Assembly: GCF_900343125.1 (NCBI RefSeq)
Contig: NZ_OPYL01000001.1
Span: forward strand, 434,001 to 498,000
DNA from: Dysgonomonas sp. Marseille-P4361
GTDB lineage: Bacteria > Bacteroidota > Bacteroidia > Bacteroidales > Dysgonomonadaceae
DNA length: 64,000 nt
Direction of reading: 5' to 3'
The translations under genes were made by a program, and so were the position numbers. The notes under the pieces were generated by a model. It was not told the origin of the DNA and searched no databases. It saw only the letters and a list, made by a program, of their open reading frames with translations. Positions 1-64,000 of this stretch are shown here, piece after piece. Position 1 is the stretch's first letter; each line of letters begins with the position of its first letter.

Positions 1-1
1 C

Positions 2-2266
2 GATACAAAAAATAAAACATTCTCAAATTATTTCTACGAAGATGGTATCGGGGGAAATCAGTTTCACGAAAAGAGTATAATGAAAGCCTCTGATGGCAAA
101 TTATATTTTGGGGGAAATCATGGAATTACATACTTTGATGCTGAAGACGCAGAAGATCAACCTCATCCGGTGAAAGTAATATTAGAGGATCTTAAAATCT
201 TAAATATATCAGAAATACCGAATGATACAGAAAAAGGTGTATTAAAGAAACAACTATCTCAGACCAATTCAATAACGCTCAATCATAAACAAAATGTCTT
301 CAGCATTGACTATTCAGCTATACACTTCAACTCTAACAGGAAGATTAATTATGCATATACACTAAAGGGTTTCGATGAGGAGTGGAACTATGTAAATGAT
401 CACCGACGTGCTACCTATTCAAACCTTCCTCCCGGAGAATATACATTCCAAGTAATGGCGCAAAACCCGAACGGAACGTGGAACAACGAGCCTACTCTAT
501 TGGATATAGAAATAAAAGCCGCTCCGTGGGCCAGTAAGGCTGCAGTAATTGCCTATATCCTGTTTGCCACCCTTTTTATCTATTTATGCATTTATATATA
601 CATCCGACTCAAATTAAGTTCTGCAAGAATAGCTCTGATTGAGAAGGAAAGAAAAAATGAGCAAGTGCTGGCTTCTATGAAAATCAGATTCTTCTCAAAT
701 ATATCACATGAGCTAAGAACACCTCTTAGCATGATCTATGCTCCTATCAAGAAATTAATAGAGAATGATACCGACAAGCCAACCCAACAATATCTTTTAC
801 AGTTAGTAAACTTTAATATAGAGCGTTTACTCAGACTGATTGATCAACTTCTCGATTTTGAAAAGATGGAAAGCGATACGCTTACTTTTTCTGCTTCTGA
901 GGTAAATCTTGCTGAAGTCGTAAAGAAACTAATCCTAAGCTTTTCTTTTCATTCGCAAGAGAAAAATATAGATGTGAAATTTAATCTCCCTTCCGATCCT
1001 TTAAATGTGCATATAGACGGTGATGCTTTCACTAAAATACTGAATAACCTACTTTCAAATGCTATAAAATATACTCCTGACAATGGGCATATAATTATTG
1101 ACATTTCTATTATAGACCAAGCTCCTTCGGTATTTAAGCTATCAGAGAAAGCACCAAGATACTTACAGGTAAAAGTCATTGATGATGGTATTGGCATGCA
1201 AAAAGACGAATTGAAACTACTGTTTCAAAGGCATAAGCGGCTTAATGAAAACAATAAGGCTATATCAGGAAAAGGAATTGGACTAAATTATGTGAAAAGG
1301 CTATTAGAGAAACAGAATGGAGGGATCATTGCAGAGCTAGGAGAGAAAAGTGGGATGATATTCAATTTTATTATACCTATTAATGATATACCGACAAAAG
1401 CCGAAGAACTAACAGATGTCATTCATGCCTCTCATGAAGATGAAGTTCTTATACCAAGTGAAGAAAAGATTGTAACCGAAGGGCAGAAAACAATATTAAT
1501 CGTAGAGGATAATGCCGAATTAAGGACTTTCTTATATGTTTTACTAAGGAACGAATATAATGTATTGACTGCAAATAATGGTGCAGAAGGCTATGAGAAA
1601 GCCAAAGAGGAAGAGATTGATCTCATACTTAGCGATGTATTAATGCCAGCAATGAATGGCTACGAACTATGTTATAAAATAAAGAACGACTCCGAACTAT
1701 GCCACATACCTTTCATTATTCTTTCGGCAAAAGGATTGCCTGAAAATTTGGTAGAGGGCTATTCTCAAGGAGCAGACATATATATAAACAAGCCTTTCAA
1801 TCCTGAGGTTTTAAATGCAATTATTAAAAATACATTCGCTAATATAGAGCGCAGAAAAAGGTCTATAAGCCGAGTCCAATCATCCTTAGAGGACGAAGAA
1901 GGATCTATTGAGGATCAAAATACTATCTGCATAAACCCTCTAGACGAAAAGTTTCTTCAAAACTTGTATCAGTACATTGATGACGATTTGTCTAATAGTG
2001 AACTCAATGTCACTATACTAGGAAAAGATCTGGGCTTTAGCCGTACAGGTTTCTATCGCAAGATCAAGGCTTTAACGGGTCATTCTCCAAACGACTTTCT
2101 GCGTATTTATCGACTAAATAAAGCCGCAGATTTAATCGTAAAAGAAGAATTCTCGATAAGTGAAATTTGTGATATGACAGGCTTTGGGACTCATTCTTAT
2201 TTCTCCAGTTCATTTAAAAAACATTTTGGTGTTAGTCCTAAAGATTATAAAGCGTCAAAGAAGTAA
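2..2266 (+). CDS. Hybrid two-component system sensor/regulator (HTCS), 3' part
   Basis: Frame is open from base 2, so the gene starts before the window; residues are counted from the internal ATG at 80. The visible order is the end of a periplasmic beta-propeller, a Y_Y_Y domain (about 60-145), one membrane helix (about 155-175), a histidine kinase with phospho-acceptor His210 in SHELRTP, an N-box (NLLSNAIKYTPDNG), G-boxes DDGIGM and GKGIGL, a receiver with Asp519 (LSDVLMPAMNG) and Lys in NKPF, and a C-terminal AraC-type HTH (about 625-728). This is the Bacteroidetes HTCS architecture that senses oligosaccharides in the periplasm and activates nearby polysaccharide-use genes. The likely target locus is outside the window. 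All catalytic motifs look intact. Confidence 0.95.
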   Translation, partial: DTKNKTFSNYFYEDGIGGNQFHEKSIMKASDGKLYFGGNHGITYFDAEDAEDQPHPVKVILEDLKILNISEIPNDTEKGVLKKQLSQTNSITLNHKQNVFSIDYSAIHFNSNRKINYAYTLKGFDEEWNYVNDHRRATYSNLPPGEYTFQVMAQNPNGTWNNEPTLLDIEIKAAPWASKAAVIAYILFATLFIYLCIYIYIRLKLSSARIALIEKERKNEQVLASMKIRFFSNISHELRTPLSMIYAPIKKLIENDTDKPTQQYLLQLVNFNIERLLRLIDQLLDFEKMESDTLTFSASEVNLAEVVKKLILSFSFHSQEKNIDVKFNLPSDPLNVHIDGDAFTKILNNLLSNAIKYTPDNGHIIIDISIIDQAPSVFKLSEKAPRYLQVKVIDDGIGMQKDELKLLFQRHKRLNENNKAISGKGIGLNYVKRLLEKQNGGIIAELGEKSGMIFNFIIPINDIPTKAEELTDVIHASHEDEVLIPSEEKIVTEGQKTILIVEDNAELRTFLYVLLRNEYNVLTANNGAEGYEKAKEEEIDLILSDVLMPAMNGYELCYKIKNDSELCHIPFIILSAKGLPENLVEGYSQGADIYINKPFNPEVLNAIIKNTFANIERRKRSISRVQSSLEDEEGSIEDQNTICINPLDEKFLQNLYQYIDDDLSNSELNVTILGKDLGFSRTGFYRKIKALTGHSPNDFLRIYRLNKAADLIVKEEFSISEICDMTGFGTHSYFSSSFKKHFGVSPKDYKASKK

Positions 2267-2388
2267 TAATTTCCCATTATATTTCTTAGTAATACTAACT
2301 AGAGGATCAGACTATATTGGTCTGGGTTCAATTATTCCGCTTTGTAGTTGTCGTGATATTCTATACAGACAGTAAATAGCTGGAACTA

Positions 2389-3369
2389 TTATTTTCTATT
2401 TCCTATTAAGACAGGCATATACTTTTGCACAAATAATATTGGATAATAGAAAAGCATAATGATAACAATAGAGGCTACAATATTAGTTACAATGGTAGGG
2501 TGTATGTTTATACCAAATAACTCAATAATCTTATACAAGATAAAAGGCTTATTAAGGTGAAGTGCCATGATAAGTATAGTTCCTGATGCTATTGTCTTGA
2601 TAAACTTCAACCCAATCTGATTTAGCGATATACATAATGCAAGAGTCATAGCTATTCCAATAATGGCATTGATGTGAAACAACAGGGGGTTTTTGCCGTA
2701 GTCGCAGGCATACATATCTACTCTGCCGTTATATCTGCTAGTAAAGATTAATAAGACAAAAAGTATTGCGAAAATAAAGAATGCTAAATATTTACTCTTT
2801 AATAGACTCAGGATGTCTATCTTTTTAGTATAGAAGCCAATGAAGAAAAAGAGGAAGGCCATACAAGTAGTACCTACTCTAAAGGTATTAATTTCAGGAA
2901 CAAATAGCGAAATACAATAAGTGAAGAAAGAAACAAGAAGGATAAATATAATTTGAGTTTTAACAGGTTTCTGAAATACAAAATACATGACGAATTTGAT
3001 AATAAACAAGCTGACCAAAAACCAACATGCACCCGCAGGAGCATGACCACTGATAGTGACTATATCTCCGATTGGCTTAAGTAAACCCACTCCATGATGG
3101 ATATAATAAGGAATGAGTAGGATATAGGCTATAATGTTGAGTAGAATATATGGAATGATGAGCCCTCTGAAATCTTTTTTGACAGATGCTTCCAGATCTT
3201 GTGGTTTTTTATACAAAAAACCCGATAGAAAGAAAAAGAGAGGCATATGAAAACTATATATAAAATAGCGATAAACCGCATCATCGCCTGTATATTTAAA
3301 GTGTCCTAAAACAACTAAGGTTATTCCAATCGCTTTTGCCCAATCAATCCAATTAATTCTTTCTTTCAT
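2389..3369 (-). CDS. Acyltransferase family 3 membrane protein
   Basis: This 326-residue protein has about ten hydrophobic helices. Its start (WIDWAKAIGITLVVLGH) and the following SFHMPLFFFLSGFLYK block are typical of the Acyl_transf_3 (OafA/OatA/NodX) fold. Members move acyl groups, often acetyl, across or onto sugars of surface polysaccharides, lipopolysaccharide or peptidoglycan at the inner membrane. No C-terminal SGNH domain is attached. It lies downstream of the pta-ackA operon but is separated from it by a terminator-like hairpin, so it is probably transcribed on its own. The substrate cannot be told from sequence. Confidence 0.85.
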   Translation of the reverse strand: MKERINWIDWAKAIGITLVVLGHFKYTGDDAVYRYFIYSFHMPLFFFLSGFLYKKPQDLEASVKKDFRGLIIPYILLNIIAYILLIPYYIHHGVGLLKPIGDIVTISGHAPAGACWFLVSLFIIKFVMYFVFQKPVKTQIIFILLVSFFTYCISLFVPEINTFRVGTTCMAFLFFFIGFYTKKIDILSLLKSKYLAFFIFAILFVLLIFTSRYNGRVDMYACDYGKNPLLFHINAIIGIAMTLALCISLNQIGLKFIKTIASGTILIMALHLNKPFILYKIIELFGINIHPTIVTNIVASIVIIMLFYYPILFVQKYMPVLIGNRK

Positions 3370-3437
3370 ACAAACAGGTTAAACTAGAAATAGATAACAA
3401 AGATAATCTATTAATGGAATTAAAAAATCAAAAAGAA

Positions 3438-3467
3438 AGGTTCAGACTATTTATATAATCTGAACCT
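3438..3467 (-). terminator. Rho-independent terminator after ackA
   Basis: A perfect 9-bp stem (3438-3446 with 3459-3467) and 12-nt loop lie 38 bp past the ackA stop. On the minus strand the stem is followed by a T-rich run. It probably ends the pta operon. Confidence 0.7.
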
Positions 3468-3505
3468 AGCAATTTTTATATTATTAGATTACGTTCTAAT
3501 CTTTT

Positions 3506-4705
3506 TTATTTGCTCACAATCTCCATTGTATCTGCAGCAATCATATATTCCTCGTCAGTAGGAACAATCATTACAGTTATTTTAGAGTCTGGTGTACTGA
3601 TAACAGCCTCATCTCCAAAGATAGTACTGTTCTTTTCTGCATCTATTTCAATTCCTAAGAATGCTAATTCTTTACATACCTGTTCTCTGAGATAGAATGC
3701 ATTCTCGCCTATACCCCCTGTAAACATAAGGATATCTACCCCTCCAAGAGTTGCTGCGTAAGCACCTATATATTTTTTGATACGGTAGACGAACATATCG
3801 TATGCCAACTGTGCTTTCTCGTTACCTTCGGCTATGGCAGCACGTATTTCTCGCATATCGGACGATACACCCGATATACCTAACAATCCACTGTGCTTGT
3901 TTACCAGTGTAGAGATAGCTTGCGTACCGATATTTTCTTTTTCCATGATGAAAGAAATAATACCGGCATCCACATCGCCACAACGGGTTCCCATCAGCAA
4001 ACCTTCGACCGGAGTCATACCCATAGACGTATCTACAGATTTACCTCCTTTAATAGCTGTGATAGATCCTCCATTACCAATATGAGCCGTAATGATACGT
4101 TGCTCTTCGTATGGTACTCCTAATATTTCGCAACCTTTTCGCGATACATATCTGTGGCTAGTACCGTGGAAGCCATAACGACGAATAGCATATTTCTCAT
4201 AAAGTGAATATGGCAGTCCGTACATATATGCTTCGGCAGGCATTGTTTGATGGAATGCAGTATCGAATACACCAACTTGAGGAATATCCCCCATCAATTC
4301 TTTTACGGCATATATACCAGCCAAGTTTGGTGGATTGTGAAGCGGAGCAAGCTCGATACACTCTTCCATCTTATTGACTACCTCATCATTGATCAACACA
4401 CTTTTATTGAATTCTTCACCTCCGTGTACTACACGATGACCTACTGCATCTATTTCGTCAAGTGATTTAATACAACCATACTTCTCACTTGTAAGTACTC
4501 CTAAGATATATTCTATTCCGGCTTGATGTTCAAGAATTTCACCTTCTAGCACTAATTTATCTCCATTAGGAAGCGTAGCTTTCAGGAAAGATCCTTTAAG
4601 CCCTATTTTCTCGATTCCACCTTGAGCAAGAACATCCTTGCTCTCCATGTCGAAAAACTTATATTTGATAGATGAACTACCACAGTTCAATACTAATACT
4701 TTCAT
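3506..4705 (-). CDS. ackA: Acetate kinase
   Basis: This 399-residue protein has full family length. It converts acetyl phosphate and ADP to acetate and ATP in the cytoplasm, the energy-yielding last step of acetate fermentation. Visible ASKHA-fold motifs are the N-terminal LNCGSSSIKYKFF, GHRVVHGGE, FDTAFHQTMP, RRYGFHGTSH and THIGNGGS, with the conserved arginine in GTRCGDVD. The ATG lies 4 bp after the stop of the dehydrogenase-like gene upstream, and pta comes first, so pta, the dehydrogenase-like gene and ackA form one operon. Nothing suggests loss of function. Confidence 0.97.
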   Translation of the reverse strand: MKVLVLNCGSSSIKYKFFDMESKDVLAQGGIEKIGLKGSFLKATLPNGDKLVLEGEILEHQAGIEYILGVLTSEKYGCIKSLDEIDAVGHRVVHGGEEFNKSVLINDEVVNKMEECIELAPLHNPPNLAGIYAVKELMGDIPQVGVFDTAFHQTMPAEAYMYGLPYSLYEKYAIRRYGFHGTSHRYVSRKGCEILGVPYEEQRIITAHIGNGGSITAIKGGKSVDTSMGMTPVEGLLMGTRCGDVDAGIISFIMEKENIGTQAISTLVNKHSGLLGISGVSSDMREIRAAIAEGNEKAQLAYDMFVYRIKKYIGAYAATLGGVDILMFTGGIGENAFYLREQVCKELAFLGIEIDAEKNSTIFGDEAVISTPDSKITVMIVPTDEEYMIAADTMEIVSK

Positions 4706-4709
4706 GCTA

Positions 4710-5675
4710 TTAAATTAATTTGTTTGGACCAAGTTGTTTGCCGGCTTCGTCATATATATAGAAACCTCTTCCCGAAGCCACACCAAGTTGTTTAGAGCGA
4801 TACAAACGCCATAAGACAGGCGATGCTTTATATTTCTTATCACCATATTCGTGGAACATGTCTTCCATCATCATCACAAGCTTCTCGATACCAAGAATAT
4901 CGGCAAGATGGAATATTCCAAAACGCTGTCCGTAGATAATAGTAAATTCTTTGTCAATGTCTTCGATAGAAGCTACATTCTCCATCCATATTTCGCAAGC
5001 TTCATTCAGCATAATAATCATTAGGCGTAAGCTAACCAAGCCACTACTTTCGTGAATAGCGATAGGCGTATATTTGATCATATTGGCAAACAGATAGATC
5101 TTATCTATGGCCTCCTGAGAAGTAAAGGTTCCTCTTACAACCTCCAGCAATTTAGCTTCGGTGTGAGTAATAGGGAAGTGTAGACTGATACAACGTTCCT
5201 TATGAGTAAGATCTGCTGCAAGTTCGCTGATAATAACAGTTGTAGCATTCGTAGCGATGATAGCATCAGAAGCCAAAACAAGTTCCAGATTTCTGAACAC
5301 TTCTTTTCTCAATTCTGTACTACGCTCTCCATTTGCTTCGTAACGGATACACTCGATAACAAAGTCACATCCCTTAAGGTCACTATATTTGAGAGAGCCT
5401 TTGATACGACTCATTGTCGCACGTTTTTCGCCCTGAGTCAACCCCCAGTTTTCGATTTTTGTATCAAGACCGTTCTCTATATCAGTTAAAGCTTCTTGAA
5501 TTCTTTCTTCCGAAACTTCGATAAAGACAACCTCCATACCCGAAAGAGCCGTTAGACTTACAATGTGACGTCCGTCTCTACCACAACCAACTACTCCAAT
5601 CTTAGAGAAAAGAGATCTTTTCTTGTGCTTACTACTTAAACCATATTCTTCAATAGGTTCTATTATTTCCGCCAT
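4710..5675 (-). CDS. 3-hydroxyacyl-CoA dehydrogenase-like protein with altered catalytic positions
   Basis: This 321-residue protein has the two-domain plan of 3-hydroxybutyryl-CoA dehydrogenases: an N-terminal Rossmann domain (GVVGCGRDGRH in place of GxGxMG) and a C-terminal helical domain (about 205-310) with FGIFHLADILGIE and GRGFYIYD. Several catalytic positions look changed. The HFFNP-type block reads HFPITH, and the usual VNR asparagine region reads LVSLRL. The family uses NAD to oxidise 3-hydroxyacyl-CoA, but these changes make that activity doubtful. It lies between pta and ackA with 33-bp and 4-bp gaps, so it is co-transcribed with acetate formation. It may be a divergent dehydrogenase or a regulatory homologue. 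Confidence 0.75.
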   Translation of the reverse strand: MAEIIEPIEEYGLSSKHKKRSLFSKIGVVGCGRDGRHIVSLTALSGMEVVFIEVSEERIQEALTDIENGLDTKIENWGLTQGEKRATMSRIKGSLKYSDLKGCDFVIECIRYEANGERSTELRKEVFRNLELVLASDAIIATNATTVIISELAADLTHKERCISLHFPITHTEAKLLEVVRGTFTSQEAIDKIYLFANMIKYTPIAIHESSGLVSLRLMIIMLNEACEIWMENVASIEDIDKEFTIIYGQRFGIFHLADILGIEKLVMMMEDMFHEYGDKKYKASPVLWRLYRSKQLGVASGRGFYIYDEAGKQLGPNKLI

Positions 5676-5708
5676 ATATATTGAATTAGAAAATTATCAA
5701 ATAACTAC

Positions 5709-6719
5709 TTATTTTTGTTTTGCTGCAATAGCCTGATTAGCTGTAATAGCTACCATGTTGTAAATATCATCTACCGAGCAACCTCTGGAAAGGTCATTAA
5801 CAGGAGCAGCCATACCTTGAAGTATTGGTCCTACTGCTTCAGCTCCGCCAAGACGTTGAACTAGTTTGTAAGCAATATTTCCGGTTTCGAGAGAAGGGAA
5901 TACCAATACATTTGCTTTCCCTGCCACTTTACTTTCAGGTGCTTTCTTGCCTCCTACCTCAGGAACAAGGGCAGCATCAGCCTGAAGCTCTCCGTCAATC
6001 ATCATATTCGGAGCAATTTGCTGAGCCAGTTGAGTTGCTTCAATTACTTTGTCTACAAGCGGATGTTTTGCACTTCCCTTTGTAGAGAAACTAAGGATGG
6101 CTACTTGAGGTTCTGTACCTACCAGTGCTTTTGCTGTATTACCTGTAGCAACGGCTATTTCAGCCAGCTGAGCAGCTGTAGGATCCGGAGTTACAGCACA
6201 GTCTGCCATAACAAGCAGTCCGTCTTTACCATATTGCTGTTGAGAAGTAAACATAAGGAAAGCTCCTGATACAACACTAATGCCCGGCATTGTCTTGATG
6301 ATTTGAAGAGCCGGACGAAGAACATCGCCCGTTGTATTTTGCGCTCCGGCTATTTCACCATCAGCGTCTCCGTTCTTGATCATTAAACATGCAATGTAAA
6401 GAGGCGATTCGGCAAGTTTTGCCGCTTGTTCTATCGTTAAGCCTTTCGATTTTCTTAGTTCGAATAAAAGATTCGTGTATGTTTCTTTCTTTTCGTAAGA
6501 AGCAGGATCTAAAATTTCAGCTTTGTCTATATTCTTTAGATTAAGATTTGCTGCCTGATCTTTTATTTCTTTTTCGTTTCCGATAAGAATAATGTCTGCA
6601 ACCCCTTCAGCAAGTAATCTGTCTGCTGCTGTTAGAGTTCTTACTTCTGTGCCTTCGGGTAGAACAATACGTTGTTTGTTAGCCTTTGCTCTCTCTACAA
6701 GTTGTTTAATTAAGTCCAT
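5709..6719 (-). CDS. pta: Phosphate acetyltransferase
   Basis: This 336-residue protein is the single-domain PTA_PTB form without the N-terminal regulatory region of the long enterobacterial enzyme. It converts acetyl-CoA and phosphate to acetyl phosphate and CoA. Supporting blocks are the start KQRIVLPEGTEVRTL, the central GEIAGAQNTTGDVLRPALQ, the MADCAVTPDPTA region and the C-terminal GGAEAVGPILQGMAAPVNDL. It is the first gene of the pta-dehydrogenase-like-ackA operon and has a candidate -7 element about 57 bp upstream. The product feeds acetate kinase three genes along. Confidence 0.97.
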   Translation of the reverse strand: MDLIKQLVERAKANKQRIVLPEGTEVRTLTAADRLLAEGVADIILIGNEKEIKDQAANLNLKNIDKAEILDPASYEKKETYTNLLFELRKSKGLTIEQAAKLAESPLYIACLMIKNGDADGEIAGAQNTTGDVLRPALQIIKTMPGISVVSGAFLMFTSQQQYGKDGLLVMADCAVTPDPTAAQLAEIAVATGNTAKALVGTEPQVAILSFSTKGSAKHPLVDKVIEATQLAQQIAPNMMIDGELQADAALVPEVGGKKAPESKVAGKANVLVFPSLETGNIAYKLVQRLGGAEAVGPILQGMAAPVNDLSRGCSVDDIYNMVAITANQAIAAKQK

Positions 6720-6775
6720 ATGATTAGTTATTTATCTGATTAATATCGTAGATACAAGATTTCGAAAAATCTTTA

Positions 6776-6783
6776 CAAATGTA
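6776..6783 (-). promoter_or_regulatory. Candidate -7 element for pta
   Basis: On the minus strand this reads TACATTTG, an exact match to the Bacteroidetes -7 consensus TAnnTTTG. It gives a leader of about 50 nt. No good -33 TTTG is visible at the usual spacing. Confidence 0.45.
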
Positions 6784-6861
6784 CTAAAAATGCAAACTAG
6801 AGGTTGCACTTTCTGACACAAATAATTAGGATAATTATAAAATTTACTAAAGCATCCTTAC

Positions 6862-7416
6862 TTATTTCCACTCCCAATCCAGATTGGAAGAGTATTCAAT
6901 ATTGAATGATTCGGCATATGACATTAGCATAGTTCTTACTGCTCCTGCATCCTGCAAGGGTTCTTTAGGAATAATGATAGCTGTAGAATAAACACTTTCT
7001 TCTACAAAGAAATAATCTTTGATCTCTGTTATAGATGATAACTGAGAAGCTTCGATCCGTCGGCTTCCTTTAGCAGTGCGTATACTGACAGAGTCTTCGA
7101 CTAGGCTGACCTCCATATGATATGGCAAAGAGTCTTTGAAGTGTTGTTCGATCTGTTGTCTATAGGCTCGTTTGTAGTACCAAGCTGCCCACCACGAGTA
7201 AAACAGAAAATATAAGACAGAGGTACCAAGAAAACAGTATGAATAGAGCCTGTAACCATCTTCGAAGAACAGGACACAGCCAAATATGAGTGTTAACAAT
7301 GATATTCTATATCTTTCTTTTTTTCGCTGTTTAATAAAGTTTTCATCTGTAGAAGATGTATAAAGTTGAAAATTGAGGTAATCCTCTTTTTCGAGGTCGT
7401 ATGCAAATGCTATCAT
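6862..7416 (-). CDS. YcxB-like membrane protein
   Basis: The protein is about 184 residues and begins MIAFAYDLEKEDYLNFQLY. It has two closely spaced hydrophobic segments (about residues 35-75) and a soluble C-terminal domain of alternating strands (EVSLVEDSVSIRTAKGSRRI, then DYFFVEESVYSTAIIIPK), the layout of the YcxB-like family of unknown function. A longer reading to 7458 would begin at a TTG inside the fbp terminator hairpin, so I chose the ATG at 7416. It follows fbp, but the hairpin suggests separate or reduced transcription. I infer only an inner-membrane location. Confidence 0.7.
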   Translation of the reverse strand: MIAFAYDLEKEDYLNFQLYTSSTDENFIKQRKKERYRISLLTLIFGCVLFFEDGYRLYSYCFLGTSVLYFLFYSWWAAWYYKRAYRQQIEQHFKDSLPYHMEVSLVEDSVSIRTAKGSRRIEASQLSSITEIKDYFFVEESVYSTAIIIPKEPLQDAGAVRTMLMSYAESFNIEYSSNLDWEWK

Positions 7417-7439
7417 CTTTCTATTGAATGGAGAAAAAT

Positions 7440-7462
7440 CCCATTGCCTTGCGAGCAATGGG
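7440..7462 (-). terminator. Rho-independent terminator after fbp
   Basis: A perfect 8-bp stem (7440-7447 with 7455-7462) and 7-nt loop lie 10 bp past the fbp stop. On the minus strand it is followed by ATTTTTC. It also rules out the longer TTG start of the next gene. Confidence 0.75.
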
Positions 7463-7472
7463 ATCTTTTAAT

Positions 7473-8504
7473 TTATTTTGCTTTCTCTCTTGCTTCAGCT
7501 TTCTCTATAAAATCTTTCAACACTTCTACCATGTTTGAACTACCACAATAGAAAGGTGTTCGCTGATGCAATTCGGTTGGATTAATCTCAAGGATTCTGT
7601 TCTTTCCGTCCGTCGCACTACCTCCAGCCTGTTCTGTTATAAATGCCATCGGGTTACATTCGTACAGCAAACGTAATTTACCGTTTGGCGCTTTACTAGT
7701 TTGAGGATAAATATACATACCTCCTGTTATCAGGTTACGATGACAGTCTGAAACCAAGCTGCCAATATAACGAGCCGAATAAGGACGATCGTCTTTTTCT
7801 TCCTGACAGTATTTGATGTAGTCTTTTACTCCCTGAGGGAAATGAACATAGTTCCCTTCGTTCACAGAATAGGTTTTCCCATTTTTAGGACATCTCATAT
7901 CAGGATGAGACAGGTAGAAACTACCAATAGCCTGATTAAGTGTAAAGCCGTTTACTCCACGACCGGTAGTGTACACAATCATTGTAGATGTTCCGTAAAG
8001 AATATATCCGGCTGCAACCTGATTAACTCCCGGCTGAAGGAAATCTTCCTCCGTTACAGGAGATCCGATAGGCGATATGCGTCTGTAAATTGAAAAAATA
8101 GTACCTACCGACACATTCACTTCAATGTTGGACGAACCGTCAAGCGGGTCCATCAATACAACATACTTGTTGTTATGCCCTTCGTCAAGCCCTTGTATCG
8201 TTATGAAGTTATCGTTCTCCTCAGAGGCGATACCACACACAATCTCCCTATTTACAAGGGTTTGGATAAATACGTCATTTGCGTACACATCCAGTTTCTT
8301 CTGTTCTTCGCCCTGCACATTTGTATTACCTACAGTACCCAATATATCGGCAAGCCCTGCTTTATTCAGTTTATAGCTTACAACTCTGGCTGCAAGAAGT
8401 ATAGAATTCAATAAGCGAGACAATTCCCCTGTTGAATATTTAAAGTCTTCTTGTCTTTCGATAATAAATTCGTCGAGCGTTTTTCTAGTAGTACTTTTCT
8501 TCAT
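7473..8504 (-). CDS. fbp: Fructose-1,6-bisphosphatase, class I
   Basis: From the ATG at 8504 the protein is 343 residues and starts [14 protein letters not shown]. It hydrolyses fructose 1,6-bisphosphate to fructose 6-phosphate, the committed step of gluconeogenesis. The metal and phosphate signature [20 protein letters not shown], the SEEND region and [15 protein letters not shown] are present and intact. An extension to 8576 would need a TTG and runs through a -7-like element, so I rejected it. A good hairpin terminator follows, and the gene appears to be transcribed alone. It is divergent from ybeY. Confidence 0.95.
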
Positions 8505-8536
8505 AAGATTTGCATTAGTAGAGGTTATTACTGATT

Positions 8537-8544
8537 CAAAGGTA
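8537..8544 (-). promoter_or_regulatory. Candidate -7 element for fbp
   Basis: The minus strand reads TACCTTTG, matching TAnnTTTG, about 33 bp before the fbp ATG. No clear TTTG is seen at the -33 position. Confidence 0.45.
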
Positions 8545-8639
8545 AGAATTATTTGTATTGCTTTACATTCTGTCAAATAAAGTTTGTCTATTTACTTATA
8601 GAAATAACTTATCCTTATTCAATAAAAGTAGTCTTTTTT

Positions 8640-8671
8640 CTTGTTACAGCCATAATAAAAATCTACTTTTG
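8640..8671 (+). promoter_or_regulatory. Candidate promoter for ybeY
   Basis: CTTG (8640-8643), a 20-bp spacer and TACTTTTG (8664-8671) match the Bacteroidetes TTTG/TAnnTTTG promoter with one change. The ybeY ATG is 33 bp downstream. Confidence 0.6.
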
Positions 8672-8703
8672 TAAGACAAAATCCACTCTACAAATCAATA
8701 GAC

Positions 8704-9126
8704 ATGGCAATATCTTACAATGCGGAAGGGGTAAAGATGCCTTCCATAAAGAAAAGAGAGACAACAAACTGGATAAAATCTGTTGCCGCTACGTATGACA
8801 AAAAGATAGGATCGATAGGATATATCTTTTGCTCGGATGAAAAAATACTGGAAGTAAACAACGAGTATCTTCAACATGACTACTATACTGATATTATCAC
8901 TTTCAACTACAACGAAGGAGATACTATATCGGGCGATATTTTTATCAGTCTGGACACTGTAAAAAGCAATGCTGAACAATATAAGGTGGATTACAACGAA
9001 GAACTTCATCGCGTCATCATTCATGGAATTTTACACCTGTGCGGAATTAATGATAAAACTGATAAAGAACAAGAACAAATGACAAAAAGCGAAAATGAAG
9101 CCTTGAGCTTATTAAATATACAATGA
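8704..9126 (+). CDS. ybeY: Endoribonuclease YbeY (rRNA maturation)
   Basis: This 140-residue protein is of family size. YbeY is a metal-dependent RNase needed for 16S rRNA 3' end maturation and ribosome quality control. The metal site reads HGILHLCGINDKT, so the two histidines of HGxLH are present. The third histidine of the usual HGxLHLxGYDH motif is replaced, with an aspartate at that position. From general knowledge I believe this variant is common in Bacteroidetes YbeY proteins, so it is probably not a defect. A promoter lies 33 bp upstream, and the stop codon overlaps the ATG of the YeiH-type gene (ATGA). Confidence 0.92.
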   Translation: MAISYNAEGVKMPSIKKRETTNWIKSVAATYDKKIGSIGYIFCSDEKILEVNNEYLQHDYYTDIITFNYNEGDTISGDIFISLDTVKSNAEQYKVDYNEELHRVIIHGILHLCGINDKTDKEQEQMTKSENEALSLLNIQ

Positions 9127-10049
9127 TGCGGAAACATATAAACAAACTATATTACATTATCCCTGTTTGTTGTCTGTTCCCTTTTTTCTCTGCTCCTCTT
9201 GCTCTTTTCTTAGGTTTCATTCTGTCAGTCTTTCAACAAGGAGAAAGCCCTCTTAAAACCGGAAAACTTACTAAATACTTATTACAAGGATCGATTGTGT
9301 GCATGGGATTTGCCATGTCGGTACAAGATGTAGTGCAAACCGGAAAATCGGGTTTTATGATTACCATCGTTTCGGTTGTAGTGACTATGTTATGTGGTAT
9401 GATTCTCGGTAAATTCTTTGGAGTCGATAAAAACACAACAACCCTGATTTCGGGAGGAACTGCCATCTGTGGAGGAAGTGCCATAGCTGCTATTGCTCCT
9501 GTGATAGATGCAAAGAACAATCAGATCAGTTTTTCACTGGCTGTTATATTCGTCCTTAATGCTGTAGCCTTATTTATCTTTCCGGCTATTGGTCATCTAC
9601 TAAATATGGATCAAACGCACTTTGGGTATTGGGCAGCTATTGCAATACACGATACCAGCTCGGTAGTTGGGGCATGTTCTGCTTATGGAGAACAAGCACT
9701 GCAAGTAGGAACAACTGTCAAACTAACCCGAACTCTGTGGATTATCCCCGTAGCCCTGTGTATTGCGCTTTACAATAAGAACAGTGCTTCTAAAATAAGT
9801 ATCCCTTGGTTTATTCTTTTATTCGTTGTTGCCATCCTCATCGGTAACTATTTTCCGGGGATGGAAGAAACGAATGGTCACCTGAATTGGTTAGGTAAAA
9901 AGGGGATGATGGTGTCATTATTCTTTATAGGTACTTCTATCAATCTGGAAGAAGTAAAGAAAAGCGGATTAAATACCTTCTTGTTGGGAATTCTTCTGTG
10001 GGCTATCATAGCCACATTGTCTTATTATTGGATTACATTGGCATTCTAA
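9123..10049 (+). CDS. YeiH family putative sulfate exporter
   Basis: This 308-residue protein has about ten membrane helices. It carries the conserved family blocks GGTAICGGSAIAAIAPVI and AAIAIHDTSSVVGACSAYG, then VKLTRTLWIIP. It belongs to the UPF0324/YeiH family (TIGR00698), often annotated as sulfate exporters although the substrate is poorly proven. The ATG overlaps the ybeY stop, so the two are translationally coupled. A second ATG three bases later is equally possible. No terminator is obvious before the convergent phosphatase gene. Confidence 0.88.
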   Translation: MMRKHINKLYYIIPVCCLFPFFSAPLALFLGFILSVFQQGESPLKTGKLTKYLLQGSIVCMGFAMSVQDVVQTGKSGFMITIVSVVVTMLCGMILGKFFGVDKNTTTLISGGTAICGGSAIAAIAPVIDAKNNQISFSLAVIFVLNAVALFIFPAIGHLLNMDQTHFGYWAAIAIHDTSSVVGACSAYGEQALQVGTTVKLTRTLWIIPVALCIALYNKNSASKISIPWFILLFVVAILIGNYFPGMEETNGHLNWLGKKGMMVSLFFIGTSINLEEVKKSGLNTFLLGILLWAIIATLSYYWITLAF

Positions 10050-10076
10050 GATTTGCCAAAATTATGGACGGAAAGA

Positions 10077-11045
10077 TTAGAATATTTCTTTTTCGAGGTA
10101 GATGCGGCGCATACGAACAATATCTACTTTCAGCTCTTTGGTAAGAAAATTCATGATGGTTCCATGATCTCTTTTGATCTGATTAATCGCCGCTTTTAAA
10201 AACATTCGCTTCGCTGTGAATATAGACTCTGCACGAGGGTATTTGGCTATGAATGCTGAATATTTGTCGCTAAGATATATATTCGACATCATATAATCTT
10301 GCATAACAGTCTCCTCGTCTACGCCCAGTGCAAACAGTACCAAAGCCGTTGCCATCCCGGCACGATCTTTTCCTGCCGAACAATGATATACAAGTGGCGC
10401 ACTCAGGTTATTTTGAGCAATGGCAAAGAAAACCCTGAAAGCTCTAACACAAGCCGGATCGCTGACCAATAGACGATTCATATGCTTCATATGGAGGTCT
10501 ATATTTGTTTTCAGCAGATTTGCCTGAATACCTTCCGTACTCAAGTTTCCGGGGGTAATGGCTATAGGATAGGTAAATTGTACGGTATCGGGCAATTTAT
10601 CTCTTGTACGACGCGCCTCACTTTGAGCTCTAAAATCGACAACCGAAGTAAGAGGGATAGAGGCTAAATATTCAACATCCTCTTTTGTAAGGTTCGACAA
10701 ATCATCTGCCCGAAAGAGTTTTCCCCATTTTACATATCTGCCTTCTTGTGTACGAATACCTCCCAGATCGCGAAAATTGTAAGCTCCTGCCATCGGCAAA
10801 TGTGTTTCGGAAAGAAGCATTTTCTCCTCTCTGGCAACAAGTTCGAAATAGATACGAATAGAGGGACTTACATTCAGCGGGAAAGTTCCACTCCCTGTAC
10901 CAGTAAGGACAGGGTATGTTCTGTTTATAGTTTCTATAGAGTCGCCTGCATACAAAATCCACTCGCCCTCAACATCAATGTTGAGAGTAGCTGCTTTTGT
11001 ATATTTATCGCGTAATATTTGAGCTTCCAGAATGGTTTTATTCAT
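10077..11045 (-). CDS. Tyrosine-protein phosphatase (Y_phosphatase3 type)
   Basis: This 322-residue protein has an N-terminal beta-rich region (1-85) followed by a phosphatase domain with GAYNFRDLGGIRT, the conserved VVDFRAQSE block and the P-loop HCSAGKDRAG (nucleophile Cys near residue 221). This is the bacterial MptpB/LipA-like family, which dephosphorylates phosphotyrosine and sometimes phosphoserine or phosphoinositides. No signal peptide is clear, so it is probably cytoplasmic. It stands alone and is convergent with the YeiH-type gene. Confidence 0.9.
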   Translation of the reverse strand: MNKTILEAQILRDKYTKAATLNIDVEGEWILYAGDSIETINRTYPVLTGTGSGTFPLNVSPSIRIYFELVAREEKMLLSETHLPMAGAYNFRDLGGIRTQEGRYVKWGKLFRADDLSNLTKEDVEYLASIPLTSVVDFRAQSEARRTRDKLPDTVQFTYPIAITPGNLSTEGIQANLLKTNIDLHMKHMNRLLVSDPACVRAFRVFFAIAQNNLSAPLVYHCSAGKDRAGMATALVLFALGVDEETVMQDYMMSNIYLSDKYSAFIAKYPRAESIFTAKRMFLKAAINQIKRDHGTIMNFLTKELKVDIVRMRRIYLEKEIF

Positions 11046-11088
11046 AGTAGCAAGATTCCCCTACTTCTTAACTGTTTACAAAACAATG

Positions 11089-11096
11089 CAAATATA
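11089..11096 (-). promoter_or_regulatory. Candidate -7 element for the tyrosine phosphatase gene
   Basis: The minus strand reads TATATTTG, matching TAnnTTTG, about 44 bp before the ATG at 11045. No clear -33 element is visible. Confidence 0.4.
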
Positions 11097-11182
11097 CAGA
11101 TTTAGTTGATATGTATGATAAAAGAACAGCTAAAACACAATATGGCTTAGCTGCTATTTCTGCGTTTATGATTAAATTACAA

Positions 11183-12429
11183 TCATTCATCTATCATATT
11201 TAGGAAGAAGTCTACTGCTTCATGGGTTCTATACATTGATTGTGTTCTATACACAATCTTCCCTCTTTCATTAATAATGAGATAAGTTGGAAAATCTTTT
11301 AAATTTAACTTCTTCTGTATAGATTTACTTAATTTACCATCCTCTATACTAAACCAATAATTATCCCATTCAATCTTTTCATTATTTATTATTCTTTTTA
11401 ACTTTTCAACACCCTCATAGTCTTCTTCCAGAGCAATTCCTAAAACAAGTACATCTTCTCTATTTTTATTTTTTCATAAAGTTCCTTCAATTCACGGATA
11501 GATACTATGGATGGGCCACTCCAACTACCCCAAAAATTTATAAATACATATTTTCTTTTTATCTTATCATTTATTTTTATTTTTTCATCAGTATCTAAAT
11601 CTCGGGAATAAACTATAGGCATATATGAGTCAACTCGACTGCTATCTACGAAAATAGCTATTTGTTCTAATGTTATATCAGGGTAGCTTACCTCTGATAA
11701 AACGAGCACTTTATCAAGAATATTAATTGTATCACCTCTAGATAAATATCTAGAATCTTCTTCTCCATTCTTATCTTTAAAGCGAATTCGAAAATTTGTC
11801 TTATCATTAAGTTTTCTATCATAAAGATTTGATGAGACATTGCTATTTATTTCTACAGCTATAGCATCAATTTGTGCACTTGCTCCCATATAGTCTACCA
11901 ACCCTATAACAACCTGTAAATCGTCATCTTGCGATATATCATTTTTAATTTGAAAATAATTGTAAGGATCTATAGCAATATGCCCAACTCCATTATTTAT
12001 ATGATCATATATTACTTTTAGTTGTACAAATTTGTCTTTTTTATCCTCTCTTGATAAAGGCACATCAGTAATAGGGAATATAAATAATTCATCGTCTGAA
12101 AAATCATGATTATCATTCGCATCTACGATAACATACTTCTCTTTTTTCTTTTCATTTACTCCTACAAATAAGTATATCTGGTTGGGAATAGAATCGGAAT
12201 AAACAAATTTATCCTTTTTAAAGTAATTGATTGCTGATAAATCACATTTTATCTCTGGTATATTCTTAAGAAAAGAATGATCTTGAGCCACGTAAAGTTT
12301 CACAATATTTCCTGGAACATCAGTATAGAATGACTCTTCTAAGGTTATTTTATAAGAAGAATATACTTTCTTTTCGGAGCATGCTATAAATAATAAGATT
12401 AGCAATAGGGGTAATAATTTTTTGCTCAT
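11183..12429 (-). pseudogene. TlpA-like lipoprotein, frameshifted in the thioredoxin domain
   Basis: The start MSKKLLPLLLILLFIACSEK is a lipoprotein signal with the lipobox cysteine in FIAC. A beta-rich domain of about 270 residues precedes a thioredoxin-like domain. The first frame stops at 11440 (ending KIEKMYLF), but the rest of the fold continues in another frame: EDVLVLGIALEEDYEGV, then the cis-Pro-like DFPTYLIINERGKIV, ending at 11183. One extra A in the AAAAA run near 11453-11465 would restore KNREDVLV. In addition the redox motif reads FWGSWSGPS, with both expected cysteines changed to serine. Either the gene is decaying or the cell uses a redox-dead domain; a sequencing error in the A run is also possible. 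Confidence 0.75.
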
Positions 12430-12510
12430 AATTGGATAGATTTAAGTCTTTTGTATTTCTTCAAATTATCTTAAAGTTAATGAAATATCTTACACGTCAA
12501 TATAAAAACA

Positions 12511-12538
12511 AAAAAAGGCACTGGTATTACCCAATGCC
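12511..12538 (-). terminator. Terminator after the thioredoxin gene
   Basis: An 8-bp stem with one mismatch (12517-12524 with 12531-12538) is followed on the minus strand by seven Ts. It lies 26 bp past the thioredoxin stop. Confidence 0.65.
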
Positions 12539-12563
12539 CTCTATCCAACTATTTATTTGTCGC

Positions 12564-13034
12564 TTAATCCTCTTTCTTCAATAGCACTTTATTGATAGCC
12601 TCTTTCAATGTGGCTTTTGGCAATGCGCCTTGCGCCATCTGAGGTTGCTCTCCCATCGGTACAAAAAGCAAGCTGGGAATGCTTCTGATTCCGAACAGTG
12701 CTGCAAGCTCTTGCTGCTCTTCGGTGTTTATCTTGTAGATATAAATCTCACCATCGTACTCTGCTGCAAGCTCTTCCAATACGGGAGCAATCGCTTTACA
12801 AGGCCCGCACCAGTCTGCATAAAAATCGATCAATGCAGGTTTATCGCCCAGATAGTTAAATTCCTGAGGATTTGCCTCGTAGTTTGCTACTTTTTCAAGA
12901 AAATCTATTTTATTTAATTCTATTGTTTTCACTTTAACCTCCTTTTTAGTTGTTTTTGTATTATCGCTCTTTGTTTGCCCTGTGCAAGCAATTGCCAGCC
13001 CTGCCATAAGCAATATAAACAGTAGTTTCTTCAT
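12564..13034 (-). CDS. Secreted lipoprotein thioredoxin
   Basis: This 156-residue protein starts with a lipoprotein signal (MKKLLFILLMAGLAIACTGQ, lipobox cysteine in AIAC) and continues as a classic thioredoxin domain. The active site DFYADWCGPCKAIAPVLEE is intact and a cis-proline segment RSIPSLLFV is present. It is expected to be anchored in the periplasm, where it handles disulfide exchange. It ends a cluster with the small CC protein, the DUF6132 protein and the multidomain sulfur-transfer protein, all on the same strand, which suggests a role in thiol or sulfane-sulfur handling. A terminator follows. Confidence 0.93.
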   Translation of the reverse strand: MKKLLFILLMAGLAIACTGQTKSDNTKTTKKEVKVKTIELNKIDFLEKVANYEANPQEFNYLGDKPALIDFYADWCGPCKAIAPVLEELAAEYDGEIYIYKINTEEQQELAALFGIRSIPSLLFVPMGEQPQMAQGALPKATLKEAINKVLLKKED

Positions 13035-13047
13035 TGAGAATTTTAAA

Positions 13048-13212
13048 TTATTGTTTAATTGTTTCTTCTATTTCTTTTTGTTGAGAATCTGTTGTGTCTA
13101 TCTGGCAATAACCGGTGATACAGCAGGACGTAGAAAAGAACATCAATAGTAATGCAAATACCATGCCTTTAAGCAGGATTGGCAGACTATACTTATTCTT
13201 CCGTTTTCTCAT
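13048..13212 (-). CDS. Small hypothetical lipoprotein or membrane peptide
   Basis: The ORF is about 54 residues from the ATG at 13212 (MRKRKNKYSLPILLKG), which overlaps the end of the DUF6132 gene by 20 bp. A basic start is followed by a hydrophobic stretch (MVFALLLMFFSTSCC) resembling a lipoprotein signal, then CITGYCQIDTTD. It sits 13 bp before the thioredoxin gene in a tight cluster, which supports it being translated. I do not recognise a family. A longer start at 13266 overlaps the upstream gene more and is less likely. Confidence 0.45.
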   Translation of the reverse strand: MRKRKNKYSLPILLKGMVFALLLMFFSTSCCITGYCQIDTTDSQQKEIEETIKQ

Positions 13213-13417
13213 CTTTTCTCTGTTTCTTGAACATGCCGAACAGCAGGCTACCCATAAGCGCTCCATATATCATCGTATTGGTAGGAGAAGCCGTAATGGG
13301 GCAGGTTCCACTTTCGCAACCAACGTAGGACCAGTATAAGTAACCTCCTACCGCACCAACAAGGGCTCCGACCAGATATGTCCAATTGCGCTTAAATATA
13401 GAGACTATTTTTTCCAT
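13193..13417 (-). CDS. DUF6132 family small membrane protein
   Basis: This 74-residue protein has two predicted helices (WTYLVGALVGAVGGYLYW and TNTMIYGALMGSLLFGMF) separated by a loop with CESGTCPITASP. This pattern is typical of the DUF6132 proteins found next to rhodanese and thioredoxin genes in Bacteroidetes. The two cysteines in the loop could bind metal or carry sulfur, which is inference. It begins 8 bp after the stop of the multidomain sulfur protein, so the two are probably co-transcribed. Confidence 0.8.
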   Translation of the reverse strand: MEKIVSIFKRNWTYLVGALVGAVGGYLYWSYVGCESGTCPITASPTNTMIYGALMGSLLFGMFKKQRKDEKTEE

Positions 13418-13425
13418 ACTACTTA

Positions 13426-15873
13426 TTATATGAATAAATTAACGTTTGCATTCTCAGCTCTGTCTAGATATGCTGCTACCCCGCCGATAGTGATTCCGTC
13501 CATCAATTCTTCTTTTTTGATGCCCATTACGTCCATCGACATAGAGCAGGCAATGAATTCTACACCGTTGTCTTTCGCTTGTTGCATCAGGCTTTCGAGA
13601 CTATCGATATTTTTACTTTTCATAATAGAGCGCATCATTTTGCCACCCATTCCACCCATGTTCATTTTAGAAAGACCTAACTTCTTGCTACTGGATGGAA
13701 GCATCATGCCAAACATCTTGCCCATAAAATCTTTTTCGACCGCCGGCTTTTTCACTTTCTTAATAACATTTAGTCCCCAGAAAGTAAAGAAGATACTCAC
13801 TTTCTTACCCGAAGCTGCTGCCCCATTGGCAATAACAAACGAAGCCAAAGCTCTGTCGAGGTCGTCACTGAATACAACCAGAGTTTTATTATCACCACCA
13901 TTCACAGCTTTATTTCCTTGTTCCACAGCTTGTTTTTCTACTGTAGCGGTAATAACACCGCCTGCATTGTTCATATCAACGACTTTCGCACCAACCATCC
14001 GTGCCCATCCGTTCAAATCTTCGCCAAAAGCCTGATCCGTTACTTTAATTTCGAGTCTGTCTCCTGATTCGATCTGATCGTAATTTTTCTTCAGTTGCAT
14101 AATCGGACCCGGACATTGCAAGCCGCAAGCGTCTATTTGAATTGTTTTCATATTGCTCCAATCTTTAACAGTGCCATCATCTTCTATTTGCATGGCACAT
14201 GATGTTGTTGTAATGGTTGAGTTATCTTCTATCGCGCAAGAATATGTTTTATAGCCTCCCGACAGATTATATACATTGGTATATCCGTGTTGCATCAGGA
14301 TGCGAGATGCTGTATAACCTCTCAATCCGACTGCACAATAAACAATAATCTTCTTGTCTTGTGGAATTTCTGCCAATCGGCTTCTTATTTCATCTACCGG
14401 AATATTTACAGAACCTGCGATGTGACCAAATTCATGTTCTTCGGCAGTACGCACATCTACGACGAATATTTCAGCCTCGTTCTGATCTTTCAATTCATTC
14501 CATTGTATAACGTTCACTTTCTTTTTCATAATGTTATCTGCTACAAATCCGGCTATATTTACAGGGTCTTTTGCTGACGAATAAGGTGGTGCATAAGCAT
14601 GTTCTATTTCTTGTAAATCGTAAATTGTTCCTCCATTTTTTATTACCTGAGCAAACATTTCCATTCGCTTGTCCACCCCATCGAAACCTACTACCTGAGC
14701 GCCCAACAGTTTACCATCGGCTGGAGAAAAGTTTATCTTGATGGATAGCGGTAATGAGTTTGGATAATATCCGGCATGTGAGCTGCCGTGTGTATATGAT
14801 TCTATATAAGGGATCTTTTCTCTGTCCAACAATTTGGATGAAGCTCCAGCAGCGGCAACTGTCAGGTCGAAAACCTTTGCAATGGATGTTCCTATTGAGC
14901 CGGCATATTTATATTTATTACCCTCTACAATATTATCTGCCACGATACGTGCTTGCTTGTTTGCAGGACCTGCGAGAGGAATCAGGCTATACTTGCCCGT
15001 TACAGGGTTCATTACCTCAGCAGCATCGCCCAGTGCATATACATCTTTATCCGAAGTCTGCATATAATCATCGATCTTGATACCACCCAACGAGCCTAAC
15101 TCAAGACCTGCTGCCTTAGCCAACTTAACATCGGGGCGAACACCAATACTAAGGATAACCATATCAGCTGTCAAAGGTTGACTGTTCTCTAATTGCACCT
15201 CTATTTCTGAACCTTTCGACTCGAAACCGGTAACACCTTCTCCCAGATACAAGTTTACTCCCTTTTGACGTAACTGATGATGAACGATAGAAGCCATCCC
15301 ATAATCGATAGGAGCCATCACCTGATTCATCTTTTCCACCACACTTACCTTCACTCCGGCTTCGTGTAGGTTTTCGACCATTTCGAGACCTATAAAACCA
15401 CCTCCGATAACAACAGCTGTCTTTGGTTTATGCTGATCGATATAGCTCTTTATCTTATCCATATCGGGAACATTTCTCAGCGAGAAGATTCGTTGGTCAT
15501 CTATCCCTTTCAGTGGCGGACGAATAGGTTCAGCTCCCGTAGATACAACCAATTTATCATACGATTCGGTATATGTTTCGTCCGAAGATGAATTACGCAC
15601 TGTCACTTCCTTCTTCTCCAGATTAATGGCTGTTACCTCCGAGTTTACACGAATATCTATGTTAAAGCGATTGACAAAGCCCTCTACCGTTTGAACAAAC
15701 AATCGGTCGCGCTCGCTGATTGTTCCCCCGATATGGTATGGAAGTCCACAGTTAGCATACGAAACATATTCTCCACGCTCGAACAAAATGATCTGAGCAT
15801 TTTCATCGGCTCTCCTAAGCCTGGCTGCTGTGGTTGCTCCTCCTGCAACACCCCCTATTATTAATACTTTCAT
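13426..15873 (-). CDS. CoA-disulfide reductase-rhodanese-TusA-DsrE fusion protein
   Basis: This 815-residue protein joins four modules. Residues 1-440 are an FAD/NAD(P)H pyridine nucleotide-disulfide oxidoreductase of the CoA-disulfide reductase type, with N-terminal GGVAGGATTAARLRR and the redox cysteine in SYANCGLPYH. Residues about 455-545 are a rhodanese domain with active cysteine in YCAVGLRG. Residues about 575-645 are a TusA/SirA domain (DACGLQCPGPIMQLKK). The C-terminus (about 660-815) is DsrE-like, with CSMSMDVMGI near its end. Such fusions are thought to reduce and relay persulfide sulfur in the cytoplasm. It lies downstream of a MarR gene and has an operator-like palindrome just before its start. 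Confidence 0.93.
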   Translation of the reverse strand: MKVLIIGGVAGGATTAARLRRADENAQIILFERGEYVSYANCGLPYHIGGTISERDRLFVQTVEGFVNRFNIDIRVNSEVTAINLEKKEVTVRNSSSDETYTESYDKLVVSTGAEPIRPPLKGIDDQRIFSLRNVPDMDKIKSYIDQHKPKTAVVIGGGFIGLEMVENLHEAGVKVSVVEKMNQVMAPIDYGMASIVHHQLRQKGVNLYLGEGVTGFESKGSEIEVQLENSQPLTADMVILSIGVRPDVKLAKAAGLELGSLGGIKIDDYMQTSDKDVYALGDAAEVMNPVTGKYSLIPLAGPANKQARIVADNIVEGNKYKYAGSIGTSIAKVFDLTVAAAGASSKLLDREKIPYIESYTHGSSHAGYYPNSLPLSIKINFSPADGKLLGAQVVGFDGVDKRMEMFAQVIKNGGTIYDLQEIEHAYAPPYSSAKDPVNIAGFVADNIMKKKVNVIQWNELKDQNEAEIFVVDVRTAEEHEFGHIAGSVNIPVDEIRSRLAEIPQDKKIIVYCAVGLRGYTASRILMQHGYTNVYNLSGGYKTYSCAIEDNSTITTTSCAMQIEDDGTVKDWSNMKTIQIDACGLQCPGPIMQLKKNYDQIESGDRLEIKVTDQAFGEDLNGWARMVGAKVVDMNNAGGVITATVEKQAVEQGNKAVNGGDNKTLVVFSDDLDRALASFVIANGAAASGKKVSIFFTFWGLNVIKKVKKPAVEKDFMGKMFGMMLPSSSKKLGLSKMNMGGMGGKMMRSIMKSKNIDSLESLMQQAKDNGVEFIACSMSMDVMGIKKEELMDGITIGGVAAYLDRAENANVNLFI

Positions 15874-15889
15874 TTTATATTGTAAATAT

Positions 15890-15902
15890 TTGTTATTAGC
15901 AA
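15890..15902. promoter_or_regulatory. Operator-like palindrome 1, before the sulfur-fusion gene
   Basis: The sequence TTGTTATTAGCAA is an imperfect palindrome of the form TTGCTA-N-TAGCAA with one mismatch. It sits in the 47-bp gap between the MarR gene and the fusion gene. Two related copies flank the marR promoter, which suggests binding by that regulator. Confidence 0.5.
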
Positions 15903-15920
15903 TTTATTGAGTAAAATTTT

Positions 15921-16280
15921 TTATTCTATGAATTTAGCTATTTGAGATGTCAGCTCCGAGAAATCAATTCCTGCGGCTTGCATTTCTTCTGTTTTCGCTT
16001 TTCCTAAGTCTGTCAGCGTAAAGATCATCTTGCGTTTGTCCGTAGCTCCCATCTCGCGTACTATATAACCTTTTTCCTCAACTGTATTGATAATACGAGA
16101 TACACGCGAATTAGATAGTCCTACAAAGTCACATAGCTCGTTCGCAGCCTTAGAACTTCCGTCTTTCAGGCAGCACAGAAGCATTCCTTCGTTAATAGTA
16201 ATGCCGTTCTTTTCGGCAAAGCTTTTCTCGAAATTATAGAGTGCTTTATATAAGTCTTTCAGTTTACAAATTGGTTCCAT
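15921..16280 (-). CDS. MarR family transcriptional regulator
   Basis: This 119-residue protein has the winged-helix layout of MarR. Helix ANELCDFVGLSNSRVSRIIN is the recognition region, followed by the wing EEKGYIVREMGATDKRKMIF. No obvious sensing cysteine pattern stands out beyond CCLKDG, where the two cysteines could be redox active. It lies upstream of the sulfur-fusion gene. Three copies of one palindrome are found, two at its own promoter and one before the fusion gene, so it probably represses itself and the sulfur cluster. The inducer could be a sulfur species, but that is inference. Confidence 0.88.
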   Translation of the reverse strand: MEPICKLKDLYKALYNFEKSFAEKNGITINEGMLLCCLKDGSSKAANELCDFVGLSNSRVSRIINTVEEKGYIVREMGATDKRKMIFTLTDLGKAKTEEMQAAGIDFSELTSQIAKFIE

Positions 16281-16290
16281 CTAAAAATAT

Positions 16291-16303
16291 TTTCTATTAG
16301 CAA
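16291..16303. promoter_or_regulatory. Operator-like palindrome 2, in the marR leader
   Basis: TTTCTATTAGCAA has the TTGCTA-N-TAGCAA form with one mismatch. It lies between the marR -7 element and the ATG, where bound repressor would block transcription. Confidence 0.5.
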
Positions 16304-16311
16304 ATATTTTA

Positions 16312-16343
16312 CAAAGCTAGAATAATTATTTCGTACTAGCAAC
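16312..16343 (-). promoter_or_regulatory. Candidate marR promoter overlapping operator-like palindrome 3
   Basis: On the minus strand GTTG, a 20-bp spacer and TAGCTTTG form a good Bacteroidetes promoter. The -33 end overlaps a third palindrome copy (16330-16342, TTCGTACTAGCAA, two mismatches). This arrangement fits negative autoregulation. Confidence 0.55.
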
Positions 16344-16533
16344 TATTTTGTTGTTAAAATAATAAAACACCCCGTTTGACCTGTAAAAAACCTTGAACAG
16401 AGCCATACAAGTAACTATTAAACTACTATAAAACATGCAAACAATTTGTCTCACCCCGTTGTTTTTATCATAATATATTCGGATATTAGAGGATAGTAAA
16501 AACACATGTTAACGCATTAAAATAGAGAACATC

Positions 16534-17190
16534 ATGAAATTTTTTATTGACACAGCTAATCTGGATCAGATACGCGAAGCGAACGATCTGGGAGTTTTGG
16601 ATGGAGTAACTACAAACCCTTCGTTAATGGCCAAAGAAGGCATCAAAGGAGTAGAGAATCAACGAAAACACTACCTCGACATTTGCAATATCGTAGATGG
16701 CGATGTGAGTGCCGAAGTAATTGCTACTGACTACGAGGGCATGATAAGGGAAGGAGAGGAGCTTGCAGCACTTCACCCAAACATTGTAGTCAAAGTCCCT
16801 TGCATCGAGGAAGGCATCAAGGCAATAAAATATTTCAGCAAAAAAGGTATCCGCACCAATTGTACACTCGTATTCTCAGTAGGTCAAGCGCTATTGGCTG
16901 CTAAAGCGGGAGCAACATACGTTTCACCTTTTGTGGGCCGCCTAGATGATATATCGAGTGACGGGATTGACCTGGTAAGCAAGATTGTAGACATGTACAC
17001 TACCTATGCAATGGATACACAGGTACTGGCAGCATCAATACGCTCTACTCAGCATATCATACAGTGTATAGAAGTTGGAGCCGATGTGGCTACATGCCCT
17101 CTGCCTGCTATCAAAGGGTTATTGAAACATCCTCTTACTGATAGTGGATTAGCTACATTCCTCGCTGATTACAAGAAAGTGAATGGATAA
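16534..17190 (+). CDS. fsa: Fructose-6-phosphate aldolase / transaldolase-like protein
   Basis: This 218-residue protein is the short transaldolase (Fsa/TalC) form. It starts [13 protein letters not shown], has TTNPSL, the Schiff-base lysine Lys87 in VVKVPC, and the C-terminal [22 protein letters not shown]. Family members cleave fructose 6-phosphate to dihydroxyacetone and glyceraldehyde 3-phosphate or act as true transaldolases in the pentose phosphate path; length alone does not decide. It is a single gene with a strong terminator 20 bp downstream. Confidence 0.93.
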
Positions 17191-17210
17191 AACCGACTCA
17201 TCATAAACAC

Positions 17211-17242
17211 AAAAGGAGCAGAATGCTTATTCTGCTCCTTTT
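17211..17242. terminator. Bidirectional terminator between fsa and the radical SAM gene
   Basis: A perfect 14-bp stem (17211-17224 with 17229-17242) and 4-nt loop has A-rich and T-rich flanks. It can end the two convergent transcripts. Confidence 0.9.
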
Positions 17243-17257
17243 ATTATATCTTCATTT

Positions 17258-18037
17258 TTATCCTGATATACTTACTTTTATTCCCAATTGTTCAACCCTC
17301 TCCCCTATCCTCTTCAGGTCTTCTAATGGAACTTTATCCAGATTCTTTTCAGGGGTTTCTCTATCTATGGTATAAATCATCACCTCTTTGGGGCTCGTTG
17401 CTTTCACAGCCTCTAACCAAGCCGAAATTTCCTCTTCTGTCGTATTATCCACTATCCTTCCATTGTGGCTGCCTCTCACAAACATCGTTTGCATAATGAA
17501 CTCTCCATCGAACTGTTTGAAAAGCTCAACTTGCTTTTCGATAGTATAGCTTGGAGCATTAGGTCGATCAATCAAACGAACAGTATCCAAAATAGCAGAG
17601 TCTAACTTTAAGATGTTATTATCAACTTTTTTTAGAGCTTCGAATACACTCTCTTTTGATATATGCATGGCATTGGATAGCACACTTATTTTTGCATTCG
17701 GGAAATACTTATCCCTGAGTTCTATTGTATCATCAATGATCCCTGCAAACTCCGGGTGCATCGTTGGTTCACCATTGCCTGCAAAAGTAATAACATCGAT
17801 AGATGCCTCCTCTTGCTGCAGGCGGATAAGCTTATCTTCAAGAGCCGCTTTTACATTGTCTCTGTCAGGTAGCTTAGTCTTTGTTCTGAAATCATCATTA
17901 TAGCCACATTCGCAATAAATACAATCAAATGAGCAAAGCTTCCCGTCATAAGGGAGAAGATTCATTCCTAAAGATGTACCTAAACGACGACTGTGGATGG
18001 GTCCAAAAACAATTTCGTGAAATAATATTGTAGACAT
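17258..18037 (-). CDS. Radical SAM protein (COG0731-like)
   Basis: This 259-residue protein binds a 4Fe-4S cluster through Cys35, Cys39 and Cys42 (CSFDCIYC). The N-terminal GPIHSRRLGTSLGMNLLP and FAGNGEPTMHPEF (SAM-binding GxGEP-like) are typical of the wyosine-type/COG0731 radical SAM group. The reaction is not known for this subgroup. It is the last gene of a compact leftward run that includes the YqaA-like gene 31 bp upstream and the four membrane paralogues, and a strong terminator follows. Confidence 0.88.
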   Translation of the reverse strand: MSTILFHEIVFGPIHSRRLGTSLGMNLLPYDGKLCSFDCIYCECGYNDDFRTKTKLPDRDNVKAALEDKLIRLQQEEASIDVITFAGNGEPTMHPEFAGIIDDTIELRDKYFPNAKISVLSNAMHISKESVFEALKKVDNNILKLDSAILDTVRLIDRPNAPSYTIEKQVELFKQFDGEFIMQTMFVRGSHNGRIVDNTTEEEISAWLEAVKATSPKEVMIYTIDRETPEKNLDKVPLEDLKRIGERVEQLGIKVSISG

Positions 18038-18068
18038 AATTTTTCTCCTCTTTTGGTATCTTCCTTCT

Positions 18069-18512
18069 CTAAAAAATCCAATTTACTCCATACATAATCA
18101 GTACATAGCGAGCAAACTTTCCCAAGAACATACTTACATTGACTATGTAGACATTAGCCCGCATAAAGCCAAGAGCCAAAGCAATGACATCACCTACAAC
18201 TGGTAAGAAACTAAAAAAAGCCATGAAAGCTCCTTTCCCTTCGAGCCAATGCTGTACTTTATCAATTTTCCCTTTATCTACTTTCAGGTATTTTTCAATC
18301 CACTCCACCTTTCCAAGCCTGCCTAGTAGATAGTTCGTCATCCCTCCAAGCCAGTTACCCACCGAAGCGATAATAATACAACCCCATGCATTCATCCCTA
18401 AAGCAATGAGACCTGCAAATACTACTTCTGAACCAAAAGGAAGTATGGTAGCTGCCAGAAAGGAAGCTAGAAAAAGACCAATATAACCATACTCAACAAA
18501 TCCGTCAAGCAT
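18069..18512 (-). CDS. YqaA/DedA-type membrane protein
   Basis: This 147-residue protein is a short DedA-superfamily (SNARE-associated/VTT) protein of the YqaA type, with LPFGSEVVFAGLIALG, the GNWLGGMTNYLLGR block and FFSFLPVVGDVIALALGF. Four or five hydrophobic segments are visible. DedA proteins have been linked to undecaprenyl phosphate or phospholipid flipping, but YqaA itself is not defined. Its start overlaps the end of the small upstream gene by 8 bp, indicating translational coupling. Confidence 0.88.
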   Translation of the reverse strand: MLDGFVEYGYIGLFLASFLAATILPFGSEVVFAGLIALGMNAWGCIIIASVGNWLGGMTNYLLGRLGKVEWIEKYLKVDKGKIDKVQHWLEGKGAFMAFFSFLPVVGDVIALALGFMRANVYIVNVSMFLGKFARYVLIMYGVNWIF

Positions 18513-18726
18513 TGTTCATCTTGTAGATATAATAGATAGCTATAGCAATTCCCGCAACGCAAAGAATAATACCTATTTTCTTTACCCACGACTCAGCCTT
18601 CACACCTTCTTCATCGTATTTAGCCTTCCACATCAACGATCTTGGACTGAAGATCATTACCAGACCAAAAATTAACATGAATATGGGTTTAACAAAATCT
18701 ATAGCTGTTATAGCAAGTATTGTCAT
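18505..18726 (-). CDS. Small two-helix membrane protein, unknown
   Basis: This 73-residue protein has helix PIFMLIFGLVMIFSP, a short charged loop (WKAKYDEEGVKAESWVKK) and helix IGIILCVAGIAIAIYYIY. I do not recognise a named family. The start codon shares a base with the stop of the last membrane paralogue, and its end overlaps the YqaA-like start, so it is almost certainly a translated member of the operon. Confidence 0.7.
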   Translation of the reverse strand: MTILAITAIDFVKPIFMLIFGLVMIFSPRSLMWKAKYDEEGVKAESWVKKIGIILCVAGIAIAIYYIYKMNNA

Positions 18727-20426
18727 TAGTGAATACTTTTAAATTGTTTATTTCTTCTTCTCTGATTAACTATATAAAAACATAACACAAATATACTGAT
18801 AATAGTTATGAAGAAACTTATTTTTTGAATCGTTGTTCCTTTATAAAATACTTTAACTTCTCCCGATTTATCAATAGGAAGTTGCATTAGTCCATATTCA
18901 CTTTGAGTATAAGCAATATTTTCATCATTTAATGTTGCACTATAGCCTTTATAATAGAATAGAGGAAGTTCTAGTGAGTCGGATGATGAAGTAGCTACAT
19001 TTAGCATTAGAACACCTTTTTCCCTTTTATAATCAATAATTTCTGAAACACCCATAAGACTTCTGATACTATCACCTCTTTCGAGAACAAAATATGCAGA
19101 AGAAGCCTTTTCTGGAACATATTCTGCCCCATTTAAATAAAAGAAGTTCCCTGGAGTTGGCTTTTCATTAGATTCGCCAATATAGGTTGTATGCATATAT
19201 TTATATTGATCATTATGCATGCATATAGTTAGCCCAATTAATACAATAAAAACAGAGAATACTATTATTCTAGATCTCTGTTTCTTAAAAAGGACAAATA
19301 GGTAATAAGCTACTGCAACAGAGAAAAAGAATGTTATAAATAAAAAGAGCCTTGTAGGATACTGAATGAAAGACAACAAGGTAAAAGGAAATCTACCCCA
19401 TGGGAAAATACTCGAAGTAGCTATTAGATAACCTATGCCAATAATCACCCCCAAGTCTATACTTTTTAGCTTAGATGATTTCTCTTTTATAAAGAAACGT
19501 AACAGTATACCTATGCTAAGTATAACTCCATAGCTTTTTATCATTATATGTTTCGGATAGAAAAACCCCGAGATAATACTCCAAAGCCAATATTCTAAAG
19601 GTTGTTTTGTACGTGATGGTAAAGCCCAATCATTATCTTCGTAACGGAAAGCATTGGATTGTATCTGCTCAAATAAAGGGAAAATATAGGTTGATGTTAT
19701 AGCTATTGTCACGACTCCAGCTATAACAAGGTAATAGAAGCGTTTAGGCTCGCTTAATAAAGTTCTTGAATAAATTAATAAGATAATTACCACTGTTATA
19801 AAAGCAAGAACTGTAGAGATTACATGTGAGAATATAAGTAGACTAAACCCTATTGCGATAATATACCACTTCTTATAATCTCCTTTGATAATATGATACA
19901 AGCCAAGGAAAACTATAGGAAGAAAAGTAAAAGCAAAGACTTCTCCCAATGCCCCGCGATTATAAATATCAAACAATCGATAAACGGAGAATGTATATAA
20001 CAAAGATGACAAGGAGGCTACAAAGGGACTATCGTATATTTTCCTCACTGCAACATACATAAAGATGCCACAAAGGATAGTCATTACAAATAACATTACC
20101 TCGAAAGCAGAAGGTGCATCGATAAGAAGTCCCAACAGTGCAAATGGAATAAAAATTATATCAGAATAAAAGATTTTACTCAAATAACCATATCCTAAAG
20201 CTGCCTCATAATCTATGTAAATAGGGAATGAGCCTTCTTTAATGGCTGTAATAAGAGCTTCGAAACGCTTTAGATGAAAATAATAATCATAACCCGGATA
20301 GTTGCAGCTTGGACCATAAACTAACACCATAAAAAGAGACAACAAGGCTAAAACTAAAAAGAATAACAGAAACTGAACTTTCTTATTAGTTAATAGAAGG
20401 AGTTGAATCTTGTCCAATATCATCAT
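18726..20426 (-). CDS. GT-C-like multispan membrane protein (PTPS-related/YfhO-like), paralogue 4
   Basis: This 566-residue protein has about 11-12 membrane helices and an extracytoplasmic C-terminal beta domain before a final helix. After the first helix it has PGYDYYFHLKRF, fitting a GxDxxFHxxR motif shared by all four copies and resembling the loop Asp of GT-C glycosyltransferases. Other shared blocks are GYGYLSKIFY, RGALGEVFAFTFLPIVFLGL and FFPWGRFPF-type (here IFPWGRFPF). The family is PF10131 (6-pyruvoyl-tetrahydropterin synthase related), whose activity is not established. It overlaps the upstream copy by 4 bp. A lipid-linked sugar transferase role is an inference from fold. Confidence 0.8.
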   Translation of the reverse strand: MMILDKIQLLLLTNKKVQFLLFFLVLALLSLFMVLVYGPSCNYPGYDYYFHLKRFEALITAIKEGSFPIYIDYEAALGYGYLSKIFYSDIIFIPFALLGLLIDAPSAFEVMLFVMTILCGIFMYVAVRKIYDSPFVASLSSLLYTFSVYRLFDIYNRGALGEVFAFTFLPIVFLGLYHIIKGDYKKWYIIAIGFSLLIFSHVISTVLAFITVVIILLIYSRTLLSEPKRFYYLVIAGVVTIAITSTYIFPLFEQIQSNAFRYEDNDWALPSRTKQPLEYWLWSIISGFFYPKHIMIKSYGVILSIGILLRFFIKEKSSKLKSIDLGVIIGIGYLIATSSIFPWGRFPFTLLSFIQYPTRLFLFITFFFSVAVAYYLFVLFKKQRSRIIVFSVFIVLIGLTICMHNDQYKYMHTTYIGESNEKPTPGNFFYLNGAEYVPEKASSAYFVLERGDSIRSLMGVSEIIDYKREKGVLMLNVATSSSDSLELPLFYYKGYSATLNDENIAYTQSEYGLMQLPIDKSGEVKVFYKGTTIQKISFFITIISIFVLCFYIVNQRRRNKQFKSIH

Positions 20427-22120
20427 ACACTTATTCTATCTTTTCTTTTGGAATATATAATATATACAATCAATCCTAGAATACTCAACAGAGTAATATA
20501 CCAACTAATTTTCTGAATAATAGTTCCGGCATAATATACTTCAATATCCGTAGATTTAGTTACTTCAACTTGTACTAAGCCATGATCACTCTCCTCAACA
20601 AGAAATTCTTCTTTAGCTTTATTTACTGCTTTATAACCTTTGTAATAGAGGTAGGGTAATTCTACTTTCTCCAGAGCTTCTGTTTTTATATTGAATGAAA
20701 TTAATCCTTTATTCTTAGAGAAATTACTAATCTCTGTATTAGGGTATGTCGTATTAACTTCATCTCCTCTCTCATTTATAAATTCTAAAGAAGGTACTTT
20801 CACAGGTATATATTCAGCCATACCGAGTAAGTATTGATTTTCGATTGAAGGTATCCCATTAAAGTAATAATAGGGAGCTTGCCTTTTTACAATACTTTGC
20901 CAATTCTTATAATTACTGTCTGACCTGACCATCATCAAGGTAGTAGCAATAACAATTGCACTTACAGCAATAAAAGAAACTTTCTTTGTTTTTATTAATA
21001 CAGATAAGTAATATGCTCCTGCAATGGCAAAGAAGAATACCACAAATTCATATAAGCGCCAAGGGAATTGAACAAAATCTAAAGGCAGTCTCCCCCAAGG
21101 GAAATAAGATGAAACCATAAATAAAAAGATGAGTCCCAGAACAAGACACAAATCAGCAATCTTCCTCAGAACAGTTTTCTCTTTTACGAAAAAGCGCAAA
21201 AGTATAAGTAAGATTAAAAGAGGACCTGTACCGCTGACACTATGCATATAAAAAGGATCCTCTGGATATAGAAAGCCGTTCAACATTCCCCAAAACATTT
21301 GTATCGGATATTGCTTCATTTGCCCAGGAACATTTTCGTTTGTAGAATAATAGAATGTATTGGATAACATTTGTTCAAACATTGGGAGCAGATAACTTGC
21401 AGTAACAAGGACAGTTACTCCTGCAGCCAATAAAAGATACTGTATCCGTTTAGGTTCTTTAAATAAAAGCTTGCAACATATCAAAAGTAAGAATACAGTT
21501 GCGATGAAAGTAAGAAAAGAGGACAATAGATGAGTATATATGATCAAACTATAACCTATTGACAGGATATACCATTTTTTATAATCTCCTGCTATAATAT
21601 GGTACAATCCGAGGAAAATAATAGGAAGGAATGCAAAGGATATTGATTCGCCTAAAGCAGCTCTATTATACCAATCAAATAGATGGTATGGAGAAAAGGT
21701 GTAGACAATAGCACTGACAAATGCGGCAAAAAAGTTTTTAAAAATAGTATTTACGACTAAATACATAAACAATCCACAAAGAACAGAATATGTAAACATC
21801 ATTATATTATAAGCTACTATAGGCTCTATAACCGTTCCTATTATAGCAAAAGGGAGTATTGTCAAGTCCGGATAAAAAGCTTTCGTGAAATATCCATATC
21901 CTTCTAATGTTCCATAGTCAATATAAATTGGATAAGTACCCTCTTTGATCGCTTCTATCAATACATTGAATCTAATTAAATGAAAATGAAAATCATGCCC
22001 TAAATATTTGGATAACGGACCACACCATAGTATCATGAATAACGACAGAAAAATTAATGTCGCTAAGAAAACCCAAAATTCCTTTTTTATAGTAGTTTTT
22101 TCAGAAGATAAGGTTATCAT
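20423..22120 (-). CDS. GT-C-like multispan membrane protein (PTPS-related/YfhO-like), paralogue 3
   Basis: This 565-residue protein is collinear with its neighbours. The loop motif reads LGHDFHFHLIRF, followed by GYGYFTKAFYPD, RAALGESISFAFLPIIFLGL and YFPWGRLPLDFVQFPWRLYEF. The C-terminal domain YYKGYKAVNKAKEEF...HGLVQVEV and final helix match the other copies. It overlaps both neighbours by 4 bp, which implies coupled translation. Repeated YHII.GDYKKWYI blocks show that this and copies 2 and 4 are especially close. The function is unknown beyond the shared family. Confidence 0.8.
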   Translation of the reverse strand: MITLSSEKTTIKKEFWVFLATLIFLSLFMILWCGPLSKYLGHDFHFHLIRFNVLIEAIKEGTYPIYIDYGTLEGYGYFTKAFYPDLTILPFAIIGTVIEPIVAYNIMMFTYSVLCGLFMYLVVNTIFKNFFAAFVSAIVYTFSPYHLFDWYNRAALGESISFAFLPIIFLGLYHIIAGDYKKWYILSIGYSLIIYTHLLSSFLTFIATVFLLLICCKLLFKEPKRIQYLLLAAGVTVLVTASYLLPMFEQMLSNTFYYSTNENVPGQMKQYPIQMFWGMLNGFLYPEDPFYMHSVSGTGPLLILLILLRFFVKEKTVLRKIADLCLVLGLIFLFMVSSYFPWGRLPLDFVQFPWRLYEFVVFFFAIAGAYYLSVLIKTKKVSFIAVSAIVIATTLMMVRSDSNYKNWQSIVKRQAPYYYFNGIPSIENQYLLGMAEYIPVKVPSLEFINERGDEVNTTYPNTEISNFSKNKGLISFNIKTEALEKVELPYLYYKGYKAVNKAKEEFLVEESDHGLVQVEVTKSTDIEVYYAGTIIQKISWYITLLSILGLIVYIIYSKRKDRISV

Positions 22121-23814
22121 GCCTTTAAGCTATTTATCTTATTATTCCTTTTATTAATGAAAATGTATACACACAAAGCCAAAAGACTTAACAGAGAGAT
22201 GAGCCAGCTAATTTTCTGTACCAATGTTCCTCCATAGTATACGTTGATTTTATCTGATTTTGCTGTCTCAATTTGTACCAAACCATTCTCACTTTCTGAT
22301 ACAGGAAGATATTCCCCTGAAGAAGTCTTTGCCTGATAACCTTTATAGTAAACAAGAGGTAATTCTAAAGTAGTCATATCATCTACTCTCACATCAAATT
22401 GTGTTATACCTTTTGCTTTTGTCAAATTTTCCACAGTTATATCTGCACGATCGGTAATGACAACATCTCCTCGTTCTTCTATAAATTCCAATGAAGGAAG
22501 CTTATCCGGAAAATATTCCAACCCTCCTAAATGATATCTATTAGCAAGGACAGGAGCTACATAAAGTGATTGAAAACTTCTTGACTCTTTATATAATGTA
22601 CTATCACTCGATAGCATGACAATTAATAATAACACAATACTAGAAACTCCTATTAACTGTCTCTTATTCGTTTTTAATAGCAATGCTACAAAATATCCAC
22701 CTGCTACTGCAAAGAAGAAACTAGAGAATTCATAGAGTCTCCATGGGAGCTGAATAAAATTCAATAATTTGAAAGGGAAATAACCCCATGGAAAAAATGT
22801 TGATACTGCAAAAACGTATACAAAGCCTACGATAAGAAGAGTATCTACAAGTTTTAGTTCTTTGTTTTTTTCATAGATGAAAAGGCGTAAGAAAATAAAC
22901 ATTGTCAATAAAACCCCTATACCTGGAACAAAGATTTGTTTAGTATGAACAATACCGGTAAACATGCCCCATATGATCCAGTGCAATTCTTTTGCTCCGG
23001 CTTCTACTGGTTCGGTAATATTTCTGGTTTTATAATAAAAAGAGTTAGATAGCATCTGTTCCAACATCGGGTATAGATAGTAAGCTGTAATAAGTAAAGT
23101 TACAAATCCCGCAAGGAATAGATAGCCTATTCGCTGTGGCTCTTGCCTCAATCGTTTATTATAAATGAGTAGAAATACCAAGATTGTAAGAAACATTAAG
23201 ACAGAGGAAATAACATGCGTAAAAATCATTAATCCAAAACCGATGGACAATATATACCACTTCTTGTAATCACCTCTTATTATATGATATAAACCTAGAA
23301 AAACCAATGGAACAAAAGTAAAGGAGATCACTTCTCCTAATGCCGCACGAAAATATAGATCTAACAGTCTGTAGAAGCAAAAAGTATATAATAAAGCACT
23401 TATTAAAGCAGCAATATGATTTTGAAGAATATAATTTACCGTCTTATACGTAAATATACCGCATAGAACAGTAATCGCAAATATCAGTGTCTGATAAGCA
23501 ACCAAAACAGAAGTAAAACAACCTATGATAGCAAAAGGAATAAGAATTACATCCGAATAAAAAGCTTTTGTAAAATAGCCATATCCATTGGCAGAAGCAT
23601 AATCTATATAGCTAGGATAAAAATTTCCATCTGTAAGCGCAGTCATCAATGCTTGTATGCGTACAAAGTGGAAATGTAAATCATGTCCCGGATATAAAGG
23701 AGAATATAAATACATCATAATGGATGTAAGTAATAGAAGTATAGCAAAGAATACCCAGAAATGATTCTTTTTATTTATAGCTACTCTATTTATTATTCTG
23801 TCTATAGAATCCAT
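22117..23814 (-). CDS. GT-C-like multispan membrane protein (PTPS-related/YfhO-like), paralogue 2
   Basis: This 565-residue protein carries the loop motif PGHDLHFHFVRI, GYGYFTKAFYSD, RAALGEVISFTFVPLVFLGL and FFPWGYFPFKLLNFIQLPWR. It has the same C-terminal YYKGYQAK domain and last helix as the other copies. The start overlaps the end of paralogue 1 by 29 bp and the end overlaps paralogue 3 by 4 bp. Conserved charged residues in the first loop suggest that the active site is retained in every copy. Substrates may differ between copies. Confidence 0.8.
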   Translation of the reverse strand: MDSIDRIINRVAINKKNHFWVFFAILLLLTSIMMYLYSPLYPGHDLHFHFVRIQALMTALTDGNFYPSYIDYASANGYGYFTKAFYSDVILIPFAIIGCFTSVLVAYQTLIFAITVLCGIFTYKTVNYILQNHIAALISALLYTFCFYRLLDLYFRAALGEVISFTFVPLVFLGLYHIIRGDYKKWYILSIGFGLMIFTHVISSVLMFLTILVFLLIYNKRLRQEPQRIGYLFLAGFVTLLITAYYLYPMLEQMLSNSFYYKTRNITEPVEAGAKELHWIIWGMFTGIVHTKQIFVPGIGVLLTMFIFLRLFIYEKNKELKLVDTLLIVGFVYVFAVSTFFPWGYFPFKLLNFIQLPWRLYEFSSFFFAVAGGYFVALLLKTNKRQLIGVSSIVLLLIVMLSSDSTLYKESRSFQSLYVAPVLANRYHLGGLEYFPDKLPSLEFIEERGDVVITDRADITVENLTKAKGITQFDVRVDDMTTLELPLVYYKGYQAKTSSGEYLPVSESENGLVQIETAKSDKINVYYGGTLVQKISWLISLLSLLALCVYIFINKRNNKINSLKA

Positions 23815-25501
23815 ATTTTCTATTTCTATTTAGTATCACGAATATAATCAGAAGAATTGCCCCCGATAGAGAGACATAGAAACTTACGTCTTGTATCGTC
23901 GTGCTTTTGTAAATTGCATTAATATTTCCCGATTCCACAACATAAATTTCAATCAGTCCATCATTACTTTCATGTATAGGAATATCAATTCCGCGCAAAG
24001 TTACATTATATCCTTTATAAAATAGCAACGGAAGAACTAAAGTATCAGGTTTATTAATACTTACATCAAATGATGTCTGATTATAACCTCTATCTATATC
24101 CGATATCTTAGTATCTTCGTTTAGGAAGGTAACAACCTCTCCTCTTGTATATGCATATTCCATCATCGGATATTTTGAAGGAAAATACTCCCCTCCTATC
24201 GTATGATACCTATTATACATCGTTGGCTTTTCAGGAGACTCACCTGTATCAGTCAATGTTGTTTTCTGAGGATATAATTCCTTAAAATTCTCGCTATGAA
24301 TATAAGTCGTCCCCATTATCACTAAAACTAAGATAGCAGAAACAAGAAAACGCTGCTTTTCTTTAACAAAAAGCACAGAAAGATAATAAGCACCTGCAAT
24401 AGCAAAAAAGAAACTCACAAACTCATAAAGTCTCCAAGGATATTGTATAAAAGACAATAAGTTAAAAGGGAATCGTCCCCAAGGAAAAATACGGGAAGTG
24501 ATAAGTATAAAGCAAATGCCTATAATAACTCCTATATCTACCATTCTCAACAAGCCAGACTGTTCCTTTTTTACAAAAAAACGGACTAAGAGCACTAATA
24601 CTAAAACAATACCAACACCAGTCCACATATGAGTGTCAGGGTAGGCTATACCGCTCACCAGCCCCCAAAGAATAAGATCAAAGCCAACTTTACCATAGCC
24701 GGCTCCCCCCCCTGGATTGCGAGAATCCAGATAAAATGAATTATGACTTATTTGTTCTACAAGAGGCAAAATGTAGTAAGATGTCAACAACAAAGTAACA
24801 ACACCTGCAAGGAATAAATAAGTGATTCGTTTAGGTTCACTGATAAAAGATTTATAATTAATTGCTAACAATATCAACAATGTTACAAACATCAGTACCG
24901 ATGCTATAACATGCGAATAGATAAGCGAAGTATAACCTATTGCAAGGATATACCATTTCCGATAATCTCCTTTTATAACATAATAAAGTCCAAGAAATAC
25001 AATAGGAAGAAAAGAGAAAGATAAAGCCTCGGCCAAAGCTCCTCTGTGATATATGTCATAAAGACGATATACAGCAAATGTATAAAGAATAGCACCTAAA
25101 AATGCAGCATACCGACTATTGAAAATAACCTTAATCGTGTGATACATAAACATACCACACAACACAGTCATTACAAAAATCATTGTATCATAAGCAAAAT
25201 AGGTACTCGTAAAAAGTCCTATAAAAGCAAAAGGTAATAGAATAAGGTCTGGATAAAATGGTTTTACGAGATAACCATATCCATCCACATTGCTATAATC
25301 AATATAAGAGATATAGTCTCCATGCTTTAAAGCATCAATCAGGACATCTAACCGTCGGTAATGAAAAAAGAAATCAAACCCGGAGTACGAGGCAGATAAA
25401 CCATTACAGAACATCATAAACAAAGTAAGAAAAACCAACACCAGCATAAATACCCAGTATTGATTTCCATATCTTGAAATAATGCTATTCTCCAAATTCA
25501 T
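23786..25501 (-). CDS. GT-C-like multispan membrane protein (PTPS-related/YfhO-like), paralogue 1
   Basis: This 571-residue protein is the first of four tandem copies. It has the loop motif SGFDFFFHYRRL, GYGYLVKPFYPD, RGALAEALSFSFLPIVFLGL and IFPWGRFPFNLLSFIQYPWR, with a C-terminal FYKGYNVTLRGIDIPI domain and a final helix. The first helix near residues 15-32 probably acts as signal anchor. It begins 15 bp after the single-helix protein gene, which itself follows polA by 13 bp, so the block seems to belong to a polA-led transcription unit. The acceptor and donor are unknown. Confidence 0.8.
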   Translation of the reverse strand: MNLENSIISRYGNQYWVFMLVLVFLTLFMMFCNGLSASYSGFDFFFHYRRLDVLIDALKHGDYISYIDYSNVDGYGYLVKPFYPDLILLPFAFIGLFTSTYFAYDTMIFVMTVLCGMFMYHTIKVIFNSRYAAFLGAILYTFAVYRLYDIYHRGALAEALSFSFLPIVFLGLYYVIKGDYRKWYILAIGYTSLIYSHVIASVLMFVTLLILLAINYKSFISEPKRITYLFLAGVVTLLLTSYYILPLVEQISHNSFYLDSRNPGGGAGYGKVGFDLILWGLVSGIAYPDTHMWTGVGIVLVLVLLVRFFVKKEQSGLLRMVDIGVIIGICFILITSRIFPWGRFPFNLLSFIQYPWRLYEFVSFFFAIAGAYYLSVLFVKEKQRFLVSAILVLVIMGTTYIHSENFKELYPQKTTLTDTGESPEKPTMYNRYHTIGGEYFPSKYPMMEYAYTRGEVVTFLNEDTKISDIDRGYNQTSFDVSINKPDTLVLPLLFYKGYNVTLRGIDIPIHESNDGLIEIYVVESGNINAIYKSTTIQDVSFYVSLSGAILLIIFVILNRNRKYGFYRQNNK

Positions 25502-25516
25502 TGTACACTAAAATAG

Positions 25517-26329
25517 TTATTCGGGCATACCATCCGATACAGCTTTGAACTCTCCGGTATATCCATTTATCTTGTCAAGTAGCATAACCTTTCGATTGCT
25601 TCTTCGGCTAGATATATAATAAAACCCATTCTGATAATAAAGAAAAGATGCTGATATTGTGGATCTTTTACGATCTATTATCTTAAGAGCTTCTTCATAT
25701 TTTATTGGAATGTCTTTCTGCAATTGTTCAAACTCCGGTGTGTCTTCATATATCCTTAAAGGAATAGAATCCAAACTTCGCCAACCTGCATATTTAGCTA
25801 TAACTCCTCCATGAGTATAGTTCTTTCCATTTACAGTACAGTCTTCTGAAAAACGACAGTCGTAACCTCCTAAATAACCAAACATTCCATAATGTAAATA
25901 AGCATAGTGATGAAACCCCGCTATTTTATAATATAAAGGGTGTTCTGTCCTAAGAACAATAGTATCTGTCTTTAAAAAGCACTCATAAGGAATCTTTACC
26001 CTATTATAGGTAGTATGATCAATTATGTAAAAAGCTGTATAGGCAATCGTATCTCCTATAAGTTTTCCATCCCTGAGTATTTGAAATTTAATCGAATTTA
26101 TTTCCTCATCCTGAAAATAGATAAAAGATAATTCCGGTTGTTCTGTAATATAGGGAATTGTATCACAAATAGCCGATTGCTCCACACTATCGATCTCTGC
26201 TTGTTCCCTTCTGTTTCCCCAACCATCGAATATATAAAAAAGGAAGGCTGCAACCAACACAAACACAACCCCCAAGCTGACAAGACAGCCTAAGAATATT
26301 TTTTTAGAGCGTTTGTGTTTAACTACCAT
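25517..26329 (-). CDS. Single-helix exported protein of unknown function
   Basis: This 270-residue protein has a basic start (MVVKHKRSKKIFLG) and one hydrophobic helix (LVSLGVVFVLVAAFLFYIF), then a soluble domain expected in the periplasm. That domain is mixed, with strands such as IKFQILRDGKLIGDTI and an aromatic stretch HHYAYLHYGMFGYLGGYDCR containing one of two nearby cysteines (DCRFSEDC) that could form a disulfide. I do not recognise a family. Tight spacing with polA and the membrane paralogues suggests a shared operon. Confidence 0.65.
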   Translation of the reverse strand: MVVKHKRSKKIFLGCLVSLGVVFVLVAAFLFYIFDGWGNRREQAEIDSVEQSAICDTIPYITEQPELSFIYFQDEEINSIKFQILRDGKLIGDTIAYTAFYIIDHTTYNRVKIPYECFLKTDTIVLRTEHPLYYKIAGFHHYAYLHYGMFGYLGGYDCRFSEDCTVNGKNYTHGGVIAKYAGWRSLDSIPLRIYEDTPEFEQLQKDIPIKYEEALKIIDRKRSTISASFLYYQNGFYYISSRRSNRKVMLLDKINGYTGEFKAVSDGMPE

Positions 26330-26342
26330 ATCCTAAAATATT

Positions 26343-29138
26343 TTAGTGTGCTTCCAGCCAATTTTTCCCTTCTCCACAATCGGCTTTAAGTGGAACATGA
26401 AGCTTATAAGCATTCTCCATTTCTTCGATAACAATTGCTTTCACCTTATCCAATTCTTCTTTCAGTACATTAAAGTTAAGTTCGTCATGCACCTGAAGAA
26501 TCATTTTCGATTTTAGGCCCTCATCCGAGAAGCGTTTGAATATTTTGTTCATCGCCACTTTGATAATATCGGCAGCACTACCCTGTATAGGCGCATTTAT
26601 GGCATTACGCTCGGCATATCCACGAACTGTAGCATTGCGCGAATTGATATCCGGCAGATAACGCTTACGTCCAAAAACAGTTTCTACATAGCTATATTCT
26701 TGTGCCAAAGCGATACTCTTATCCATGTACTCTTTCACCTTCGGATAGTTTTCAAAATAGCCGTCGATCAGTTCCTTTGCTTCTCCTCTTGGAATAGCTA
26801 ACCTCTCAGATAAGCCAAAAACAGATATACCATAGATGATACCAAAGTTGGCAGTCTTTGCTTTGCGACGCATATCACTAGTTACTTCACCTATTGGTAA
26901 ATGGAAAATTTTGGCAGCCGTAGCAGCATGAATATCTTCTCCACTGTTAAAAGCCTCAATCATACTTGGGTCTTGACTTAAGTGAGCCATGATACGAAGT
27001 TCGATCTGAGAATAGTCGGCAGAGAAGAAAACACAACCTTCGTCTGCAATGAAAGCCTTGCGTATTTCGCGTCCTTGGTCATCGCGTATAGGTATGTTTT
27101 GTAAATTAGGATTGCTAGAACTAAGACGACCTGTAGATGTTACTGTCTGATTGTAAGAAGTATGTAGTTTCCCATCTTTTTCATTGACAAGTAAAGGCAA
27201 TGCATCAATATATGTACTTAGTAACTTCTTTAAGCCACGATATTCTAATATCTGATTAACGATAGGGTGATTCCCTTTCAGGCTTTCCAAGGTTTCTTCA
27301 CTGGTAACGTATTGTCCAGTTTTTGTCTTTTTGGGTTTATCTACAATCTTCAACCTGTCAAAAAGCACCTCTCCTACTTGCTTTGCTGAATTTATATTAA
27401 ATTCAATACCCGCTTGCTCATGAATCTTCGACTCGATACTTTGAAGTTCCAAAGTGAGTGTTTTGGAATACTCTTTCAAGGCTTCAGTATCTAAACGTAC
27501 CCCTGTATACTCCATGTCGGCAAGCACATAAACCAAAGGAAGCTCTATTTCGTAAAGCAGTTTTTGAAGACCTTCTTTCTCTATTGCTTGTTCCAGAATA
27601 TTTTTCAGTTTCAATGTGATATCCGCATCCTCACAAGCGTAATCTTTTACCTGCTCAGGCGAAAGGCTTCTCATATTTAATTGGTTCTTCCCTCTTGCTC
27701 CTATCAGCTCATCTATATGGATTGTCTTGTAATTCAGAAATGTTTCTGCCATATAATCCATATTGTGTCTCAATTCGGGATTCAAGAGATAATGGGCTAT
27801 CATTGTATCAAAAAGTTTCCCTTTTACATGGATCCCATATTTTTTCAATACAACAATATCATATTTTAGATTTTGTCCTATCTTTTCAATTTTCTCATTT
27901 TCAAAGAACGAACGGAATTGTTCCACCAAGGCCTTTGCCTTATCAAAATCTGCTGAAACCGGAACATAATAAGCTTCTCCTTCTTTGAAAGAAAAAGACA
28001 TCCCTACCAATTCGCTAGTGATAGGATCAAGACCCGTCGTCTCTGTATCGAAACAACAAAATTCGAGTTGAGCCAACTTATTTGCTAATGCAGCAATATC
28101 AGCTTCCTTATCAACCAAGAAATATTCATGCGGAACATCTTTCAGCTCTTGAAGACCAGAATAGTTAGCAACATCTTCAGTTCCTCCCGACTGCGGCATG
28201 AATTCCGCAAATAAGTCTCCTTGTATTGCTTCGTGTGAAGTAGAAATTCTAACAGGAGCAGCTATTGCACCCTCTTTCTTTAAAACGCGTGTAATAAGTG
28301 TTCTGAACTCAAGCTCTTCGAAAATAGCTGATATTTTTTCGGCATCTATTTCCTCTCTTTTATATTCCTCTGCATTAAAATCAATAGGTACATCAATCTT
28401 AATTGTTGCTAGAAATTTTGAGAAGATGATTTGCTCTCTGTTATCTTCCAGCTTTGCCTTAAGTGCCCCTTTTATATTTTCAGTGTTGGCAAGTAGATTT
28501 TCGATAGTTACATATTCGCTCAATAATTTTTGAGCAGTCTTAGGTCCTACTCCCGGACATCCCGGAATATTGTCAGATGCATCTCCCATCAAACCTAACA
28601 AATCTATCATCTGCTCCGGCGACGAAAGTTCGTATTTCTCCATTACTTCTTTTGAGCCTAAAACGTCGAATCCACTACCAGCAAATTTTGGTTTGTACAT
28701 AAAGATGTGATCGCTCGTAAGCTGACCATAGTCTTTGTCCGGGGTCATCATATAAACATCAAAACCTGCTTTTTCTGCCTTTTTTGCTATTGTACCGATG
28801 ACATCGTCAGCCTCATAGCGAGGGACTTCCAGCTCTTTGATATTGTACGCTGCAATAATATCTTTGATAATAGGCACAGCCAGTTTTATATCCTCAGGCG
28901 TAGCTTCACGTTGTGCTTTGTATTGCTCATAAGCTTCATGACGGAATGTTCCTCCCGGAGGATCAAATGCAACTGCAATATGCGTTGGGTTTTCTTTCCT
29001 CAATAATTCTTCGAGTGTATTTACAAAACCAAAAATGGCAGATGTATTCAAACCCTTCGAATTAACCCTTGGATTTTTTATAAAAGCATAATAGGAACGA
29101 TATATTAGAGCGTAAGCATCTAGGAGGAATAACTTCAT
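26343..29138 (-). CDS. polA: DNA polymerase I
   Basis: This 931-residue protein is of full family length. It carries an N-terminal 5'-3' exonuclease (1-290, YRSYYAFI, EADDVIGT, GLMGDASDNIPGCPGVGPKTA), a 3'-5' exonuclease that keeps its metal residues (CFDTETTGLDP and YACEDADIT), and the polymerase domain with motif A SADYSQIELRIMAHLS, motif B RRKAKTANFGIIYG and motif C LQVHDELNF. It fills gaps and removes RNA primers in replication and repair. It appears to head a leftward run of closely packed genes unrelated to replication. Confidence 0.98.
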   Translation of the reverse strand: MKLFLLDAYALIYRSYYAFIKNPRVNSKGLNTSAIFGFVNTLEELLRKENPTHIAVAFDPPGGTFRHEAYEQYKAQREATPEDIKLAVPIIKDIIAAYNIKELEVPRYEADDVIGTIAKKAEKAGFDVYMMTPDKDYGQLTSDHIFMYKPKFAGSGFDVLGSKEVMEKYELSSPEQMIDLLGLMGDASDNIPGCPGVGPKTAQKLLSEYVTIENLLANTENIKGALKAKLEDNREQIIFSKFLATIKIDVPIDFNAEEYKREEIDAEKISAIFEELEFRTLITRVLKKEGAIAAPVRISTSHEAIQGDLFAEFMPQSGGTEDVANYSGLQELKDVPHEYFLVDKEADIAALANKLAQLEFCCFDTETTGLDPITSELVGMSFSFKEGEAYYVPVSADFDKAKALVEQFRSFFENEKIEKIGQNLKYDIVVLKKYGIHVKGKLFDTMIAHYLLNPELRHNMDYMAETFLNYKTIHIDELIGARGKNQLNMRSLSPEQVKDYACEDADITLKLKNILEQAIEKEGLQKLLYEIELPLVYVLADMEYTGVRLDTEALKEYSKTLTLELQSIESKIHEQAGIEFNINSAKQVGEVLFDRLKIVDKPKKTKTGQYVTSEETLESLKGNHPIVNQILEYRGLKKLLSTYIDALPLLVNEKDGKLHTSYNQTVTSTGRLSSSNPNLQNIPIRDDQGREIRKAFIADEGCVFFSADYSQIELRIMAHLSQDPSMIEAFNSGEDIHAATAAKIFHLPIGEVTSDMRRKAKTANFGIIYGISVFGLSERLAIPRGEAKELIDGYFENYPKVKEYMDKSIALAQEYSYVETVFGRKRYLPDINSRNATVRGYAERNAINAPIQGSAADIIKVAMNKIFKRFSDEGLKSKMILQVHDELNFNVLKEELDKVKAIVIEEMENAYKLHVPLKADCGEGKNWLEAH

Positions 29139-29194
29139 TGTATCAATTTTTAAAATAATGGGAAAGGTACGGAAAAAGCAGAAAACTACAAATA

Positions 29195-29860
29195 TCAGAA
29201 CCGATAATGGATGCCAACAGAGAAATTACCTATCCATCTATGAATTTTAGGATCTACTCCATTAGAAGAGATTGATTTAATATTCTTGGTCAAGAAATAA
29301 CTAACCCCCAGAGATAAGTCAACCCCTACTCTATTTATCGGAATTGTCATCTTCCCATTCAGGTCTAAAGTAGCCATTGGCTTAGTGTTGATATAATAAT
29401 AGTCATCTACCAATTTCCCATGCTTATTATCCAAATTGAAGGGAGACATATAGCCAAATGATGGTCCAGCATTCACCTCAAAACGTTTTGGGAGAATATA
29501 TAATAAAGAAGAAAATAACATTTCCCCCAATGTTTCATCATCATCAAAATCGGGTTCCATGCTTTCTATAGTCTCGGTACGGAAAGAAAACAATGCAGGA
29601 ATTTTGATCATCCAGTCACAATCATCAGTTATATTACTTGTATATGATAATCCTGTTCTAATACCCAAATTAGGAGCAAAATAATAAGCTCCATGCAAAT
29701 TGACCATAGTACCATCACCTTCAAAAATCATGGTACTATAGCTTAATCCTATGTCGTAAAAATATTTATTATTATCACTCTCAAAACGGGAAGTTTGTGC
29801 TGATAAAAAGCAGATGTTAAGAGAAAAATAAAAAATAAACAAAACAAATATTCGTTTCAT
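29195..29860 (-). CDS. Outer-membrane beta-barrel protein (porin-family)
   Basis: This 221-residue protein has a Sec signal (MKRIFVLFIFYFSLNICFLSAQ) followed by alternating amphipathic strands, GIRTGLSYTSNI and GVDLSLGVSYFL among them. It ends SVGIHYRF, with the terminal phenylalanine typical of barrels recognised by BAM. This fits the outer-membrane-protein beta-barrel (OMP_b-brl) group. It has no evident operon partner and is divergent from the prenyl synthase gene. The function is unknown. Confidence 0.8.
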   Translation of the reverse strand: MKRIFVLFIFYFSLNICFLSAQTSRFESDNNKYFYDIGLSYSTMIFEGDGTMVNLHGAYYFAPNLGIRTGLSYTSNITDDCDWMIKIPALFSFRTETIESMEPDFDDDETLGEMLFSSLLYILPKRFEVNAGPSFGYMSPFNLDNKHGKLVDDYYYINTKPMATLDLNGKMTIPINRVGVDLSLGVSYFLTKNIKSISSNGVDPKIHRWIGNFSVGIHYRF

Positions 29861-29885
29861 TATAAATTAACTCTTTATCGTGGTG

Positions 29886-29893
29886 CAAAGTTA
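29886..29893 (-). promoter_or_regulatory. Candidate -7 element for the barrel gene
   Basis: The minus strand reads TAACTTTG (TAnnTTTG), 26 bp before the ATG at 29860. The -33 element is not clear. Confidence 0.4.
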
Positions 29894-29925
29894 CAAATTA
29901 ATAATGCTATACACCGAATTATTCT

Positions 29926-29933
29926 TAAATTTG
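29926..29933 (+). promoter_or_regulatory. Candidate -7 element for the prenyl synthase gene
   Basis: TAAATTTG matches TAnnTTTG and lies 20 bp before the ATG at 29954. It is divergent from the element at 29886. Confidence 0.4.
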
Positions 29934-29953
29934 CATCTCAACAAAAATGTGAT

Positions 29954-30925
29954 ATGGATAAAAAGCTCTTACTAGCTAAACCGGTAGCAGATGAATTGAA
30001 AAAATTTAATACTCTGTACAAAGAGTCTGTTTACTGTGATAACCCTAGAATTCAAGAAATAATCGATTATACAATGAAGTCGGACGGAAAACATATCCGC
30101 CCTACTTTACTCCTCCTTGCAGCAAAAGCTTGTGGTGATATAAACAACACTACTTACAATGCTGCCATTACAGTTGAATTATTACATACAGCCTCACTTA
30201 TACACGATGACGTTGTAGATGAATCGAAAATAAGAAGAGGTAAAGCTTCTTTAAATGCAATCTATGACAATAAGATGGCTGTTCTTGCCGGAGACTTCTT
30301 TTTATCCTCAGCGCTTATCAAAAGTGTATTAACCGGAAACATTGATATTATATCTAATATATCAGGATTAGGACGCGATTTGGCCGAAGGAGAATTAAAT
30401 CAGCTTTCTCTTGTGAAAGAACTTATCCTTGACGAAGAAGAATATTTTCAAGTAATAAAAAAGAAAACAGCATCTCTTATGTCTGTTTGTATGCGAATTG
30501 GCGCTATTTCGGCTAACGCATCCGACGAAGATGTTGCAAAATTCACTCAATTGGGTGAATTACTAGGACTTTGCTTCCAATTGCGTGACGACATATTTGA
30601 TTATTTTACCGATGCTATTGGGAAACCTACAGGTAACGACATTCGTGAAGGAAAGGTAACACTTCCATTACTATATGCATTAAGAGAAGCTCCTGAAGAA
30701 GAGAAAAAAGAGCTGTTATCTATTATATTTTCATACAACTATACGGAAGAGAATATAGATAAATTAATCTCTTACGCCAAAAACCATGGCGGCATTGACT
30801 ATGCTTATTCTAAGATAGAGGAGCTGAAAAATAAAGCCGAAGAATTGATAGAAACAATTCCTAATCTGGAAGTCAGAGAAGCTTTGGAGGCTGCAACTGA
30901 CTATATTATCGAAAGAGTTTATTAA
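29954..30925 (+). CDS. ispB: Polyprenyl diphosphate synthase (octaprenyl type)
   Basis: This 323-residue trans-prenyltransferase carries both aspartate-rich motifs, LLHTASLIHDDVVDES with the following KIRRGKASLN, and LRDDIFDYF. These bind magnesium and the allylic and isopentenyl diphosphates. Products of this group are long chains used as quinone side chains, likely menaquinone in Bacteroidales. Chain length cannot be told reliably from sequence. Its stop overlaps that of the convergent cdsA in TTAA. Confidence 0.92.
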   Translation: MDKKLLLAKPVADELKKFNTLYKESVYCDNPRIQEIIDYTMKSDGKHIRPTLLLLAAKACGDINNTTYNAAITVELLHTASLIHDDVVDESKIRRGKASLNAIYDNKMAVLAGDFFLSSALIKSVLTGNIDIISNISGLGRDLAEGELNQLSLVKELILDEEEYFQVIKKKTASLMSVCMRIGAISANASDEDVAKFTQLGELLGLCFQLRDDIFDYFTDAIGKPTGNDIREGKVTLPLLYALREAPEEEKKELLSIIFSYNYTEENIDKLISYAKNHGGIDYAYSKIEELKNKAEELIETIPNLEVREALEAATDYIIERVY

Positions 30926-31752
30926 ATAGCTGAAACTACTGACAGATAAACGAATATTGCAGGAATTGCCAGGATTGTACTGTCAAATCTATCCAAGATT
31001 CCTCCATGTCCCGGGATCATATTTCCTGAATCTTTAACACCTAAAGTACGTTTGATTAAAGATTCGAACAAATCTCCCCATGTACCAAATATAACTGTTA
31101 TAGCAGCAAATCCTAACCAGATTGGTGTAGATAGATTTGGAAAGAAATGAGCGAATATCAGTGATGACGCTACAGAGAATACGGCGCCGCCAATAAAACC
31201 CTCCCACGATTTTTTAGGAGATATGCGCTCAAATAAACGATGTTTGCCAAATGCCATTCCTGTAAGATAAGCAAACGAATCATTTACCCATATAAATATT
31301 AATAGAGCAAGAATATATACATAGTGGTAACTACCCGGTTCGTAGCTAAATACAAGATAATTGGTCAACGATAAAGGAGCAGCAATATATAATTGCCCTA
31401 AAATGGAATATGCCAAAGATTGTATAGGATTCTCACGCTTTAAATATAATTCACTTATAAATAATAACAGCAGATAAACGATATAAGGGACAAAAGAAAT
31501 AATGGTAGATTCGTAAGCAAAGAAATGAAAAGTACCCAAAAATAAGAAAAAGCCTCCGACTACATTCCACACCTTCACAACCGGCACCTTAGCATCTTTC
31601 TCCACCAATCCATAAAATTCGTACAGAGATAAAGCTGTTATAAGTGAAAATATAATTGCGAAGGTATATTCATTGATTAGAATTCCTCCGAGCAATAAGC
31701 CTACAAATAGGGCTCCTGCTAAAACACGGACAATAAAATTAGGTAATTTCAA
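30922..31752 (-). CDS. cdsA: Phosphatidate cytidylyltransferase
   Basis: This 276-residue membrane protein has about eight helices and the complete CDP-alcohol signature KRTLGVKDSGNMIPGHGG followed by ILDRFDS. It makes CDP-diacylglycerol from CTP and phosphatidate for phospholipid synthesis. The start appears to be TTG at 31752: no ATG exists upstream before a stop, and the next internal methionine is far inside. A -7 element 26 bp upstream supports this start. It follows ftsH but a terminator stands between them. Confidence 0.93.
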   Translation of the reverse strand: MKLPNFIVRVLAGALFVGLLLGGILINEYTFAIIFSLITALSLYEFYGLVEKDAKVPVVKVWNVVGGFFLFLGTFHFFAYESTIISFVPYIVYLLLLFISELYLKRENPIQSLAYSILGQLYIAAPLSLTNYLVFSYEPGSYHYVYILALLIFIWVNDSFAYLTGMAFGKHRLFERISPKKSWEGFIGGAVFSVASSLIFAHFFPNLSTPIWLGFAAITVIFGTWGDLFESLIKRTLGVKDSGNMIPGHGGILDRFDSTILAIPAIFVYLSVVSAI

Positions 31753-31777
31753 GGTATTCTTTGTTTTATATTTAAGG

Positions 31778-31785
31778 CAAAAGTA
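31778..31785 (-). promoter_or_regulatory. Candidate -7 element for cdsA
   Basis: The minus strand reads TACTTTTG (TAnnTTTG), 26 bp before the TTG start of cdsA. It supports that unusual start. Confidence 0.45.
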
Positions 31786-31838
31786 ATAAAAATAGATATA
31801 TTACATCCATACAAGGAGAATAAGTTCTAATAGATACA

Positions 31839-31868
31839 AAAAGTGCAAGTAAAAATACCTGCACTTTT
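31839..31868 (-). terminator. Terminator after ftsH
   Basis: A 9-bp perfect stem (31839-31847 with 31860-31868) is followed by TTTTTG on the minus strand, 22 bp past the ftsH stop. Confidence 0.75.
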
Positions 31869-31890
31869 ATTATTCAATATCTTAGAAAGT

Positions 31891-33924
31891 TTATTCTTCC
31901 GATTGATCTTCTTCTGACAAAATACCGGGAGCATCTTCTCCTGCCTTTGTCTCTATTTCTACATGCTCAGGAAGTTCCTCTGTTTCTTTCAGAAGTTCTT
32001 CTGTGCGAGAGATCCATTGACGTTCGCCAAATATTTTCTTCAAATCTTCTGCAAAAATAACTTCTTCCGTAATCAACATATTTGCCAACTGACCATGCCC
32101 ATCAGCACGCTCTCGCAATATAGTCTTAGCACGCTCATATTGCTCATTTATCATGCTATGCACTTCTTTATCAATAAGTAAAGCAGTTTCTTCACTATAT
32201 GGTTTTGTAAAACCATAGCCTTCACCCGAAGAATCATAATAGCTTATATTCGCAAGTTTATCGCTCATACCTAAGTAAGAGATCATCGCATAAGCCATTT
32301 TGGTTACTCTTTCAAGGTCGTTAGCTGCTCCTGAAGATATGTGTCCTACAAAGACCTCTTCTGCTGCACGTCCACCAAGCAAAGCACACATTTCGTCAAG
32401 CATCTGCTCTTTCGTTGTGATTTGTCTTTCTTCCGGAAGATACCAAGCAGCTCCAAGCGCTTTACCACGAGGAACGATAGTTACCTTAACCAACGGATTT
32501 GCATATTGCAAGAACCAGCTAAGCGTAGCGTGACCAGCTTCGTGAATCGCAATTGTCTTACGTTCTTCCAGCGTAGTTACTTTATTTTTCTTTTCAAGAC
32601 CTCCTATAATACGGTCAACCGCACTAATGAAGTCTTCTTTCTGTACTATTTTTTTACCCTGACGGGCAGCGATAAGAGCAGCTTCGTTACAAACGTTAGC
32701 AATATCTGCACCGGAGAACCCCGGAGTCTGACGAGCAAGGAAATCAACATCTACCGAATCGTCTATTTTAACAGGACGAAGGTGTACTTTGAATATCTCT
32801 TTTCTATCATTGAGGTCAGGAAGATCGACAGATATCTGACGATCGAAGCGTCCGGCACGTAATAATGCTTTGTCAAGTATATCGGCACGGTTTGTAGCAG
32901 CAAGTACAATAATACCACTGTTTGTACCAAATCCGTCCATTTCGGTCAATAACTGATTCAGTGTATTCTCACGTTCATCGTTCGATCCCATATTCGGATT
33001 ACGACCACGAGCACGTCCAATAGCATCAATCTCATCAATAAAGATAATACAAGGCGATTTCTCTTTTGCTTGTTTAAACAGGTCTCTTACACGAGATGCT
33101 CCTACCCCAACAAACATTTCTACGAAATCAGATCCTGAAAGAGAGAAGAAAGGTACATTAGCTTCACCTGCAACGGCTTTTGCTAACAATGTTTTACCAG
33201 TTCCCGGAGGTCCTACAAGCAAAGCTCCTTTAGGTATTTTACCCCCTATTTCTGTATATCTTGACGGATTTTTCAAGAATTCTACTATTTCTTGTATTTC
33301 TTCTTTAGCTTCTGACAAACCTGCAACATCTTTGAAAGATACACGAAGATCGGAACCTTTGTCATACAGTTGTGCTTTGGACTTACCTACACTGAATACA
33401 CCGCCGCCACCGCCGCCACCGGCTCCTGACATACGACGCATCATGTAAATAAACAATCCGAATATTAGAAGTATAGGTAGAAAGCTTCCCAAGACTTGCC
33501 AAACACTAGTTGTATTTGGATCATATTTTAGTTCTATATCATAATCGTATTTGGATTGTATCTCAGCATAGAAATCAGATACGGCTTTTGCTGATGCCAC
33601 TTTTACGATAACAAAAGGGTTTGCTCCTATTTTGTCTGCATTTTCTTTAAATACTTTTGGTACAGAATCTTTTCGGACATATGCTTTCAGTGTATTCGCC
33701 TCGTTTTCTACAACGATCTTGCTAATACTGTTATCTTTTACATATCCTTCAAATTCGGACCAAGAAACCTCCTTTGACGAGAAAGTATTGTTTCCCTGAA
33801 AGATATAGATTCCAATAATAGTACCAAATACAAGCAGATATACCCAATACAAATTGAAAGGCATCTTGGGTATTTTATTGTTTGAGTCCTTTGGTTTACT
33901 ATTTCCTTTATTAAAATTATCCAT
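31891..33924 (-). CDS. ftsH: ATP-dependent zinc metalloprotease FtsH
   Basis: This 677-residue protein has two membrane helices (about 24-42 and 146-165), a short periplasmic domain between them, a glycine-rich linker, an AAA+ domain with Walker A GPPGTGKT, Walker [13 protein letters not shown] and the SRH region, and the peptidase zinc site HEAGH. It extracts and degrades membrane and short-lived cytosolic proteins as a hexamer. The C-terminal tail is acidic. rsfS lies 74 bp upstream on the same strand and may be co-transcribed. Confidence 0.97.
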
Positions 33925-33998
33925 ATTTATATTATCTGTTTATTTTCATGTTGTATTACCAATGCAAGCATTATAACAAACAATCATAAAATTTGTTG

Positions 33999-34358
33999 CT
34001 AGTCAATATCCGGAATAGATTCTAGCTTAGCATCGGCCCAAAGGTGCTCTATATTATAAAATTCGCGCAACTCAGGAACAAATACATGAACAATAACCGT
34101 ACCATAATCGATTCCTACCCAACGAGCTTCTTTCAGACCGTCAACAGAGATAGGACGTTCTTTCTTTTTCTTTTTCAGAAAATCTATGATTTCATCCGAT
34201 ATGGCAGAAACCTGGATTGGTGAACTCCCTTCACAAATAACGAAATATTGACAAATTGATCCTGGCAGATCAGTCATATCAACAATAACAATATCTTTTG
34301 CTTTTTTTTCTTGACATGCAACAACGATGTCATTAACTAAATTTTTACCTTCTTTCAT
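33999..34358 (-). CDS. rsfS: Ribosome silencing factor RsfS
   Basis: This 119-residue protein is of family size. It binds ribosomal protein uL14 and keeps 50S subunits from joining 30S when nutrients are low. Recognisable blocks are VDMTDLPGSICQYFVICEG and ARWVGIDYGTVIVHVF near the end. It comes before ftsH, a common Bacteroidetes arrangement. A -7 element (TATATTTG) lies 36 bp upstream. Confidence 0.93.
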   Translation of the reverse strand: MKEGKNLVNDIVVACQEKKAKDIVIVDMTDLPGSICQYFVICEGSSPIQVSAISDEIIDFLKKKKKERPISVDGLKEARWVGIDYGTVIVHVFVPELREFYNIEHLWADAKLESIPDID

Positions 34359-34393
34359 TCGTATTTTTAAATCTTTATTATCGTTTTAACCTA

Positions 34394-34401
34394 CAAATAT
34401 A
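34394..34401 (-). promoter_or_regulatory. Candidate -7 element for rsfS-ftsH
   Basis: The minus strand reads TATATTTG (TAnnTTTG), 36 bp before the rsfS ATG. No clear -33 element is seen. Confidence 0.45.
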
Positions 34402-34537
34402 CTTCGTTTTTTTTAACTAGAGACTTATATCTCTCGGAATAAGAAAGATTTAATGAAAGAAAACAATTATAGAATAATATTTTACACATTTGAAATATCG
34501 AATAAAGAAGAATCGAAAACATAATGAAAATTCTACA

Positions 34538-34545
34538 TACATTTG
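34538..34545 (+). promoter_or_regulatory. Candidate -7 element for miaA, very close to the start codon
   Basis: TACATTTG (TAnnTTTG) ends only 4 bp before the ATG at 34550. If used, the mRNA would be leaderless or nearly so. Confidence 0.35.
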
Positions 34546-34549
34546 TGAT

Positions 34550-35467
34550 ATGAATAAATACGACTTAATCACCATAGTAGGACCAACAGCATCAGGCAAA
34601 ACAACTTTTGCCTGCCATTTGGCTTACAATATTGATACAGAGATAATAAGCGGAGACTCCAGACAGGTATATAAGTCAATGGATATAGGTACCGGAAAGG
34701 ATCTAGATGACTATATCGTTAATGGTAAGAATATCCCCTACCACCTGATAGATATCCGCGAAGCCGGAGACAAATACAATATTTTTGAATATCAACATGA
34801 TTTTCATAAAGTATATACTGATATAAAAGGCAGAGGGAACTTGCCTATTCTTTGTGGAGGATCGGGACTGTATGTAGAATCTGTACTCAGGGGTTATTCG
34901 CTGGTGAATGTTCCTGAGAATAAAGAATTGAGAAAAAAATATGAAAATCACAGTCTATCGGAACTTACCGAGATACTGGGAAGTTATAAGGCTTTGCACA
35001 ACACTACTGATGTAGATACTGCCCAACGTGCTATCCGAGCTATAGAAATTGAAGAATACAAATGCAGTCACCCATTGGAAGCAAATGAATTTCCTCCTAT
35101 CAATAGTTTGGTTGTAGGTGTGGATATTGACAGAGAACTTCGTAGAGAGAAAATATCAAAACGCCTTAATGCCCGTCTTAAAGAAGGAATGATAGAAGAA
35201 ATTCAATCAATACTCGATAAAGGAATTGATCCGGAAGATTTGATTTATTATGGGCTGGAATACAAATATGTAACACTCTATCTGCTCAAGAAACTCACCT
35301 ACGAGGAAATGCACGACCAGCTAGAAATAGCTATCCATCAGTTTGCCAAACGTCAGATGACCTGGTTCAGAGGGATGGAAAAAAGAGGGACGAAGATACA
35401 TTGGATAAATGCTACAATGCCAATGGAAGAGAAAATAGCATCAGTAAAAGAGCTTCTAAATAGATAA
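34550..35467 (+). CDS. miaA: tRNA dimethylallyltransferase
   Basis: From the ATG at 34550 the protein is 305 residues and starts MNKYDLITIVGPTASGKTT, which holds the P-loop. The DSRQVYKSMDIGTGK block and the QRAIRAIEIEEY region are typical. MiaA adds dimethylallyl to N6 of A37 in tRNAs reading UNN codons. A TTG 60 bp upstream would extend the ORF but adds unconserved residues and passes the -7 element, so I chose the ATG. pyrC follows 31 bp downstream with its own -7 element. Confidence 0.95.
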   Translation: MNKYDLITIVGPTASGKTTFACHLAYNIDTEIISGDSRQVYKSMDIGTGKDLDDYIVNGKNIPYHLIDIREAGDKYNIFEYQHDFHKVYTDIKGRGNLPILCGGSGLYVESVLRGYSLVNVPENKELRKKYENHSLSELTEILGSYKALHNTTDVDTAQRAIRAIEIEEYKCSHPLEANEFPPINSLVVGVDIDRELRREKISKRLNARLKEGMIEEIQSILDKGIDPEDLIYYGLEYKYVTLYLLKKLTYEEMHDQLEIAIHQFAKRQMTWFRGMEKRGTKIHWINATMPMEEKIASVKELLNR

Positions 35468-35474
35468 TTAAAAG

Positions 35475-35482
35475 TAGATTTG
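35475..35482 (+). promoter_or_regulatory. Candidate -7 element for pyrC
   Basis: TAGATTTG (TAnnTTTG) lies 16 bp before the ATG at 35499 and overlaps the end of the miaA-pyrC gap. Confidence 0.4.
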
Positions 35483-35498
35483 TAAAAAATTCAAGATC

Positions 35499-36836
35499 AT
35501 GATACTTATACATAAAGCAACTATCATCAATGAAGGAAAATCTTTTGTTGGTTCTGTATTGATAGAAAACAACCTCATTGCCGAGATTTACACCACAGAA
35601 GAAATACCTGAAGGTATACTCAACAGAGTAAATGTAATAGACGGCAGAGAGCTGTGGCTGATGCCCGGTGTAATCGACGATCAGGTACACTTCCGCGATC
35701 CGGGATTAACACACAAGGGAGATCTGGAAAGCGAAAGTAAAGCAGCCATTGCAGGAGGGGTAACTTCTTTTATGGAAATGCCAAATACAAAACCTCAAAC
35801 AACAACTATAGATCTATTAGAACAAAAGTTTGAAATGGCAAGCGAGAAGGCTTATGCTAACTATTCGTTCTACTTGGGTGCTACCAACGACAATATAAAT
35901 GAATTAAGAAAAGTAAATTCGAAAGATGTCTGCGGAGTAAAAGTATTTATGGGTTCCTCTACCGGAAATATGCTTGTAGATGATAAAACTGTGTTGCAAG
36001 CCATTTTTGCAGAAGTAGATATGTTGATAGCAACTCACTGCGAAAAAGAAGAAATAATAAAGGCCAATCTGGCAAAATACAAAGCTGAACTTGGAGACGA
36101 AATACCTGTCAAATATCATCCTCTTATCCGTAGTGCCGAAGCTTGTTATCGCTCTTCAGCCGAGGCTGTTGAATTGGCGGACAAATATCAATCACGCCTA
36201 CATATTTTGCACTTATCTACCGAAAAAGAAATAAGCTTGTTTGATATAAAGCCACTTACAGAAAAGAAAATTACCGGAGAGGTGTGTGTGCATCACTTAT
36301 GGTTTTCTGACGAAGACTATGCAAAATACGGTACACGTATTAAATGGAATCCGGCTGTGAAAACAAAACAGGATCGAGATGCACTGATGCAAGGCTTACT
36401 AAAAGGAAAACTGGATGTAATAGCTACTGATCACGCTCCTCACCTAGCAGAAGAAAAACAAGGTGATGCTCTGAAAGCTGCATCGGGAGGGCCACTTGTA
36501 CAGCATTCGTTACAAATGATGATGGAATTGGCTAAACAAGGAAAACTAACGAAAGAAGAAGTGGTAAATAAGATGTGCCACGCTCCTGCTACATTATTCC
36601 AAGTGCATAAAAGAGGTTTTATCCGCAAGGGATATTTTGCAGATTTAGTCCTTCTGAATCCAAATAAATCCTATACCATCACTCAAGATAATATCTTGTA
36701 TAAGTGTAAATGGTCGCCACTTGAAGGTGAAACGATGTCCACCACAATAGAAAAAACATTCCTGAATGGAAAAATTGCTTTCGAGAATGGAATTGTAAAT
36801 AATATCAGAGGAGAAAGATTAAAATTCGATAGGTAA
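35499..36836 (+). CDS. pyrC: Dihydroorotase
   Basis: This 445-residue amidohydrolase converts carbamoyl aspartate to dihydroorotate in pyrimidine synthesis. The metal motif reads GVIDDQVHFRDPG, where the first histidine of the usual HxH is Gln; from general knowledge I believe this is normal for the Bacteroidetes branch. The carbamylated-lysine region GVKVFMGSSTGNM, LHILHLST and the late DVIATDHAPH are intact. A strong terminator follows. Hydantoinase-like relatives share the fold, but the Asn-rich EMPNTKP loop favours dihydroorotase. Confidence 0.93.
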   Translation: MILIHKATIINEGKSFVGSVLIENNLIAEIYTTEEIPEGILNRVNVIDGRELWLMPGVIDDQVHFRDPGLTHKGDLESESKAAIAGGVTSFMEMPNTKPQTTTIDLLEQKFEMASEKAYANYSFYLGATNDNINELRKVNSKDVCGVKVFMGSSTGNMLVDDKTVLQAIFAEVDMLIATHCEKEEIIKANLAKYKAELGDEIPVKYHPLIRSAEACYRSSAEAVELADKYQSRLHILHLSTEKEISLFDIKPLTEKKITGEVCVHHLWFSDEDYAKYGTRIKWNPAVKTKQDRDALMQGLLKGKLDVIATDHAPHLAEEKQGDALKAASGGPLVQHSLQMMMELAKQGKLTKEEVVNKMCHAPATLFQVHKRGFIRKGYFADLVLLNPNKSYTITQDNILYKCKWSPLEGETMSTTIEKTFLNGKIAFENGIVNNIRGERLKFDR

Positions 36837-36859
36837 GTCCTTTTGTAGAAGTAAATATA

Positions 36860-36893
36860 AAAATAGCCTCGAAAATCACTTCGAGGCTATTTT
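36860..36893. terminator. Bidirectional terminator between pyrC and sppA
   Basis: A perfect 13-bp stem (36860-36872 with 36881-36893) has an A-rich left and T-rich right side and lies between convergent genes. Confidence 0.9.
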
Positions 36894-36913
36894 GTTTATG
36901 TTGTTTATCTCTT

Positions 36914-38668
36914 TTACTTAATTACAATATCGTAAGGCATACGAGCTTGTACAAAGTCTTGCTCTTTTATTTCTTTCAATATCTTGAAGTGTTCGTAGTC
37001 ACTTCCCAAGTATTCTTTCAATGCTTTTGTAGTTAGTTCTTCTTTTTGATTAGAGAATAAGCTTTCAAAGAAATCTTCTTTTTTAGGGAAATTATTTACC
37101 TTATAATTTTCTAGTTTAGCTAATTCTGCAGCAGCTTCTATTGCATCGTTAATACCTCCTAGTTCGTCAACAAGACCTATTTCTAAAGCCTGATTTCCAG
37201 TCCAAACACGACCTTGAGCAATTGAGTCTAACGATTCTTTAGAAATACCACGTCCGTCAGAACAACGAGTCAAGAATAAATCATAACCACGCTCAATATA
37301 ATTTTGAAGAATTGCTTTTTCATCCTCTCTCATCGGACGAGTAATAGTTCCAAAATCTGCATATTGATTTGTTTTCACTACATCGTAAGAAAGACCTACT
37401 TTCTTCGTCAATCCTTCCACATTAGGGAACATACCGAATATACCTATCGAACCTGTCAATGTATTTGGCTGAGCTATAATTTTAGAAGCAAGACAAGATA
37501 TATAATAACCTCCCGATGCTGCATAATCTCCCATTGATACAACAATAGGTTTTTTGTCTTTAAGTTCACCTACAGCTTTCCATATTTGTTCCGATGCATA
37601 AGCACTACCACCACCTGAATTGACACGGAAAACAACAGCTTTTACTTTATCATTATTCTTTAATTTTTCTAACTCTTTTACAAAACGTTTGCTAGTAATA
37701 CCTTCTTTACCTGATCCGTCAGTAATATTTCCTTCGGCATAAAGAACAGCAATAACATCATCCGATTTACTCTCGTTTGTAAATGAAACTGATGTCATAT
37801 TTTTGATAGAAGCTAAATTCATATCCTCAACATCTTTAACATCTATCAAATTTTTAAGGTATTCTTTTACTCCCGTTTCGTATATCAAAGTATCTACTAA
37901 ACTTGCAGCTAGTATATCTTCTGCTTTCTTGAACATAGCTAGTTCATCAGCATAAGTATTCAGTTTTTCTACACTTATATTTCTCGATTCCGATACTTCA
38001 TTTGTAAGAGTTGCCCATATGTCGTTAAGATAAGCTGATACTTGCTCCTTGTTAGCATCACTCATTTTATCTAACATAAAAGGTTCTACTGCCGATTTGA
38101 ATGTACCAACCTTAAAAATTTGCATCTCTACTCCTACTTTGTCCAACAACCCTTTGTAAAATGTAGGAACTGTTGCAAATCCGTGTAAATCTAAATTACC
38201 TTGAGGATTAAGCATTATTTTGTCAGCCACAGAAGATAAATAATAGCATCCTTGACTATATACGTCGGCATAAGCAACTACAAATTTTCCGCTTTTCTTG
38301 AAATCAAGAAGTTCATCTCTAATTTCTTTCAACGAAGCCGGTGCTGCAGAAAATGCACCTGCATTGATATATATACCTTGTATTTTTTCATTTTCTTTTG
38401 CTTTCTTTATAGATGCTAAAACATCGTCAAGACCTATTTGACCTTCAGTTTCTTGTCCTAAAAGAGCCATAAGAGGATTTTCCTGAGCCCTGTCAGTTAA
38501 AACACCTTCTAGTTTTAATGTCAAAATTGTATTGTCTTTTAATACATATTTTTCGGTAGATGTTAATGACATCCCTACTAAAGAAATAAACATAATCAGG
38601 AAAAATAATCCTAAGACTATAAAACATCCCAAAATAGAAGCTACTAAGCTTTTCAAAAAATCTTTCAT
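36914..38668 (-). CDS. sppA: Signal peptide peptidase SppA, 67K type
   Basis: This 584-residue protein has one N-terminal membrane anchor (about 10-35) and two tandem ClpP-like domains, the long SppA form. The catalytic serine is in MGDYAASGGYYIS near residue 390, and the preceding FRVNSGGGSAYASEQIWKA block is conserved. It cleaves leftover signal peptides at the outer face of the inner membrane. It is convergent with pyrC and stands alone. Confidence 0.93.
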   Translation of the reverse strand: MKDFLKSLVASILGCFIVLGLFFLIMFISLVGMSLTSTEKYVLKDNTILTLKLEGVLTDRAQENPLMALLGQETEGQIGLDDVLASIKKAKENEKIQGIYINAGAFSAAPASLKEIRDELLDFKKSGKFVVAYADVYSQGCYYLSSVADKIMLNPQGNLDLHGFATVPTFYKGLLDKVGVEMQIFKVGTFKSAVEPFMLDKMSDANKEQVSAYLNDIWATLTNEVSESRNISVEKLNTYADELAMFKKAEDILAASLVDTLIYETGVKEYLKNLIDVKDVEDMNLASIKNMTSVSFTNESKSDDVIAVLYAEGNITDGSGKEGITSKRFVKELEKLKNNDKVKAVVFRVNSGGGSAYASEQIWKAVGELKDKKPIVVSMGDYAASGGYYISCLASKIIAQPNTLTGSIGIFGMFPNVEGLTKKVGLSYDVVKTNQYADFGTITRPMREDEKAILQNYIERGYDLFLTRCSDGRGISKESLDSIAQGRVWTGNQALEIGLVDELGGINDAIEAAAELAKLENYKVNNFPKKEDFFESLFSNQKEELTTKALKEYLGSDYEHFKILKEIKEQDFVQARMPYDIVIK

Positions 38669-39220
38669 TTTATATTTAAATATTAATTAATAAACAAAAC
38701 TATATATTAATCTGATAATATGCTACTTAAAAAGAGTATAAACCAAATTTATTTTGCTAAATCATTTTTATATATAATATCTTGTTCAAAAACTGTTAAT
38801 AACTGTTGAAATCTTTTTTAAAGAAAAGTAATCAAAGTATGAACTAAAAATACATATATGAAATAAGTCGCAGATAACAATTAAAAATCACAAAAATATA
38901 TAACTAATATTTCAAAGGCTTGTTAACAATGAATGAATAAAATTTTTAAACTTATTTTTTAACTATGATAGTTATTAACAATATTTTAATAAAGTTCATA
39001 ATATACTAGATATAAATAAATTGTATACTTTTGTTATTGTTAATAACAATACAGATAGTATTAATCAATATTTAACATCAAAAAAAACAAGTATTCTTAC
39101 AAAAAAGAATAAACAGAATTAACAGCCTATAATAACCATCATATTTTTTTTTAAAGTTTAAATTAAAAGAATAATATTAATATAATTTGATAATAAAAAG
39201 TTGCTCTATTATTTGATCTG
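38669..39220. other. AT-rich intergenic region between divergent sppA and SGNH genes
   Basis: These 552 bp are very AT-rich and hold no convincing ORF on either strand. TAAATTTG on the minus strand (38744-38751) is a possible sppA -7 element. TACTTTTG at 39026-39033 is a possible plus-strand -7 element with a leader near 190 nt. No repeat or RNA gene was recognised. Confidence 0.5.
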
Positions 39221-39958
39221 ATGATGTCTAAAAAGAAAATTCTAATTGCCATAACTATTTTATCTGTTTTATTAAATTGTATTACAATATCCTACATAGG
39301 ATTTGACTATTATACGAATAAGAGAAACAAAGATATTTTCAGGTTAAATTCTTATTCGTGGGCAAACAAACAATTGAATGCTAAAACTCATAACGAAAAC
39401 AGAGTTGTTTTTATAGGTAATTCTATCACCGAAAACTGGACTCATTTGCGATATACTTTTTTTAAGGAGAATAATTATGTATCGCGTGGGATAGGAGGGC
39501 AGACAAGTCCTTTATTGCTCTTAAGATTCAGACAAGATGTAATTGAACTTAAGCCAAAAGTTGTAGTTTTAAATACCGGAATAAATGATATAGCTGAGAA
39601 TACAGGAGAATATGATCCGGTATTTACCTTAGATCATATTAAGTCGATGGCTCAATTGGCTGAAATTAATGGAATAAAAGTTATTTTGACTTCAGTTTTG
39701 CCATGTAGAGGAAATGGTTGGAAAGGACATATAACCGATATTCCTGAAAAAATCATATCTCTGAATGAAGAAATAAAAGCTTATGCCGAAGCTAATAATT
39801 ATGCTTATGTAGATTATTATACATCTATGGTAGATGATAATTTAGGAATGAAGGCTGAATATACATTTGATGGTTTGCATCCAACTGAGAAAGGATATGA
39901 AGTAATGGAACCATTAGTGCAAAAAGCGATTAAGAATTTGATAAACCAAACACAATGA
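39221..39958 (+). CDS. SGNH/GDSL hydrolase with N-terminal anchor
   Basis: This 245-residue protein has one hydrophobic helix (about 5-25), then an SGNH domain. Block I is VVFIGNSITENW with the nucleophilic serine, block II GIGGQTSPLLLLRF, block III LNTGINDIAENTG, and block V DGLHPTEKGY with catalytic Asp and His. The family includes esterases and carbohydrate O-deacetylases. It is about half identical by eye to the copy at 40575. Its stop overlaps the ATG of the barrel gene (ATGA). The helix suggests action on the periplasmic side. Confidence 0.88.
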   Translation: MMSKKKILIAITILSVLLNCITISYIGFDYYTNKRNKDIFRLNSYSWANKQLNAKTHNENRVVFIGNSITENWTHLRYTFFKENNYVSRGIGGQTSPLLLLRFRQDVIELKPKVVVLNTGINDIAENTGEYDPVFTLDHIKSMAQLAEINGIKVILTSVLPCRGNGWKGHITDIPEKIISLNEEIKAYAEANNYAYVDYYTSMVDDNLGMKAEYTFDGLHPTEKGYEVMEPLVQKAIKNLINQTQ

Positions 39959-40557
39959 AAAAGCTACTATTATTATTTTGCTTATATATAAGTATAGCTA
40001 CAGTATCACATGCCCAGATATATGTAGATAACCAAGGGAATGTATATGATACACGTAAGAAGACTGTAAGTCAACCTACTGAAAGTAACACTTATAAAAA
40101 ACCGTCATCTTTTGATCCATCCAAGTTATCATTTGGAGGAAATTTGAGCTTGCAGTTTGGTAGTTATACAGTCGTAGGTATATCTCCGCAAGTAGGTTAT
40201 GATTTCTCCAAATATTTTACAGCTGGTGCCGGCTTTGGATATACTTACTTTAAAGATAAATATTATGACTATAAATGGAGTAGTAGTTACCTAAGTTTTG
40301 ATATATTTGGACGTTTTTATCCTACAGACTTTTTGGTGATGAGTGTACAGCCCGAAATAAGTCGTATGTGGCAAAATATAACTTATTATGATGGAGAAAA
40401 AATAAGTTAAAATAAATTTGTTCCTTCTCTGCTTATTGGTGGTGGCATACGTTTTGGAGGTGTAATGGCCATGATTCAGTACGACTTGGTACAAGATAGA
40501 AATTCACCTTATGGTACAAATCTATTTTATAGTGTAGGATATACTTTTAGATTTTAA
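39955..40557 (+). pseudogene. Outer-membrane barrel gene interrupted by an in-frame TAA
   Basis: The start MKKLLLLFCLYISIATVSHA is a Sec signal and the following sequence has barrel strands (FGGNLSLQFGSYTVVGISPQVGYD split over two strands). Reading stops at TAA 40408-40410, yet the same frame continues without another stop for 48 codons: FVPSLLIGGGIRFGGVMAM, then NLFYSVGYTFRF ending in the terminal Phe typical of barrels, with the true stop at 40555. This is a single nonsense codon in an otherwise complete gene. Either it is a recent mutation, a sequencing error or a read-through. It lies between two SGNH hydrolase genes, coupled to the first. Confidence 0.75.
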
Positions 40558-40574
40558 ATTTAACTTATATAATC

Positions 40575-41264
40575 ATGAAAAAAACATTCTTATTCGTTCT
40601 ATTCTTTTCATTTTTCACTCTCTTTTCTTATGCTCAAAAATTTAATGAAATGATTAATTTACAAAGGTATGAAAAGGCTAATGCTGAATTAGGAAAACCA
40701 GCTAAAAAAGAAAAAAGAGTTGTCTTTATAGGGAATTCAATTACTGATGGATGGGCATCTCAACGTCCTGAATTTTTCTCTCAAAATAATTATATAGGTC
40801 GTGGAATAGGAGGGCAGACAAGTCCTCAATTATTGTCTCGTTTTCGTCAGGATGTAATAAATCTTAAACCTAAAGCTGTTGTTATTAATATTGGAACAAA
40901 CGATGTAGCTGAAAATACAGGTTCTTTTGACCCCGAATTTACTCTTGGTAACATAAAATCGATGGCCGAACTGGCTAAAGCTAATGGTATAAAAGTAATT
41001 CTTTCATCAATTACACCAGCAGGTGAATACCCATGGAGAAAAGAAATAAAAAATGTACCTGATAAGATAAAAGCATTGAATGAAGCTATAAAAGCTTATG
41101 CAAAAGAAAAGAAATTTAAATACATAGACTATTTTAGTGAAATGTGTGACGAAAACGGAGCATTGCGTAGCAATTTAGGAGACGATGGTGTACATCCCAA
41201 TGCAGAGGGTTATGCTATAATGGAAAGAGTAGCTAAGAAAGTAATAGATAAAGTAGTGAAATAA
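40575..41264 (+). CDS. Secreted SGNH/GDSL hydrolase
   Basis: This 229-residue protein has a cleavable signal (MKKTFLFVLFFSFFTLFSYAQ) and an SGNH domain: VVFIGNSITDGW, GRGIGGQTSPQLLSRFRQDV, NIGTNDVAENTG and GDDGVHPNAEGY. It is a paralogue of the anchored copy two genes upstream. A soluble periplasmic or exported esterase or deacetylase is likely; the substrate is unknown. It begins 17 bp after the barrel frame ends, which supports one operon of hydrolase-barrel-hydrolase. Confidence 0.9.
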   Translation: MKKTFLFVLFFSFFTLFSYAQKFNEMINLQRYEKANAELGKPAKKEKRVVFIGNSITDGWASQRPEFFSQNNYIGRGIGGQTSPQLLSRFRQDVINLKPKAVVINIGTNDVAENTGSFDPEFTLGNIKSMAELAKANGIKVILSSITPAGEYPWRKEIKNVPDKIKALNEAIKAYAKEKKFKYIDYFSEMCDENGALRSNLGDDGVHPNAEGYAIMERVAKKVIDKVVK

Positions 41265-41326
41265 ACTGTAGAGTAGGAGAGTAGTATAATGTTTTATTCT
41301 ATTTCTTACTTCTGAGTAAAAAGACC

Positions 41327-41334
41327 TATCTTTG
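41327..41334 (+). promoter_or_regulatory. Candidate -7 element for ychF
   Basis: TATCTTTG (TAnnTTTG) lies 32 bp before the ychF ATG. The -33 element is weak. Confidence 0.45.
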
Positions 41335-41366
41335 TACCCTTAAAATTTAAAAATATAAATTGAATA

Positions 41367-42470
41367 ATGGCATTACAGTGTGGTATAGTTGGGCTTCCAA
41401 ATGTAGGTAAGTCTACTCTTTTTAATTGTTTATCGAATGCGAAGGCACAATCGGCAAACTTTCCTTTTTGTACTATAGAACCAAATGTAGGGGTTATAAC
41501 TGTACCCGACGAGCGACTAAATAAACTGGCAGAATTAGTAAAACCAAATAGAATTTTACCAACTACAGTAGAGATAGTAGATATTGCCGGACTGGTAAAA
41601 GGTGCAAGTAAAGGTGAAGGATTAGGAAATAAATTCCTTGCCAATATTCGCGAAACTGACGCTATATTGCATGTTCTTCGCTGTTTCGATGATGATAATA
41701 TTACACACGTAGATGGTAGTGTTAATCCGGTACGCGATAAAGAAATAATTGATATTGAGTTACAGTTGAAAGACTTGGAAACTGTTCAAGCACGTATTCA
41801 GAAAGTAGAAAAACAGGCTAAGACAGGAGGTGATAAAGATGCAAAAAGAGCTTATGATGTATTGGTACAATTCAAAGAAGCTCTGGAGCAAGGCAAATCA
41901 GCTCGTACAGTTCAGTTCGATAACAAAGAAGATGAAAAGATAGCTAAAGAACTTTATCTTCTTACTTACAAACCAGTACTTTATGTATGTAATGTAGATG
42001 AAGCAAGTGCAGTTTCGGGAAACAAATATGTAGAGCAAGTTCGTGAAGCTGTTAAAGATGAAGCGGCTGAAATTTTAGTTGTTGCAGCTAAAATAGAGTC
42101 GGAGATAGCTGAATTTGAAAGCTACGAAGAACGTCAGATGTTTCTTGAGGAAATAGGTCTTAGTGAATCCGGTGTTGCCCGCCTAATCAAATCGGCTTAT
42201 AAATTGCTGGGACTTCAAACTTATTTTACAGCCGGTGTACAAGAAGTGCGTGCATGGACTTTTATTGCAGGATGGAAAGCTCCACAATGTGCTGGAGTGA
42301 TACATACCGATTTTGAAAAAGGATTCATTCGTGCCGAAGTTATAAAATACGAAGACTTTATAACTCTTGGATCAGAAGCTGCTGTAAAAGAAGCCGGAAA
42401 AATGAATGTAGAAGGTAAAGAATACGTTGTTAAAGATGGTGATATAATGCACTTTAGATTCAATGTATAA
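41367..42470 (+). CDS. ychF: Redox-regulated ATPase YchF
   Basis: This 367-residue protein is of family length. The P-loop GLPNVGKSTLFNCLS, the switch region DIAGLVKGASKGEGLGNKFL and the C-terminal TGS domain (about 282-365, RAWTFIAGWKAPQCAGVIH) are intact. YchF belongs to the Obg-related family but prefers ATP and acts at the ribosome in stress responses. The stop overlaps the next gene's ATG (TAATG). Confidence 0.97.
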   Translation: MALQCGIVGLPNVGKSTLFNCLSNAKAQSANFPFCTIEPNVGVITVPDERLNKLAELVKPNRILPTTVEIVDIAGLVKGASKGEGLGNKFLANIRETDAILHVLRCFDDDNITHVDGSVNPVRDKEIIDIELQLKDLETVQARIQKVEKQAKTGGDKDAKRAYDVLVQFKEALEQGKSARTVQFDNKEDEKIAKELYLLTYKPVLYVCNVDEASAVSGNKYVEQVREAVKDEAAEILVVAAKIESEIAEFESYEERQMFLEEIGLSESGVARLIKSAYKLLGLQTYFTAGVQEVRAWTFIAGWKAPQCAGVIHTDFEKGFIRAEVIKYEDFITLGSEAAVKEAGKMNVEGKEYVVKDGDIMHFRFNV

Positions 42471-43294
42471 TGATTATAAATTATGATTCTCCCGGACAGT
42501 TATGCAATAGAATATGGTCTTTACTACCTTCTATTGCTTACGGTTTGGAATATGATGAAAAGGTATTGATCATTAACTTTGATGAATACTCATCCTATTT
42601 TGAGAATCTTAATAGAAATAGTCTTGTATCTTTTTCTTCTAAAAAGTTACTGAAACAATTTATTCACTCTATAAAAGTAAGAGGATATATCCAAAATGGA
42701 AGGCCTAATTTACTATCTAAACTATTAAAATGGAATATGATAGAAGGTTGGCCTATCCGTTTAGATAATCACGAAATGATTATAAATCAATCAGATGCTA
42801 TTCGTGATATTTTTACTTTTAATACTAAAATAATAACTCCTGTAGATGAATTATTTTCTTCAATAAAGAAAGAAAATATAATTGTGGGAGTGCATATTCG
42901 CAGAGGCGATTACAGAAGTTGGCTTGACGGGATATACTATTATACAGATGAAGAATATCTTGCTGCAATGATTTATTTGTATGATCAGTTTAAAAAAGAA
43001 GGTAAAAATGTAAAGTTTCTTCTATGTTCGAATGAAGCTATCGATTTAAATAACTTCAATGATTTAGATTGCTTTACTATACCAGATTTTACAGGTGAAA
43101 AAGACTTATATGCCTTGTCGAAATGTGATTATATTATTGGTCCGCCGAGTTCTTATTCACAATGGGCTTCTTTCGTAGGGAAGAAACCTGTGAATTATAT
43201 AATGCCTGAACGTAAAGAACTGTTATTATCTGAATTTTCTGATATTATATCGTTCAATAGATTTAGAAATGGTAATATTTTATCCATTGATTAA
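42470..43294 (+). CDS. Fucosyltransferase-like glycosyltransferase (GT11/GT23-like)
   Basis: This 274-residue protein begins with GQLCNRIWSLLPSIAYGLE, like the donor-site start of alpha-1,2 and alpha-1,6 fucosyltransferases, and contains the hallmark VGVHIRRGDYRSW (HxRRxD). The C-terminus has YALSKCDYIIGPPSSYSQWA, a typical late motif. It likely adds fucose or a related deoxysugar to a surface glycan in the cytoplasm. Its ATG overlaps the ychF stop, an odd partner, and there is no polysaccharide cluster nearby. Confidence 0.78.
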   Translation: MIINYDSPGQLCNRIWSLLPSIAYGLEYDEKVLIINFDEYSSYFENLNRNSLVSFSSKKLLKQFIHSIKVRGYIQNGRPNLLSKLLKWNMIEGWPIRLDNHEMIINQSDAIRDIFTFNTKIITPVDELFSSIKKENIIVGVHIRRGDYRSWLDGIYYYTDEEYLAAMIYLYDQFKKEGKNVKFLLCSNEAIDLNNFNDLDCFTIPDFTGEKDLYALSKCDYIIGPPSSYSQWASFVGKKPVNYIMPERKELLLSEFSDIISFNRFRNGNILSID

Positions 43295-43329
43295 TATAAA
43301 GAATATTAACTATTTAAATATATAATACT

Positions 43330-43761
43330 ATGATTAGTCCAGCTGATAAAAGTGATTATCCTACTCTGATCAAAATATGGGAGAGTGCTGTTAGAGCTAC
43401 TCATGATTTTCTGTCTGATGAAGATTTTGAGTTTTACAAAGCACATATTCCAATTTATTTTAAACATGTTTCACTATATAAATATGTAGCTGATAATGGT
43501 GAAATAAAAGGATTTTTAGGTATTGAAGATGATAGTATCGAAATGCTATTTGTAGATAATAAGTGCAGACGATCGGGTATTGGAAAAGAATTGTTAGATT
43601 ATGCAGTTCATAAATTGAATGCCAGAAAGGTAGATGTAAATGAGCATAATACGCAGGCTTTGAATTTTTATTACCATTTTGGTTTTAAAGAATTTGACAG
43701 ATCAGAATATGATGGAGAAGGTAAAGCATATCCTATACTACATTTAATAAAAAATGATTAA
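43330..43761 (+). CDS. GNAT family N-acetyltransferase
   Basis: This 143-residue protein is a single GNAT domain. The acetyl-CoA binding loop reads CRRSGIGKELLDYA (R/QxxGxG/A), preceded by IEMLFVDNK and followed by HNTQALNFYYHFGF. It resembles the YjaB-type group. The substrate is unknown. It begins 35 bp after the fucosyltransferase-like gene and has a hairpin terminator after it. Confidence 0.88.
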   Translation: MISPADKSDYPTLIKIWESAVRATHDFLSDEDFEFYKAHIPIYFKHVSLYKYVADNGEIKGFLGIEDDSIEMLFVDNKCRRSGIGKELLDYAVHKLNARKVDVNEHNTQALNFYYHFGFKEFDRSEYDGEGKAYPILHLIKND

Positions 43762-43765
43762 TATA

Positions 43766-43797
43766 TGAAGAGAAGTTGTATATCAGCTTCTCTTTTT
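43766..43797 (+). terminator. Terminator after the GNAT gene
   Basis: An 8-bp stem (AAGAGAAG with CTTCTCTT) around a loop of about 11 nt is followed by a run of Ts, just past the GNAT stop. Confidence 0.65.
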
Positions 43798-43837
43798 TGT
43801 TTTTAGAATAAAGAAACTTTAAATTAGTGCGTTATTA

Positions 43838-44521
43838 ATGGATAATACAGCTTTTAAAAGCAATAATAAGATTATGAAAAATAAAATTACAACTGTTTTC
43901 TTTGGCTTGGATGGAGTTATTGTTGATACAGAAACATATAATAAAAAGTTTTGGGATCAGATTGCAGCATCAAACGGATTGAAAATTGAAAACTTCTCGA
44001 ATGTAGTAGAGGGGATGACATTAAATTCTATTATTGAGTTGTATTTTCCACTTTCTTCACTCGAAGAAAGACAAAGTATAAGAAAAGCTTCTGCAGATCT
44101 TGAACAGTCTATAGATTATAAAAGTATTCTTGTTCCTGGCATTTTGGAATTTATTCAATATCTGAAAGAAGAAGATTATAATATAGGACTTGTTACTAGT
44201 TCTTCGCTAAACAAGGTAAATATAGTTCTTGATCAGTTAGATATTAAAAATGCTTTCGATACTATAATTACAGCTGAAAGTATTAAGAAAGGAAAACCTG
44301 ATCCAATGGGATATGTTTTAGCAAAAACTAATCTGATTGCTGAATCCTCAGAATGTATTGTATTTGAAGACTCATTCACTGGTATCAAAGCAGCTACTTA
44401 TGCTTTTATGCGTGTGATAGGTATAGAAACTTCACTGTCTGAAGATTCTTTTAAAGATTATACTTATGCCTCTATACCTGATTTTTCGGATTTAGAACGA
44501 GTTAAAAAATTACTGGATTAA
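43838..44521 (+). CDS. HAD-superfamily protein lacking the nucleophile aspartate
   Basis: This 227-residue protein resembles beta-phosphoglucomutase-type HAD phosphatases, with a helical cap (about 30-100), motif II LVTSSS, motif III lysine in IKKGKPDPMGY and motif IV VFEDSFTGIKAA. Motif I reads FFGLDGVIVDTE, where FDxDG is expected. The first aspartate, which forms the phospho-enzyme, is glycine (codon GGC). The rest of the site looks intact, so it is either a recent loss or a non-catalytic family member. The start may instead be the second ATG at 43874 (MKNKITTVFF). Confidence 0.8.
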   Translation: MDNTAFKSNNKIMKNKITTVFFGLDGVIVDTETYNKKFWDQIAASNGLKIENFSNVVEGMTLNSIIELYFPLSSLEERQSIRKASADLEQSIDYKSILVPGILEFIQYLKEEDYNIGLVTSSSLNKVNIVLDQLDIKNAFDTIITAESIKKGKPDPMGYVLAKTNLIAESSECIVFEDSFTGIKAATYAFMRVIGIETSLSEDSFKDYTYASIPDFSDLERVKKLLD

Positions 44522-44528
44522 TCTATAT

Positions 44529-44563
44529 AAAAAGACCTTTACTGAAGAGTAAAGGTCTTTTTT
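44529..44563. terminator. Bidirectional terminator between the HAD gene and trhO
   Basis: A 15-bp stem (44529-44543 with 44548-44562) with a GAAG loop, flanked by A and T runs, lies between convergent genes. Confidence 0.9.
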
Positions 44564-44582
44564 ATTATGATTCAATTCAGGA

Positions 44583-45617
44583 TTAGTTATCAACTTGAAT
44601 TGTTTTCTTACTTCTTCCTTTCTTAAAGATCATTGAATCGTTTTTCTTGCCCTTTCTCAAAGACTTTTGTACTTCAATTGGTAGAGCTACAATTTCTTTA
44701 CATGAGTCGCAGCAACAATTGTTCATTTTAGCAGCACATTCATCACATTGTATGAATAATAAATGGCAAGCATCATTCTTGCAGTTAGTATGTGTATCGC
44801 ACGGTTTGCCGCATTGATGACAATGTGAAATAATATTTTCTGTTACTCTTTCTCCTAAACGATTATCGAATACAAAATTTTTTCCTATGAATTTAGTATT
44901 TAAACCCTCCGATTTGACCTGTCTGGTGTATTCGATGATACCACCTTCCAGTTGATAGACGTTTTTGAAACCACGGTGCTTAAAATAAGCGCTAGCCTTT
45001 TCGCAACGGATACCACCTGTACAGTACATGAGTAAATTTTTGGAATCTTTATATTCTGATAGCTGTTGGTCAATAATTGGAAGAGATTCTCTGAAAGTAT
45101 CTACATCGGGAGTGATAGCATTCTCAAATCTTCCCACTTCACTTTCGTAATGATTTCTCATATCAAGTATTATTGTATTGGGATCATCAATCATTCTATT
45201 GAATTCCTCAGCTTTTAGGTGTATTCCGGTATTCATTACATCGAAAGTAGAATCATCAAGACCATCAGCTACAATTTTCTTACGTACTTTTACCTTAAGT
45301 TTCAAAAACGACTTATTATCTTGTTCAATAGCAATATTCAGTCGTATATCTTTCAAGAATGGATAAGTATCCAGATGTCTTTTAAACTCTTCCATATTAT
45401 GAGCCGGAAGTGATAATTGGGCATTAATTCCTTCAGTGGCAACATATATTCTGCCCAATACGTCCAGTTCATTCCATTTTATGAATAATTCGTCACGAAA
45501 TGCTTGCACATCTTCTATATGAGCATAGGTGTAGAATGATAACGTAAGCCTGTTTACTCCAGCCTCGTCTATTAGTTTTTCTCTCTCGGCAGAGCTCAAT
45601 TTATTATATAACTGCAT
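44583..45617 (-). CDS. trhO: tRNA uridine(34) hydroxylase TrhO (rhodanese-like)
   Basis: This 344-residue protein has an N-terminal YceA domain, a rhodanese domain with cysteines in LLMYCTGGIRCEKAS, and a cysteine-rich tail (HCHQCGKPCDTHTNC, then CCCDSC) typical of the longer TrhO proteins. It makes 5-hydroxyuridine at position 34 of tRNA using oxygen. The tail may bind metal. A -7 element (TATATTTG at 45658-45665, minus) lies about 41 bp before the start. Confidence 0.93.
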   Translation of the reverse strand: MQLYNKLSSAEREKLIDEAGVNRLTLSFYTYAHIEDVQAFRDELFIKWNELDVLGRIYVATEGINAQLSLPAHNMEEFKRHLDTYPFLKDIRLNIAIEQDNKSFLKLKVKVRKKIVADGLDDSTFDVMNTGIHLKAEEFNRMIDDPNTIILDMRNHYESEVGRFENAITPDVDTFRESLPIIDQQLSEYKDSKNLLMYCTGGIRCEKASAYFKHRGFKNVYQLEGGIIEYTRQVKSEGLNTKFIGKNFVFDNRLGERVTENIISHCHQCGKPCDTHTNCKNDACHLLFIQCDECAAKMNNCCCDSCKEIVALPIEVQKSLRKGKKNDSMIFKKGRSKKTIQVDN

Positions 45618-45657
45618 CTTATATAAATAATTTAGAATGTTTATAAATAATATGATG

Positions 45658-45665
45658 CAAATATA
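45658..45665 (-). promoter_or_regulatory. Candidate -7 element for trhO
   Basis: The minus strand reads TATATTTG (TAnnTTTG), 41 bp before the ATG at 45617. No clear -33 element. Confidence 0.4.
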
Positions 45666-45750
45666 CGTTTGATGAGCTTTTATCTAGTAAGAGATTAATT
45701 TTTTCTATCTCATATAGAGTAGGGGGAGGAAGAAAGAAAAGCTGTATGAT

Positions 45751-46293
45751 CTAATCAGTTATTGTATCATATATACTGATATTAACAGGTATTTTCACCT
45801 CTTTCTTAATTTTATGAGGCATTTCAAATTCTATGGATATATAGCCGTTTAATTTTTGAAATTTCTTATTTAGCTTAACTTCAATTACAAGTTTTTGGAA
45901 TAAGACATTATCATATTCCCATATTGAAGTTTCTTGTAAATATATAGCTCTATTATTATCAATAAATTCTAGTTTTTCTCCATTTTCATTTATTAATTCG
46001 TAAGAGAGGAATCTATATGTAGCAAAATCGGATATATCATCATCTCTATTGATCAAATGAGATTCTCTGTTGTATTCCTCTAATTGGATTTTGGATAATG
46101 GATATCTAGTAAAAATTAATAATTCATCCGTCGGTTCTTTTTTTATCTCTGTTATATCAGTAATTACCACTTTTGCATTTCTGGTAATATCATCTAAAAA
46201 TTGTTTAGTTTCTATTTCAGAATAATTGTATTTACTATTGAATTGACACGATATTATAAATGGAATTATTAATACTAATAGTAGCTTTTTCAT
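45751..46293 (-). CDS. Hypothetical lipoprotein
   Basis: This 180-residue protein starts MKKLLLVLIIPFIISCQFN, a lipoprotein signal with the lipobox cysteine in IISC. The rest is mixed charged sequence with strands such as FQKLVIEVKLNKKFQKLNGY near the end and no cysteines. I do not recognise a family. It is divergent from the HEAT-like gene, sharing a short AT-rich gap. It is likely anchored in the outer or inner membrane facing the periplasm. Confidence 0.7.
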   Translation of the reverse strand: MKKLLLVLIIPFIISCQFNSKYNYSEIETKQFLDDITRNAKVVITDITEIKKEPTDELLIFTRYPLSKIQLEEYNRESHLINRDDDISDFATYRFLSYELINENGEKLEFIDNNRAIYLQETSIWEYDNVLFQKLVIEVKLNKKFQKLNGYISIEFEMPHKIKKEVKIPVNISIYDTITD

Positions 46294-46389
46294 TCTGTGT
46301 AGTTTTATGAAAATAAATAGCTATATTAATAAAAAAAGATATATTTATACTAAATAAGGCATAATTTTTATGCTTGATAGTTAGCTTTA

Positions 46390-47679
46390 ATGGATAAATA
46401 TTTGAAAACACATACTTCGATAAAACAAAGGTTTCGTAGTTCCATTAGGAGAGGAACCGGTGAAGCATATCTGCTCATGCAGCAATATCCCAATATTAAT
46501 TTTTCGAAAGAGATAATTAATGCTTCATTGTCTAATTACGCTTATGATGGACAATGTGAAGGTAGTAGAGCTCCTTATTTATTCAGATTAGCAGAGTTTT
46601 CTAAACAAAGAAATATTATAAGACAGGTTATTTTAGAAAGTCTTGCTAAAGAGAAAGAAGATATATGGTCGTTATTACAGTTATATGACTTTGCCTTACA
46701 TTATGCAAAGAAAGGTGATAAAGAGGCTTATCATACTATCTATGACACTTTTTGTTATAATATAAATAATTATTCATGTTGGACTGGAGGAACTGAAATA
46801 ATTGAGTTGGATGGCTTAAAAGGAATGCTTTTTATTGCGGATAAAGTTGGATATTATTTGATGAAGCATCCTGATGAAAGTGAAGATGATTTTTTACTTT
46901 CACACTGCCAAGAGTTATATCCAGAATTGGATGTGTATAAAGAATTAGAGATTGAAGCTCAGAAGAATCCAAATATTTGTTACTACATTAATAATGTTAA
47001 AGAAACTAGAGCTCGTTGGGATGAAGAAAATAAAAATAGAAAAACATATACAACTATTATTGAAGAGATTGAAGAAAAACCATTTGTGTATCTTAAGAAT
47101 AGGTCTTTAAATACACAAGAGATTTTGCAAATAGCGGATAGATTTCTTGAAGAAAAAGATAAATTAGTCAAAGCAAGATTTCTAAGTGCTTTTAAATATG
47201 TGAAATATCCATATGATTATAAACCTCTTTTAATGTTAGCTCAACAGAAAAATAATAAATACAGACTACAGGAATATGCAATAGCTGCCTTAAGGAATAT
47301 ACGAGCTGATGAGATTAGGGAATTTGCTCTTGAAAAGATTGTGTCATCTAAGGATCCAGCTATTTATGTCAATATTCTTCAAAGTAATTATAGAGAAGGT
47401 GATGAAGTGTTGTTGACCAGTATTGTTGAAAAATTTAAGAATGAACATATTATAGAATCTCTGGTTTCAAGTTATATTAATGTTTATCAAATGAATAAAA
47501 CAAAAGGCTGTCAAAAGCCTTTAGAGACTTTATATTATAAATCTAATTGCGGAATTTGTCGGCATAGTATGATTGATATATTGATTGAGAACAATGTGCT
47601 ATCTGATATATTAAACGATGAGATACAGTATGATTCTTATGAAGATACACGAGAGTTGTATGAATCAGAAAGGAAATAG
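46390..47679 (+). CDS. Helical-repeat (HEAT-like) protein, unknown
   Basis: This 429-residue protein has no signal or membrane helix, so it is cytoplasmic. The C-terminal half (about 240-410) consists of helix pairs resembling HEAT repeats, for example RLQEYAIAALRNIRADEIRE and KDPAIYVNILQSNYREGDE, and ends with a CGICRHSMIDILIEN segment. The N-terminal half has further helices. It could be a scaffold. I do not recognise a named family. A hairpin follows the stop. Confidence 0.7.
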   Translation: MDKYLKTHTSIKQRFRSSIRRGTGEAYLLMQQYPNINFSKEIINASLSNYAYDGQCEGSRAPYLFRLAEFSKQRNIIRQVILESLAKEKEDIWSLLQLYDFALHYAKKGDKEAYHTIYDTFCYNINNYSCWTGGTEIIELDGLKGMLFIADKVGYYLMKHPDESEDDFLLSHCQELYPELDVYKELEIEAQKNPNICYYINNVKETRARWDEENKNRKTYTTIIEEIEEKPFVYLKNRSLNTQEILQIADRFLEEKDKLVKARFLSAFKYVKYPYDYKPLLMLAQQKNNKYRLQEYAIAALRNIRADEIREFALEKIVSSKDPAIYVNILQSNYREGDEVLLTSIVEKFKNEHIIESLVSSYINVYQMNKTKGCQKPLETLYYKSNCGICRHSMIDILIENNVLSDILNDEIQYDSYEDTRELYESERK

Positions 47680-47695
47680 TTTATTTGAAAAAAAT

Positions 47696-47725
47696 AAGAT
47701 GATTAGAGTCTAGTCTAATCATCTT
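47696..47725. terminator. Bidirectional terminator between convergent genes
   Basis: A perfect 12-bp stem (47696-47707 with 47714-47725) with a 6-nt loop sits between the HEAT-like and DUF2147 genes. Confidence 0.85.
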
Positions 47726-47740
47726 ATATATTTTGGTATG

Positions 47741-48172
47741 TTATTTTTCTACTCGTTCCCAAGTTTGTGTTCGACCGATGGCTGCAAAACCAATGTATCC
47801 TCTTACTTTTAGTTTGTTCTTACCATCAAGTTGGATATTGCATTTATAGACCTTGCCACTAGATGGATCTAGAATTTTGCCATCATCATATTTTTCTCCA
47901 TTCTTAGATAGACCCTTTAAAACCTCTATACCCACAACAGGTTTATTTTTATCATCTCCGGGGCAATCCTTACATTTCATATCTTTCATGTTAGGATTGA
48001 GTAGCTCTATTACTTTGCCATATACTTTACCATTGCGTTCGGTTATTTCTACAATGGATTTAGCATCGCCCGTTTTGTCATCAAAGGTTTTCCACTTGCC
48101 TAACACTGTTTGAGCATTAGCTGCTGTTGTCAACATTATTAGGGCTATAATAGCTATAAATTTTACTTTCAT
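47741..48172 (-). CDS. DUF2147 domain secreted protein
   Basis: This 143-residue protein has a Sec signal (MKVKFIAIIALIMLTTAANA) and a DUF2147 domain: GKWKTFDDKTGDAKSIVEI, CKDCPGDDKNKPVVG and YIGFAAIGRTQTWERV. The domain has a lipocalin-like barrel shape and two conserved cysteines. It is a common periplasmic protein with unknown function in Bacteroidetes. A -7 element (TACATTTG, 48205-48212 on the minus strand) lies 33 bp upstream. Confidence 0.92.
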   Translation of the reverse strand: MKVKFIAIIALIMLTTAANAQTVLGKWKTFDDKTGDAKSIVEITERNGKVYGKVIELLNPNMKDMKCKDCPGDDKNKPVVGIEVLKGLSKNGEKYDDGKILDPSSGKVYKCNIQLDGKNKLKVRGYIGFAAIGRTQTWERVEK

Positions 48173-48204
48173 ATTTTTTTTAGTACATTATGTTTATCAG
48201 CATG

Positions 48205-48212
48205 CAAATGTA
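48205..48212 (-). promoter_or_regulatory. Candidate -7 element for the DUF2147 gene
   Basis: The minus strand reads TACATTTG (TAnnTTTG), 33 bp before the start. No clear -33 element. Confidence 0.45.
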
Positions 48213-48310
48213 ATTAAAATAGTTTCATTAGAAATTGTTTTATTAAAAACTTTATATTAAAAGTAGAGTTTATTTTTCTATTATTTATCTAATGAATAAA
48301 TTTTTCATTT

Positions 48311-48475
48311 CTATTTCTTCATCAATTTAAAAGAATCTAACATTAACATATAATCATTTATTTCAAAGCTAAGTTCTTTAAAATCTTTAAACCACTCAAC
48401 TTTAGAACCTACTTTTTCATCATCCGATTCTCTTGTTTTGTCTATTTCAAATTTTATTATTTTTTGTTTATCATA
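48311..48475 (-). pseudogene. Possible C-terminal gene remnant
   Basis: An open stretch of 54 codons on the minus strand reads like protein (KIIKFEIDKTRESDDEKVG, then VEWFKDFKELSFEIND) and ends at a TAG at 48311. It has no ATG at its beginning and is bounded by TAATAA inside the end of the upstream lipoprotein gene. It may be the tail of a lost gene or the frameshifted end of a neighbour. In AT-rich sequence an open frame of this length can arise by chance. Confidence 0.25.
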
Positions 48476-49965
48476 TTATTAGGTAATAGTTGGGTGTATC
48501 GATCACTTTTTACAATGTAATTGTTGAACTGCAAGAAACTACCATAAGTTGATTGTGATGTATCTTCAAAAGTAAGGACTTTATTATACTTAGGGTCGAT
48601 AACATGATTTTCGAACATCTGTTCAGAGTAGCTATAATCTTTATCATAATACAATAAATAGCCATTAATGGCATCGATACATTGAAAATATCCTTCAAAG
48701 GAGCTGATCGTTGTTTGAGATTCCATGTCATATATTTCGAATCCTTCAACTTTGTCTAATACAAGATGGTTAGGATTTATAGGATGCCTATAGCAATACC
48801 TATATGCCTTGTCGAATGAATAAAGGAAAGTTGCCGATGTGGCATTTAGCTGAAAAACTTGATTTTCACAACCTTCTTCGAATCCTAATGCGACCAATAA
48901 CTTATCTCCTAGAATGGTATAGTTATTTAGCGGCTTCTTTAAGTCTATGGTGTACATCATTTTGCCTGTATATAAATCATACACATCAATTTGATAATTA
49001 TGCCCGTTAAATAATTGATCTCTTTCATTAACGGCAAGCCATCCCGAATAAAGATTCAAGTCTATAGTAGATAGTACCTTATTGAAATTTTTGTCAGAAT
49101 AAGTTACTATGTTTTCATGTAGAGGCTGTACAACTACCAATCCAGTTTTAGGGGAGACAAGGAATTTGTTTATAAATTCCATCGGATAGTGTTTTATTTC
49201 GTTTAGATCTTTATCGAATATTGATAATTCGCTATGTGTCCAAACATATAGTTCTTTCCGTGTGTCATCTATGTAGTGAAACTTAGTTGATCCCACACCA
49301 AAATTACCCAACTTGCTATCCTTAAAATCTAGAACTACATGTGGATATGAGTTTCCTTCTATATATTCTTTTTCTTTTGGAATGATATAAATTATAATAT
49401 TTGATTCGATAGGAAAACTAAATCTAGTAAAACCACGTTCGATAGTGATATTATCTAAATCTTCAATGACTTCTCCGTTGAGGATAAATTTATATCCGTC
49501 CGATATTTTGTCTGTCATTTTGAATACAAAACGATCTATTGTTGATTCCTTGAGTTCAAAATCTTCTTCCGAAATCTTTACGTATTGTATTTTATAGACT
49601 ACAGTTTCATTATATTTTTTCTTTCCTACAGCTATTGTTACTCTCATCTCTAAACTGGTTGCCTCTTCTGTAGACATATCTGGGGCGAAATAGAATTTGG
49701 AAGATTGGATAGGGAATGATACTAGTTCTTCTCCCTTATAGTAAAATTGAACGGACTCTACATCCCCTTTGTCTGAACTGACAAAGAACTCTAACTCTCT
49801 TGGACCATAGAAATAGAGAGGAGACTCACCCTCATTGTTGCCCAAGGTGGTAGTAATATTAACCTTTTCTAGTATTTCTTCTGAGTTCTCATTGGGATCT
49901 TCACATGAATAAGTAAAAAAGATACATCCCAAAAGCACAATTATCAGATAAAAGTGTGTTTTCAT
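48457..49965 (-). CDS. Lipoprotein with beta-propeller-like C-terminal half
   Basis: From the ATG at 49965 the protein is 502 residues and starts MKTHFYLIIVLLGCIFFTYS with the lipobox cysteine next. The first half has Ig-like strands. The second half repeats a four-strand pattern resembling a propeller (ELSIFDKDLNEIKHYP, GLVVVQPLHENIVTYSDK, YQIDVYDLYTGKMMYTIDL). No catalytic motif is visible. It is probably a surface or periplasmic binding lipoprotein. A TTG start at 49992 is rejected because it lies within the -7 element. Confidence 0.75.
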   Translation of the reverse strand: MKTHFYLIIVLLGCIFFTYSCEDPNENSEEILEKVNITTTLGNNEGESPLYFYGPRELEFFVSSDKGDVESVQFYYKGEELVSFPIQSSKFYFAPDMSTEEATSLEMRVTIAVGKKKYNETVVYKIQYVKISEEDFELKESTIDRFVFKMTDKISDGYKFILNGEVIEDLDNITIERGFTRFSFPIESNIIIYIIPKEKEYIEGNSYPHVVLDFKDSKLGNFGVGSTKFHYIDDTRKELYVWTHSELSIFDKDLNEIKHYPMEFINKFLVSPKTGLVVVQPLHENIVTYSDKNFNKVLSTIDLNLYSGWLAVNERDQLFNGHNYQIDVYDLYTGKMMYTIDLKKPLNNYTILGDKLLVALGFEEGCENQVFQLNATSATFLYSFDKAYRYCYRHPINPNHLVLDKVEGFEIYDMESQTTISSFEGYFQCIDAINGYLLYYDKDYSYSEQMFENHVIDPKYNKVLTFEDTSQSTYGSFLQFNNYIVKSDRYTQLLPNNMINKK

Positions 49966-49989
49966 ATTTATTGTTTTTGTGTTACAGTA

Positions 49990-49997
49990 CAAATGTA
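49990..49997 (-). promoter_or_regulatory. Candidate -7 element for the propeller lipoprotein gene
   Basis: The minus strand reads TACATTTG (TAnnTTTG), 25 bp before the ATG at 49965. Confidence 0.45.
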
Positions 49998-50053
49998 TAT
50001 TTTAAATAATCGTATATGTGTACTTTAATAGAAAAATATTTTTTAAAGATCTT

Positions 50054-50240
50054 TTAGATTTGAGTATGGTATTCCGTTTTTTTATCAATAATTATCTTTA
50101 AAATATGCTCTCTGTTTGGATAGTTATGTTTAGGTTCATTCTTCTTAAAATCCCAATGCTTTGGGCTACCTTCTGGGTTACCTTTCATATCAAAAATAAC
50201 CAATTTCACCCAATAGAAAAAGCACCTACATTTCTGTAAG
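50054..50240 (-). pseudogene. C-terminal gene remnant next to the tRNA 3' end
   Basis: About 60 codons on the minus strand read like real protein (VKLVIFDMKGNPEGSPKHWD, then FKKNEPKHNYPNREHILKII) and stop at 50054. The frame runs upstream into the tRNA-Gly gene with no ATG; a GTG at 50209 is the only plausible start. The piece therefore looks like the 3' end of a gene truncated at the tRNA. I do not recognise the family. This position is typical for integration or excision at tRNA genes. Confidence 0.4.
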
Positions 50241-50254
50241 TTCTTTATTATTAG

Positions 50255-50327
50255 AGCGGAAGACGGGGCTCAAACCCGCGACCCTCAGCTTGGAAGGCTG
50301 ATGCTCTATCAACTGAGCTACTTCCGC
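50255..50327 (-). tRNA. tRNA-Gly (anticodon TCC)
   Basis: A 73-nt cloverleaf on the minus strand. The acceptor stem GCGGAAG pairs with CTTCCGC. The D arm is GCTCAGTTGATAGAGC, the anticodon arm TCAGC-CTTCCAA-GCTGA with anticodon TCC, and the T arm GCGGG-TTTGAGC-CCCGT. The discriminator base is T, usual for bacterial tRNA-Gly. CCA is not encoded. Confidence 0.95.
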
Positions 50328-50612
50328 ATTTAGTTAGATTTCTTATTGATAATCTGAACTTTATACTACTCTCAAAACTGCAATTACAGTTCGCTAATTT
50401 TTCCGGTTTAAGTGTCGGTTTAAATATCTACCTAAATCAAGACAGTTAATAACTGTTTTTTATTAATAGGCAAATGTATCTTAATCTAATTAATGTTGCA
50501 AGTCGTTTCTAAAAATATTTTTTTTATTCTCCTTGAACCTGTTCGTATCATATTTATTTGTATATATTTGTCATGAGCATTTCATTATCTTTGCTCATAA
50601 GATCAAGAATTG

Positions 50613-50647
50613 AAAGCGAACTTGCAGGTGTGCAGGTTCGCTTTTTT
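50613..50647 (+). terminator. Orphan intrinsic terminator upstream of hsdM
   Basis: A 14-bp stem with one G-T pair (50613-50626 with 50631-50644) and GGTG loop is followed by Ts on the plus strand. No plus-strand gene lies before it within the intergenic region. Confidence 0.8.
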
Positions 50648-50676
50648 ATTTGGCAAAGAGATTATTCCTTTTAGAG

Positions 50677-50707
50677 ATTGTCTAGAGATTTGTATTTTGT
50701 ATATTTG
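50677..50707 (+). promoter_or_regulatory. Candidate promoter for the type I RM operon
   Basis: ATTG (50677-50680), a 19-bp spacer and TATATTTG (50700-50707) fit the Bacteroidetes promoter. The hsdM ATG is 30 bp downstream. Confidence 0.6.
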
Positions 50708-50736
50708 GCTTTAAAATTAACCATTGCCACAAAAGA

Positions 50737-52302
50737 ATGTCAGAAGATCAAAAAAAGCAGCTTGAGAAGCAACTTTGGAATATAGCAGATACATTACGCG
50801 GAAAGATGGATGCCGATGAGTTCCGCGATTATATATTAGGATTCATTTTCTTTAAATACCTGTCGGAAAAGCAATACTTGTATGCCAACAACGAATTGCT
50901 GGTTGGCGAAGAGGTCGAAGACTACCGTCTGGTGACCGATCCCGAAACAATAGAAGTGATCCGTGAAGAATCGCTCGAAAAACTGGGTTATTTCCTGCCG
51001 CCCGAAGACCTGTTTAGCAACATAGCCAAACGAGGCAATGGCGACAAGTCGGGGAAAAGCAATTTCATTCTTGACGATCTTCAGCGAATACTGAACGATA
51101 TACAAAACAGTACGATGGGTACTGAAAGCGAAGACGATTTTATCAATCTCTTCGAAGACCTCGACCTCAACTCCACAAAGCTTGGACGCACCACCGATGC
51201 CCGCAACGATATTATCGTGCGCGTGCTGACGCATCTGGATGCGATAGACTTCGAACTGTCGAACAGCGAATCGGATGTGCTGGGCGATGCCTACGAATAT
51301 ATGATCGGAAAATTTGCCTCAGGGGCAGGGAAGAAAGCAGGCGAATTTTATACGCCGCAACAAGTATCGAAAGTGCTGGCAAAGCTAGTGACAACGGGCA
51401 AAAAACGTATCCTAAACGTCTATGACCCCACTTGCGGATCGGGTTCTCTCCTCTTGCGTGTGGGTAAGGAGGTAGAAGTTTCGGAATACTGCGGACAAGA
51501 AATGAATCGTACCACCTACAACTTGGCGCGTATGAACATGATTCTGCACGGAGTACACTACAGCAAGTTTAACCTGAAGCAAGACGATACGCTCGAAAAT
51601 CCGATGCACAAAGACCAACGCTTCGAGGCGATTGTTGCCAATCCGCCGTTCTCGGCAAAATGGAAAGGCGACGATAATCCGCTCAATGCACAAGACGAAC
51701 GTTTCAGCCGATACGGACGTGTAGCACCCAAAAGTGCTGCCGACTATGCCTTTGTGCAACATATGCTCTATCAGCTTGCCGACAACGGCACAATGGCATG
51801 CATCCTGCCGCACGGAGTGCTGTTCAGAGGAGGAGCCGAAGCCGTCATTCGCGAATACATCATCAAGGATATGAACGCGCTGGATGCCGTGATCGGGCTT
51901 CCTGCCAATCTGTTTTACGGAACATCGATTCCTACGTGTATATTGGTGATGAAGAAATGCCGCACTTCGCCCAACGACGTGCTGTTTGTAGATGCCAGCA
52001 AAGATTTTGACAAAGAGGGTACGCAAAACGTACTGACCGACGAACACGTGGACAAGATTGTGAGTGCCTACCGCCAGCGCATCAACATAGACCGATACAG
52101 CTATGTGGCAACGATGGACGAAATAGCCGAAAACGACTACAATCTGAATATTCCGCGCTATGTGGATACCTTCGAACCAGAGCCGCGTGTAGATATTGCG
52201 CAAGTGGCTAAGGAGATAAAAGAAATAGACCTACAGCTATCGGATGCTGACCAACAGATTGCAGACTTTTGCCGACAACTGGGTATAGATGCACCATTCT
52301 AA
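50737..52302 (+). CDS. hsdM: Type I restriction-modification methyltransferase subunit HsdM
   Basis: This 521-residue N6-adenine methyltransferase has an N-terminal helical domain (QLWNIADTLRGKMDADEFRD), SAM motif I DPTCGSGSLLLRV near residue 230 and catalytic NPPF in IVANPPFSAKW. With HsdS it methylates the recognition site, and with HsdR it forms the restriction complex. Its GC content is visibly higher than that of the genes before it. The stop TAA overlaps the hsdS ATG by one base. It is complete and expected to be active. Confidence 0.97.
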   Translation: MSEDQKKQLEKQLWNIADTLRGKMDADEFRDYILGFIFFKYLSEKQYLYANNELLVGEEVEDYRLVTDPETIEVIREESLEKLGYFLPPEDLFSNIAKRGNGDKSGKSNFILDDLQRILNDIQNSTMGTESEDDFINLFEDLDLNSTKLGRTTDARNDIIVRVLTHLDAIDFELSNSESDVLGDAYEYMIGKFASGAGKKAGEFYTPQQVSKVLAKLVTTGKKRILNVYDPTCGSGSLLLRVGKEVEVSEYCGQEMNRTTYNLARMNMILHGVHYSKFNLKQDDTLENPMHKDQRFEAIVANPPFSAKWKGDDNPLNAQDERFSRYGRVAPKSAADYAFVQHMLYQLADNGTMACILPHGVLFRGGAEAVIREYIIKDMNALDAVIGLPANLFYGTSIPTCILVMKKCRTSPNDVLFVDASKDFDKEGTQNVLTDEHVDKIVSAYRQRINIDRYSYVATMDEIAENDYNLNIPRYVDTFEPEPRVDIAQVAKEIKEIDLQLSDADQQIADFCRQLGIDAPF

Positions 52303-53537
52303 TGAGCGAGGAGAAAACAATGAAGAATACAGAACAGAAAATACCTGCATTGCGTTTTCCTGAGTTCTCGGGCGAATGGGAAGAGAAAAGGTTGGGAGAG
52401 ATTGGTGTCTTTACTGGAGGTGGAACACCTTCAACAGCAAATAATGATTTATGGAATGGAACTATACCTTGGGTGTCAAGTTCAGACATTCTTGAAGACA
52501 ATATTTTAGATGTAAATATTTCAAGATATATAACAAAGGAAGCTTTAGCTTCTTCTGCTACTAAAGTAGTGCCCCCAAATAGCATTTTAATCGTGTCTAG
52601 GGTAGGTGTTGGAAAATTGGCAATAAATAGAATCCCATTATGCACAAGCCAAGATTTTTTAAATCTAACTCCTAGTACTGCAAATTTTCTATTTTTGGCA
52701 TATCTACTAAGTAGTAATAAATCAAAATTAAAATCTTTAGAACAAGGAACTTCTATAAAAGGGTTTGTTAAAGAAGATTTTATTAAATTGAAAAATAATT
52801 TCCCTTCACTTCCCGAACAGCAAAAAATAGCTGATTTTCTGTCGGTAGTAGACAAGCGGTTGCAGCTATTGAAAGACAAGAAAACAAAGCTCGAAGAATA
52901 TAAACGTGGAGTGATGCAGCGCATCTTTTCGCAGGAACTTCGCTTCACTCGTCCCGACGGCTCCGCTTATCCCGATTGGGAGGAGAAGAAGTTGGGGGAA
53001 ATGGGCTTTTTTACATCGGGAACAGGGTTTTCTGAGAAAGAGCAAGGTGGGGTTAGTGGTATCCCTTTTTATAAAGTTTCAGATATGAATATGCCTGAAA
53101 ACATCCAAATAATGCAGAAAGCAAATAATTATGTTTCAGATAAACAAATTATTGATAATAGATATAAAGTAATAAAGAAGCCATCAATAATATTTGCAAA
53201 AGTAGGTGCAGCTATTTTCTTAGAGCGAAAAAGGGTTGCAAATAATTTTCTGATAGACAATAATATGATGTCTTTTACTCCTGCTGGGAATATAATGTTC
53301 TTTTTCCAGTTATTTCAAACTATTCATCTATCTAAATTTGCTCAAGTTGGAGCTCTACCATCTTATAATGCGTCTGATGTTAGTTCTATAAGAATAATAA
53401 TACCTACGTCTGAAGATGAACAACGTCAAATAGCCGATTTTTTGTCGGCAATCGACGATAAAATTTCATTACTTAACCAACAAATCGCATCTACCGAGCA
53501 ATACAAAAAAGGATTGCTTCAGCAGATGTTTGTGTAA
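52302..53537 (+). CDS. hsdS: Type I restriction-modification specificity subunit HsdS
   Basis: From the ATG at 52302 the protein is 411 residues with two target recognition domains. Each starts with the usual block (EWEEKRLGEIGVFTGGG and DWEEKKLGEMGFFTSG) and is followed by a conserved helical repeat (QQKIADFLSVVDKRLQLLK and QRQIADFLSAIDDKISLLN). The recognition domains are AT-rich while the helical regions and flanking genes are GC-richer, so the domains may have been exchanged. A second ATG at 52320 has a strong GAGGAG 6 bp upstream and may be the real start. The recognition sequence cannot be predicted. Confidence 0.95.
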   Translation: MSEEKTMKNTEQKIPALRFPEFSGEWEEKRLGEIGVFTGGGTPSTANNDLWNGTIPWVSSSDILEDNILDVNISRYITKEALASSATKVVPPNSILIVSRVGVGKLAINRIPLCTSQDFLNLTPSTANFLFLAYLLSSNKSKLKSLEQGTSIKGFVKEDFIKLKNNFPSLPEQQKIADFLSVVDKRLQLLKDKKTKLEEYKRGVMQRIFSQELRFTRPDGSAYPDWEEKKLGEMGFFTSGTGFSEKEQGGVSGIPFYKVSDMNMPENIQIMQKANNYVSDKQIIDNRYKVIKKPSIIFAKVGAAIFLERKRVANNFLIDNNMMSFTPAGNIMFFFQLFQTIHLSKFAQVGALPSYNASDVSSIRIIIPTSEDEQRQIADFLSAIDDKISLLNQQIASTEQYKKGLLQQMFV

Positions 53538-53560
53538 AGACTGATAAAAACCTAAATACT

Positions 53561-54208
53561 ATGACTACAACAAATGGTAATTATGGAATCGTATATGTAT
53601 TGACCAATCCGGCAATGCCCAATCTGGTCAAAATTGGCATGACGCTGCGCAACGAAGTCGATAGCCGTCTACGCGAATTATATAGTACGGGAGTACCTTT
53701 GCCTTTCGAGTGCAGGTACGCTTGTCTGGTAGAGATAAACGACTGTGCCAAAGTTGAGAAAGCCATGCACAAGGCATTCTATAAAAACCGTGTCAATCCC
53801 AATCGCGAGTTTTTCGAAATCGATCCCGAACAGGCTATTGCCATTCTGCAATTGCTCGACAAGCGCGATATCACGAGCGAAGTAGTTGCCGAACTGGATG
53901 ACGATAGTACAATTGTAGAAAAGGTTGCAGCCGAGAAATTCAAGAAAAAACGTCGCCCTCCACTCAATTTCCGCGAGATGTCTATTCCTCAGGGCGCTAA
54001 ATTGCAGTTCGTGGACGATCATCATATCGAAGTCGAAGTTTGTGCCGATCGTAAAGTTTTGTACAACGATACCGAAATGTCGCTGACCGCCGCCACAAAA
54101 GATCTGCTGAATATAGAACATTCGCTACAGCCAACGGGATATTGGCTCTATAATGGCAAGAACCTAAGCGATATTTATAACGAAACCTATTCCAACGACG
54201 AAGATTAA
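53561..54208 (+). CDS. GIY-YIG (T5orf172-type) protein with RAMA-like C-terminal domain
   Basis: This 215-residue protein begins with a GIY-YIG nuclease-like domain (YGIVYVLTNPAMPNLVKIGM, SRLRELYSTGVPLPFE, Glu in NREFFEID) of the T5orf172/MUG113 type. After a charged linker (KKKRRPP) the C-terminal 75 residues resemble the RAMA domain linked to modified DNA (LQFVDDHHIEVEVCADRKVL, then YWLYNGKNLSDIY). It lies between hsdS and hsdR, 23 bp and 11 bp from its neighbours, so it is part of the RM operon. It could process or sense modified DNA. Confidence 0.8.
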   Translation: MTTTNGNYGIVYVLTNPAMPNLVKIGMTLRNEVDSRLRELYSTGVPLPFECRYACLVEINDCAKVEKAMHKAFYKNRVNPNREFFEIDPEQAIAILQLLDKRDITSEVVAELDDDSTIVEKVAAEKFKKKRRPPLNFREMSIPQGAKLQFVDDHHIEVEVCADRKVLYNDTEMSLTAATKDLLNIEHSLQPTGYWLYNGKNLSDIYNETYSNDED

Positions 54209-54219
54209 CTTATTTTACC

Positions 54220-57069
54220 ATGACCAACATACAGACCGAAGCACAGATGGAGTCCGAATTGATAAGCCAACTCGAACAGCTGGGATATCAATACGTAACC
54301 ATTGGGAACGAAACCGATTTACTTGCTAACTTCAAGCTACAACTCGAAAAACATAACAAAATAGCATCTTTGTCCGAGCGCGAGTTCGATCAGATAGTCA
54401 ACAAGCTGCAAAAAGGCAGCATCTTCGACAAAGCCAAAACGCTCCGTCAGAAGATGGATTATACCCGCGACGACAATACCGTAGGCTATGTAGATCTGAT
54501 TGATATGTTCGACTATTGCCAGAATACCTATCAGGTGACCAATCAGGTGACCATTGATGGCAAGTATCAGAACCGTTACGATGTCACCATCCTTATCAAC
54601 GGTTTGCCTTTGGTGCAAATAGAATTGAAGCGTCGCGGCTTAGAGTTGAAAGAAGCTTTCAATCAGACCAACCGTTACGAGCGCCATAGCTACGGGGCTG
54701 GCTACGGACTGTTTCAGTACATCCAGCTCTTTGTTATCAGCAATGGAGTGAATACAAAATACTATGCCAATAGCAAAATCAGTGCACGTAGCTTCGAGCA
54801 AACTTTCTATTGGACCGACACCCAAAACAATCAGATAACGCAGCTCAAAGATTTTACTTACCAGTTTCTCGACACTTGTCACTTGTCGAAGATGATAACC
54901 AAATACATCGTACTCAACGAATCTACTGATACCTTGATGGTGCTTCGCCCCTATCAGTATTATGCAGTGGAGGAGATTGTGAAACGTGTTCGCGAAAGCA
55001 ACGAGAATGGCTATACATGGCATACAACGGGCAGCGGAAAGACACTGACTTCGTTCAAGACAAGCCAGATAATCACTTCCATTCCCGATATTGCAAAAGT
55101 TGTTTTCGTTGTCGATCGTAAAGACTTGGACTATCAGACTGTCAAGGAGTTCAATAGTTTCAGCAAAGGCAGCATCGATGGCACGAACAATACGCAGGCG
55201 TTGGTCAAGCAGTTTAAAGATCCCGATCCGCAAAAGAAGCTGATCGTAACCACTATTCAGAAACTCGATATAGCTATCAGCGGTTCGCGTTATGCCAAAG
55301 TTATGGAGCGTTTTCGTGACGAAAAGGTCGTCTTTATCTTCGACGAATGTCATCGCAGCCAGTTTGGAGAAACGCACCGACGTATCCGTAACTTCTTCCC
55401 TAAAGCTCAGTTATTCGGCTTTACAGGTACACCTATATTTGAGAAAAATGCAGTAAAGAATGCATTAGGCAAACGTACTACCGAAGAACTTTTTGGAAAG
55501 TGCTTGCATAAATATGTGATAACCGATGCTATCCGCGACAATAACGTATTGAAGTTTTCTGTAGAGTATTACAGTACTTACAAGAAAAAGGACAATATAC
55601 AAGACGAAGAAGTTCAGGCAATAGATACCGCCGAAGTGCTGAACGACCTGCGACGAATAGAGAATAATGTAGATTTCATTATTGCCAATCATAACAGAAA
55701 GACACATTCTCGTCAGTTTACAGCTATGATGTGCGTTTCTTCTGTTCAGATGCTGATTCAGTATTACGAACTTTTTAAGAAAAAGCAACAAGAGGGCAAG
55801 CACAACCTTCGTGTGGCTACCATCTTCTCTTTTCAAGCGAATGAGGAGGACAAAGAAGCCAATGGAATGGGTACAGTCGATATTGACGACGAGTTTTTAG
55901 ACGACGAGCCTACGATTCCATATGCTCACTCGCGCGATAAGCTTGACGAGTATATGACAGATTATAACAGGATGTTCGGCACAAATTATAACACCGGTAC
56001 ATTCTACGAGTATTATAACGACATTGCCAGAAAGGTTAAGGCTCAACAGGTAGATATTTTGCTTGTTGTCAACATGTTTTTGACGGGATTCGATAGTAAA
56101 ACGCTCAATACGCTCTATGTGGATAAAAACCTGAAATATCACGGGCTGATACAAGCATATTCGCGCACCAACAGAATACTGAATGCAGTTAAGTCGCAAG
56201 GAAACATTGTTTGTTTCCGCAATCTGAAACAGGAGACAGATGATGCTGTGGAGCTTTTTGCAAACAAGGATGCTAAAAGTATCATAACAATGCCACCTTA
56301 CGAGGACTTTATTCGTGAGTTTAACCTAGCTTTAGTCGATTTTTACACACTTGTTCCAACAGTGGATAGTGTATCTTCGCTTGCAGACGAAGATGCTCAG
56401 ATTGCTTTTGTAAAGAGCTATCGTCTGTTGATGCGTCTGATGAATAAACTGGAATGTTTCTCACAATTCACGTTCTCCGATCTGGATATTGACAAGCAGA
56501 CTTATGAAGACTACAAGAGCAAGTATCTTGATCTGTATGAGGATATAAAAGACGATCGCGAGAAACCTGAGAAAGTATCCATTTTGAACGATATTAACTT
56601 CGAGCTGGAGCTTATTCATCGCGACGAGATCAATGTTGCTTATATTTTGACCTTGCTCGGTCGTTTGCGTGAAAGTTCGGTTGAAGAGCAAGCTACAATA
56701 CGAAAGTCGTTGATGGACTCATTGACCAATACTCCATCAATGCGTAGTAAGCGTGAACTGATAGAGAAATTTATCAATGAGAATTTATTTCACCTGACAG
56801 ATGAAGATGATTTAGAAAGCAAGTTCTTCGAATTCTGGGATGAAGAGAAACTAAAAGCTTTGAATAAGTTATCGGAAGAAGAAGAATTGAAGGAAGACAA
56901 ACTTCAGTCTGTTATCAGTGATTATTTGTACACAGGTCGAACACCTCTCCGCGATGATCTGGTAGAAACAATGAAAACTCGTCCAGCTCTGAAAGAACGC
57001 AAATCGAAAGCTGAAAAAATACTGGCAAAGATAAAGGACTATGTGGAGTTGTTTATTGAGGGGGTGTGA
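54220..57069 (+). CDS. hsdR: Type I restriction endonuclease subunit HsdR
   Basis: This 949-residue protein has an N-terminal PD-(D/E)xK nuclease (D in YDVTILING, ExK in QIELKRRG, residues about 123-145), followed by a superfamily 2 translocase: Walker A HTTGSGKTLTSF, motif Ia VDRKDLDYQT, motif II FDECHRS, motif III GFTGTPI, and motif VI QAYSRTNRIL. It pumps DNA using ATP and cuts when translocation is blocked. The C-terminal helical region probably contacts HsdM/HsdS. It ends the RM operon; no terminator is obvious. Confidence 0.97.
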   Translation: MTNIQTEAQMESELISQLEQLGYQYVTIGNETDLLANFKLQLEKHNKIASLSEREFDQIVNKLQKGSIFDKAKTLRQKMDYTRDDNTVGYVDLIDMFDYCQNTYQVTNQVTIDGKYQNRYDVTILINGLPLVQIELKRRGLELKEAFNQTNRYERHSYGAGYGLFQYIQLFVISNGVNTKYYANSKISARSFEQTFYWTDTQNNQITQLKDFTYQFLDTCHLSKMITKYIVLNESTDTLMVLRPYQYYAVEEIVKRVRESNENGYTWHTTGSGKTLTSFKTSQIITSIPDIAKVVFVVDRKDLDYQTVKEFNSFSKGSIDGTNNTQALVKQFKDPDPQKKLIVTTIQKLDIAISGSRYAKVMERFRDEKVVFIFDECHRSQFGETHRRIRNFFPKAQLFGFTGTPIFEKNAVKNALGKRTTEELFGKCLHKYVITDAIRDNNVLKFSVEYYSTYKKKDNIQDEEVQAIDTAEVLNDLRRIENNVDFIIANHNRKTHSRQFTAMMCVSSVQMLIQYYELFKKKQQEGKHNLRVATIFSFQANEEDKEANGMGTVDIDDEFLDDEPTIPYAHSRDKLDEYMTDYNRMFGTNYNTGTFYEYYNDIARKVKAQQVDILLVVNMFLTGFDSKTLNTLYVDKNLKYHGLIQAYSRTNRILNAVKSQGNIVCFRNLKQETDDAVELFANKDAKSIITMPPYEDFIREFNLALVDFYTLVPTVDSVSSLADEDAQIAFVKSYRLLMRLMNKLECFSQFTFSDLDIDKQTYEDYKSKYLDLYEDIKDDREKPEKVSILNDINFELELIHRDEINVAYILTLLGRLRESSVEEQATIRKSLMDSLTNTPSMRSKRELIEKFINENLFHLTDEDDLESKFFEFWDEEKLKALNKLSEEEELKEDKLQSVISDYLYTGRTPLRDDLVETMKTRPALKERKSKAEKILAKIKDYVELFIEGV

Positions 57070-57179
57070 CTATTGGAAATAAGATTTTTACAGGAGATAG
57101 TAATAGTGTAGATAAGAATCGCAGTATAACAACGCAGATTTTAAATTAGTATAAAAATTAATTACTTTTCTTATTCAGT

Positions 57180-57293
57180 AACTATACGTAGGAATAGTTT
57201 ATCTAGTTAGAATGAAAGGCGAGAATTACTTCCCCCCCCTTAAATGTTTTCACAACGGAATAATCTCTATTGTGATAAGCTTTCAATTTTTGC
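57180..57293 (-). ncRNA. Type II-C tracrRNA
   Basis: On the minus strand a 22-nt stretch (57268-57289 region) is an exact complement of the 5' part of the crRNA repeat, as expected for an anti-repeat. It is followed by ATTATTCCGTTGTGAAAAC and then AAGG, which I recall as typical of Bacteroidetes II-C tracrRNAs. The G8 run, then CTCGCCTT, could form the terminal stem although its pairing is imperfect. The array is 5.6 kb away, with a truncated cas9 between. The exact 3' end is a guess. Confidence 0.75.
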
Positions 57294-57326
57294 AAGAATA
57301 CATTTTATTTTTTTAATTTACATATT
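57293..57326 (-). promoter_or_regulatory. Candidate tracrRNA promoter
   Basis: On the minus strand TATG, a spacer of about 20 bp and TATTCTTG fit TTTG/TAnnTTTG with one change each. Transcription would start right at the anti-repeat. Confidence 0.5.
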
Positions 57327-57428
57327 TATTAAAAACAATTAATTTTAAGAGTTAATTCTTAGATGGAGTTGCTAGCTTTACAGGAACAAAAATAAAGGAT
57401 TAATTTTATCACAAACACATTCATTATT

Positions 57429-58961
57429 ATGTCAAGAGAAGTAAAGTACAATAATATGTCTTTATTAAAATTGTTAAGATACTCTGCTTTCATATTATTA
57501 AATATATTTTCTTTTGCTTTATCGGCAAATGATAGGGTAATTAAAGAAGAGATTGACAGTTTATTGGAACTTAGCAAATCCCATAAAATTAATGTAAAAA
57601 TTGAAGAATCAGTTAGAACTACATATTTAGCTCTTAAAAAAAGTAATGAGATAAATTATTCAGAAGGAAGAGCTTCTGCTTATTTGGGGCTAGCGCAAAC
57701 ACTTTTTTATTTGGGGAACTATGAGAAAGCTCTCAATTATCTGACTTTAACCGAAAATGAGTCTTCTTCCGCAAAGAATAAAAACAGAATGTTTGAAATT
57801 AGTAGAATTAGAGGCCAAATATTTTCATATCTTAATTTAAACGATAAAGCTCTACGAGAATTTTTCAAATGTAAAATCCTAACTAATGACTTAAAACCTG
57901 AAGAGCTAAAAGGTTATGCCCTAAGCTTAACCTATGAAAATCTGGTTGTAGTTTATAATAATATCCATAACGATGATTCAGTCTATTACTATATGAATAA
58001 GAATAAAGAACTCTTAGAGTTAATGGATGAAACATATATTTATAGAAATCTAGTCAACCTATATACCTCGTTTGGAGATTGGTATACAAGTAAAAAAGAC
58101 TTTGATTTAGCCGTTTTTAACTTCAGTAAAGCCATAGATTTAGCAGATAAATATCATTATGATTATAGATCAAGAACTTACATGTATATGGGCGATATGT
58201 TTACAGAGCAGCAGAAAAATGATTTAGCTTTGTGTTATTATCATAGAGCCTTGAATAACATCAATCAAACCGGAATAAAAGGAGAATTTATCTCCGTCTA
58301 TTCAAAAATTTCTTTACTATATGATAAATTGGGAATACTCGATTCTGCAAAAATATACAGAGAAAAAGGATTATTAATAGAACATGAATTACATGAAGAA
58401 CGAGAAAAGTGTATAGGTTCTGTATTAGATTTTTTTATTAAGGAAGAAAAGAAGCAGCAACAAGCTCAGAGACGTAAAATACTCACAATTATATCAATTT
58501 CCGCAATTTGTCTCCTTTCTTTTTCTGTATTTCTTTTTATAAGAACTAAAAATAAACTACTACTTAGAAAAGCTCGTTTAAGAGAAGAGCTAACCAAGAC
58601 TATCGAAGAAATTAGGCAAGATGCGAAAGTTTTAGAGAAAAAACTAAATAGCTCATTTGATGAAATAGTAACATTGGCAAAAAATAATGATCATGTCTTA
58701 CCAAAAAGATTCAAGGAAGTATATCCAGAAATAACTACTTCATTGCTCAAGTTACATCCAGACCTAACCTATTCTGAATTTATTCTCTGCATTTACATCT
58801 TTCTAAATTTTTCAACAAAAGACATCGCAACTTTCACCCATGTCGAGCATCGATCCGTACAAACGAAGAAGAATAGATTAAGAAAAAAACTAAATCTTCC
58901 TACAGGTGCCTCCATCGAAGCATACCTTGATTCTCTAAATAAATCTACATTAAATATCTAG
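57429..58961 (+). CDS. TPR regulator with membrane helix and C-terminal LuxR-like HTH
   Basis: This 510-residue protein has a signal-like start (SLLKLLRYSAFILLNIFS), TPR repeats (about 60-330; GLAQTLFYLGNYEKALNYL is one clear repeat), a membrane helix (ILTIISISAICLLSFSVFLF, about 352-371), a coiled coil and a C-terminal HTH (about 435-500; DIATFTHVEHRSVQTKKNRL). This layout is common in Bacteroidetes beside surface-protein genes. Here it is followed by such a gene. Its position between tracrRNA and cas9 is foreign to a CRISPR locus, so it was probably brought in by the same rearrangement. An alternative start is ATG 57456. Confidence 0.85.
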   Translation: MSREVKYNNMSLLKLLRYSAFILLNIFSFALSANDRVIKEEIDSLLELSKSHKINVKIEESVRTTYLALKKSNEINYSEGRASAYLGLAQTLFYLGNYEKALNYLTLTENESSSAKNKNRMFEISRIRGQIFSYLNLNDKALREFFKCKILTNDLKPEELKGYALSLTYENLVVVYNNIHNDDSVYYYMNKNKELLELMDETYIYRNLVNLYTSFGDWYTSKKDFDLAVFNFSKAIDLADKYHYDYRSRTYMYMGDMFTEQQKNDLALCYYHRALNNINQTGIKGEFISVYSKISLLYDKLGILDSAKIYREKGLLIEHELHEEREKCIGSVLDFFIKEEKKQQQAQRRKILTIISISAICLLSFSVFLFIRTKNKLLLRKARLREELTKTIEEIRQDAKVLEKKLNSSFDEIVTLAKNNDHVLPKRFKEVYPEITTSLLKLHPDLTYSEFILCIYIFLNFSTKDIATFTHVEHRSVQTKKNRLRKKLNLPTGASIEAYLDSLNKSTLNI

Positions 58962-59441
58962 CAGGGAATACTTTCTACTGAGTCCTCGCTATAAATACAC
59001 TCTATTAAGAGGAGCGTTACTCAATATACATAATAAATACTTTAATTGTATATTATTAATAAAATTCATATTTCTCATATAGAACCAAGCCTTTATACTT
59101 TTCTGTTGAGATAGATAGGCTCGTAAGTCCATTATATAGTAATAAGGTTGAGGATATACAATCATGCTAATAGGATTAAATGATAGTAAAGTCTATTATT
59201 AGAAGCCGATAAGAATTTAAAAACATCAAAACAATAAAATATAGACATTACTTTTACTGTATTTTGTGTTAAATAGAAATTGAGAACACTCAACAGGGAC
59301 ACTATTATAATATTATAAATAAACAATATAATGCAATGTTGTAGATTTGTTGTATGCCTATTTTAGGAATATACAGACGAAAACAGGAGCTTTGTATATA
59401 CGTTAAATAAATACAAATACAAATCACAAATCACAAAACAC
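58962..59441. other. Intergenic region between the TPR regulator and the surface-protein gene
   Basis: This AT-rich stretch of 480 bp contains no convincing ORF, tRNA or CRISPR repeat. No strong -7 element or terminator stands out. A long leader for the surface-protein gene is possible. Confidence 0.4.
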
Positions 59442-59993
59442 ATGAATAGGAGAATTAAAGAAAAGGAAATACCAATCTTTTTAAGATCATTATTATTATT
59501 ATTAATTTTAGGTATAGCGACAAGTGTTCAAGCTCAAGTTACTATTGGAGCTGGAGAACCTCCTCACAAAGATGCGCTATTAGATCTAAAAGAAAATAAC
59601 TCAGGCTCATCATCCAAAGGATTTTTGCTCCCCCGAGTGCCTCTTACGTCAACAACATCTGCATTTCCCCTATCTGATCATGTTGCCGGAATGACCGTTT
59701 ATAACACATCCACTGTAAATGATGTAGTTTCGGGATATTATTATAATGACGGAACAAAGTGGATTAGGCTTATGGCAGATGCGACAGCTATTATGCCGCG
59801 TTTTTTCTATATGCCATCGATTGTTATGCCTACGGATACTGCTGATCCCGCCTATAATACAGCTACACAAGAATTCACCATCGATTTATACAACCAATAC
59901 AAACAACAACGATACGCGATATATCAACAAGATTGTGATGAGATTATTGTCAAATGTGGTTCGAGAAGAAGGAGAGCTGGATGTCGCCTCTAA
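59442..59993 (+). pseudogene. 5' part of a surface-protein gene, fused out of frame to cas9
   Basis: The 183-residue reading has a Sec signal (PIFLRSLLLLLILGIATSVQA) followed by VTIGAGEPPHKDALLDLKE, KGFLLPRVPLTSTT and GMTVYNTST, a start seen in large families of Bacteroidetes surface proteins. After about LYNQYKQQ (near 59905) the sequence becomes cas9 in a different frame, and the reading ends 27 codons later with CGSRRRRAGCRL. The 3' part of the original gene is missing. It pairs with the TPR regulator upstream, so the pair was probably moved as a unit. The shortened product would still be secreted. Confidence 0.75.
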
Positions 59994-61554
59994 GAATGTT
60001 ACGATTTGTACCGGAAATGTAACCTCTGTTTTAAAACGTGATTGGGGGTTAGATGCTGTTTGGAATAACTTGATAATTTCACGTTTCGAACGGATGAACC
60101 AGTTGAGGAATCACACTGTATTTACTGTCTGGAACGAGCAGTATCAAAAATTTCTTCCAACCATTCCGTTGGAGTTTTCCAAAGGATTCCAAAAGAAACG
60201 TATTGACCACCGCCACCACGCCATGGACGCCTTGGTTATTGCTTGTACAACAAAAGATCATGTGAATTTGCTGAATAATCAATCGGCTAAATCTAACATG
60301 AAGAGATATGACTTACAACGAAAGTTAAGAATGTTCGAGAAAGCTTCTTATTTCGACAAAACAGTCGGGAGGCAAGTTGAAAGAGAAATTCCTAAAGAAT
60401 TTATAAAACCGTTGAATAGCTTCACTATTGATGCCCAAAATGAATTGGCGAAAATTGTAGTTAGCTTTAAACAAAACTTGCGAGTGATTAATAAAGCAAC
60501 TAATAGGTATCAAGCCTACGAAAATGGGAACAAAGTTTTGAAATTGCAAACGAAAGGTGATCTTTGGGCTATAAGGAAGCCTCTACATAAAGATATGCCA
60601 TTTGCCAAAGTTTCATTGCGGAAAAAAAAGAGTGTAAAACTGAGCGAAGCATTGAAAAATGTAGAAGATATTGTTGATAAAGAATTGAGAAGTGAGATTC
60701 GAAGAATCAGTGGAGTATACGGAAAATTTGATCCTGACTTAATAAATAAATACTTTAGAGACAGAAAATATATTTGTGGAGAAAATGATATATCGAAGGT
60801 TGAGATTTATTATTTTGATACCGAAAATGCAGCTAAACGAGTGCTATTAGATTCTTCATTTACGGAGAAAGTTATAAAAGAATCTATTACAGATAGTGGC
60901 ATACAAAAAATTCTCCTGAATTATTTGTCAAAGAAGGGCAATAAGCCGGAATTGGCCTTCTCACCAGAAGGTATTGAAGAAATGAACCAACATATTACAA
61001 CCTTCAATGATAATAAACCTCATCAACCGATCTATAAAGTATGTGTGTATGAAACAATCGGCAATAAATTTCGTGTGGGCTATACAGGAAATAAAAAGAA
61101 AAAATTTGTTGAGGCTGAAAAAGGGACGAATTTATTCTTTGCCATTTATGCGGATGAGAAAGGCAATCGTTCATATGAAACCATTCCGCTAAATATTGTT
61201 ATAGAGAGGTTTAAGCAAGGATTAAACGCTGCTCCTGAAAGGAATGAAAAGGGACATGGATTATTGTTCCATTTATCGCCGAATGATTTGGTATATGTAC
61301 CAACGGAGGAGGAGAGAGTAAATGCTATTTCTAAAGACTCAATAAATTTGACTCGAATATATAAAATCGTAAGTTTTACAGGAAGCAGACTTTATGCAAT
61401 ACCACATTTTGTGGCTAAACCAATTATTGATAAAGTCGAATTCTTCCAACTAAATAAAGTTGAAAACGATATAGATACTGGTTTCTCTATAAAACATGTG
61501 TGCATAAAACTCCATATTGATCGTGTAGGAAACTTTAAGCCTTTGCAAACATGA
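59911..61554 (+). pseudogene. cas9: C-terminal fragment of type II-C Cas9
   Basis: About 547 codons match the last third of Cas9. They begin at NDTRYINKIVMRLLSNVVRE, then KNVTICTGNVTSVLKRDWG, the RuvC-III block RIDHRHHAMDALVIACTT with its His and Asp, and the WED and PAM-interacting regions to the stop. RuvC-I, the bridge helix, the recognition lobe, RuvC-II and HNH are absent; a full family member has about 1,450 residues. The cas9 part lies in frame 1, the surface-protein start in frame 3. An ATG at 59938 (MRLLSNVVRE) could start a 538-residue product. It overlaps cas1 by ATGA. It cannot cut DNA by itself. Confidence 0.92.
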
Positions 61555-62489
61555 TCAAGAAAACACTCTATTTCGGTAACCCTGCATACCTGAGTATGCG
61601 AAACAGTCAATTGGTAGTAAAATTGCCTGAGGTTGAAAAAAGTGAAAAGCTACCCAATACATTTAAGAAGGATAGTGAGTTGATTTTCCCTATTGAGGAT
61701 TTGGGAGTTATCATCCTCGACCATAAACAAATCACGCTAACTCATGGGTTAATAGAAATGCTATTGGAAAATAATACAGCTCTAATAACCTGCAATAGCA
61801 GCCGTATGCCGGTTGGTTTGATGCTTCCGCTCTGTGGAAATAAAACTCAGACGGAGAAATTTAATGCACAGATTCAGGCTACCGATCTTTTGAAAAAGAA
61901 TCTTTGGCAACAAACCATCAAGGCTAAGATAAAGAATCAGACCTGTGTTTTGAGAAAATTCCGCTCATGTAATATCCGTAATATGGAGTATTGGGCGAAT
62001 GATGTAAAGAGTGGTGATCCTGATAATTACGAAGCCCGGGCTGCCGCTTATTACTGGAAAGAGGCTTTTCCTAAAATCGATAATTTTGTAAGAGGTAGGG
62101 ATGAACTTCCTCCTAACAATCTGTTAAATTATGGCTATGCCATTCTTCGGGCGATTGTGGCACGTTCACTAGTTTCAAGCGGATTATTGCCTACTTTTGG
62201 GATACATCATCACAACCGTTACAATGCCTATTGCTTAGCAGACGATATTATGGAACCTTATCGCCCTTTTGTAGACAGTATTGTACTTTCGATAGTTGAT
62301 ACTGGAGAAGGTTTTGAAGAATTATCACGATCTGTAAAAACACAGTTATTGCAAATACCGACTATAGATGTAATGATTAATAGCAGAAAGAGTCCTTTGA
62401 TGGTCGCAATAAGCCAGACCACCTCTTCATTAGCACAATGTTTTGAAGGTAAATTGCGAAAAATAAAATATCCTGAATTTGTATTGTGA
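61551..62489 (+). CDS. cas1: CRISPR-associated integrase Cas1 (type II)
   Basis: This 312-residue protein is complete. The metal-binding residues are Glu161 (NYEARAAAYYW), His219 (GIHHHN) and Glu235 (ADDIMEPYRP). With Cas2 it forms the complex that inserts new spacers. Its ATG overlaps the cas9 stop, so translation may depend on ribosomes finishing the cas9 fragment. In type II systems Cas9 also helps choose spacers with a PAM, so adaptation may be impaired or unselective here. No sign of decay is seen. Confidence 0.96.
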   Translation: MIKKTLYFGNPAYLSMRNSQLVVKLPEVEKSEKLPNTFKKDSELIFPIEDLGVIILDHKQITLTHGLIEMLLENNTALITCNSSRMPVGLMLPLCGNKTQTEKFNAQIQATDLLKKNLWQQTIKAKIKNQTCVLRKFRSCNIRNMEYWANDVKSGDPDNYEARAAAYYWKEAFPKIDNFVRGRDELPPNNLLNYGYAILRAIVARSLVSSGLLPTFGIHHHNRYNAYCLADDIMEPYRPFVDSIVLSIVDTGEGFEELSRSVKTQLLQIPTIDVMINSRKSPLMVAISQTTSSLAQCFEGKLRKIKYPEFVL

Positions 62490-62837
<348 letters not shown>

Positions 62838-62838
62838 A

Positions 62839-62870
62839 AAAAAAATCCTGATCGAAATCAGGATTTTTTT
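62839..62870 (+). terminator. Terminator after cas2
   Basis: A perfect 14-bp stem (62839-62852 with 62857-62870) with a CGAA loop is followed by Ts, immediately past cas2. Confidence 0.9.
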
Positions 62871-62943
62871 TCAAATACATCACTTTTTAAAATCCTAACA
62901 AGTTGCGATAATCATTGAAATACAATATGTTATGAATACCTCT

Positions 62944-63296
62944 GCTGTATTTCAAGGAACTAATATACAAAATTGAAAGCTTATCACAATGTATTTGCTC
63001 TCGGATGTAATTTGGACGAAGCTGTATTTCAAGGAACTAATATACAAAATTGAAAGCTTATCACAATCCAGTTACAGGAGAAGTATAAGTAACCTTGCTG
63101 TATTTCAAGGAACTAATATACAAAATTGAAAGCTTATCACAATGGAAATCAACGACATAGCTTTCTGCAACTCGCTGTATTTCAAGGAACTAATATACAA
63201 AATTGAAAGCTTATCACAATGTTTACGCATGATGACGCAAATGAATACTGCTGTATTTCAAGGAACTAATATACAAAATTGAAAGCTTATCACAAT
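62944..63296 (-). CRISPR. Type II-C CRISPR array, five 47-nt repeats and four spacers
   Basis: Identical 47-nt repeats lie at 62944-62990, 63021-63067, 63097-63143, 63174-63220 and 63250-63296. They are separated by spacers of 30, 29, 30 and 29 nt. The repeat unit starts GCTGTATTTCAAGG and ends GAAAGCTTATCACAAT on the plus strand. Because type II crRNA repeats start near GTTGTG and the tracrRNA anti-repeat matches the other end, I infer that crRNA is read from the minus strand. There is no degeneration between copies. The spacers differ from each other. Confidence 0.97.
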
Positions 63297-64000
63297 ATGA
63301 TTGAAGGTTAAACAAATACACTTTATATCAAACTAAGGCCAACAATACCATTCCTCTTCGTGAGGTTCTCGATGAAGAAAAGATTCCTCCCGCGCTAAAA
63401 GGCTGCAAAATGTACGCTAATATTTGCACGCTACGCTAATATGAAACTGTATAGGAAAATTCATTGATGGCATTTGATAAATTGAATAGGATGTATATGT
63501 AGTTTTCTTTTCCTTTGGTGGATTGTAATACTTGATTTATAGGATTCGAATAGCTTTTTCTCCATAAAGAAAATTGTTGTTTTAAAATAACCATTTATTA
63601 TCTGTGTGGTGATTGATAGTATGCTTTGTATAGCATTATTTTAGCTTGGTATTTTATGTTAGTTTTACTTTTATAAAAAATAGAACTTGTAAATAGTTTA
63701 TAATCAAAGATAAATATTTATACAATGATATTAGTTAATATAAATTAACAAAAAAAATAACGAGGAGGGTACTCTTGTTTGCGCGGAAGCCATATATATA
63801 ATTTGGCCGTATTTTCCAAGTCCGATTTTTTCTGGTATGGTTATTATAAAACTACTTTTTGAGATTTCTGATTTTCCGGCGGGGGCGATTTTACCAAGTC
63901 TGGGTTTTGTTAAAAGTTGACGCATAGAATTAAGTTTTTTTTAAGGCAAAAAGCACTGTCTGGGATAACTCTCCAAGCGGCACGTAAAAGTGCCTAAAAA
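63297..64000. other. Region right of the array, partly coding-like
   Basis: From 63297 to about 63335 the sequence is array flank. At 63338-63441 one plus-strand frame reads like protein (NNTIPLREVLDEEKIPPALK), with GC-richer bases than its surroundings, and ends at a stop; it lacks a start. The stretch 63442-63730 is AT-rich with nothing recognised. A short hairpin (GGCAC/GTGCC) is seen at about 63979-63994. Confidence 0.4.
63731..63925 (-). CDS. Short hypothetical ORF
   Basis: This 64-residue minus-strand ORF starts at ATG 63925 and reads MRQLLTKPRLGKIAPAGKS, then FIITIPEKIGLGKYGQII. The first 45 residues have protein-like composition with positive charge, and the last 15 become hydrophobic. 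I do not recognise a family. It may be the 5' part of a broken gene or element. Confidence 0.25.
   Translation of the reverse strand: MRQLLTKPRLGKIAPAGKSEISKSSFIITIPEKIGLGKYGQIIYMASAQTRVPSSLFFLLIYIN

Follow-up and report, generated by a model that had tools for sequence, protein, structure and literature searches.

The window, by which we mean the whole stretch of 64,000 nucleotides analyzed here, covers positions 434001-498000 of an 893,885-base contig from the 3.30-Mb genome of Dysgonomonas sp. Marseille-P4361 (13 contigs, 99.8% complete). It contains a CRISPR-Cas locus in which a tracrRNA gene, a cas9 leader, a foreign block, the tail of cas9, cas1, cas2 and a CRISPR array follow one another in the 5'-to-3' direction. 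Its features, in window coordinates, are the following:

57210..57295, minus strand: tracrRNA gene; the anti-repeat occupies 57269-57290, and both the core and the terminator-like stem after it are altered (3' end approximate)
57296..57360, plus strand: what is left of the cas9 5' leader, its end lying ~12 nt ahead of the expected cas9 start codon
57361..59907, plus strand: foreign block occupying the position of cas9 codons 1 to ~939 (left edge ± ~10 nt)
57429..58961, plus strand: intact TPR regulator-like gene of 510 codons, within the foreign block
59442..59993, plus strand: head of a putative surface-protein gene, with 156 native codons and then 27 out-of-frame codons running through cas9 DNA to a stop
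59908..59909, plus strand: junction, AA, a 2-nt overlap of the surface-gene and cas9 homologies
59908..61554, plus strand: cas9 3' remnant, 548 stop-free codons from RuvC-III to the C-terminus
61551..62489, plus strand: intact cas1 (PF01867, E = 5.5e-27), with a 4-nt overlap with the cas9 remnant
62499..62837, plus strand: intact cas2 (PF09827, E = 1.8e-18)
62945..63297, minus strand: CRISPR array of five identical 47-nt repeats and four spacers (strand of transcription taken from the anti-repeat)

Apart from cas9 itself and the changes in the tracrRNA, the locus has the makeup of a type II-C system. The open reading frame (ORF) list places the cas9 tail, cas1 and cas2 alone ahead of the array, with cas1 and cas2 adjoining cas9 and apparently neither csn2 nor cas4 in the locus, and the 22-nt anti-repeat of the tracrRNA gene is fully complementary to the five identical repeats of the array. 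A search of the genome for Cas1 matched this locus alone and thus revealed no second Cas1-bearing system. None of the four spacers had an exact match in viral_contigs, where exact matches were searched. When the array was compared with its own genome, the matches besides the array itself and the tracrRNA anti-repeat were 15 to 28 bases long and none spanned a whole spacer, for which reason self-targeting was rejected as a cause of the loss.

A tRNA-Gly(TCC) gene is located at 50254-50327, and a 76-bp exact direct repeat (50253-50328 and L041:17766-17841) recurs ~20.4 kb away, where the second copy adjoins a tyrosine integrase gene that lies ~6-7 kb beyond the array. Between the two repeats we found hsdM, hsdS, a gene with a T5orf172 domain, hsdR, the CRISPR locus and a KilAC gene. 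This ~20.4-kb stretch, carrying a type I restriction-modification system along with the CRISPR locus, is likely a tRNA-integrated defense island. Elsewhere in the window (18726-25501, minus strand), there are four tandem overlapping ORFs of 565 to 571 codons, two of which weakly match membrane families (YfhO, below the cut-off, and PTPS_related) while the other two have no Pfam match.

A full-length Cas9, with all RuvC parts, the bridge helix, REC and HNH, is missing, and what remains is RuvC_III (PF18541, E = 8e-50) and the C-terminus. In a sequence search, the sole solved protein matched by the tail was CbCas9 (PDB 8iyq), with two aligned stretches that fall between residues 929 and 1426 (E = 2e-157); the alignment reaches near the C-terminus, with a stretch of ~70 residues of the tail missing from CbCas9. 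The initial annotation had described a type II-C cas9 reduced to its last ~547 codons, in good agreement with the 548 codons at 59908-61554. A contig scan for cas9 relatives yielded at least 570 confirmed candidates, and the closest among the best 80 of 570 that were kept came from Dysgonomonas sp. 520 (L043) and a Tannerella sp. MAG (L042), both ~75% identical to the tail and with intact Cas9 proteins of 1485 and 1487 residues, respectively. Since the first residue retained in the tail (N of NDTRYI) is residue 940 in both, ~939 codons are missing. The replacement of the cas9 front proposed initially is thus borne out, although its estimate of ~900 codons was too low. In L043, the stretch before RuvC-III contains the bridge helix and HNH (HNH_4 in Pfam), and the lost part presumably held RuvC-I/II and REC as well. 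A search of the genome for the missing 5' part had been recommended; with the 939 N-terminal residues of L043 as query, there was no match in the 3.30-Mb assembly at an E value of ≤1, whereas the same query matched all five cas9-bearing relatives used as a positive control (G024 weakly, with a best E value of 4e-18). A TIGR01865 profile search of the genome matched the tail alone. As also noticed before, an ATG at 59938 lies in the cas9 frame, which stays open for 538 codons from there, and the tail overlaps cas1 by 4 nt at 61551 (ATGA), an arrangement by which translation of the tail would possibly be coupled to that of cas1.

Comparison with the two intact relatives allowed both edges of the foreign block to be placed. 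On the left, the alignment between 57216-57355 of the window and 988-1129 of L043 (81% identity, blastn) covers the tracrRNA and the cas9 leader, stopping 12 nt short of the L043 start codon at 1141, and as the leader homology ends there, the block starts near 57355-57367 (the leader of L042 is longer than that of L043). The interior of the block had no blastn match to L042 or L043. On the right, the surface-gene homology extends to codon 156 (59909), one nucleotide past the start of the cas9 homology at 59908; the two thus overlap by 2 nt, AA, and the surface-gene frame (from 59442) and the cas9 frame (from 59908) differ at the junction; from this point onward, the DNA of the locus is ~78-79% identical to L042 and L043. 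Judged from these alignments, the foreign block takes the place of cas9 codons 1 to ~939, and its ~2.55 kb compare with the ~2.8 kb of cas9 displaced. The out-of-frame join had been correctly located near 59905-59911 in the initial annotation, but a short CAAC repeat as the joining site is not supported, as L042 and L043 read CAAATGAACGAT there. Likewise, the head of a surface-protein gene does replace the cas9 front, but the replacement does not begin with that gene at 59442; it begins near 57355-57367 and includes the regulator gene. Neither this gene nor the left breakpoint at the cas9 start had been noticed initially, and the alterations of the tracrRNA and the island flanked by tRNA had been overlooked too.

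The GC content of the block is 0.29 over 57361-59441, compared to 0.35 for the window, and no second DNA copy of it was found in the genome among the 40 of 107 candidates scored. The protein encoded by its first gene matches TPR_12 (E = 1.5e-10) and, below the threshold, DUF6377 (Pfam). At an E value of ≤1e-10 it has matches in 28 of 101 genomes of the family, this genome included, and the best three homologues (48-51% identical, near full length) come from a different genus within the family. The 24 remaining genomes of the window's own genus gave no full-length match, only weak partial ones that were mostly C-terminal. At two of these three best loci (L159 and L160), the regulator is found ~560 bases ahead of a gene pair, which in L159 is DUF3575 plus DUF3868 (Pfam) and in L160 has similar starts; the third (L158) has different neighbors. 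In the window, 480 bases separate the regulator from the surface gene.

The surface-gene head has no Pfam match, and its signal-peptide-like start suggests a surface location for the encoded protein. Each of the 25 genomes searched in the genus contained matches to it, and its identity to proteins of 217 to 229 amino acids in other genomes of the genus was 50-64%. Seven homologous loci (L139 to L145) have frames of 217 to 229 codons, of which the window keeps 156, the 3' end being gone, so that the gene is not full length. In five of them (L139 to L143), the surface gene has the same signal-peptide-like start and is 61-64% identical up to codon 156; it is followed by a second gene (180, 181, 181, 181 and 170 amino acids) and then by a further frame running off the fetched locus, which in L140 has a sub-threshold SprB-repeat match. 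At the locus studied here, the rear of the surface gene and whatever came after it are gone. A 181-amino-acid second-gene query matched four of six homologous loci (tblastn) and nothing in this genome, which is weak evidence because two homologous loci, L144 and L145, carry a second gene different from that of L139 to L143. The surface-head family is large: this genome has another 22 matches, all of them weaker, and a relative (G017) has 81. We infer that the block was a module made of a regulator and a surface gene, the rear of which was lost in the same deletion that took the cas9 front.

The tracrRNA gene is also changed. Rfam reported only tRNA in the window and no tracrRNA, and the element aligns with the same one upstream of the intact cas9 genes of L042 and L043. 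Its core, AATAAGGATTATTCCGTTGTGA, was sought in the window and in 83 relative loci, allowing up to five substitutions and keeping the best match. It was matched in 74 of the 83 loci, 69 of them exactly and five with one change (L040 and L087 are the same genome, leaving 73 distinct loci). The nine loci lacking a match were L047, L060, L082 and L117 (contig end), L110 (cas9 front lost), L078, L081, L098 and L108. All 74 matched loci have A and G at core positions 5 and 6, whereas the window has G and A. The hairpin at these positions, which we take to be the nexus, forms two inner pairs in the window against three in the relatives when folded. The fold of the whole element is also weaker (z score of -1.8, against -2.9 to -4.6 in four relatives). 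The term nexus is used in PMC11417352. Whereas the second, terminator-like stem runs unbroken in L042 and L043, the window has an interruption in it; this mismatch is weak evidence, as L038 and L039, which have a full cas9, also show an internal mismatch in that stem. The U-run of L043 is missing in the window, and L042 does not have a long one either. Within the stem, on the plus strand, there are eight C residues at 57232-57239, where L043 has CCCaCC and L042 has CCCgCC, a run that could reflect slippage, decay or a sequencing error. From the sequence, the two core changes appear to be a strong sign and the other differences weak ones; these tracrRNA changes could predate the break in cas9 or be tolerated.

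To describe selection, we applied a two-ratio codon model to the window together with L042, L043 and L044. Omega for the tail was 0.110 on the branch of the window and 0.078 on the other branches (2dlnL of 1.84), and for cas1 it was 0.071 and 0.036 (2dlnL of 3.64), values that must be read as weak given that dS is close to saturation. The codon model gave no clear signal of relaxed selection on the tail. Private amino acid changes numbered 38 in the window tail versus 15 and 6, and 11 in cas1 versus 3 and 3. The lack of stops in the tail and its low dN/dS would fit a recent event, and omega mostly reflects the time before the break.

The locus, with its effector disrupted and the other parts kept, is best explained as an inactivated type II-C CRISPR-Cas system in which a foreign block has taken the place of the cas9 front, a reading to which we assign a probability of roughly 0.87, and the inactivation is probably recent. 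The regulator and surface-gene module would have entered at the cas9 start, after which a deletion from surface codon 156 to cas9 codon 940 would have been sealed by end joining with two shared nucleotides; alternatively, one replacement event could have produced both the insertion and the deletion. As everything before RuvC-III is lost and the tracrRNA core is changed, interference would be abolished and spacer uptake guided by Cas9 would probably be lost too, with cas1, cas2 and the array persisting as passengers. In favor of an inactivated locus, both breakpoints fall within one gene and can be placed against intact relatives. On the other side, the tail is open over its 548 codons and was constrained for most of the branch, where a long-dead gene would look otherwise, and the five identical repeats and the perfect anti-repeat also count against it. 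The case is ordinary in kind and unusual in its detail, the replacement junction. It provides a clear fossil of CRISPR loss, with both breakpoints placeable to within a few bases and a guide-RNA gene altered at otherwise fixed positions next to cas1, cas2 and an array that still appear sound, and it is a warning for annotation pipelines that cas1, cas2, an array and a strong Cas9 match may still amount to a dead locus.

Several other explanations were considered. An assembly artefact, by which a regulator and a surface-gene fragment were mis-spliced into an intact cas9 locus, might draw on the 22 other weak surface-head matches in the genome, but these are only 32-52% identical and none lies in a frame near 229 codons. 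Such an error would also need two separate false joins, both in one gene, and the missing half of cas9 is not in the assembly, no second copy of the block appeared among the 40 of 107 candidates scored, and the tracrRNA changes are independent of any join; we consider it very unlikely. Less probable still is continued synthesis of the Cas9 tail from the ATG at 59938, yielding a PAM-interacting protein or a scaffold in its own right that assists Cas1-Cas2 or binds DNA. The 538 open codons, the 4-nt overlap with cas1, the low omega (0.11) and the alignment to CbCas9 to near the C-terminus, save for the ~70-residue stretch, would be expected of such a protein. However, the surface-gene frame passes 59938 on its way to the stop at 59993, so the start sits in another frame, the tracrRNA is altered at two invariant core sites, omega is mostly a pre-break signal, and no family of stand-alone tails was seen among the best 80 of 570 confirmed relatives. 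The DNA-binding-only or scaffold peptide that could still be made according to the initial annotation has no positive support as a useful product, given the loss of everything before RuvC-III and the tracrRNA changes.

A more specific version, in which the tail is translated alone as a PAM-reading or structural partner of Cas1-Cas2 without interference, the old cas9 leader now driving the TPR regulator, has an even slimmer chance; if true, the lone tail would represent a Cas9 reduced to a role in adaptation. The least credible of the explanations is a reversible switch, in which the cas9 head and the surface gene are exchanged by site-specific inversion or shuffling with the other halves stored elsewhere. 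Bacteroidales are known for invertible surface loci, and there is the tyrosine integrase gene beyond the array, but the assembly lacks the head of cas9 and the junction has just 2 nt in common. Of the 79 inverted-repeat pairs in 57000-64000, the 25 longest include none that connects the two block edges.

L043 and L042 resemble the window in having a tracrRNA on the opposite strand ahead of cas9, followed by cas9, cas1, cas2 and the array, and differ from it in their Cas9 proteins of 1485 and 1487 residues, the common tracrRNA core and the unbroken terminator-like stem. Among the best 80 of 570 loci, the cas9 frame reaches 1350 codons or more in 72; of the remaining 8, four run into a contig end and four look broken, although some of the breaks may be errors, as these are single assemblies. 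In L053 and L104, cas9 changes frame, and in L086 the match is in one frame with an open stretch of just 1039 codons, which implies a stop. In L110 (Phocaeicola faecium Sa1YUN3, 9713-11623), cas9 is kept from L043 residue 845 on, so that, as in the window, only the C-terminal part of Cas9 is found beside cas1 and cas2. Unlike the window, however, L110 has two tyrosine-integrase genes just upstream of the remnant, which point to a mobile-element insertion as the likely cause of its cas9 loss.

Inactive systems have been reported elsewhere. In Mollicutes, at least 8 of 21 type II systems were judged inactive (PMC6882279, in the part available), and the same was concluded for type II loci of Prevotella intermedia strains in which cas2 carries a prophage-related insertion or an array contains a transposon (PMC5608340, likewise in part). 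The available portions of these two papers make no mention of a cas9 front replaced by a regulator and a surface-gene head, and that of PMC4607530 has nothing on broken cas9. Among the literature matches listed, there was no report of a cas9/surface-gene junction, which does not prove its absence from print. Degraded type II loci are already described, and the locus in the window would be a further example, with an unusual replacement junction.
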